The translations under genes were made by a program, and so were the position numbers. A stretch of 32,602 bases of DNA from Gemmatimonadota bacterium. GTDB lineage: Bacteria > Gemmatimonadota > Gemmatimonadetes > Gemmatimonadales > Gemmatimonadaceae. Where the stretch lies: the NCBI GenBank assembly GCA_025362095.1, contig JANYIJ010000111.1:1-32602 (forward strand), given 5' to 3'. The notes under the pieces are model-generated. The model was given only the letters and a program-made list of their open reading frames with translations. It had not been told where the DNA came from and ran no database searches. Below, in pieces: positions 1-32,602 of this stretch (the stretch's first letter is position 1; the number at the start of each line of letters is the position of its first letter).

Positions 1-37
1 ACATGTGCCTATCCAGTACTCGTAAGGAGATTTTGCC

Positions 38-268
38 ATGAAGAAGATTGCTTTCGTCGCTGCCGCACTCGTGCTCGCCGCTTGCTCGGCCGATGAAAAG
101 AAGGCCGATGCGCCGGCCGCCGCTGCTCCGGCCGCCGCTGCTCCGGTTGCTGTGGCCGTTGACACGATGAAGATGGACTCGACCAAGACGAAGACGACGA
201 CCACGTCCACGACGACGACCAAGACTGATTCGTCCAAGGTCACGAAGACCCCTGCGAAGAAGCCGTAA
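38..268 (+). CDS. small Thr/Lys-rich lipoprotein (hypothetical)
   Basis: A 76-residue protein. A short basic start and a hydrophobic stretch lead to a lipobox LAAC with the acceptor cysteine at residue 16, so it should be exported, lipidated by Lgt and cleaved by signal peptidase II. The mature part is low complexity: Ala/Pro repeats at about 25-40, then a Thr/Lys/Ser-rich tail at about 48-72. No fold or enzymatic motif is visible. An AAGGAGA ribosome-binding site (23-29) sits 8 nt before the ATG, and a strong intrinsic terminator follows, so it looks like a single-gene unit whose promoter is mostly outside the window; TATCCA at 10-15 could be a -10 box. The biased composition is unlike the neighbours. 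Function unknown. Confidence 0.8.
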   Translation: MKKIAFVAAALVLAACSADEKKADAPAAAAPAAAAPVAVAVDTMKMDSTKTKTTTTSTTTTKTDSSKVTKTPAKKP

Positions 269-289
269 GCTCGGCGTTCTCAGACAGCA

Positions 290-325
290 AACGGGCGCGG
301 CTTGTTGGCCGCGCCCGTTCTTTTT
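290..325 (+). terminator. intrinsic terminator, possibly bidirectional
   Basis: A perfect 12-bp stem (290-301 paired with 308-319) with the 6-nt loop TTGTTG is followed by CTTTTT (320-325). This is a textbook Rho-independent terminator for the lipoprotein gene. On the other strand the same hairpin lies 40 nt after the ygfZ stop and is followed by a weak T run, so it may also end the convergent glc-ygfZ transcript. Confidence 0.9.
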
Positions 326-326
326 A

Positions 327-347
327 AGACGACAGACGACAGACGAC
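327..347. repeat. three tandem copies of a 7-bp unit
   Basis: AGACGAC occurs three times head to tail directly after the terminator (327-333, 334-340, 341-347), between two convergent genes. Too short to assign a role; it may be a slippage-prone simple repeat. Confidence 0.7.
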
Positions 348-360
348 AGGCGGCGGCTCG

Positions 361-1452
361 CTACCCCATTGGAGTGTCGCGCACGCGGACCACGCCCTCG
401 CCACCTTCCCATCGTGCGGTGAGCTCGGCGCCCGCAACGACTTCGCGCCTGAGCATTGCGAGGCCGATCGGACCGATCCGCGGTGACACCACGCTGCTCT
501 TCATCGTGCCGACGGACTTCTCGCCCGCGAACAACTCCGCACCAGTCGGAATCGGCACCGCGCTCTGAACTCCGCGCAAGCTCCGGTTGACGTGTCCGCG
601 GAAATGCACGCGTGCCACGGTCTCCTGTCCCGTATAGCACCCCTTCGTGTACGAGATGCCCTCGAGCTCGTCGAAGTTTGCTTCCTGCGCAAGCGTGCTG
701 TCGTCCATGTCGATTCCCCACAGCGGCCGCCCCGCCTCGACGCGCGCGACTTCGGTGGCATCGCGGCCGACGGGAGTCGCGCGCACCTTCTCCAGCCGTT
801 GCCAGAGCAGGGCCGCGGCTTCGACGGGAACGAAACAGTCGAAGCCGTCGCCGCCGAAATCGGGGACGCGCGCGATCACGACGCGCGCTCCCGAAAAGTC
901 GAATCCGATGTGATGGTAGTTCGCGAGTCCGCGCAGCGCAGCGACAGCCGGCGCGGGCGCGCCCTCGGTGCCGAGCACCGACGCAAGCACGCCATGCGAT
1001 CGCGGTCCGAACACGCCGATCGTGCGCAGCACCGCGCTCACGTCCGCGGATCGCGCTAGGCGCGGGTTCACATACTTGCGGATCATCGCGGTGAAGCCGG
1101 GGCCGGCGCTCGCCGGTGTGTCGAGAAGGAGGTCGTCGCCGCGCGCAAAGATCCGGACGTCGGAAATTACTTTTCCCTTCGCCGTAAGCGCGGCGGCGTA
1201 CTGCCCGGCTCCGGCGTGCAGTGCGCCGACGTCGTTTGTGACGAGACCCGCGAGAGTCTCCGTCGCCTGCGCTCCGCCGAACAGCATTCGCATCCGGGCG
1301 CTGCGGTCGACGAGCGCGGCTCCGCCTCGCAGCGCGGCGTATTCCTCGTCGACAGACGAGAATACCGCCACCTCTTCAAAGCCGGGAGGCGGACTCGAGT
1401 CGGACGGCGCCTTTGGATCGGGCGCAGCGGGAAAAACATCCGGAACAGTCAT
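361..1452 (-). CDS. ygfZ: YgfZ/GcvT-like folate-binding protein (Fe-S cluster maintenance)
   Basis: A 363-residue protein of the YgfZ/COG0354 family, related to the glycine-cleavage T protein. Family members bind tetrahydrofolate and help assemble or repair certain Fe-S enzymes in the cytoplasm. The hallmark KGCYTGQE motif is at residues 270-277 with the conserved cysteine at 272. The preceding GcvT-like fold includes a VDRS segment near 48-51, and a C-terminal barrel-like domain follows. The N-terminal 25 residues are Pro/Asp-rich and probably disordered. The ATG overlaps the upstream HAD stop by 4 nt, so it is the last gene of the glc operon. Its place beside GlcF, which has two predicted [4Fe-4S] clusters, fits an Fe-S maintenance role, though that specific link is inference. 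Confidence 0.93.
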   Translation of the reverse strand: MTVPDVFPAAPDPKAPSDSSPPPGFEEVAVFSSVDEEYAALRGGAALVDRSARMRMLFGGAQATETLAGLVTNDVGALHAGAGQYAAALTAKGKVISDVRIFARGDDLLLDTPASAGPGFTAMIRKYVNPRLARSADVSAVLRTIGVFGPRSHGVLASVLGTEGAPAPAVAALRGLANYHHIGFDFSGARVVIARVPDFGGDGFDCFVPVEAAALLWQRLEKVRATPVGRDATEVARVEAGRPLWGIDMDDSTLAQEANFDELEGISYTKGCYTGQETVARVHFRGHVNRSLRGVQSAVPIPTGAELFAGEKSVGTMKSSVVSPRIGPIGLAMLRREVVAGAELTARWEGGEGVVRVRDTPMG

Positions 1453-2144
1453 CGCGCGCCGGCCCCCGCGGCGAGACGCAACAGGTCGCGCACCGACGCT
1501 CCTTCGAGCGATGTCACGTAGCCATCTCCCGCGAACGCCAACGACGGCGAGACAGCCCCCACAACAATCGGATGCAGACGCGCCGCCCGCGCAGCCGCCA
1601 CGGCGTTGAGCGAGGCGACGAGCGCGACGCCATCACCGATCGTCACGGCACGGCCCCGCGCCATCCGCGCGATCGCGATATCGAACGGATCGCTCGCGGG
1701 TTCCGGCCCGCTGTAATCCTCCGCGGTCACGACGCACTCGAACGAATCGGCGATCCCGGCGAGCGAGAGCACGAGATCGACGTCGCGGCGCGGCGCACGC
1801 GTCACGATCCCCAGCCGTGCGATCCCCGCTGCTCCGCGCACCAGCTCCGACGCGCCCCGCATCAGCGGCAGCCCGCGCGCCACCGAGTCGCCGAATGCGC
1901 GCTCGGCGCGCAGCGCAGCCAGCTCAATGGTCGTCTCATCCGGCGCGTCTCGGGTGACAGTCGCAACGCGAATGGTCGCGCGCGCGGCGGCGGCAAATGA
2001 CAGGCCTCCGCACATCTCGTCGAACAGCTCGTCCGAAAATACTATTCCCTCCACAGCCATTGCATCGCGATGCGCGGCGAGCCTCGGCGCGCGCGTCTCC
2101 GCGAGCACGTCGTCGAAATCGAGAAATATGATCGGCGAGGGCAT
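1449..2144 (-). CDS. HAD-superfamily hydrolase with altered catalytic motifs
   Basis: A 231-residue HAD (haloacid dehalogenase-like) protein of the phosphoglycolate phosphatase/beta-phosphoglucomutase type. Motif I is LDFDDV with nucleophile D9 and acid D11, followed by a helical cap and motif II (IVTRAP). Two expected residues are not evident: the motif III region reads SGPEPASDPF where GKPxPDPF is usual, so the lysine is missing, and motif IV reads IGDGVALV without the second acidic residue. It starts 24 nt after the glcF stop with an AGAGG ribosome site, and its end overlaps ygfZ. Beside GlcDEF a phosphoglycolate phosphatase would make sense by feeding glycolate to the oxidase, but the altered motifs leave substrate and even activity uncertain. 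Confidence 0.8.
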   Translation of the reverse strand: MPSPIIFLDFDDVLAETRAPRLAAHRDAMAVEGIVFSDELFDEMCGGLSFAAAARATIRVATVTRDAPDETTIELAALRAERAFGDSVARGLPLMRGASELVRGAAGIARLGIVTRAPRRDVDLVLSLAGIADSFECVVTAEDYSGPEPASDPFDIAIARMARGRAVTIGDGVALVASLNAVAAARAARLHPIVVGAVSPSLAFAGDGYVTSLEGASVRDLLRLAAGAGAR

Positions 2145-2168
2145 TGCCTCTATATATACTGAGGTTGC

Positions 2169-3434
2169 TCAGATTCGCTGAGCGTACGAAGCGTCGAGCA
2201 GCTCTACAGGATGACGTGATTGCGCCACGCCGTTCGAGCGCAGGAGCCCGGCGCCGATCTGCATGAGACAGCCCGGGTTCCCCGTCGCGATGACCGGCGC
2301 TCCCGACGCTGCGATGTTGCGCAGCTTCGACGCGAGCACAAGATCGGAAATTTCCGGCTCGACGAGGTTGTAGATGCCGGCGCTTCCGCAGCACTGATCG
2401 TTGTCCGTCAGCGGCACGAGTTCCAGTCCGGGAATCGCGGCGAGCACCGCGAGCGGCGGCGCAGACACCCGCTGGCCGTGCAAGAGGTGGCACGGCGCAT
2501 CGTAGGCGACTTTCACATCGAGCGTTCCACCCTGCGCGGGACCCGCCGCGGCGAGCAGCTCGCTCACATCGCGCACCTTTGCGCCGAACGCGCGCGCTCT
2601 CTCGCTCCACGCTGAGTCGCCCGCGAGAAGGTGGCCGTATTCCTTCATTGCCGCCCCGCATCCGGCTGAGTTCACGGCTATGAACTCCGCGCCGCTCGCC
2701 TCGAACGCCGCAATGTTCGCGCGCGCGAGTTCGCGGGCGGTGGAAGCGTCGCCGGCGTGCGCGTGGAGCGCGCCGCAGCAGCGCTGACTTTCGGCCTTCA
2801 CCAGCATGTAGCCGTTTGCGGCGAGCGTGCGTTCCGTCGCGCGATTCACCGGCGCGAAGAGTCCTTCCATCACGCAGCCGTCTAGCGTGGCCACTTTGCC
2901 GCGCGCCACGCTGCTGCGCGGCGAGTAGGAACGATTTCGCCCGGCGGCGCTCCGCCGCGTGGACGCAAGCATCGCCATCGCGAAGCCGAGCCTGCCGGGA
3001 ATCCGCGCGAGGAGCGAAGGAATTCCAGTGGCGCGAAAGACGCGCGCTTTCCACATAGAGACAGCGAGAAGCGGCGCGTTCGAAAAGACGAACAAGATCA
3101 ACCGCGCCACCACGGGGAGCGTACGGCGCGCGGCGCCTCTCTCGCGAGTCAGCTCGAGCAGCTGTCCATACGGAACTCCGGATGGACACGCGGTTTCGCA
3201 GGCGCGGCATCCGAGGCAGCGATCGAGGTGGAGTTGCGCATCGGTGTCGTCGAACGAGAGCGCTCCGTCGGCTATCGCCTTCATGATCACGATACGGCCG
3301 CGCGGTGAATCGTTCTCGTCGTCGAGCGCGAGATACGTCGGGCACGCCTGCAGACAAAAGCCGCAGTGCACGCAGTTGTCGGAACCGGGAAGCGGCAGAG
3401 CCGCTGAGCGCGCGGCCGGCGGAAGTGCGGTCAC
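2169..3434 (-). CDS. glcF: glycolate oxidase iron-sulfur subunit GlcF
   Basis: The Fe-S subunit of the glycolate dehydrogenase complex GlcDEF, which oxidises glycolate to glyoxylate and passes electrons to the respiratory chain at the inner face of the membrane. With the GTG start at 3434 it is 421 residues. Two ferredoxin-type CxxCxxCxxxCP clusters are visible: C21/C24/C27/C31 and C73/C76/C79/C83. Two CCG domains follow, marked by QRCCGALHAHAG and DQCCGSAGIYN. The GTG is preferred over a far upstream GTG (3578) because it forms a GTGA overlap with the glcE stop and leaves only a short lead before the first cluster. Related enzymes oxidise lactate, but adjacency to GlcD and GlcE supports glycolate. 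Confidence 0.93.
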   Translation of the reverse strand: MTALPPAARSAALPLPGSDNCVHCGFCLQACPTYLALDDENDSPRGRIVIMKAIADGALSFDDTDAQLHLDRCLGCRACETACPSGVPYGQLLELTRERGAARRTLPVVARLILFVFSNAPLLAVSMWKARVFRATGIPSLLARIPGRLGFAMAMLASTRRSAAGRNRSYSPRSSVARGKVATLDGCVMEGLFAPVNRATERTLAANGYMLVKAESQRCCGALHAHAGDASTARELARANIAAFEASGAEFIAVNSAGCGAAMKEYGHLLAGDSAWSERARAFGAKVRDVSELLAAAGPAQGGTLDVKVAYDAPCHLLHGQRVSAPPLAVLAAIPGLELVPLTDNDQCCGSAGIYNLVEPEISDLVLASKLRNIAASGAPVIATGNPGCLMQIGAGLLRSNGVAQSRHPVELLDASYAQRI

Positions 3435-4324
3435 GCGCAGGCCTCGCCCATGATTCCGGGATTCAGGATGTGGCGGGGGTCGAATTGTTTCTTGACGCGC
3501 TGCGATAGCGCATCTGACAGGGTGTTCCCGCCGAGCGGGCCCCGTGGCTTCGGGTCGCTCGCGCGGAAAGCCGTCCACACTGCGGCGTCGCGCGGCTCCG
3601 CATCGCCAAGCGTCTTTACGATCGCGCGCGCGGCCGCGACGAGCGCGGAATTGCCGCCGAGGCGAATGAGCGCTCGTCCGTCGAGCTCTTCGATCGAGAG
3701 CGGCGCGAGCGGTCCGCGGCGAAACGCCTCGAGCCGCGCGCGCGATGCTTCGCCGTCAATCGCGACGCTCCACGTTTCATCGACCACGGGCCGCGCACGG
3801 AGGCGAACGCTGACTTCAGTTATCACGCCGAGCGTTCCCCACGAGCCCACCAGCAGGCGTGTGAGATCGAACCCCGCGACGTTCTTCACGACGCGCCCGC
3901 CCGCTCTCACGATCGCTCCGGTGCCGTCGACGAATTCCAGTCCGATCGCATGATCGCGCGGCGAGCCGAGCGCGGCGGAGCAGGGTCCGTATGTCGCGGT
4001 TGAAAAGGTCGCGCCGAGTGAACCGTCGTCACCGCCCCATGGAAGGAGCGGGCACCACTGGCCGTGCGCGGCTGTCGCTGCGTCGAGCTCGGCGATCGTC
4101 GTGCCAGCGCGCGCGGTGAGCGTGAGGTCGCCGGGGACGTACTCGAGAATACCGTCGAGCGCGGACACATCCAGCACGGCGGCATCGGGCGCGATCGCGG
4201 CACTGCGGGCGGGCCACGTTCCGCGTCCCGCGATGCGAACTCGCGCGTGACGGTCATGCGCGTCGCGCAGAATTCCGCCGAGATCCGCTGTGGTCGCCGG
4301 GCGCGCGTTCGTCAGCGCCGTCAT
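3431..4324 (-). CDS. glcE: glycolate oxidase FAD-binding subunit GlcE
   Basis: A 297-residue FAD-binding (PCMH-type) subunit of the GlcDEF complex, shorter than catalytic GlcD because it lacks the full FAD-oxidase C-terminal domain. Visible FAD-domain features are AGRGTWP near residue 33, a GGDDGSLGATF segment, and VVKNVAGFDLTRLLVGSWGT, which binds the pyrophosphate/isoalloxazine side in this family. The ATG at 4324 overlaps the glcD stop as ATGA; a longer in-frame extension to 4531 lies entirely inside glcD and reads as non-native Arg/His-rich sequence, so it was rejected. It overlaps glcF by 4 nt at its end, implying coupled translation and stoichiometric assembly. Confidence 0.93.
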   Translation of the reverse strand: MTALTNARPATTADLGGILRDAHDRHARVRIAGRGTWPARSAAIAPDAAVLDVSALDGILEYVPGDLTLTARAGTTIAELDAATAAHGQWCPLLPWGGDDGSLGATFSTATYGPCSAALGSPRDHAIGLEFVDGTGAIVRAGGRVVKNVAGFDLTRLLVGSWGTLGVITEVSVRLRARPVVDETWSVAIDGEASRARLEAFRRGPLAPLSIEELDGRALIRLGGNSALVAAARAIVKTLGDAEPRDAAVWTAFRASDPKPRGPLGGNTLSDALSQRVKKQFDPRHILNPGIMGEACA

Positions 4325-5736
4325 GTATGCGCTCCAGGCGCGGCAAGCCATTCGCGGCAGCTGTGCATGGGCACGACCTTGCCGGGATTCGCGCGACGCT
4401 CGGGATCCCATGCGGTGCGCAGGCGGCACATCGCGTCGAGCGTGTCGCCGGTGAACAAAGTTTCCATGAAGCCGAGTTTGTCCAGTCCAACGCCGTGCTC
4501 GCCTGTGATCGTCCCGCCCTCGGCGATGCACATTTCCATGATCTCGCGCAGCGCGGCGTGCACGCGCGCGGCTTCATCGGGATCATTTCCGTTGTACGGC
4601 ACGTTGGGATGCAGGTTGCCGTCGCCCGCGTGGAACACGTTGCAGACCGTGATGCGATGGCGCGCGGCGATCTCGGCGTTGCGCGCGAGGATTGTCGCGA
4701 GCTTCGTGCGCGGCACGACCGCATCCTGCACCGCGAGATGCGGAGCGACGCGGCCCATCGCGCCGAACGCTTTTTTGCGACCCTGCCAGAGACGCGCGCG
4801 ATCGGTCGCGTCTGTTGCCGTGCGGATTTCCCGGGCGCCGCATTCGCGGCAGAGGCGCTGGACGGCCGTGACGTCGTCGTCGAGTCCTGCGAGCGCGCCG
4901 TCGACTTCGATGAGCAGAACCGCCGCTGCGTCGCGCGGATACCCGGCTGCGTAGATCGACGACTCGACGGCTTCAATGGTGCCGTGATCCAGCAGCTCGA
5001 GAGCAGCCGGAAGAATTCCGGCCGCTACGATCGCACTCGTCGCGCGGGCCGCGTCGTCCACCGAGGTGAAATCGGCGAGCATCGTGCAAATACCCTCGGG
5101 GTTCGGCGTGAGCTTTACCGTCACGTCGAGCGTGACGCCAAAGCATCCCTCCGATCCCACGTAGGCGCCGATCAGGTCGTAGCCCGTTTCGCTTTCAGAG
5201 TGGCGCTCCAGCTGCACGACGTCTCCGCCGGGGAGCACGACGGTCGCAGCCAGAACGTGATTGAGCGTGACGCCGTACTTGAGGCAGTGCGGGCCGCCAG
5301 CGTTCTCCGCGACGTTGCCGCCGATGGTGCACGCGCTCTGGCTCGACGGATCCGGCGCGTAGTGCAAGCCGAACGGCGTCGCGGCTTTCGTGAGGTTGGC
5401 GTTCACCACACCCGGTTCAACCGTCGCCGCACGGCGCACGGGATCAACTGCGATGATGCGGCGCATGCGCTGCATGCCGATGAGGACGACGTCGTCCGCG
5501 AGCGCGCCGCCGGAGAGTCCGGTGCCGGCGCCGCGCGGCACGTAGGGCGCCTGCGCGCGATGCAGCGCGCGCACAACGGCGATCGCCTCGTCGCGCGTTC
5601 CCGGAAACACCGCGAGCCGCGGACGCTTGTGATATCCGGGGAGCGCGTCGCTCTGATAAACGAGCAGCTCCGTCGGGCGCTGAAGCACGTGCCGGGCGCC
5701 TACGATCTGGGAGAGTTCGCTCGCTAGGGAAGTCAC
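4321..5736 (-). CDS. glcD: glycolate oxidase catalytic subunit GlcD
   Basis: A 471-residue FAD-linked oxidase subunit that carries the glycolate oxidation site. An N-terminal FAD-binding PCMH domain contains VPRGAGTGLSGGAL and the GGNVAENAGGPH segment. The C-terminal FAD-oxidase domain includes FHAGDGNLHPN and TGEHGVGLDKL, both typical of the GlcD/D-lactate dehydrogenase group. The GTG at 5736 was chosen because the protein from there (VTSLASELSQ) matches the usual GlcD start; the frame remains open to an ATG at 5811, but that would read through the hairpin at 5769-5802. No clear Shine-Dalgarno precedes the GTG. First gene of glcDEF-HAD-ygfZ. D-lactate specificity cannot be excluded from sequence alone. 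Confidence 0.92.
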   Translation of the reverse strand: MTSLASELSQIVGARHVLQRPTELLVYQSDALPGYHKRPRLAVFPGTRDEAIAVVRALHRAQAPYVPRGAGTGLSGGALADDVVLIGMQRMRRIIAVDPVRRAATVEPGVVNANLTKAATPFGLHYAPDPSSQSACTIGGNVAENAGGPHCLKYGVTLNHVLAATVVLPGGDVVQLERHSESETGYDLIGAYVGSEGCFGVTLDVTVKLTPNPEGICTMLADFTSVDDAARATSAIVAAGILPAALELLDHGTIEAVESSIYAAGYPRDAAAVLLIEVDGALAGLDDDVTAVQRLCRECGAREIRTATDATDRARLWQGRKKAFGAMGRVAPHLAVQDAVVPRTKLATILARNAEIAARHRITVCNVFHAGDGNLHPNVPYNGNDPDEAARVHAALREIMEMCIAEGGTITGEHGVGLDKLGFMETLFTGDTLDAMCRLRTAWDPERRANPGKVVPMHSCREWLAAPGAHT

Positions 5737-5740
5737 GAAC

Positions 5741-5748
5741 GGAAAATA
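5741..5748 (-). promoter_or_regulatory. possible TAnnTTT-type promoter box before glcD
   Basis: On the minus strand TATTTTCC lies 4 nt upstream of the GTG chosen for glcD, which has no Shine-Dalgarno. It partly matches the FCB-type -7 element TAnnTTTG and would give an almost leaderless mRNA. No convincing upstream -33 element was seen. Tentative; AT-rich bases before a start codon are common by chance. Confidence 0.25.
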
Positions 5749-5768
5749 GCTCGTCGCGGAGTTAACGC

Positions 5769-5802
5769 ACGAAGGGCCGAACCTTTCGATTCGGCCCTTC
5801 GT
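5769..5802 (-). terminator. strong hairpin between the sigma factor gene and glcD
   Basis: A perfect 13-bp stem (5769-5781 with 5790-5802) and an 8-nt loop lie 50 nt after the sigma-factor stop and just before glcD. There is no U tract on the minus strand (GCGTTAAC follows), so it may be a Rho-assisted terminator, an RNA 3' end stabiliser or an attenuating element rather than a classical intrinsic terminator. Confidence 0.55.
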
Positions 5803-5851
5803 TCCATTCACGCCAGCCGCACCGGGGCAGCCAGCGGGTGGGGGACTTCGA

Positions 5852-6745
5852 TCAGGTCACCGCCCAGAAGCCGTTGAGCGAACGGCCTTCTGGAGATTCG
5901 CGCAGCTTCTCGAACGCGCGCTCGCGAATCTGACGAATGCGCTCGCGCGTCACGCCCATGAGCGCCCCGATCTTCTCGAGCGTCATTGCCTCTGCGCCTT
6001 CGTCCAGCCCGTAGTACAGATGGAGAATCTTCCGTTCGCGCGGCGTGAGGTAGTCCTTGAACACGCGGTCGATGCACTCGCGCATGAGTTTGAAATCGGT
6101 GGTCTCTTCGATCTCCGCGCCATCGCCGCCGGCGAAACGCTCGCCGAGCGTGCAGGCCTCGCGGTCACTGCGATCGATCGGCGCGTCGAGCGAGAGCTCG
6201 GTGGCCGACATCTGTTTTGCGGAGCGGACTTGTTCGGGGGTCTCCTCGAGGAGACGGCCGATTTCATGATCCGTTGGGTCTCGCTTGAGTACCTGCGCCA
6301 GAACTGTTTCCGCGCGCGAGAGGCGGATGAGCTGCGAATTCTGATTGAGCGGGATTCGCACGGAGCGCGTCTGCTCCGCGAGCGCCTTGAGGACCGCCTG
6401 GCGAACCCACCACACGGCGTACGAAATGAACTTTACGCCTTGGTCGGGATCGAATTTGCGAACGGCTTTGAGAAGTCCTTCGTTGCCGATCGCGACGAGC
6501 TCGGAGAGATCGAGCCCGTGACCCTGATACTTCTTCACATACGAAATCACGAAGCGGAGATTGGCCGTGACGAGCCGCTCGGCGGCTGCTTCGTCACCCT
6601 TCTGCGCGAGCCTGGCCAGACGTCGTTCCTCGGCCGGGTCCGTGATCAGGGGAAGCTTTTGAATGTCCTGGAGGTACTGGTCGAACGCGGTGGATGGAGA
6701 GGAGCGGAAGAAACCTTTGGATCTCGACTCAGTCGCATGCTGCAT
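5852..6745 (-). CDS. RNA polymerase sigma-70 family factor (short RpoD/SigA type)
   Basis: A 297-residue sigma factor. It has region 1.2 (DQYLQDIQKLPLIT), region 2 including core-binding and -10 contacts (NLRFVISYVKKY, YAVWWVRQAVLKALAEQ), region 3 from about residue 125, and region 4.2 with the -35 helix-turn-helix (MGVTRERIRQIRERAFEKLR). Region 1.1 and the long non-conserved insert of E. coli RpoD are absent. This matches the compact primary sigma of Bacteroidota-like bacteria, but a group 2 (RpoS-like) alternative sigma is also possible. The ATG at 6745 is preferred over a GTG two codons upstream because GGGG is spaced 5 nt before it. About 200 nt of leader separates it from aroB, so it is probably transcribed alone. 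Confidence 0.9.
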   Translation of the reverse strand: MQHATESRSKGFFRSSPSTAFDQYLQDIQKLPLITDPAEERRLARLAQKGDEAAAERLVTANLRFVISYVKKYQGHGLDLSELVAIGNEGLLKAVRKFDPDQGVKFISYAVWWVRQAVLKALAEQTRSVRIPLNQNSQLIRLSRAETVLAQVLKRDPTDHEIGRLLEETPEQVRSAKQMSATELSLDAPIDRSDREACTLGERFAGGDGAEIEETTDFKLMRECIDRVFKDYLTPRERKILHLYYGLDEGAEAMTLEKIGALMGVTRERIRQIRERAFEKLRESPEGRSLNGFWAVT

Positions 6746-6833
6746 ACACACCCCGGTGCGGCGTTGGGAAGTGAAATCGCGTTCTGGGACCCGTGTCGTT
6801 TGCGGTTTTGCCGCGAGCGTCGCAGGGACGGTC

Positions 6834-6863
6834 AGGATATGTGGTTGTACACACGCCGGTCAA
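6834..6863 (-). promoter_or_regulatory. candidate sigma-70 promoter for the sigma factor gene
   Basis: On the minus strand TTGACC (6863-6858) and TATCCT (6839-6834) are separated by 18 nt. The -35 matches TTGACA at 5 of 6 positions and the -10 matches TATAAT at 4 of 6. Transcription from here would give a 5' leader of roughly 80 nt before the ATG. No other use of the 6746-6953 gap was seen apart from the small inverted repeat at 6913-6931. Confidence 0.4.
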
Positions 6864-6912
6864 CACCCAAATCGTGTGCCAGTGATTCGCGAGGGGTGTC
6901 CGACAGTGCGAT

Positions 6913-6931
6913 ATCGTTGAAAATCAACGAT
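6913..6931. other. inverted repeat downstream of aroB
   Basis: ATCGTTGA and TCAACGAT (8 bp each) are separated by three bases, 22 nt past the aroB stop and about 50 nt upstream of the candidate sigma-factor promoter. It lacks a following T run on either strand, so it could be a weak transcript end for aroB or an operator-like site for the next gene. Confidence 0.4.
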
Positions 6932-6953
6932 TTGCACCTTGGAAACCCGGGCA

Positions 6954-8051
6954 TCACAAAGTTGCGCGGCTGGCTCCGAGGGCTGCGAGAACGATCGCAT
7001 CGGGCGCGGGAATCGCGTATCCGCGCTCGGCGCCAGCCATCTCGCCGAGTGCCGCCGGGAGTGCGTACTCGACTGTTCCCGCGCGAGATTTCTTGTCGCT
7101 GCGTGTGGCTTCGAGCACTGCGGATGCCGTCATCGAATTCGGCACAGCGGTCGGGAGTTCCGCCTCGCGGAGCAGCGATGCGATCGTGCCCGCGAGATTC
7201 GAGTCCGCGAGTTTCAGCAGCGCAGCGAGACGCGCCTCGACGACCATTCCCACGGCGACGCTCTCGCCGTGCGGCATCGAGAAGCCGCTGAGCGATTCGA
7301 TTGCATGGCCGATCGTGTGGCCGAAGTTCAGTGTCTTTCGCACGCCGCTCTCGCGCTCGTCGCGCGCGACAACGGCGGCCTTGATTGCCACGTTCCTGCG
7401 CACGAGTTCTTCGGCGAGATGCGCCGGCGCTCCGCCCTCGCGAACCAGCGCGCGGAGGTTCGCGGCGATCCAGTCGAACTCCGCGCGGCTCGTGATGACC
7501 GCGTGCTTGATGGCCTCGGCGATGCCATTTCGCAGGTGCGCGGGCGGAAGCGTTCCGAGCGCGCGCGGGTCAACGACGACGAGCGCCGGATGGTGAAATG
7601 CGCCGACGAGATTTTTCCCCGCGCGGGTGTCGACGCCGGTCTTACCGCCGATCGCGGCGTCGATCATCGCGAGGAGCGACGTCGGCATCTGCACGAACGG
7701 TATGCCCCGCATGTAGGTGGCCGCGACGAATCCGGCGAGGTCGCCGACTACCCCGCCGCCGAGCGCGATGATGGCGGAGTCGCGGCCGAAACCGGCATCG
7801 AGGAGTTCGTCGGTGAGGCGCGACCAGCTCTTGCGCGACTTGTTTTCTTCTCCGGCCTGGATTGTGAACAGCGGGACGGAGGCGGGCGCGAGGGCGGCGG
7901 TCACGCGCGCGGCGTAAAGCGGCGCGACGGTGTCGTCGCTGATGATCGCGAGGCGGCGGCCGGGAAGCGCCGCGCGAATTTCCTCGCCGCATGCGTCGAG
8001 CGAACCCGCGCCGATGACGATGCGCGAGCCGTGAAGGTTGAGGTCGGTCAG
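6954..8051 (-). CDS. aroB: 3-dehydroquinate synthase, apparent CTG start
   Basis: The second step of the shikimate pathway: NAD-dependent conversion of DAHP to 3-dehydroquinate in the cytosol. Clear AroB motifs are GGGVVGDLAGFVAATYMRG, the GGKTGVD segment, and the metal-ligand regions NGIAEAIKHA, NFGHTIGHA and MPHGESVAVG. The first conventional start (GTG 7904) would remove about 50 residues including the Rossmann-like first strands. The same frame continues upstream with recognisable AroB sequence (RIVIGAGSL, then LAIISDDTVAPLYAARV) up to a CTG at 8051 that follows GAGGAG at a 6-nt spacing. From that CTG the protein is 365 residues, the normal family length. There is no ATG, GTG or TTG upstream in frame before a stop at 8094. 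Fourth gene of the dinB-kinase-ATR-aroB unit. Confidence 0.92.
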   Translation of the reverse strand: MTDLNLHGSRIVIGAGSLDACGEEIRAALPGRRLAIISDDTVAPLYAARVTAALAPASVPLFTIQAGEENKSRKSWSRLTDELLDAGFGRDSAIIALGGGVVGDLAGFVAATYMRGIPFVQMPTSLLAMIDAAIGGKTGVDTRAGKNLVGAFHHPALVVVDPRALGTLPPAHLRNGIAEAIKHAVITSRAEFDWIAANLRALVREGGAPAHLAEELVRRNVAIKAAVVARDERESGVRKTLNFGHTIGHAIESLSGFSMPHGESVAVGMVVEARLAALLKLADSNLAGTIASLLREAELPTAVPNSMTASAVLEATRSDKKSRAGTVEYALPAALGEMAGAERGYAIPAPDAIVLAALGASRATL

Positions 8052-8057
8052 GTGTGT

Positions 8058-8063
8058 CTCCTC
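8058..8063 (-). promoter_or_regulatory. aroB: ribosome-binding site that decides the aroB start
   Basis: GAGGAG on the minus strand is followed by the spacer ACACAC and then CTG at 8051-8049. Its ideal spacing is the main sequence support for non-AUG initiation of aroB. Confidence 0.7.
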
Positions 8064-8085
8064 ACCAGTCGCCCGTGGCCGCCGT

Positions 8086-8637
8086 TCACCACGTCACTTC
8101 GCCCGCGCCCGCGCGTTTGTTCGCGACACGGGCGAGGACGAACAGCAGGTCCGAGAGGCGGTTGAGATAGACGATGACGATCTGCGGGACGTCGTCACTG
8201 CGCTGCAGGTGAATGACGGACCGCTCGGCGCGGCGGCACACCGTGCGAGCGACGTGCAGCGCGGAAGCCTTGGGCGTGCCGCCGGGCATGATGAAGGCTT
8301 TGAGAGGGGTGAGTTCCTCTTCGCCATCGTCGATGGCCTGTTCGAGCTGGGCGATGCGCTTGTCGGAGATCTTCGCCTTCTCGAGCTGCTCTTTGTGTTT
8401 CTCGGGATGCGGCGTGGCGAGCAGCGCGCCGATGGCGAAGAGATCGCGCTGGACCGGCGCCAGGATTTCATCGACGCGCGGCATCATCTCCACCGCGCGC
8501 GCGGAGCCGATCACCGCGTTGAGTTCATCGACGTCGCCGTAGGCCTCGACGCGGACGTGGTCTTTCTCGACGCGCCCGCCGCCGAAGAGTCCGGTCCGAC
8601 CGTCGTCGCCGGTCTTGGTGTAGATCTTGTTCGCCAT
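8086..8637 (-). CDS. PduO-type cob(I)alamin adenosyltransferase
   Basis: A 183-residue ATP:cob(I)alamin adenosyltransferase of the PduO/MMAB family, which makes coenzyme B12 (adenosylcobalamin) from cob(I)alamin and ATP. The N-terminal ATP-binding signature is TKTGDDGRTGLFGG (residues 6-19), and the typical helical bundle carries the CRRAER motif near residue 135 and LNRLSDLLFVLAR near the C terminus. Its ATG shares one base with the kinase stop (TGATG), so translation is coupled to the gene before it; aroB follows after 34 nt. Which B12-dependent enzyme it serves cannot be told from this window. Confidence 0.93.
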   Translation of the reverse strand: MANKIYTKTGDDGRTGLFGGGRVEKDHVRVEAYGDVDELNAVIGSARAVEMMPRVDEILAPVQRDLFAIGALLATPHPEKHKEQLEKAKISDKRIAQLEQAIDDGEEELTPLKAFIMPGGTPKASALHVARTVCRRAERSVIHLQRSDDVPQIVIVYLNRLSDLLFVLARVANKRAGAGEVTW

Positions 8638-9662
8638 CAGCTGCCGAACACTTTTGCCCAGACGCTTTTGTCCACCGGTGGGGGAGCCGCCGGTTCGCGG
8701 CGCGGCGTGCTGGACGGCGGGCGGTACGACTGGGGAAACTGCTTCGCGAGGTGCGACTGCAGGCGCTCAGGCGAACCCGGCGCCTTCTGCTTCGCACACC
8801 ATTCGTCGAGCGACATTCCGAACATCGCAGCGTTGGGCCGCATCATCGCGTCTTTCGCGATCGCCAGCGCGAGCAGGCCGGTGATGCTCTGGTCGAGATT
8901 CGGGAGCAGCCGGCGGAGATCGGGCGATGGGGCGATCACGACTTCGTCGAGCGCCGCCTCGGTCTCCTGCTCGCGGAAGAGCTGCTGCAGCGCGAGCAGT
9001 TCGAACAGCACCACGCCGGTCGAAAAAATATCGGTGCGCCAGTCGACATTTTCGCCGACGATCTGCTGCGGGCTCATGTAGTGTTTCTTGCCGATCGTCA
9101 TGCGGCGCTCTTCGGCGGGATCACGCATGGAGCGCGCTTTCGCGATGCCGAAATCGGCGAGCTTCACCTGGCCGTCCCACGTGAGCAGGACGTTTCCAGG
9201 CGAGACGTCGCGGTGGACGATGTGCAGCCGATTGCCCGAGTCGTCGACGAAGTTGTGCGCGTAGTCGAGCGCGCGGCAGACGCGGCTGACGATGTACGCG
9301 GCCAGCGTCGCAGGCATCTGCTCACCGATCGCCCGGTGGTGGTCGATGAGCGACCGCAGCGTCACGCCGCGGATGTATTCCATCGCCATGTAGAATTCGC
9401 TGTCGACTTCCTCGAACTGGTAGATCTGCACGATGTTGCCGTGCACGAGGTTCGCCGAGAGTTTCGCCTCGTCGATGAACAGCTGGAGCCACTCCGGCTG
9501 CGCGGCGTATTTCTGGTGAATCACCTTGAGCGCGACGCGTTTGGTGAATCCGCGATCGCCCATCTGCTCCGCTTCGTACACGGTCGCCATACCGCCGCTC
9601 GCGATGCGGCGGAGCAGGCGGAACTGACCGCGATATTCGATGGTGCGGACCACGTCGTTCAT
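8637..9662 (-). CDS. soluble Ser/Thr protein kinase (Hanks type)
   Basis: A 341-residue eukaryote-like kinase. The glycine loop is ASGGMATVYE (21-30), the ATP-anchoring lysine is in VALKVIH (K46), the helix-C glutamate is probably E65, the catalytic loop is HRDVSPGNVLL (H150-R151-D152) and the metal-binding loop is DFG at 170-172. The activation segment ends GKKHYMSPQQ, with SPQQ instead of APE, as in many bacterial kinases. The last about 50 residues are Pro/Ser/Arg-rich, and no transmembrane helix or sensor domain is present, so it should be cytosolic. The ATG at 9662 overlaps the dinB stop (ATGA); a longer in-frame extension to 10037 runs inside dinB and was rejected. Substrates unknown. 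Confidence 0.93.
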   Translation of the reverse strand: MNDVVRTIEYRGQFRLLRRIASGGMATVYEAEQMGDRGFTKRVALKVIHQKYAAQPEWLQLFIDEAKLSANLVHGNIVQIYQFEEVDSEFYMAMEYIRGVTLRSLIDHHRAIGEQMPATLAAYIVSRVCRALDYAHNFVDDSGNRLHIVHRDVSPGNVLLTWDGQVKLADFGIAKARSMRDPAEERRMTIGKKHYMSPQQIVGENVDWRTDIFSTGVVLFELLALQQLFREQETEAALDEVVIAPSPDLRRLLPNLDQSITGLLALAIAKDAMMRPNAAMFGMSLDEWCAKQKAPGSPERLQSHLAKQFPQSYRPPSSTPRREPAAPPPVDKSVWAKVFGS

Positions 9663-10171
9663 GCGAAGTTTTTTTCGTCGGCTGAAGGACCGTACATCCC
9701 CGGCACGGCCACGTCGTTCATGCGAAGGTAGACGCCGAGTTGTGCGCGATGATGGATGAGGTGGTTCATCACGAAGCTGCGCAGCACGGTGGCGCGCGGC
9801 ATCGTGAAGATCGTCTGGCCGCCCGCTTTCAGCGTCCAGTTTCCGGCGAGACGCTCGTCGCTCACGCCCGCGATTGCGGCGCGCCCCTCCGCGACCTTCT
9901 TGTCGAACGACGCCAGCAGCTGGTCGCGCGACTCCAGCTTGGGCGGCTCGGGACGCGGCGCGCCGACCGGCGCGAAGTCGAGTTCGTCCGTGTTGATCGT
10001 CTCTGCGACCCACGCGGGGAGGTCGCTCACGTGCCATGCGAGCCAGCCCAGCGATCCTGATTTGTCATGGGGTTTGTACGCGAGATTCGCGACAGGGACC
10101 CGCTCCAGCATCTTGCGGGTACTTGCCATCTCCATGTCGAACTCGGGCAGCAGGGCGTCGCGGACAGCCAT
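9659..10171 (-). CDS. DinB-family four-helix metal-binding protein
   Basis: A 170-residue protein of the DinB/YfiT-like superfamily. The putative metal-ligand histidines are H47 (LAWHVSD) and the NHLIHHRAQLGVYLR region (H137 and H141), which is the classic C-terminal motif of DUF664/DinB proteins. Family members bind divalent metal and some are thiol-dependent S-transferases; the reaction here is unknown. The ATG is preceded by GGGAG at a 9-nt spacing. It is first in the dinB-kinase-ATR-aroB run and divergent from the fqr-tamA operon across only 55 nt. Confidence 0.87.
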   Translation of the reverse strand: MAVRDALLPEFDMEMASTRKMLERVPVANLAYKPHDKSGSLGWLAWHVSDLPAWVAETINTDELDFAPVGAPRPEPPKLESRDQLLASFDKKVAEGRAAIAGVSDERLAGNWTLKAGGQTIFTMPRATVLRSFVMNHLIHHRAQLGVYLRMNDVAVPGMYGPSADEKNFA

Positions 10172-10226
10172 CTTTAAGTTCTCCCAACAGGTTGATTCAG
10201 TCTCTCACGGCGGTGAACTTTCTCCT
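10172..10226. promoter_or_regulatory. divergent promoter region of the dinB and fqr operons
   Basis: Only 55 nt separate the two start codons, so the promoters of a four-gene and a seven-gene operon must overlap or lie inside coding sequence. No strong -35/-10 pair was found. GAACTTTC at 10215-10222, 4 nt before the fqr ATG, resembles the TAnnTTTG-like boxes seen before other SD-less genes here. AAGTTC/GAACTT arms (10176-10181, 10215-10220) are far apart and may be chance. Confidence 0.45.
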
Positions 10227-11243
10227 ATGCCGCACGAGATCCGGGATATCACGATAATTGGCGCGGGGCCCGCTGGGCTCTTTGCCCAATTTTACGCCGG
10301 CATGCGTGGCGCGTCCGCACAGATCGTCGATGCGCTTTCGGAACCCGGTGGACAGCTCACCGCGCTGTATCCGGAAAAGTACATCTTCGATGTGGGCGGG
10401 TTCCCAAAGATACTCGCCAAAGATCTTGTTCGCTCGCTCGTCGAGCAGGCCGCGCAATTCGGACAGCCTGTGCACTGCAATCAGCGCGTCGTCGCGCTCG
10501 AGGAAGCGGGCGGCCACTTCACGCTCGTGACGGAGACTGACCGCTTTCCCACGCGATCGATCGTCGTCGCCGCCGGCATCGGCGCGTTCGAGCCGCGCCG
10601 CCTTCCGCAGGCGGCGGCCGCTCCGTGGTACGGCCGCGGGATCTACGATCGCGTCTCCGATCCGTCGGCGTTCGATGGACAGCGCGTGGTGATCGTCGGC
10701 GGCGGCGACTCGGCGTTCGACTGGGCGCACCAGCTGCGCGGCCGCGCGGCGAGCGTGGCGCTGGTGCACCGCAGCGACCGCTACCGTGCGCATGCGGCGA
10801 CCGTCGCGGCTGTACAGGCTGCAGCGGACGCGGGCGAGACCACGCTGCACCCGTTCCACGAGCTGCACGAAGTGGTCGAGGAAAATGGAAAAATTGTCGC
10901 GATCGATCTCAAGGACATCAAGGCGAAATCCACGAGGCGCATTCCCGCCGACGTCGTGCTGCCGATGCTCGGCTTTGTGAGCGACATCGGGCCGCTGGCG
11001 TCGTGGGGGCTGCGCGTGGAGAACGACGAGATCGTCGTGAACTCGCAGATGGAAACGGGACGCGCCGGCGTGTACGCGGCGGGCGACGTGACGACCTACG
11101 CGGGAAAACTCAAGCTCATCGCCACGGGATTCGGCGAGGCTGCCTGCGCGGTGAATCAGGCGGTGCACCACATCTACCCCGAGAAGAAAGTGAATCCGGG
11201 GCATTCGTCGAACCTCGCGATTTTCGGGCAGAAGGACGACTGA
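10227..11243 (+). CDS. ferredoxin/flavodoxin--NADP+ reductase (thioredoxin reductase-like)
   Basis: A 338-residue flavoprotein of the thioredoxin-reductase-like FNR type (YumC family), which moves electrons between NADPH and ferredoxin or flavodoxin. The FAD dinucleotide fold is TIIGAGPAGLFAQ near residue 10, the NAD(P) fold is VVIVGGGDSAFDWA near residue 157, and the FAD-closing motif is GVYAAGDVTTYAGKLKLI near residue 287. The redox CxxC of true thioredoxin reductase is absent, which separates the two. The ATG at 10227 was chosen because it gives the normal family start; the open frame before it is the antisense of dinB. No Shine-Dalgarno is obvious. Its stop shares a base with the tamA start (TGATG), tying it to the TamAB operon. 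Confidence 0.92.
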   Translation: MPHEIRDITIIGAGPAGLFAQFYAGMRGASAQIVDALSEPGGQLTALYPEKYIFDVGGFPKILAKDLVRSLVEQAAQFGQPVHCNQRVVALEEAGGHFTLVTETDRFPTRSIVVAAGIGAFEPRRLPQAAAAPWYGRGIYDRVSDPSAFDGQRVVIVGGGDSAFDWAHQLRGRAASVALVHRSDRYRAHAATVAAVQAAADAGETTLHPFHELHEVVEENGKIVAIDLKDIKAKSTRRIPADVVLPMLGFVSDIGPLASWGLRVENDEIVVNSQMETGRAGVYAAGDVTTYAGKLKLIATGFGEAACAVNQAVHHIYPEKKVNPGHSSNLAIFGQKDD

Positions 11244-13510
11244 TGAAATCGCGAGGTCGCCGGTGTGGCTGGGCCCTGCCGGTGGCCGTGCTGCTCGCGG
11301 TGACTGCGGGCGCGTCGCACGCTCAGGACCTGAGCTGCGGACCCGGCGATCAGGAAGTCATGCGGCTCGCCTTCGAGGGAAACAAGGCGTTCGCCAGCGC
11401 CGTGCTCGAGAACGGCATCGTGACGGCGCCGTCGACGTTTCTCCAGCGCACGATCCACTGGCTCGGGGCGCGGCACTGTCTCAACCGCAAGGAATTTCCG
11501 CTCGACCGGCTGCGCCTGATCATCTGGTATCGCAATCACGGGTACGCATCCGTCACGGTGGACACCATCGTGACGCCGCTCTCACCCGGCCAGATCGGTG
11601 TGCGGTTCTCAATTCACGAAGGCGAGCCGACGATCGTCGACACGCTCGAGATCACCGGGCTCGATTCAGTGCCCGAGCGCGCGGCGATCATGAAGGGATT
11701 GTCGGCGAAGGCTGGACGGCCGTTCGACAAATACGCGAACGACACGACGGTTCTGCTGATCACGCAGCGCCTGCACAACGGCGGATATCCCAACGCGGAA
11801 GTGTTTCCCGGCTACGACACGCATCCGGCGGCCCACCGCGCGAACGTTTCGTTTGCAGTGACGACGGGGACGCGCATGCGGCTTGGCGCGGTGACGCTGA
11901 AAGTGGATCCACGACCGGGCGCGTCGCGCGCCGTGACCGACAATGCGATCCGGCACGTGGCGCAGCTGAACGCCGGCGATTTGTACTCGCAGGCGGATCT
12001 CGAGCGGGCGAAGCTCGCGCTGTATCAGACACAGGCGTTCTCGCGCGTGACAGTCGTGCCGGAGCCGGACTCCGTACGGCCGAAGGGCAGCACGACCGTG
12101 CCGGTCTCGTTGCTGATGACCGAGGGATTCATGCACGAGCTGAAGCCGAGCATTGGCTACGGCACCCTCGATTGCTTTCGCACCAGCACGGATTACACGC
12201 TGTACAGCCTGATGGGCGGCGCAACGCGGCTGGACATGCACGGCAAGCTTTCGAAGATTGGAGTCGGCAGTCCGCTCAGCGGTCTCGAGTCGCTGTGCCC
12301 CGACGCGCGCAAAGATCTGTACAGCAAAAATCTTAATTATTTCGCGGGCGCGACGGTTTCGCGGCCGGCGATTTTCAAAGGAGTCGTGCCGTCGTTCTCG
12401 CTCTACAGCGAGCGGCGCTCGGAGTTCGACGCCTACCTGCGGACGACTCCGGTGGGCGGCAACGTGACGTTCGCGCGGCCCCGCGGCCGCCTGACCGAAG
12501 CGTTCTCGTACTCGGTGGAATATGGCCGCACCGAGGCGCAGCCCGCGCTGCTGTGCGCAGTGTTCAACGCCTGCGAGGCGACGGACCGCGAGTTCGTGCA
12601 GCGACTCCAGCGGCTCGCCGTGGCGAGCGTCTCGATGTCGAACGACGCGACGGACAACCCGGTAAATCCGACACACGGCACGGTGATCCGCTTCGAACTC
12701 CGCACGGCGGGCGCACACACCGGATCGGATCCGTCGCTGCATTTCAACAAGATTCTCGTCGACGGCGCGGCGTACATGCAGATCACCAACGACGTCGTGC
12801 TTGCGGCGCGTCTGCGATTCGGCGCGGTGCTCGGCTCCAGCTTTGGCTTCAACAATTCCGCGGCATTCATTCCGCAGCAGGAGCGCCTCTTCGCCGGCGG
12901 CCAGACGAGCGTTCGCGGGTTCCAGCAGAACGAGCTCGGGCCCGCCGTCTACATTCCGACGGCGTTCGACACGGTGCAAACGGACGGCATCACGCACTCG
13001 GACCTCAAGGACTCGACGCAAATCGCGTACTTCCGCGCGAAAAACACCGTCGGCCAGCGCACGATTCCAACCGGCGGCAACGCGCTTACGGTGGGCATGC
13101 TCGAGGCGCGGTTCCGCAGTCCGGTGCTTTCCGACGTGCTTACGTGGGCGCTGTTCGTCGATGCGGGCGCCGTGTGGAACGTCGGCAAGGAGGGCGAAGG
13201 GATCAGCGGCAGCACGCTGCTCTGGACGCCGGGATTCGGCGCGCGCTTTCGCACGCAGGTGGGCGTGCTGCGCATGGACCTCGCGTACAATCCGTACCGC
13301 CGGCCGCCCGGCGCTGCGTACTACGACACGCCGGTCGCGTCCGGCGGCGCGCTGTTCTGCGTGAGCCCGACGAACACGCTTCGCGTGACGAGCGTGAATG
13401 GGGTGGTGCAGCAGGCGCCGGGCGCGTGCCCGGTCTCGTTCCAGCCGCCGCTGCAGACCTCGTGGTTCCGCCGGCTGACGTTCGTGCTCACGCTGGGCGA
13501 GGCGTTCTAG
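11243..13510 (+). CDS. tamA: TamA-like Omp85 outer-membrane protein (BamA/TamA family)
   Basis: A 755-residue Omp85-superfamily barrel. A Sec signal peptide (residues 1-28, ending SHAQ) is followed by POTRA-like repeats to about residue 300 (for example VDTLEITGLDSVPER and MRLGAVTLKV). A 16-strand-type barrel follows with the conserved VRGF motif (arginine at 558) and a C-terminal phenylalanine. BamA is usually more conserved and carries five POTRA domains; the location directly before tamB favours TamA, the outer-membrane half of the translocation and assembly module that moves proteins or lipids to the outer membrane. It starts by a one-base overlap with the reductase and ends 3 nt before tamB. 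Confidence 0.88.
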   Translation: MKSRGRRCGWALPVAVLLAVTAGASHAQDLSCGPGDQEVMRLAFEGNKAFASAVLENGIVTAPSTFLQRTIHWLGARHCLNRKEFPLDRLRLIIWYRNHGYASVTVDTIVTPLSPGQIGVRFSIHEGEPTIVDTLEITGLDSVPERAAIMKGLSAKAGRPFDKYANDTTVLLITQRLHNGGYPNAEVFPGYDTHPAAHRANVSFAVTTGTRMRLGAVTLKVDPRPGASRAVTDNAIRHVAQLNAGDLYSQADLERAKLALYQTQAFSRVTVVPEPDSVRPKGSTTVPVSLLMTEGFMHELKPSIGYGTLDCFRTSTDYTLYSLMGGATRLDMHGKLSKIGVGSPLSGLESLCPDARKDLYSKNLNYFAGATVSRPAIFKGVVPSFSLYSERRSEFDAYLRTTPVGGNVTFARPRGRLTEAFSYSVEYGRTEAQPALLCAVFNACEATDREFVQRLQRLAVASVSMSNDATDNPVNPTHGTVIRFELRTAGAHTGSDPSLHFNKILVDGAAYMQITNDVVLAARLRFGAVLGSSFGFNNSAAFIPQQERLFAGGQTSVRGFQQNELGPAVYIPTAFDTVQTDGITHSDLKDSTQIAYFRAKNTVGQRTIPTGGNALTVGMLEARFRSPVLSDVLTWALFVDAGAVWNVGKEGEGISGSTLLWTPGFGARFRTQVGVLRMDLAYNPYRRPPGAAYYDTPVASGGALFCVSPTNTLRVTSVNGVVQQAPGACPVSFQPPLQTSWFRRLTFVLTLGEAF

Positions 13511-13513
13511 GCG

Positions 13514-16500
13514 ATGGGACGCCACCGGCTGGTTGTGCTGCTGAGCGCACTCGTGATGCTGCTGATCGGCGGGGGAATCGTCGGCGGTCTGATGGCCGCG
13601 ACGCAGAGCGATGGCGGGCGCGAGTGGATCCGCGGGCAGCTCGTCCGCCAGATCGCGCGCGGAATGCACAGACGGCTCGTGATGGGAAAGATCTCCGGAT
13701 CGTTCCTCACGGACTTCGAGGTCGACTCGCTCTCGCTGATCGGGCCCGACGATTCCGTGTTCATCGCGACTGGTCCCCTGCACGTCACCTACGACCCGCG
13801 CGATCTGATCGACGGCCGCATCATCGTGCGCTCGGTCGAGCTCATGCACCCGTTCTTCGTCATCCGGAAGGGGAACGACAACGTCTGGAACTACGACAAA
13901 GTTTTTCCGCCCTCGAAGACGAAACCCGGCGCGAGCCCGCCGCTCTCGCGCAACGCGTTCGGCGCGATCGTGCAGTTCCGCAATGTGCGTATTCGCGGCC
14001 TGCATTTTCAGCTCACGCTGCCCTGGTCTCCCGACGATTCGCTCAGGGGCGCGCGCCGCGACAGCGCGATCGTCCGCAACCTCGCGTCGAAAGACCAGGA
14101 GATCCGCGCGGTCGTGGTGAAGGGGAAGCGCGGCTACCAGCGCACGACGCGCTGGACGGAGGGGAACTTCACGTTCAACCGCATCCGCTTCCGCGAGCCG
14201 GGACAGCCGGGGATCCAGTTCGACATCGCGCGATTCGACGTGAACGAACACTCGCCGCCGTTTCTCATTCGCAACATGCGCGGCCTTGTGAACTGGCGGA
14301 ACGATTCGCTTTCGATCGACGTGCGCCACCTCGAGCTCCCGGGCTCTGTTGCCAGGGCGACCGGACGCCTCGACTGGGCGGGCGGCAAGCCGATGCAGTA
14401 CGACCTGCACATCAACAGTGATTCCGTCTCGCTGCGCGACATCGCGTGGATCGCGTCGTCCATTCCCAAAACGGGCGGCGGCTCGATGTCGCTCCATATC
14501 AAGAACGACCGCGACCCGCGCCTGCTCGACTACGCGATCGAGAAGATGGACCTGCGCACGAACGCGTCGCGTCTGCGCGGCGCCATGACGTTCGCCGTCG
14601 GCGGCCCGGTGCTCGTGCTGAAGGACATGGCCATCGAGGCGGTACCGCTTGATTTTGCATTGATCACGGCGATGAACGGCGCGCCGTTTCCGCAGCCGTG
14701 GAATGGATCGTTCGCGGGCACCGTGCGCGCGAGCGGTGGGCCGGTGAATCACTTCGTCGTCGACGATCTCAAGCTCACGTACACCGACCGCAACGTCGCC
14801 GGCGCGATCACGCAATTCGCAGGCAAAGGCGAGCTCGACATCATGAATCCGGGGAGCACGACGTTCCACGGATTTCATCTCAACCTCGCGCGCTTCGACC
14901 TGCGCACGCCGCAATTCCTGAGCCCGGGATTCCCGCGCCTGAACGGCATCATCTCCGGCAGCGCAACGCTGGACTCGGCGTGGACCGATGTGCGGTTCCG
15001 CGACGCCGACATCACGCACAGTGACGGCGACAGCACACCGCCCTCGCGTTTCAAAGGCGACGCGCGGCTCTCGACACTCGGCGCCAACGTCGCGTTCGAC
15101 GTCGCGGTCGCTGCGCTCCCGATTTCGATGACCACGCTCGCGCGCTCCTACCCCGGACTGCCGCTGCGCAGCGAGTACTCCGGCCCGATGCGCCTGCAAG
15201 GCGACGTCAGGGATTTCAGCGCGACAGCGGATCTCACGGGAGACGCCGGCCGCTTCCAGATCGAAGGCCAGTTCGACGCCGCCGCGCCGGGATACCGTGC
15301 GTCGTCGCGCGGATCTGTCGCCGGCCTCGACCTGAGCCGCGCGCTCGCGCGCACCGGCGCGCCGCAGACAACGCTCAACGGGCGCTTCGTCACTTCACTC
15401 GAGTTCGACTCGCTGCCGAACATGCTCGGCGACGCGCAGTTCTTCCTCGACCGCTCGCTGATCGACGGCGTTCGAGTGTACGCGGGGCAGGCGGCGTTGC
15501 GGTTCGCCGGAGGCGCGATGATGGTGGACACGCTCCGCGTCGAGTCCTCCAGCGGGACGCTGACCGCGCGCGGCGGCCTCGGTCTCGCGGCCACGCGCAG
15601 CGACTCGCTCTTCTTCCGCCTCGACGTTGACTCACTCGGCGGACTCCGCCGCTATCTCGTGAAGGCGCGCACGAAAATCGACTCGCTCGCCCGCAAAGAC
15701 ACCGCGGCGGTTGCGCTCGCGGCGCTCGCGGATTCGCTCGGCGGATCTTTCAGCGCGAGCGGCACACTGCTCGGCCGACTCTCGAAGTTCGGGGTGCGTG
15801 CGACTGCGCATGGCACGCAGCTGCGCATCGGCACGCTCACCGCGCGCCAGGCAACGCTCACGGCGAATATCGGATCGCTCCCCGACTCGGCGACCGGGGC
15901 CTTCTCGTTCACGCTCGACACGCTGCGCCTCGGCACACTCGCGTACTCGCGACTTTCCGTCCGCGACAGCCTCTCCGGTCGCGACCGCCAGCGCGTGACA
16001 CTCGCGGCGAAGTCCGCGCTCGACTCCGCGCGCGCGACGGCCAACATCGACTTTCGCGGTGACACGATCGCCGTGGCCGTCGACAGTCTCTCGATTCAGA
16101 CATCGGCCGACTCGTGGCTCCTCCGGAAGCGGGCGCAGATCGCAATTGTTAACGGCGCGCTCTCCGTCGACTCGATCGCGCTCAGCGGAAAAACCGGCGG
16201 CTTCTTCGCGCTCAGCGGCAAGACGACGGCGGACTCGGCCGTCTTCCTCGGGATCCGCTCCGACTCCGTGCCGCTCGCCGACATCGGCGAGCTGATGCAG
16301 ATGCAGTCGCCGTTCGAAGGAACGCTTTCGCTCAGCGCTGATCTTCGCGGCACGCGCGAAAGACCCGTGATGAAGTTCGATGCGACGCTTCGCCACGGCG
16401 TGCTGCTCGGACTGAGACTCGATGAGTTTCGCGCCAATGGCGACTATGACAACCGGCGGCTGTCGGCGGCGCTCACGTATTCGCGCCTCGGGCTGCCCGC

Positions 16501-18097
16501 AATGCACGGACTCGCCAAACTGCCCCTCGATCTCGCGCTGAGCGCCACCGGCTCCCGGTTCATCGACGAACCGCTCGTCGCGAGTATTCACACCGACAGC
16601 GGCGGTATGGCGATTTTGTCGGCGCTCTCGAAGTCGGTGACGAAAGCAAGCGGATCGCTCGCGCTAGATCTCGACGTGACGGGAACCTGGACACACCCGC
16701 TGCTTAAGGGCGCGCTCGTGGTGCACCAGGGCGAACTGTCTGTTGAGCCGCTTGGTGCGGTGCACCTCACCGCGCTGGAGGCGAACATCGGGTTCCACGG
16801 TGACAGCATCGCTGGCGTCGTCACTGCGCTCAGCGGAAAGACGAAGCCGGCAACCGGCGCACTCTCGGGCTTCGTGGGAATTCGCGACATCGCGAAGCCC
16901 GTGTACGGTCTCAAGCTCGTGGCCGACAACTTCAACGTGATCGACAAGGCGAAGTTCGCCACGCTCGATCTTACGGGCAACCTGGGGCTCACAGGCAGCA
17001 GCGATGCCGCGACGCTCACCGGCGCGCTCACCGTGGACCGCGGCAGCCTCTCGATTCCGGACCTCCAGAGCAAACACTTGATCTCGCTCGACGATCCGGA
17101 GTTCTACAAAGTGGTGGACACGAGCGCGTTCGAGGATCGTCACCTGCTGCCGGCGCCGCCGCTGTCGATCATCAGCAATCTTCGCGTCGACAACCTCACG
17201 GTGCAGATGGGGAAGGACGTCTGGCTCAAATCGGCCGAGGCAAATATCAACCTCGGCGGCGACGTCACGATTACGAGCACGACATCGCAGCAGGGACGCA
17301 GCGCCGGCCGCGTGCAACTCGCGCTCGACGGCGCGCTCCAAACTGTGCGCGGCACGTACAGGCTGGGCCTCGCGCCGGGGGTGTCGCGCTCGTTCACAGT
17401 CGAGAACGGCGAGGTGCGCTTCTTTGGCGATCAGGATTTAAACGGGCAGCTGAACGTCAACGCGCTCTACACCGTCCGCCAGTCGAGCCAGCAGGGCGCG
17501 CGGCAGGACGTGCGCGTGCGCGTGCATCTCGGCGGCACGCTCAACGTCCCGAAGGTGGAGCTTTCGAGCCCCGACTCTCAGCGCGTCTCGAACGCCGATC
17601 TCGTCAGCTATCTGGCGACGGGACAGCCGAGCAGCCAGATCGGCGGCGCGAACGGCGACTACACCTCCACCGCAGTAAACGTTTTCCTGAGCTCCGGATA
17701 TCAGTTCAACGCGGGCGGTCTTTGCGACGACGCGGCCTTCAGCGCCGGCGGCTTCGATCCCTCCGGCCGCATTCGCGATGTGAGCGGTGGCATTCTCGCC
17801 GGCGCGCGACTCAACTGTTCGCGGCAGTTCGGCGACAAAGTTCTGATTCGTCTCGACTACGGACTCTGCCAGGTGGGACAGCTCGTCGGCGGCGGCAGCG
17901 GCACGAGTGATCCGCTCACTTTTGCGGACGCGATCGGACTGAAGGCGGACTTCCAGCTGAGTTCTTCGCTCACGCTTTCGGCCGGTATCGAACCGCCCAC
18001 GAGCGCAGTGCTCTGCACGCGCGATGCAAGCGCGCGGGGCTTCGCGCCAACGCCACGACAATTCGGCATCGACCTGTTCCGGGTCTGGCGCTTCTGA
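13514..18097 (+). CDS. tamB: TamB-like translocation/assembly module protein (DUF490)
   Basis: A 1527-residue protein with one N-terminal membrane anchor (about 6-30), a very long periplasmic region of beta-rich repeats (many DSL/DSLS/GTL-type strands), and a C-terminal TamB/DUF490 domain. The C-terminal domain is recognisable in GTYRLGLAPGV, VRVHLGGTLNVPKVELSSP and NADLVSYLATGQ. TamB spans the periplasm as a hydrophobic groove and works with TamA; AsmA-like relatives move phospholipid to the outer membrane. The length is at the upper end of the family. The C terminus after about residue 1395 has extra barrel-like strands. It follows tamA by 3 nt, and its stop overlaps a CTG that probably starts the histidine kinase. 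Confidence 0.92.
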   Translation: MGRHRLVVLLSALVMLLIGGGIVGGLMAATQSDGGREWIRGQLVRQIARGMHRRLVMGKISGSFLTDFEVDSLSLIGPDDSVFIATGPLHVTYDPRDLIDGRIIVRSVELMHPFFVIRKGNDNVWNYDKVFPPSKTKPGASPPLSRNAFGAIVQFRNVRIRGLHFQLTLPWSPDDSLRGARRDSAIVRNLASKDQEIRAVVVKGKRGYQRTTRWTEGNFTFNRIRFREPGQPGIQFDIARFDVNEHSPPFLIRNMRGLVNWRNDSLSIDVRHLELPGSVARATGRLDWAGGKPMQYDLHINSDSVSLRDIAWIASSIPKTGGGSMSLHIKNDRDPRLLDYAIEKMDLRTNASRLRGAMTFAVGGPVLVLKDMAIEAVPLDFALITAMNGAPFPQPWNGSFAGTVRASGGPVNHFVVDDLKLTYTDRNVAGAITQFAGKGELDIMNPGSTTFHGFHLNLARFDLRTPQFLSPGFPRLNGIISGSATLDSAWTDVRFRDADITHSDGDSTPPSRFKGDARLSTLGANVAFDVAVAALPISMTTLARSYPGLPLRSEYSGPMRLQGDVRDFSATADLTGDAGRFQIEGQFDAAAPGYRASSRGSVAGLDLSRALARTGAPQTTLNGRFVTSLEFDSLPNMLGDAQFFLDRSLIDGVRVYAGQAALRFAGGAMMVDTLRVESSSGTLTARGGLGLAATRSDSLFFRLDVDSLGGLRRYLVKARTKIDSLARKDTAAVALAALADSLGGSFSASGTLLGRLSKFGVRATAHGTQLRIGTLTARQATLTANIGSLPDSATGAFSFTLDTLRLGTLAYSRLSVRDSLSGRDRQRVTLAAKSALDSARATANIDFRGDTIAVAVDSLSIQTSADSWLLRKRAQIAIVNGALSVDSIALSGKTGGFFALSGKTTADSAVFLGIRSDSVPLADIGELMQMQSPFEGTLSLSADLRGTRERPVMKFDATLRHGVLLGLRLDEFRANGDYDNRRLSAALTYSRLGLPAMHGLAKLPLDLALSATGSRFIDEPLVASIHTDSGGMAILSALSKSVTKASGSLALDLDVTGTWTHPLLKGALVVHQGELSVEPLGAVHLTALEANIGFHGDSIAGVVTALSGKTKPATGALSGFVGIRDIAKPVYGLKLVADNFNVIDKAKFATLDLTGNLGLTGSSDAATLTGALTVDRGSLSIPDLQSKHLISLDDPEFYKVVDTSAFEDRHLLPAPPLSIISNLRVDNLTVQMGKDVWLKSAEANINLGGDVTITSTTSQQGRSAGRVQLALDGALQTVRGTYRLGLAPGVSRSFTVENGEVRFFGDQDLNGQLNVNALYTVRQSSQQGARQDVRVRVHLGGTLNVPKVELSSPDSQRVSNADLVSYLATGQPSSQIGGANGDYTSTAVNVFLSSGYQFNAGGLCDDAAFSAGGFDPSGRIRDVSGGILAGARLNCSRQFGDKVLIRLDYGLCQVGQLVGGGSGTSDPLTFADAIGLKADFQLSSSLTLSAGIEPPTSAVLCTRDASARGFAPTPRQFGIDLFRVWRF

Positions 18098-21000
18098 GTC
18101 CCGGCGACGCGACGCCCTCCAGCGCCGTCGAACGGCTGCAGCGCCTGCAGGAAGTCAGCGCGGCGCTGAACCGCTCGCTGGATCGCGACGACGTCGAACA
18201 CGAACTCGCGCGTCATACCGCTCTCGTGATCGGCTGCAGCGGCGTGGTGGTCGCGCGGCCGGGTGATTCAGGCACCGCAACGCTCGTGCTGCACTGGCGC
18301 GACGGCGCCGCACAGGAGCTCGCAGGAGCAGAACTGGTGAAGCACACGGTATCCGACGTGGTGCGCACCGGACTTGCGGCGCGTGGCGCGCCGAAGATTC
18401 TCGCCGTGCCGGTCCGCGCCGGGTCCAATCTCGTCGCCGTGCTCGCAGTGTACGGGGGCGGTGGCACGGAATTCGGCGCGGAGGAAGAGGAGCTTCTCGG
18501 CACGCTCGCTGCGACCGCTGCCACCGCGCTCGTGAACGCGAGTCTGTTCGCCGAGAGCCTGCGCGACAAGCGGCAGAGCGAGGCGCTCGCTGCTCTCGCG
18601 GCCACGCTCGGTCAGTCGCTAAAACTTTCCGAGGTGCTGCGGCTCTCGCTCAAGCACGCCGCGGCGATCCTGGGCGCAGAGGGTGCAGTGGTGGGGCTGC
18701 GGCGCGGCGAGTTCCTGCACATCGTGGCGGCCGAGGGAACGGGATCGGCGGTGCACGGGCTCTACGTGCCGCTAATGGAAAGCCACACGGGGCGGGCGAT
18801 GCTCGAAGGCCGCACACTCATCATGAACCACGTTACGGCCGATGGGATCACCTACGAGCGGGTGCGCACGCTAGCACCGGTGGAGAAGATCATCTCGGCG
18901 CCGATGCTCACGCCCGACGGGCCGATTGGTGTGCTGAGCGTCGCGAACCGCGCGGCGGATTTCACGGAGGAAGATGCGCGCGTGCTCGAGCGCCTGGCAT
19001 CGCAGCTTGCGCTCGCCGTCGTGAACGCGCGGCTGTACGAGGAGGCGAGCGACGCGACGCGTGAGCTCAGCGTCGCGTTCGACGCGATCGCCGGCGGGAT
19101 GGCCGTCGTGGACAGCGAGGGATTCATCACTCGGCACAATGCGCGGCTCGCGACGTTCTCCGCGCTTGATGCGAGTGAACCGCTGATCGGCCGTGCGCTA
19201 TTCGCCGTGCTCCTGCGCGAGCCGCGCGAGCTCGATGCAAACGATCCGCTCGGAACCGCCATCCTCCGGCGCGAGGTGGGGCGCGGCACGATCCGCCAGC
19301 CGTCGAGCGGCAAGGTGTTCGACATCGTCGCGTCGCCGCATCCTGCTGGCGGCGCGGTGGTGACGGTAGACGACGTCACGGGTTTTCACGCGCTGACCGA
19401 GCGCTATCGGCTCGTGGTGGAGTCCACCACGGACGCAATCTTGATAACCTCGAAAGTCGGTGCAATAGACTTCGCGAACGATGCGGCGATCGCGCTGCTC
19501 TCTCCCGCGGGATCGCTCGAGGGTGTGCCACTGGCCTCGTTCGTGCCTCCGTCGATGAAAAAGGAATTCGAAGGCCACGTCGCGCGGGCGCTGCTCGGCG
19601 AGGCAATGCGGTTCAACGGCGCGGTGATACGCGGCGATGCGGAAGAGCGGCGCGTGTCCATGAGTCTCGCGCCGATTCGCGGCGGCGGACCGGTCACCGG
19701 TCTCGTCGCGTCGATTCGCGATGTGAGCGACGAAACCCGCGCGCGTGACGAAGCGGCGGCGGCCAACGCGCGTTATCGGAATCTCGTGGAGGTCGCGTCC
19801 GACGCGATCTACACGCTCGACGGAAAGGGGATCTTCACCGCCGCGAATCTTGCGACGGAGACGCTCCTCGGCCTGCCGCGCGACGCGCTGCTGGGCCGGA
19901 GCATCGTGCCCTTCCTGGAGCCCGCGGAGACGGCGGAGCTGCGCGCGTACTTCCTGTCGGCGTTTGGCGGCAGCGCCGAGCGCTACGAGTGTCATGTCGT
20001 GCGCGCGGACGGCACGCGGCGGCTCATTTCCGTTTCAAACACGCCAATCAAGCGGGGCGCCCGCGTGATGGGCGTCCTCGGTGTCGCGCGCGACGTAACC
20101 GACGATCGCGCGCGGGCGGCGGCGCTCGAGCGCGCCGAGGCCCGCTACACGCGCCTCGTCGAGTCTGCAGAAGACGCGATCTGCACCGCCGATGAAGAAG
20201 GAAACTTCACCTCGGTGAACAAGGCGCTCGAACGCGTGATGGGCCGCGGCCGCGAAGCGCTGCTCGGCACCCACTTTACGGAGCTCGTGCACGCCAGCGA
20301 GCGCGGCGAACTCTGGCTGATGTTTGTCGCCTCGCTCGAGGGGAAACGGCAGCGCCGCGAGATGCGTTTCACGCGCGCCGACGGCGTCGAGCGCGTGGCC
20401 ACAGTCATTACCGCGCCCATTTATGAACACGGGCAGGTGAGCGCGGTTCTGGCCATCATTCGCGACGTGACCGAGGAGCGCATGCTGCTCGAGCAGCTCG
20501 TGCGGCGCGAAAAGCTCGCGGCGCTCGGCGAGCTCGTCGGCGGCGTGGCGCACGAAGTGAACTCGCCGCTCACGGGGATCCTCGCGTTCGGGCAGATTCT
20601 CCAGCTTGAGGCCGCGGGGAACGAGGAGTCGCGGCGTGCCGCGGACACGATCGTGGCGGAGGCCAAGCGCGCTGCGCGAATCGTAGGGAAACTCCTGACG
20701 TTTGCGCGGCAGAATCCCCCTGAGAAGCTGCGCACGGAACTGAATCAGGTGCTGCTGGACACGATTGAGCTCCGCCGCTATCCGCTGAAGATGCAGCAGA
20801 TCGCGCTGGTCGTGGAATTCGCGGATGGACTACCGGTCACTTGGGCCGATCCATTCCAACTGCAGCAGGTATTCATTAACCTGCTGTCGAACGCAGAGCA
20901 GGCGCTGGCCTCGCGCGCGGGGGAGCGGCGCATCACGGTTCGGACCGGAATGCGCGACGGGTCGCTGGTGGCGACGGTCGCCGATACGGGCCCCGGCATT

Positions 21001-21204
21001 GCGCCGGAGCATCTTCCACACATTTTCAATCCGTTCTATACGACCAAACCCCGCGGCGTCGGCACGGGCCTCGGGCTCTCTATCAGCTTCGGCATCGTGC
21101 GCGAGCACGGCGGAATGCTGCAGGTGGTGTCAGAAACAGGAAAAGGCGCTGCGTTCGAGGTTATTTTGCCTGTTGTGACGCCCCCCTCTCATAGCGGCGG
21201 GTAG
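18094..21204 (+). CDS. soluble GAF/PAS sensor histidine kinase (NtrB-like core), apparent CTG start
   Basis: About 1036 residues from CTG 18094. Order: GAF 1 (about 8-150), GAF 2 (about 160-320), four PAS domains (about 324-430, 436-555, 560-680, 683-800), HisKA with GGVAHEVNSPLTG (phospho-histidine about 820), and HATPase with the N box NLLSNAEQAL, G1 VADTGPGIAP and G2 GVGTGLGLS. There is no membrane helix, so it senses cytosolic ligands such as redox state or small molecules. The first conventional start (GTG 18226) would delete the first helix and strand of GAF 1; the frame upstream encodes sensible GAF sequence (AVERLQRLQEVSAALNRSL) and meets the tamB stop as CTGA. It pairs with the response regulator 3 nt downstream. 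Confidence 0.9.
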   Translation: MSPGDATPSSAVERLQRLQEVSAALNRSLDRDDVEHELARHTALVIGCSGVVVARPGDSGTATLVLHWRDGAAQELAGAELVKHTVSDVVRTGLAARGAPKILAVPVRAGSNLVAVLAVYGGGGTEFGAEEEELLGTLAATAATALVNASLFAESLRDKRQSEALAALAATLGQSLKLSEVLRLSLKHAAAILGAEGAVVGLRRGEFLHIVAAEGTGSAVHGLYVPLMESHTGRAMLEGRTLIMNHVTADGITYERVRTLAPVEKIISAPMLTPDGPIGVLSVANRAADFTEEDARVLERLASQLALAVVNARLYEEASDATRELSVAFDAIAGGMAVVDSEGFITRHNARLATFSALDASEPLIGRALFAVLLREPRELDANDPLGTAILRREVGRGTIRQPSSGKVFDIVASPHPAGGAVVTVDDVTGFHALTERYRLVVESTTDAILITSKVGAIDFANDAAIALLSPAGSLEGVPLASFVPPSMKKEFEGHVARALLGEAMRFNGAVIRGDAEERRVSMSLAPIRGGGPVTGLVASIRDVSDETRARDEAAAANARYRNLVEVASDAIYTLDGKGIFTAANLATETLLGLPRDALLGRSIVPFLEPAETAELRAYFLSAFGGSAERYECHVVRADGTRRLISVSNTPIKRGARVMGVLGVARDVTDDRARAAALERAEARYTRLVESAEDAICTADEEGNFTSVNKALERVMGRGREALLGTHFTELVHASERGELWLMFVASLEGKRQRREMRFTRADGVERVATVITAPIYEHGQVSAVLAIIRDVTEERMLLEQLVRREKLAALGELVGGVAHEVNSPLTGILAFGQILQLEAAGNEESRRAADTIVAEAKRAARIVGKLLTFARQNPPEKLRTELNQVLLDTIELRRYPLKMQQIALVVEFADGLPVTWADPFQLQQVFINLLSNAEQALASRAGERRITVRTGMRDGSLVATVADTGPGIAPEHLPHIFNPFYTTKPRGVGTGLGLSISFGIVREHGGMLQVVSETGKGAAFEVILPVVTPPSHSGG

Positions 21205-21207
21205 CAG

Positions 21208-22563
<1,356 letters not shown>

Positions 22564-22566
22564 GGA

Positions 22567-22761
22567 ATGAAGAAGGAGGCGCCGGTGGCTGAGACGGATG
22601 CAATGAAGTGCAGGTCTTGCGGCGCCATCGAGCGGGCGTCGGAAGGCTATCCGTGCAAAGGCTGCGGCACCTTCATCTGCGTGCTGTGCAATCTGCGCGG
22701 AAAAATTTTCTGCAAAGAGTGCGTCGCTAAGGGCTCCGTCGCCGAAACGCCCGCCACGTGA
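22567..22761 (+). CDS. eight-cysteine zinc-ribbon-like mini-protein
   Basis: A 64-residue protein, or 58 residues from GTG 22585. Four CxxC pairs (C15/C18, C30/C33, C38/C41, C49/C52, numbered from the ATG) suggest two zinc sites, perhaps in a cross-brace like RING or FYVE folds. There is no membrane segment or signal peptide. It sits 3 nt after the response regulator and overlaps the peptidase start (GTGA), so it is co-translated with both. GGAGG at 22575-22579 is well placed for the internal GTG. It could be an adaptor or a nucleic-acid-binding protein; family not recognised. Confidence 0.75.
   Translation: MKKEAPVAETDAMKCRSCGAIERASEGYPCKGCGTFICVLCNLRGKIFCKECVAKGSVAETPAT
22575..22579 (+). 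promoter_or_regulatory. Shine-Dalgarno favouring an internal GTG start
   Basis: GGAGG lies 5 nt before GTG 22585 inside the annotated start of the mini-protein. The upstream ATG at 22567 has only TGAGGA, overlapping the previous stop. Either start keeps all eight cysteines. Confidence 0.5.
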
Positions 22762-23735
22762 GTCCGCGCGCCGCGCTGGACGGCCACGGATTCGGCATCG
22801 CGGTTGGACACGCGACGGATTCCGACGGCGGCACGGGAGTGACGGTGATTCGCGGAATCGACGCGCCGATGCGGGCGTCGGCGCATGTGCTCGGACGCGC
22901 CACCGGTTCGCGTGAACTCGCGCTGCTCGAACCAGCGGCGCGCAACGACCGGGTCGACGCGATCATGCTCACCGGCGGCTCAGCCTACGGACTCGATGCG
23001 GCCGCCGGCGTGATGCGCTGGATGGAAGAGCATGGACGCGGCTTTCCGGTGCCCGGCGGCGTGGTGCCGATCGTTCCGGCGGCGGTGCTGTTCGATCTCA
23101 TCCCGCTCGGCCGATTCGATGCGCGACCCACCGCTGAGATGGCGTATCGCGCGTGCGCCGGGGCGACGCCAAGTGAGATCGAAGAGGGGAGCGTCGGCGC
23201 GGGAACGGGCTGCACGGTGGGAAAGGCGGCCGGGCCCGCACAATGTATGAAGGGCGGAGTCGGCGTGGCGATCGCCGGAACTGAAGGCGCAGCCGGCGTG
23301 ATGGCGGCGGCGATCGTCGCGGTGAACGCGTTCGGACACGTGTGTGATGCGACGGGCAAGATCATCGCGGGGCCGCGCGGTGCGGACGGTTCGATGATCG
23401 ACACGGAACGTGCGATTATGAGCGGCGCGGTTGCCGGTCCTCGCGCGGCGAGTGCGAACACGACGCTTGGGGTGGTCGCGCTGAATGTCGCCTTCTCGAA
23501 AGTCGATCTTCACCAGATCGCGCGCGCGGCGAGCGCGGCGTTCTATCGGCGTATTCGGCCCGCGGGAACGAGCTACGATGGCGATGTGATTTTCGCGGTG
23601 TCGCCGATGGAGGGCAGAACGGCTCCGCTTTTGAGTGCCGAAGTTGCGGCGGTCGCGGCGGTGGAAGGGGCTATCGAGCGAGCGGTGCGATTCGCGAAGG
23701 GGCGCGACGGTATTCCAGGACTCGCCGAAGGGTAG
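22758..23735 (+). CDS. P1 family peptidase (DmpA/S58 aminopeptidase-like)
   Basis: A 325-residue Ntn-like hydrolase of the DmpA/BapA (MEROPS S58) family. Members are made as a precursor that cleaves itself into alpha and beta chains and then act as aminopeptidases, often on D-amino-acid or beta-amino-acid peptides. The likely self-cleavage site is N234/T235 in ANTTLGVVALN; other family segments are MLTGGSAYGLDAA, the GAGTGCTVGK loop and GGVGVAI. No signal peptide is present, so it should be cytosolic. The GTG start overlaps the mini-protein stop by 4 nt. Last gene of the reductase-TamAB-kinase-regulator run. The natural substrate is unknown. Confidence 0.9.
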   Translation: MSPRAALDGHGFGIAVGHATDSDGGTGVTVIRGIDAPMRASAHVLGRATGSRELALLEPAARNDRVDAIMLTGGSAYGLDAAAGVMRWMEEHGRGFPVPGGVVPIVPAAVLFDLIPLGRFDARPTAEMAYRACAGATPSEIEEGSVGAGTGCTVGKAAGPAQCMKGGVGVAIAGTEGAAGVMAAAIVAVNAFGHVCDATGKIIAGPRGADGSMIDTERAIMSGAVAGPRAASANTTLGVVALNVAFSKVDLHQIARAASAAFYRRIRPAGTSYDGDVIFAVSPMEGRTAPLLSAEVAAVAAVEGAIERAVRFAKGRDGIPGLAEG

Positions 23736-23762
23736 CTGTATGCGGCGAGTGAGGAGTAACCG

Positions 23763-23833
23763 CTTTGTCGCGGATTACGCGGATTTCGCAACGGCGATAA
23801 TCACTCTTTGAATCCGCGCAATCCGCGACAAAG
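23763..23833. repeat. large palindromic intergenic repeat (REP-like)
   Basis: Two 23-nt arms (23763-23785 and 23811-23833) are reverse complements with one mismatch, around a 25-nt loop. Each arm contains two copies of a CGCGGATT-type unit, as CTTTGTCGCGGATT followed by a second CGCGGATT. It lies between the peptidase stop and the convergent DUF6941 gene, so it may be a transcript end for both. Composition and structure resemble dispersed palindromic intergenic repeats. The rest of the 23736-23869 gap shows nothing further. Confidence 0.7.
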
Positions 23834-23869
23834 TAGTTGAGGAATACTCTCCCAAATTAGATCGCTGAG

Positions 23870-24292
23870 TTAGCTCACGAGTCCACTGACCGGCGCGATC
23901 GGAGCTCCGACCCGCACGTGCAGAAAAATTTCCGCCCTCAACTCTCCATCCAAGTCCACTCGCATCGTGTGTGCCCCAGCCGCCTGGAGCGGCAGGTCGA
24001 TCGCCGCGATGACGGGAATGTCGAGCTCGTACGATCCGGGCGGTGGCGATCCCACCTCGATCTCGCCTGACGACGACCAGATCTCCCCGCCGTCCGGTCC
24101 CATCCAGCCGAACGCGAGCGTGTGCATTCCTTCATCGCCCTCCTCGGCCTTGAGGCGCACGACCAGCGTCGCCCGCGGATGCACCGCGGGGAGCGAGCCG
24201 ATCTGCAGCGCGTCGAACACGCCGAGGATGTTGAGTTTTCCCTCTTGGGAGATATTGGCGGCGTCGGCGAAGAGCGCGAAAGAAACATGCAT
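23870..24292 (-). CDS. DUF6941-like protein (hypothetical)
   Basis: A 140-residue protein with the characteristic opening FALFADAANISQEGKLNILGVFD, interrupted here for length, which resembles the DUF6941 family of unknown function. The rest is predicted beta-rich (ATLVVRLKAEEGDEG, HTLAFGWMGPDG, MRVDLDGELRAEIFLHV), suggesting a compact beta sandwich. There is no signal peptide. The ATG at 24292 was preferred over a TTG two codons earlier (24298), which falls inside a putative promoter box. It is divergent from the EamA permease and convergent with the P1 peptidase. Function not known. Confidence 0.75.
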   Translation of the reverse strand: MHVSFALFADAANISQEGKLNILGVFDALQIGSLPAVHPRATLVVRLKAEEGDEGMHTLAFGWMGPDGGEIWSSSGEIEVGSPPPGSYELDIPVIAAIDLPLQAAGAHTMRVDLDGELRAEIFLHVRVGAPIAPVSGLVS

Positions 24293-24295
24293 TCT

Positions 24296-24303
24296 CAATA
24301 CTA
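24296..24303 (-). promoter_or_regulatory. possible promoter box of the DUF6941 gene
   Basis: TAGTATTG on the minus strand matches TAnnTTTG except at one position and lies 3 nt before the ATG. No Shine-Dalgarno is present. Together with the box on the other strand it would place two divergent, near-leaderless starts within 36 nt. Tentative. Confidence 0.3.
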
Positions 24304-24316
24304 GCGCCGTCGTCGT

Positions 24317-24324
24317 TACTTTTA
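24317..24324 (+). promoter_or_regulatory. possible promoter box of the EamA gene
   Basis: TACTTTTA matches TAnnTTTG except at the last base and lies 4 nt before the EamA ATG, which has no Shine-Dalgarno. No clear -33/-35 element was found; TTCTCA at 24292-24297 is a weak candidate. Confidence 0.3.
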
Positions 24325-24328
24325 CAGA

Positions 24329-25243
24329 ATGCCCGCTGCCACGAACAGAGACGTCTTAGTAACCGAAGCCCTGCTCGTCGTCATGTCCATCGTGTGGGGC
24401 ATGAACTTCGCCGTGATGAAGTACGGCACGAACGTCCTCGAGCCGTTCGCATATAACGGCGTGCGGCTCGTGATCGGCTCTGTCGTGATGCTGGGCATTC
24501 TCAGGCTGCGCGGTTCTCCGCAGCTTCCGTGGAAGGACATCCGGTCGCTGATGCTGCTCGGTTCGCTCGGCACCGGACTCTACCAGCTGTTTTTTATCTC
24601 CGGCCTCGCGATGACCCGCGCCGGAACCGCGTCGCTCGTGATCGCGTCGAGTCCTGCGATCATCGCGGTCGTCGGCCGCTTCATGGGAGTCGAGAAGGTG
24701 AGCGTTCGCGCCGTGTGGGGGATCGCGCTCTCGATAACGGGCATCGCGTTCGTGATCATGAGTTCAGCCGGTTCGAACGAAGGCACCGCATCCGTGACCG
24801 GCGACCTGCTCATTCTTGCGTCGGTCGTGTGCTGGTCGTTCTACACGCACCTCATGCGTCCGTTCACACAGCGCATCGACGGAATTCAGATCGCGACCTG
24901 GTCGCTGATCGGCGGCACGATTCCCGTGTTCGCGCTCGCGATCCCCGCGATCCTTCGCGCAAACTGGCCGGCCGTGGCGCCGCTGACGTGGGGAGCGATT
25001 TTTTACAGCGGCGTCGGCAGCATGGGCATCGCGTATTTGTTCTGGTACCGCGGCGTGCGGGTCATCGGCTCCACGCGCACGTCGATGTTCTCGAACCTGC
25101 AGCCGATCGTCGCGCTCGGAGTTTCATGGCCGCTGCTTGGCGAGAAGCCGATGCTGATTCAGGGGGTGGGCGCCGCTGCGGTGCTGGGTGGCCTGCTGCT
25201 CACGCGCCAGCCATCCGCGCCCGAACCGGCGCACGGCGAATGA
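24329..25243 (+). CDS. EamA/DMT-family transporter
   Basis: A 304-residue inner-membrane permease of the drug/metabolite transporter superfamily with two EamA repeats and about ten membrane helices. Repeat 1 runs from about residue 10 to 145 (VMSIVWGMNFAVMKYG, then GLYQLFFISGLAMTRAGTAS) and repeat 2 from about 155 to 295 (LLILASVVCWSFYTHLMRPF, then GIAYLFWYRGVRVIGSTRTS). Members export or take up amino acids, nucleotides or drugs; the substrate is not predictable. It heads a plus-strand run with the HAD, CYTH, M14 and acpS genes, and its stop overlaps the HAD start (ATGA). Confidence 0.93.
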   Translation: MPAATNRDVLVTEALLVVMSIVWGMNFAVMKYGTNVLEPFAYNGVRLVIGSVVMLGILRLRGSPQLPWKDIRSLMLLGSLGTGLYQLFFISGLAMTRAGTASLVIASSPAIIAVVGRFMGVEKVSVRAVWGIALSITGIAFVIMSSAGSNEGTASVTGDLLILASVVCWSFYTHLMRPFTQRIDGIQIATWSLIGGTIPVFALAIPAILRANWPAVAPLTWGAIFYSGVGSMGIAYLFWYRGVRVIGSTRTSMFSNLQPIVALGVSWPLLGEKPMLIQGVGAAAVLGGLLLTRQPSAPEPAHGE

Positions 25244-25932
25244 AAATCGTCCTGTTCGACATCGACGGCACTCTGCTTTGGACCAAGGGCGCCGGCCGCC
25301 GCGCGATGCTGCGCGCGCTCGCCGCGAACGTCGGGACGAGTGGCCCCGCGGATCATCGCTACGATGGCAAGACCGACCGCCAGATAGTGCGGGAGGCGAT
25401 GCGCCACGAAGGATTCGCCGACGCGGATGTCGACGCGAAAATGGCGCCGGTGCTCGAGAGTTATCTCGTCGAGCTCATGGTCGAGCTCGATCGCGAAGAC
25501 CACGGTGTCGCGCTGCTTCCCGGAGTGCCCGAGCTGCTCGACGCGCTCGAATCACGGGACGACATCGTGCTCGGGCTGCTCACCGGAAACGTCGTCGACG
25601 GCGCAGAGCGAAAGCTGCGCGTGGTCGGAATTGATTTTGGCCGCTTTCGCGTTGGCGCATACGGCAGCGATGGCGAGCACCGCCACGATCTTCCCGCGAT
25701 CGCGCGCGACCGGGCGAGCGCGCACCTCGGCCGGCCTTTGGGTGGTGAGTGCTGTGTAATTATCGGGGATACGCCGAGCGACGTTGCGTGCGGCCGCGGA
25801 ATCGGCGCTCGCGCGATTGCGGTCGCGACCGGCGCGTACGACGTGGCCGCGCTGACCGCATGCGGGCCGCACGCCGTGTTCGCCGATCTTACCGAAACCG
25901 CCGCGATCGTGCGCGCGATCGTCGATGCGTGA
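25240..25932 (+). CDS. HAD-superfamily phosphatase (phosphoglycolate phosphatase-like)
   Basis: A 230-residue HAD hydrolase with intact motifs: DIDGT with nucleophile D7 and acid D9, motif II LGLLTGN, a basic residue in the GEHRHDLPAIA region for motif III, and motif IV IGDTPSDVACGRG. A helical cap lies at about 20-90. It belongs to the Gph-like group, so phosphoglycolate or another small phosphate ester is a reasonable substrate, unlike the altered HAD of the glc operon. The ATG overlaps EamA by 4 nt, and its end overlaps the CYTH gene by 8 nt. A longer in-frame extension to 24529 lies inside EamA and was rejected. Confidence 0.9.
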   Translation: MKIVLFDIDGTLLWTKGAGRRAMLRALAANVGTSGPADHRYDGKTDRQIVREAMRHEGFADADVDAKMAPVLESYLVELMVELDREDHGVALLPGVPELLDALESRDDIVLGLLTGNVVDGAERKLRVVGIDFGRFRVGAYGSDGEHRHDLPAIARDRASAHLGRPLGGECCVIIGDTPSDVACGRGIGARAIAVATGAYDVAALTACGPHAVFADLTETAAIVRAIVDA

Positions 25933-26515
25933 AGTCGAGCTCAAGAGCGTCGTTCCCGATCCAGAAGTCACGATCGCTGTGCTGTGCGCGGCTGGCGCGG
26001 CCGTCGCGCTGGAGGGACGCCTGAGCGACACGCGATACGACACCGCGGATCGCTCACTCGTCGCGCGCGACCACGTGCTGCGGCTGAGGGCGTTCGAGGG
26101 CGGCGCGGCCCGGCACGCGAGCATCGACTGGAAAGGCCCCACGACGCACTCTGACGGGTACAAAGTGCGTGAAGAAGTCAGCAGCACCGTCGGAGACGCG
26201 GCTGCTCTCGCGTCGATTCTGGAGAGCCTCGGCTACCTGGTGATTCGCGAAATCCACCGGAATATCTGGCAGGGCACGCATCTCGGGGCGACCGTGCGCA
26301 TCGAGCGGTATCCGCGAATGGACGCGCTGATCGAGGTCGAGGGCGAGCCCGCGGCGATCGAAGCCGCAATCGCGGCCACGGCGCTGCCGCGGGCGGGATT
26401 CACGACCGAGCGGCTGGCGGATTTCGTCGCGCGATTCGAGGCGCGCACAGGCCAACGCGCTGCGCTTTGCGATCGCGAGCTGCTGGGCGACTATCGCTAC
26501 GCCGCGAATGCCTGA
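25925..26515 (+). CDS. CYTH-domain phosphohydrolase/class IV cyclase-like
   Basis: A 196-residue CYTH tunnel-fold protein. The diagnostic ExExK motif is at E3-V-E5-L-K7. Further charged strands (VLRLRAFEG, IDWKGP, YKVREEV, TVRIERYP, ALIEVEGEP) supply the acidic and basic residues that bind triphosphate and metal inside the barrel. Characterised members are class IV adenylyl cyclase, thiamine triphosphatase and inorganic triphosphatases; sequence alone does not choose among them. It overlaps HAD by 8 nt and the next gene by 8 nt, so translation is coupled on both sides. Confidence 0.87.
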   Translation: MREVELKSVVPDPEVTIAVLCAAGAAVALEGRLSDTRYDTADRSLVARDHVLRLRAFEGGAARHASIDWKGPTTHSDGYKVREEVSSTVGDAAALASILESLGYLVIREIHRNIWQGTHLGATVRIERYPRMDALIEVEGEPAAIEAAIAATALPRAGFTTERLADFVARFEARTGQRAALCDRELLGDYRYAANA

Positions 26516-29174
26516 TCGCGACGCCATCGCGGCGCAGTTCGTGATGCCCGAGTTCACGCGCGCACTGCGCGGCCTCGCATCGGCGGGCGCGCTCGGTCGC
26601 GAGGAACACGCGAGCGTTTTCGGCCCGTTGCTCGCGGCGCGCCGGATGGCGGAGCAGGCCGGGAGCCTGCGCGCACGCGTCGCGGCGTTCGACGCCGCGC
26701 GGCTGAAGCGCGCGTGGATCGAGTCGGTCGAGTCGATCGCGGCGGCGCGCGTGCCGAAAGCCGGCGCCGACCGCCGCGCGATCACGGCACGACTGACGGA
26801 GCAGTCCGGTCAGATGCTCGCGGCGATCGCCGCGCTCGAAACGGCCGCGGAGCCCGTGCGGCTCGCGGGAGAAACGTCAGGACTCGATTCGTGGAACGCG
26901 TGGATCGCTTCGGTGCAAACACTGTTCGATTCCGCGGATCGTTTCTGGTTCGTTATCGAGCCCGAACTCAATCCGCGGCCGCAGCCGAAGAAAAAAAACG
27001 CTAGAGGAGCCGCGGCGCGCGCGATCGTCGTCGCGCTGCTGGGCGTCTCCGCGTTCGGCGCGACTGCGCGCGCCCAGCGCGTCACGGTACGCGTGCAGGG
27101 TGTCTCACCAGACTCGCTGCGCGCGCGCGGGTTCGATGTTGTGGGAGTGGATCGTGGCGCTCCGCTGGTCGTCGCCGATCCCGCCCAACTCGCGAAAATG
27201 GAGGCGCGCGGATGGCACGGGGCGCTCTTCCGCACCGCGAGTGCTCCCGCTGCGACGCGGATCGCGGCGCAGACGATCGTCGGCACGCAGGTGTATCGCG
27301 ACTACGACGATCCCGCGCGCGGCGTGCGCGCGTTCATTGATTCGATGGTGAAGAACAATCCGCGGGTCTCGGTCGACACGCTTGGATTTTCGTTTCAGGG
27401 ACGGCCGATGCTCGCCGTGAAGATCGGCGCGAAGGACGACAGCCCGCAGCGTCCCAACGTGCTGTACATGGCGGCGTATCATGCGCGCGAGTGGGCCGCG
27501 ACCGACATGACGCTGCGCCTCATCAAGTATCTCGCGGCGCCGCCGGGTTCGAACCCGCGCGTGGATTCACTCGTGCAGACGCGCGACATCTGGATCCTGC
27601 CCGTCGCCAATCCCGACGGCTACGAGTACACGTTCACGAACGACCGTCTCTGGCGAAAGACGCGGACTCCCCAGGCCGGCGGCGCGTTCGGCGTGGACAT
27701 GAATCGCAATCACAGGCAGAACTGGGGACTCGACGACGTCGGCTCGTCGTCCGATCCGACCTCCGAAATTTATCGGGGCACGGTGCCGGCGTCGGAGATC
27801 GAAACGCGCAACATCGAGGCGTTTCACGCCGCGCATCCGCCGGTGATCTCGATCAGCTACCACACCTACGCAGGGTTGCTCCTGTTTTCCCCGAGTTCGG
27901 TGTACGGACAGCTCTCATCGGATCTTCCGGTGTATCGCACGCTCGCCGGCACGAACCAGCGTTCCGCCGTGAAGGACAATCTCCCCGGCTCCGCGCGCTC
28001 GTACTATTCACCCAACACGTCGTGGACGCTGTACACGACGAACGGCGAGTACAACGACTGGGCGTCCGCGAAGTACGCCGCGCTCTCATTCACGCCAGAG
28101 ATCTCGAGCGGATATCAAAACAGCAGCTACTACGGCTTCGAGTTTCCGGACAACGAATCGCAGCTGCAGCAGCTCTTCACCGACAACCTCCCGTTCGCGA
28201 TCGACGCGCTGGAGAGCGCGCGCGATCCGTTCGCGTACGTGAGCCCCACGACGTTCTATCACACGGACCGCGTCGTGCTCGAGAGCGTCTCGCCCACGAT
28301 CCAGGCGACCGTACCTGCGGCGATGGCCTCCGGCGCGTCGATCTCAGCGCCGAATCCGCTCTCCTTTCGCGTCGACTCGATCGCCGCCGGCAAGTACACG
28401 CGGCGCATCATCGCGGCGCCCGCCTCGCGTCCGACAACGCTGAGCATCGGCGCGGGCGGCCAGACCGCCAGCTTCAGCGTGCTCGGCATCAACGGCGCGG
28501 AGAACGCCGAAACAGGCTGGACCGCCAACCAGTTCCGGCGCGATTCATTGTTCGCGATGGCGGGGAAGTATTCGTGGTACACACCCTCGGGCGGAGATTT
28601 GAAATCGCCCGTGATCCACGTGCCAGCCGACGCAGACACCGTCTCTCTCGTGTTCTGGACGCGCTACGCAGGCAGCGGATTTACCGAACTCCCGTATGGA
28701 GACGTGAATCTTTCAACCGATGGCGGCTCGAGCTTTCAGCGCGTGATGCGACTCGAAGGCTATGCGCCGGTGTTCTATCCCGAGCAAGTCACGATCGGCG
28801 GCGTGAAGGGAAAACAGCTCGTGTTCGCCTTCGTGTCGAATGGCTTTCCGTGGAGCCTCGACGAAATCGCCGTCGTCGCGCATGGAGCCGTCACCAACTC
28901 GACCACGACGTTCGTGGGCACGCTCATCCCTTCGGAAAATCCTGTCCACCACGCGGTCGTCTATTTCCCCTGGCCGTTCACCAACGCGACGGGCGACATT
29001 CAGGCGTACGATTTCAGCGGCCGCCTCATCTGGAAATCGAACGTCACCGCTCCGGGCAACGTGGCATGGGATCTCAACGCGGGGCGCGTGGCCAATGGCG
29101 TGTACGTGGTGATCGCGCGCAGCGGAAGCAAGATGCTGCGGCTGAAACTGTTCGTGGCGAGAAACGGGCCATGA
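26508..29174 (+). CDS. fused frame: unknown cytosolic domain + M14 zinc carboxypeptidase with T9SS-like C-terminal domain
   Basis: A single 888-residue frame. Residues 1-163 are an Ala/Arg-rich, mostly helical domain that was not recognised. A lysine run encoded by eight adenines (26991-26998) follows, then a signal-peptide-like stretch (about 166-189, ending TARAQ) in an internal position. The M14 carboxypeptidase domain has zinc ligands H325 and E328 (HARE) and H452 (SYHTY), substrate-binding R400 (DMNRNH) and catalytic E531 (FTPEI). A beta-rich domain and a C-terminal segment (PSENPV, then IQAYDFSGRLIW and GVYVVIARSG) resemble type IX secretion sorting or FlgD-Ig domains. A cytosolic domain before a signal peptide is odd; one extra A would end the first domain at TAG 27002. 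It overlaps acpS by 4 nt. Confidence 0.82.
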   Translation: MPDRDAIAAQFVMPEFTRALRGLASAGALGREEHASVFGPLLAARRMAEQAGSLRARVAAFDAARLKRAWIESVESIAAARVPKAGADRRAITARLTEQSGQMLAAIAALETAAEPVRLAGETSGLDSWNAWIASVQTLFDSADRFWFVIEPELNPRPQPKKKNARGAAARAIVVALLGVSAFGATARAQRVTVRVQGVSPDSLRARGFDVVGVDRGAPLVVADPAQLAKMEARGWHGALFRTASAPAATRIAAQTIVGTQVYRDYDDPARGVRAFIDSMVKNNPRVSVDTLGFSFQGRPMLAVKIGAKDDSPQRPNVLYMAAYHAREWAATDMTLRLIKYLAAPPGSNPRVDSLVQTRDIWILPVANPDGYEYTFTNDRLWRKTRTPQAGGAFGVDMNRNHRQNWGLDDVGSSSDPTSEIYRGTVPASEIETRNIEAFHAAHPPVISISYHTYAGLLLFSPSSVYGQLSSDLPVYRTLAGTNQRSAVKDNLPGSARSYYSPNTSWTLYTTNGEYNDWASAKYAALSFTPEISSGYQNSSYYGFEFPDNESQLQQLFTDNLPFAIDALESARDPFAYVSPTTFYHTDRVVLESVSPTIQATVPAAMASGASISAPNPLSFRVDSIAAGKYTRRIIAAPASRPTTLSIGAGGQTASFSVLGINGAENAETGWTANQFRRDSLFAMAGKYSWYTPSGGDLKSPVIHVPADADTVSLVFWTRYAGSGFTELPYGDVNLSTDGGSSFQRVMRLEGYAPVFYPEQVTIGGVKGKQLVFAFVSNGFPWSLDEIAVVAHGAVTNSTTTFVGTLIPSENPVHHAVVYFPWPFTNATGDIQAYDFSGRLIWKSNVTAPGNVAWDLNAGRVANGVYVVIARSGSKMLRLKLFVARNGP

Positions 29175-29554
29175 TTGCGGGCATGGGGATCGATCTCGTC
29201 GACATCGCTCGCGTCGAGCGCATGCTCGACGACAAAGGCCAGCGCGTGCTCGACCGTCTCTTCACGCCCGACGAAGTCGCCTACGCGATGGCGCGCGCAC
29301 GGCCCGCCATGCATCTCGCTGCGCGGCTCGCCGCGAAAGAGGCCGCGTTCAAGGCGCTCGCGGGATCCGACGACGCGCGCCTCATTGGATGGCGCGAGGT
29401 CGAGGTCATCGCCCGCGACGGGCACTCGCCGACGCTCCTGCTCACTGGCCGCGCCGACATCCGCGCCCGCGAACTTGGCATAGAGCACCTCTGGCTCTCG
29501 CTCACCCACACAGACTCGACCGCGGCCGCAACGGTTATTCTGGAACGGGCATAG
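29171..29554 (+). CDS. acpS: holo-[acyl-carrier-protein] synthase
   Basis: A 127-residue AcpS that transfers 4'-phosphopantetheine from coenzyme A to apo-ACP for fatty-acid synthesis. The N-terminal signature GIDLVDIARVER carries the metal-binding D8, and AAKEAAFKAL carries E57; LSLTHTD near residue 110 is the conserved C-terminal strand. The length is normal. The ATG at 29171 overlaps the peptidase stop (ATGA) and gives the usual MIxGxGID start; a long in-frame extension through the peptidase gene was rejected. Last gene of the EamA-acpS run. Confidence 0.94.
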   Translation: MIAGMGIDLVDIARVERMLDDKGQRVLDRLFTPDEVAYAMARARPAMHLAARLAAKEAAFKALAGSDDARLIGWREVEVIARDGHSPTLLLTGRADIRARELGIEHLWLSLTHTDSTAAATVILERA

Positions 29555-29578
29555 TGGCGCGAAAACGGCTATCCCGAG

Positions 29579-29586
29579 TATTTTTG
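29579..29586 (+). promoter_or_regulatory. possible promoter box of the cytochrome c-FTR1 gene
   Basis: TATTTTTG is a full match to the FCB-type -7 consensus TAnnTTTG and lies 6 nt before the ATG, with no Shine-Dalgarno between. It suggests a leaderless or near-leaderless mRNA. No convincing -33 TTG element was found upstream. Confidence 0.38.
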
Positions 29587-29592
29587 TAGACT

Positions 29593-31728
29593 ATGCTTTT
29601 TCGACCGTCTATTTGCGGCCTTTTCTTTGCGGCCTCACTAGTCTCGCCGAGCGCGGCAGGCGCGCAGGAACCTCCTGCCAAGCGACTGTCCGCGATCGTC
29701 GGCGTCGCCGTCGAAGAGTATTCCAAAGGCGTCGACGCGAACGGGAAAATCATCGCGTCTTCTGAACTCGACGAAGTCACCGATTTTCTCAAGGACGCGG
29801 AGGAAATTGCAAAGCGGCTGACGACTCCGAACGCGGCAGCCGTACGGATGGTGCTCGACTCGCTGATGGCCGCCGCACAGCGCCGCGTCACGCCGGCCGA
29901 GCTGGGCCGGATCCACGGAAAGTTCGTCGTCGCGCTCGGCGTTGCGGGCGCGCTCGACCTCCCGACGCGCGCGGTGGATCTCGCGCGGGGAAAAAGAATA
30001 TTTGAGATGAACTGTGCGCAGTGTCACGGACCGCACGGCGCCGGCGACGGACCGCAAGCGCGCGACATCAGGCCGCCGCCGTCTGCGATCGGCGCGTCGA
30101 GCACGATGAACGGCGTCTCGCCCGCGCTCATCTATCGCGTCGTATCCGTTGGTGTCGCGGGAACACTGATGCCGCCATGGGCGAGCGTTCTCACGCCTGA
30201 TGATCGCTGGGCCGTCGCGACGTACGTGAACACCATGCGAGCGACGGACGCGGAGCGGGCGGCCGGCGCGAAGGTGATTGCGGCGCACTGTGCGGCGTGC
30301 GCGAGCGTGAATCCGCCTTCCATCATGCGGTTCGCGTGGCAGGCGGAGCACAGCGATTCGCAGCTGGTGGCGGCCATCATCGCCGCCGATACCGTCACGG
30401 GCTTCAGCGCCGGCGCAAAGCTTTCCACCGACGAGGCGAAGCAGGCCGTCGCGGCGATGCGCGCCGCGCCCATGGTCGCCTCGCGCACGCAGGTGGTTGC
30501 GGATGCGGCATTTTCTCCGAGCGATGCTGCGCGCCATGTGGTGCGGCTGGCGGACAGCGCGCTCGCCGCCGCGCGCGCCTCGCGTCCCGCCGATGCGACC
30601 GACCTCGCGTTCGATGCCTACATCGCGTTCGAACCGCTCGAGGGTCCGGCGCGCATGCGCAATCCTGGTCTCGTCGCCGACATGGAGCGGCACTTTGCCG
30701 ATTTCAAAGGTGCGCTGAAGGCCGGAGATCTCGGTGCCGCTGAATCCGTGCGCGCGAAAATCGCCGGGGGCATGCCAGCGATTCTCGAACTGTCGACGCC
30801 AACCTCCACCAGGTGGGGCGTGTTCTTCGAATCGTTCGTGATCATCGTGCGTGAAGGGTTCGAGGCGATTCTCGTGCTCGGCGCGATCGTCGCGTTCCTC
30901 ATGAAGACCGGAAATCGTGCCCGGCTGCGGGACATCTGGCTCGGCGCCGGCGTGGGAATCGTGGCGAGCGCGGTGCTGGCCGTGGCGCTGAGCACCGTGC
31001 TGAAGCACGTGCCCGCGAGTCAGGACACGATAGAAGGCGTGACGATGCTCATTGCCGTCGTCGTGCTGTTCTCAGTGAGTTACTGGCTGCTTTCAAAGGT
31101 CGAAGCGGCGAAGTGGCAGCAGTTCATTCGCGACAAGGTGAACGCGGCGCTCTCGCACGGGGGCATGTTCGCGCTCGCATTCGTCGCATTTCTCGCGGTG
31201 TTCCGTGAAGGCGCTGAGACGGCGCTGTTTTATCAGGCGCTCTTCACTCGCGGCGGCGATATCGTCATGCCCGTTTCGCTCGGCCTGCTCTCGGGCAGCG
31301 CGACGCTTGCCCTGATATTCACTCTCTTCTGGGTGTTCGGCCTGCGCATTCCGCTGCGGCCGTTCTTCGCGGTGACGAGCGCGTTGCTCTACTACATGGC
31401 GCTCGTGTTCGCGGGCACCGGCATCAAGGAGCTGCAGGAGGCGGACATTCTGCCGCGCACGATGCTGCCGGGATTCCCGCACGTCGAGCTGATCGGACTC
31501 TATCCGACCGTCGAAACGCTTTGCGCGCAGGGCGTGCTGATCGTGCTGCTGCTGTTCGCGCTCTGGAGCCATTTCAAGCCGCTCACCGAAGCGGTCGCGG
31601 ACGCGGATGAAGTTGTGCCGCCGGAAGTCGCAGCGCGACTCGCCGAACTTTCCGCTACGGCGCAGCGGCTGCAGGACCGGGTGTCGACGCTCGAGAAAGA
31701 GATCGAGAGCGAAACGAAGCCGCGATGA
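29593..31728 (+). CDS. cytochrome c-FTR1 iron permease fusion
   Basis: A 711-residue protein. A signal peptide (1-24, ending AGAQ) is followed by a helical region to about 115. A cytochrome c domain has heme site CAQCH (C141, C144, H145) and probable axial methionine M193 (LMPPW). A second CAAC at 233-236 lacks the heme histidine (alanine at 237). A helical linker follows, then the FTR1/EfeU-type permease from about 410 with seven or so membrane helices. Its two iron-binding motifs are REGFE (R420-E424) and REGAE (R538-E542). FTR1 takes up iron coupled to oxidation of Fe(II), so a fused cytochrome could accept the electron. A short coiled coil ends the protein. The last 74 nt overlap lgt on the other strand. 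Confidence 0.92.
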   Translation: MLFRPSICGLFFAASLVSPSAAGAQEPPAKRLSAIVGVAVEEYSKGVDANGKIIASSELDEVTDFLKDAEEIAKRLTTPNAAAVRMVLDSLMAAAQRRVTPAELGRIHGKFVVALGVAGALDLPTRAVDLARGKRIFEMNCAQCHGPHGAGDGPQARDIRPPPSAIGASSTMNGVSPALIYRVVSVGVAGTLMPPWASVLTPDDRWAVATYVNTMRATDAERAAGAKVIAAHCAACASVNPPSIMRFAWQAEHSDSQLVAAIIAADTVTGFSAGAKLSTDEAKQAVAAMRAAPMVASRTQVVADAAFSPSDAARHVVRLADSALAAARASRPADATDLAFDAYIAFEPLEGPARMRNPGLVADMERHFADFKGALKAGDLGAAESVRAKIAGGMPAILELSTPTSTRWGVFFESFVIIVREGFEAILVLGAIVAFLMKTGNRARLRDIWLGAGVGIVASAVLAVALSTVLKHVPASQDTIEGVTMLIAVVVLFSVSYWLLSKVEAAKWQQFIRDKVNAALSHGGMFALAFVAFLAVFREGAETALFYQALFTRGGDIVMPVSLGLLSGSATLALIFTLFWVFGLRIPLRPFFAVTSALLYYMALVFAGTGIKELQEADILPRTMLPGFPHVELIGLYPTVETLCAQGVLIVLLLFALWSHFKPLTEAVADADEVVPPEVAARLAELSATAQRLQDRVSTLEKEIESETKPR

Positions 31729-32500
31729 TCGCGCCGGCCGCGATGAACACGATCGCGACCACCTGTGCGAGCGTCAGGGCGCCGAACAAACGATCGTCCT
31801 TCGCGCGGTAGAACTCGACAGTGAACCGCTCCGCGCCCGCGAGCATGCAGTACACGCCGAACAGCCATCCCTCTGCGTGCGCGTGTTTGCGAAGCCGCCA
31901 GAGCACTCCGAACATCAACAGCGCGAGCGCGACCTCAACCAGCTGAGTGGGGTACACGCCGAGCACCTCAAGCGGCGGCCGGTTCTCCAGCGACTTCAGG
32001 CCGAACAGCTCGGCCATGTTGTGAACCGTCGACGGCGGTGCTCCTTCGGGAAACGCAACGGCAAATCGGTTCGTCCACGGCCGGCCGTAATCGTCGCCCA
32101 CCGCCCAGCAGCCAGTGCGGCCAACGGCATACGCGGCGGCGAGTCCGATCCCGCCGACATCGGCGATTCGCCAGAACGAAATCTTTTTCCAGCGCATGAC
32201 GGCGAAGGTGCTCGCAATGCCGCCGAGCAGGCCGCCCCAAAAAACGAATCCGCCGCGATGGAAAATGTTGTCGCCCGTCAGCAGCACGTACCAGAGCTTG
32301 GCGCCGAGCAGTCCGCCGATCACCGCCGCAACCGTGATGTCGCTCATCGTGCCGGCCGCTGCGTCGTGACCGCGCCGGTCGAGCTCCGCCGTCATCACGA
32401 GCTGCGCGATGATGAACGCGAGCAGCATCGCCACTCCGAAGCCGGTGATTTCCACCGGGCCAAACCGGTAGATAAGGGGATGCTGTACTACGAATGGCAT
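31655..32500 (-). CDS. lgt: prolipoprotein diacylglyceryl transferase
   Basis: A 281-residue inner-membrane enzyme that transfers diacylglycerol from phosphatidylglycerol to the lipobox cysteine of prolipoproteins, such as the small one at the left edge. About seven membrane helices are predicted. The Lgt signature is GRTGCWAVGDDYGRPW with the essential arginine, and the C-terminal AERFTVEFYR matches the family. The position of E. coli H103 is a tryptophan (FVFWGGLLGG), a variation that also appears as Tyr in other Lgt lineages. The Ala/Pro/Ser-rich tail overlaps the 3' end of the FTR1 gene by 74 nt. The ATG overlaps a short open frame at the window edge. Confidence 0.93.
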   Translation of the reverse strand: MPFVVQHPLIYRFGPVEITGFGVAMLLAFIIAQLVMTAELDRRGHDAAAGTMSDITVAAVIGGLLGAKLWYVLLTGDNIFHRGGFVFWGGLLGGIASTFAVMRWKKISFWRIADVGGIGLAAAYAVGRTGCWAVGDDYGRPWTNRFAVAFPEGAPPSTVHNMAELFGLKSLENRPPLEVLGVYPTQLVEVALALLMFGVLWRLRKHAHAEGWLFGVYCMLAGAERFTVEFYRAKDDRLFGALTLAQVVAIVFIAAGAIIAASFRSRSLSRASTPGPAAAAP

Positions 32501-32602
32501 TCGAGCGGCATCGACGAGAAGGCGTTGAGCGAAAACGCAGAGCGCGCACCGCGCGCGAGATGGAAGAGCGCGGCGCGCGCGATCATGGCTGCGTTATCTG
32601 TG
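32488..32602 (-). CDS. possible 3' end of an upstream gene or a 32-residue ORF
   Basis: The minus-strand frame is open from the window edge to TAG at 32488-32490, overlapping the lgt start by 13 nt. If it starts at ATG 32586 it encodes 32 Ala/Ser/Arg-rich residues; if open beyond the window it would be the tail of a longer gene. No motif is visible. The alternative is that the preceding gene ends at TGA 32583-32585 in another frame. Weakly supported. Confidence 0.2.
   Translation of the reverse strand, partial: TDNAAMIARAALFHLARGARSAFSLNAFSSMPLECHS

What the first reader, a model, noticed from the sequence alone, without database searches (positions are those of the whole stretch)
10227..23735. 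Seven-gene operon joining TamA-TamB to a redox enzyme, a two-component system and a peptidase
All junctions overlap or are within 3 nt. TamA/TamB build the outer membrane; here they are co-translated with a flavin NADP reductase, a cytosolic GAF/PAS kinase, a GAFTGA-less regulator, an eight-cysteine mini-protein and a DmpA-type peptidase. This could be an envelope-assembly module under cytosolic redox or metabolite control, which I do not recognise as a described system.
Basis: inference. Interest (0 to 1): 0.65.

Follow-up and report, generated by a model that had tools for sequence, protein, structure and literature searches.

The report
Gemmatimonad TamA-TamB operon with accessory genes
A run of genes that starts with the machine for building the bacterial outer membrane is conserved, with changing add-ons (lipid kinase, signalling pair, tiny zinc protein, peptidases), across one order of soil and water bacteria; the arrangement is real and undescribed, but that the signalling pair controls the membrane machine is not shown.

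Summary
The seven genes are there, same strand, junctions -4 to +3 nt, although the kinase joins TamB only if it starts at CTG 18094; its sisters have an ATG there. The window is from a Gemmatimonadaceae MAG. This window is a derived form: the DAG-kinase-like gene between TamB and the kinase was lost here and in two sisters. The zinc mini-protein (8 Cys, 20 invariant columns in 68 sequences) has no database match, is in 122 of 145 genomes of the order with one weak hit outside, and sits at the TamB locus. Histidine kinase and regulator are the labile parts (14 and 12 changes on the tree; zinc protein 5); in 9 loci a hybrid kinase with a receiver stands without the regulator. The regulator lacks GAFTGA although the genome has RpoN and other GSFTGA activators. 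Right-hand neighbours (EamA, HAD) are equally syntenic, so gene order alone does not prove control of the envelope machine. Redox control has no support beyond adjacency. New variant of a known kind, moderate interest.

The parts
10192..10226 (+). core promoter: TTGATT (10192-10197), 18 nt spacer, AACTTT (10216-10221), 5 nt to the ATG; would give a leaderless FNR mRNA
   Evidence: Same elements and spacing before the FNR start in L069-L074, weaker in L075 and in other FNR genes of the family; inference, no transcript data; the generic sigma-70 scan did not flag it
10227..11243 (+). ferredoxin/flavodoxin-NADP reductase, thioredoxin-reductase-like type
11243..13510 (+). TamA (Omp85 with POTRA domains); a second Omp85 protein, presumably BamA, is on contig C107
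13514..18097 (+). TamB, N-terminal membrane helix, PF04357 at the C-terminus
18094..21204 (+). histidine kinase, two GAF and several PAS domains, HisKA, HATPase; start inferred as CTG (18094, or 18085)
21208..22563 (+). NtrC-family response regulator, AAA+ and Fis HTH intact, L1 loop without GAFTGA
22567..22761 (+). zinc mini-protein, eight Cys in four CxxC pairs, predicted cross-brace zinc finger, order-specific family
22758..23735 (+). peptidase family S58 (N-terminal nucleophile hydrolase, Thr nucleophile inferred)
18094..18097 (+). junction where relatives carry a diacylglycerol-kinase-like gene (DAGK_cat + YegS_C); absent here and in G027, G169

Best explanation
This is the TAM (TamA-TamB) operon of Gemmatimonadales, an envelope-lipid operon with a lineage-specific accessory cassette. 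Shown: TamA-TamB is followed by a DAG-kinase-like lipid kinase, an NtrC-like regulator and an 8-Cys zinc mini-protein across the order; the TamB-lipid kinase link reaches other families of the class; kinase, S58, NlpC/P60 and FNR come and go; this genome has lost the operon's lipid kinase. Inferred: TamA-TamB bridges the two membranes and moves phospholipid and/or helps insert outer-membrane proteins, as in E. coli; the lipid kinase fed phosphatidic acid into the same lipid supply; the cytosolic GAF/PAS kinase reads an internal metabolite signal and phosphorylates the regulator, which, lacking GAFTGA, acts at sigma-70-type promoters and tunes this operon or other envelope genes; the zinc protein is a small adaptor or sensor that belongs to TamAB rather than to the two-component pair.
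For: Order and tight spacing conserved; f2/f3 loci with at least 7 kb downstream: lipid kinase 15/15, zinc protein 15/15, regulator 13/15; f1: 34/56, 42/56, 41/56. TamA-TamB-lipid kinase in f4, f7, f8, f9. Zinc protein in 122/145 genomes of the order, 1 weak hit outside. Regulator lacks GAFTGA while RpoN is in 246/249 genomes and three other activators in this genome have GSFTGA; its order relatives mostly show GAFTDA. GAFTGA-less NtrC proteins acting at sigma-70 promoters are known (PMC10274813). TamB in phospholipid transport: PMC8593681.
Against: Genes right of the operon with other roles are as syntenic as the core (DUF6941 49/54, EamA 49/54, HAD 52/54), so neighbourhood alone is weak evidence of function. 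Kinase and regulator change 14 and 12 times on the TamA tree. No operator-like motif was found upstream. No transcript or phenotype data. The lipid kinase is missing from the operon in this very genome.
Confidence: 0.45

Rival explanations
1. Syntenic housekeeping block: genes of different pathways share one transcript because the region rarely rearranges; the two-component pair has nothing to do with TamAB.
For: EamA, HAD and DUF6941 to the right are as conserved as the core; HK, RR and S58 come and go many times; HK presence is independent of RR presence next to TamB (24/12 against 23/12, p = 1).
Against: The core is tightly spaced across distant families (TamA -1 TamB, DAGK -8 RR in f2); the left flank is not conserved (DinB 2/54); the zinc protein is near-universal in the order and sits at this locus.
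Confidence: 0.35
2. Signalling module moving from transcription to protein-level output: the regulator lost GAFTGA, and in several lineages only a receiver on a hybrid kinase is left, which acts on a neighbouring protein (TamB cytosolic end, lipid kinase or zinc protein).
For: Series GAFTDA, loop lost, hybrid kinase without regulator; zinc protein kept without the regulator in 11 loci.
Against: AAA+ and Fis HTH are intact in this window; the zinc protein is also gone where the hybrid kinase stands alone in the L110-L116 clade.
Confidence: 0.12
3. Redox control of envelope assembly: the FNR changes the redox state read by the GAF/PAS kinase.
For: FNR is translationally coupled to tamA in this window and in related genera.
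Against: FNR near TamA in few f2/f3 loci (2/15); FNR has its own promoter where it stands apart; no cofactor-binding signature of the PAS domains was tested.
Confidence: 0.05

Closest known systems
TamA-TamB translocation and assembly module (TAM) operon
   Same: TamA followed by TamB, POTRA + Omp85 and PF04357 domains; a second Omp85 in the genome
   Different: Carries lipid kinase, regulator, zinc protein and peptidases; Heinz et al. 2015 (PMC4494059) describe TamA/TamB/TamL operons and do not mention Gemmatimonadetes in the main text
GAFTGA-less NtrC regulators (Caulobacter and Rhodobacter NtrC, VspR)
   Same: Receiver, AAA+ and Fis HTH kept, sigma-54 loop lost, in a genome that still has RpoN (PMC10274813)
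   Different: Not an NtrC orthologue (below the NCBIfam cut-offs for NtrC, NtrX and AtoC); order relatives carry GAFTDA
Peptidase S58: NylC / ThnT / DmpA
   Same: Pfam S58, Asn-Thr-Thr motif as in polyamide hydrolases
   Different: Thr, not Ser, as inferred nucleophile; substrate unknown
Cross-brace zinc fingers (RING, PHD, C1, ZZ, FYVE)
   Same: CxxC-x11-CxxC-x4-CxxC-x7-CxxC spacing; most leading Foldseek hits are of this kind
   Different: No significant sequence or structure match (best Foldseek E 0.32; best Pfam E 0.01, below cut-off)

Membership tests
TAM (TamA-TamB) | TamB C-terminal domain PF04357 and N-terminal membrane anchor | tested here: met
   124 bits against cut-off 22.4; hydrophobic helix at residue 6
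TAM (TamA-TamB) | Omp85 with POTRA domains distinct from BamA, next to tamB | tested here: met
   PF01103 and PF07244; another Omp85 on C107; scores below the curated TamA equivalog cut-off (70 of 625)
TAM (TamA-TamB) | Function in OMP assembly or phospholipid transport | not testable with these tools
   needs mutants
sigma-54 enhancer-binding protein (NtrC family) | AAA+ domain, Fis HTH | tested here: met
   PF00158 179 bits, PF02954 52 bits
sigma-54 enhancer-binding protein (NtrC family) | GAFTGA loop | tested here: not met
   ELFGVESSTDGTGGPTKRGLFE in its place; absent or degenerate in f1 relatives
DmpA-type S58 peptidase | S58 fold | tested here: met
   PF03576 E 4e-30
DmpA-type S58 peptidase | Ser N-terminal nucleophile | tested here: not met
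   Thr in the aligned NTT motif; identity of the nucleophile from family knowledge
TrxR-like ferredoxin-NADP reductase | full-length similarity to solved FNRs of this type, not thioredoxin reductase | tested here: met
   3lzw, 6gas, 3ab1 E 1e-84 to 1e-76; below the TRX_reduct cut-off
FYVE / RING / C1 / PHD zinc fingers | significant profile or fold match | tested here: not met
FYVE / RING / C1 / PHD zinc fingers | two zinc ions in cross-brace coordination | not testable with these tools
   model confident in the core (pLDDT above 90) but made without metal

The most novel reading that the evidence does not exclude
The order-specific zinc mini-protein is a lipid- or protein-sensing adaptor at the cytosolic end of TamB that, with the lipid kinase and the GAFTGA-less or receiver-only signalling parts, couples lipid supply to the rate of TAM transport: a dedicated control module for lipid traffic to the outer membrane.
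Probability: 0.1. Interest if true: 0.75.

Novelty: new variant of a known kind. Interest (0 to 1): 0.45.

Why it matters
How phospholipid flow to the outer membrane is matched to lipid synthesis is an open question in diderm bacteria. A TamAB operon that carries a lipid kinase, a regulator and a near-universal tiny zinc protein across an order points to candidate control parts that can be tested, and it links TamB to lipid metabolism by gene context independent of E. coli genetics. It also gives a natural series of a sigma-54-type regulator losing its loop and then being lost while a receiver appears on the kinase.

Tried and rejected
Strain-specific arrangement: rejected. Loss of GAFTGA because the genome lacks RpoN: rejected, RpoN is there. 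Relocation of the lost lipid kinase: the two other DAGK-family genes of this genome score 116 and 156 bits against about 320-400 for complete operon copies in the order, so they are probably not the missing orthologue. Palindromic operator upstream of the operon: counts barely above shuffles, GC-rich words only, not claimed. Zinc protein as FYVE, RING or C1 member: no significant match. Literature on a Gemmatimonadota TAM operon, TamB with a diacylglycerol kinase, or a hybrid kinase in Gemmatimonas: nothing relevant. The structure tool names only loci of certain tools as allowed input, so the alignment was rebuilt from those.

Full report
OBSERVATION. The window is contig C91 of a 2.99 Mb assembly. 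Its relatives are titled Gemmatimonadaceae or Gemmatimonadetes MAGs in the public records (the contigs of G169 and G027 match L150 and L151 by length). All seven reading frames are present and the junctions are -1, +3, -4, +3, +3 and -4 nt. The kinase reaches TamB only with a CTG start at 18094; the first usual start codon in frame is GTG 18226. In the sisters G169 and G027 an ATG stands 2 nt after the TamB stop, and against G169 the residues upstream of 18226 are conserved, so a CTG start is the most likely reading.

WHAT THE GENES ARE. FNR of the thioredoxin-reductase-like type; TamA, with a second Omp85 elsewhere in the genome; TamB; a GAF/PAS histidine kinase without a clear transmembrane segment; an NtrC-family regulator with receiver, AAA+ and Fis HTH; a 64-residue protein with four CxxC pairs and no Pfam or NCBIfam family; an S58 hydrolase whose best solved relatives include polyamide hydrolases and ThnT, with Thr in the NTT motif.

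CONSERVATION. Eighty regions of up to 20 kb round TamB were taken from one genome per species and annotated with profiles. The general order is [FNR]-TamA-TamB-DAGK-[HK]-RR-Zn-[S58]-[NlpC/P60]. DAGK is a DAGK_cat + YegS_C lipid kinase, and the last gene is an SH3-NlpC/P60 protein. In loci with at least 7 kb downstream: other families of the order (n=15) DAGK 15, Zn 15, RR 13, NlpC 12, S58 11, HK 1; window's family (n=56) Zn 42, RR 41, HK 35, DAGK 34, S58 34, NlpC 24. Outside the order TamA-TamB-DAGK is found in families f4, f7, f8 and f9 but not in the f5, f6 and f10 loci read. The window, G027 and G169 (cut by a contig end) have lost DAGK from the operon; the other DAGK-family genes of this genome are probably not its orthologues.

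THE ZINC MINI-PROTEIN. A profile finds it in 123 of 249 genomes: 65 of 87 in the family, 57 of 58 in the rest of the order, one weak hit outside (family totals counted by me from the lists). In the 80 loci it lies beside TamB wherever the genome has it and the contig allows. In 68 sequences 20 columns are invariant. AlphaFold2 gives a confident core; Foldseek finds only weak matches, mostly to cross-brace zinc fingers. It stays in 11 loci without the regulator, while only one locus has the regulator without it.

THE TWO-COMPONENT PART IS LABILE. On a TamA tree the fewest changes are HK 14, S58 13, RR 12, DAGK 8, NlpC 7, Zn 5 (the tree is a quick one, and missed genes inflate the counts a little). 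In 9 loci a hybrid kinase with a C-terminal receiver stands without the regulator, in 8 with it. In the other families the regulator usually has GAFTDA; in the window's family the loop is gone or degenerate. RpoN is in 246 of 249 genomes including this one, and activators on C250, C17 and C7 of the same genome have GSFTGA. So the loss is specific to this regulator line. By precedent it should act at sigma-70 promoters (PMC10274813); this is inference.

PROMOTER. TTGATT-N18-AACTTT ends 5 nt before the FNR ATG and is kept in the genus while the flanks differ. It suggests a leaderless transcript from FNR. No operator was found.

CAUTION. DUF6941, EamA and HAD to the right are found in 49, 49 and 52 of 54 loci of the family, so the whole block is slow to rearrange. 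Synteny therefore supports an old operon but does not by itself show that the signalling pair acts on TamAB. Statistical associations between genes do not correct for common descent.

VERDICT. A real, conserved and, as far as the held literature goes, undescribed TAM operon variant. The redox-control reading has no evidence beyond adjacency; envelope-lipid control by the signalling pair is plausible and untested. The most interesting parts are the zinc mini-protein and the TamB-lipid kinase link; the lipid kinase could not be seen from this window alone.

Noticed in passing
29171-29554 and 32500-31655(-): AcpS-like gene (my reading of the sequence) and Lgt to the right of the operon; a zinc carboxypeptidase (M14) lies between CYTH and AcpS. 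With TamAB the stretch is rich in lipid and envelope genes.
   Followed up: partly
L094, L110-L114, L116, L121, L122: Hybrid histidine kinase with C-terminal receiver next to TamB, no DNA-binding regulator.
   Followed up: yes
L089, L090, L094, L095, L098, L106, L118 upstream of TamA: Receiver protein with a GGDEF-like second half just before TamA in one part of the family.
   Followed up: no
L132, L135 (minus strand after Zn); shorter forms in L138-L140, L146: Receiver protein, in some with an HD-GYP-like second half, inserted on the opposite strand within the cluster.
   Followed up: no
L135:7062-8813: The regulator gene looks decayed (fragments in different frames) while the zinc protein beside it is intact.
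   Followed up: no
29593-31728: FTR1 iron permease joined to a cytochrome c domain in one frame.
   Followed up: no
L071 about 9559: The lipid kinase of G092 has no usual start codon at its expected start and may also start at a CTG that overlaps the TamB stop (CTGA).
   Followed up: no
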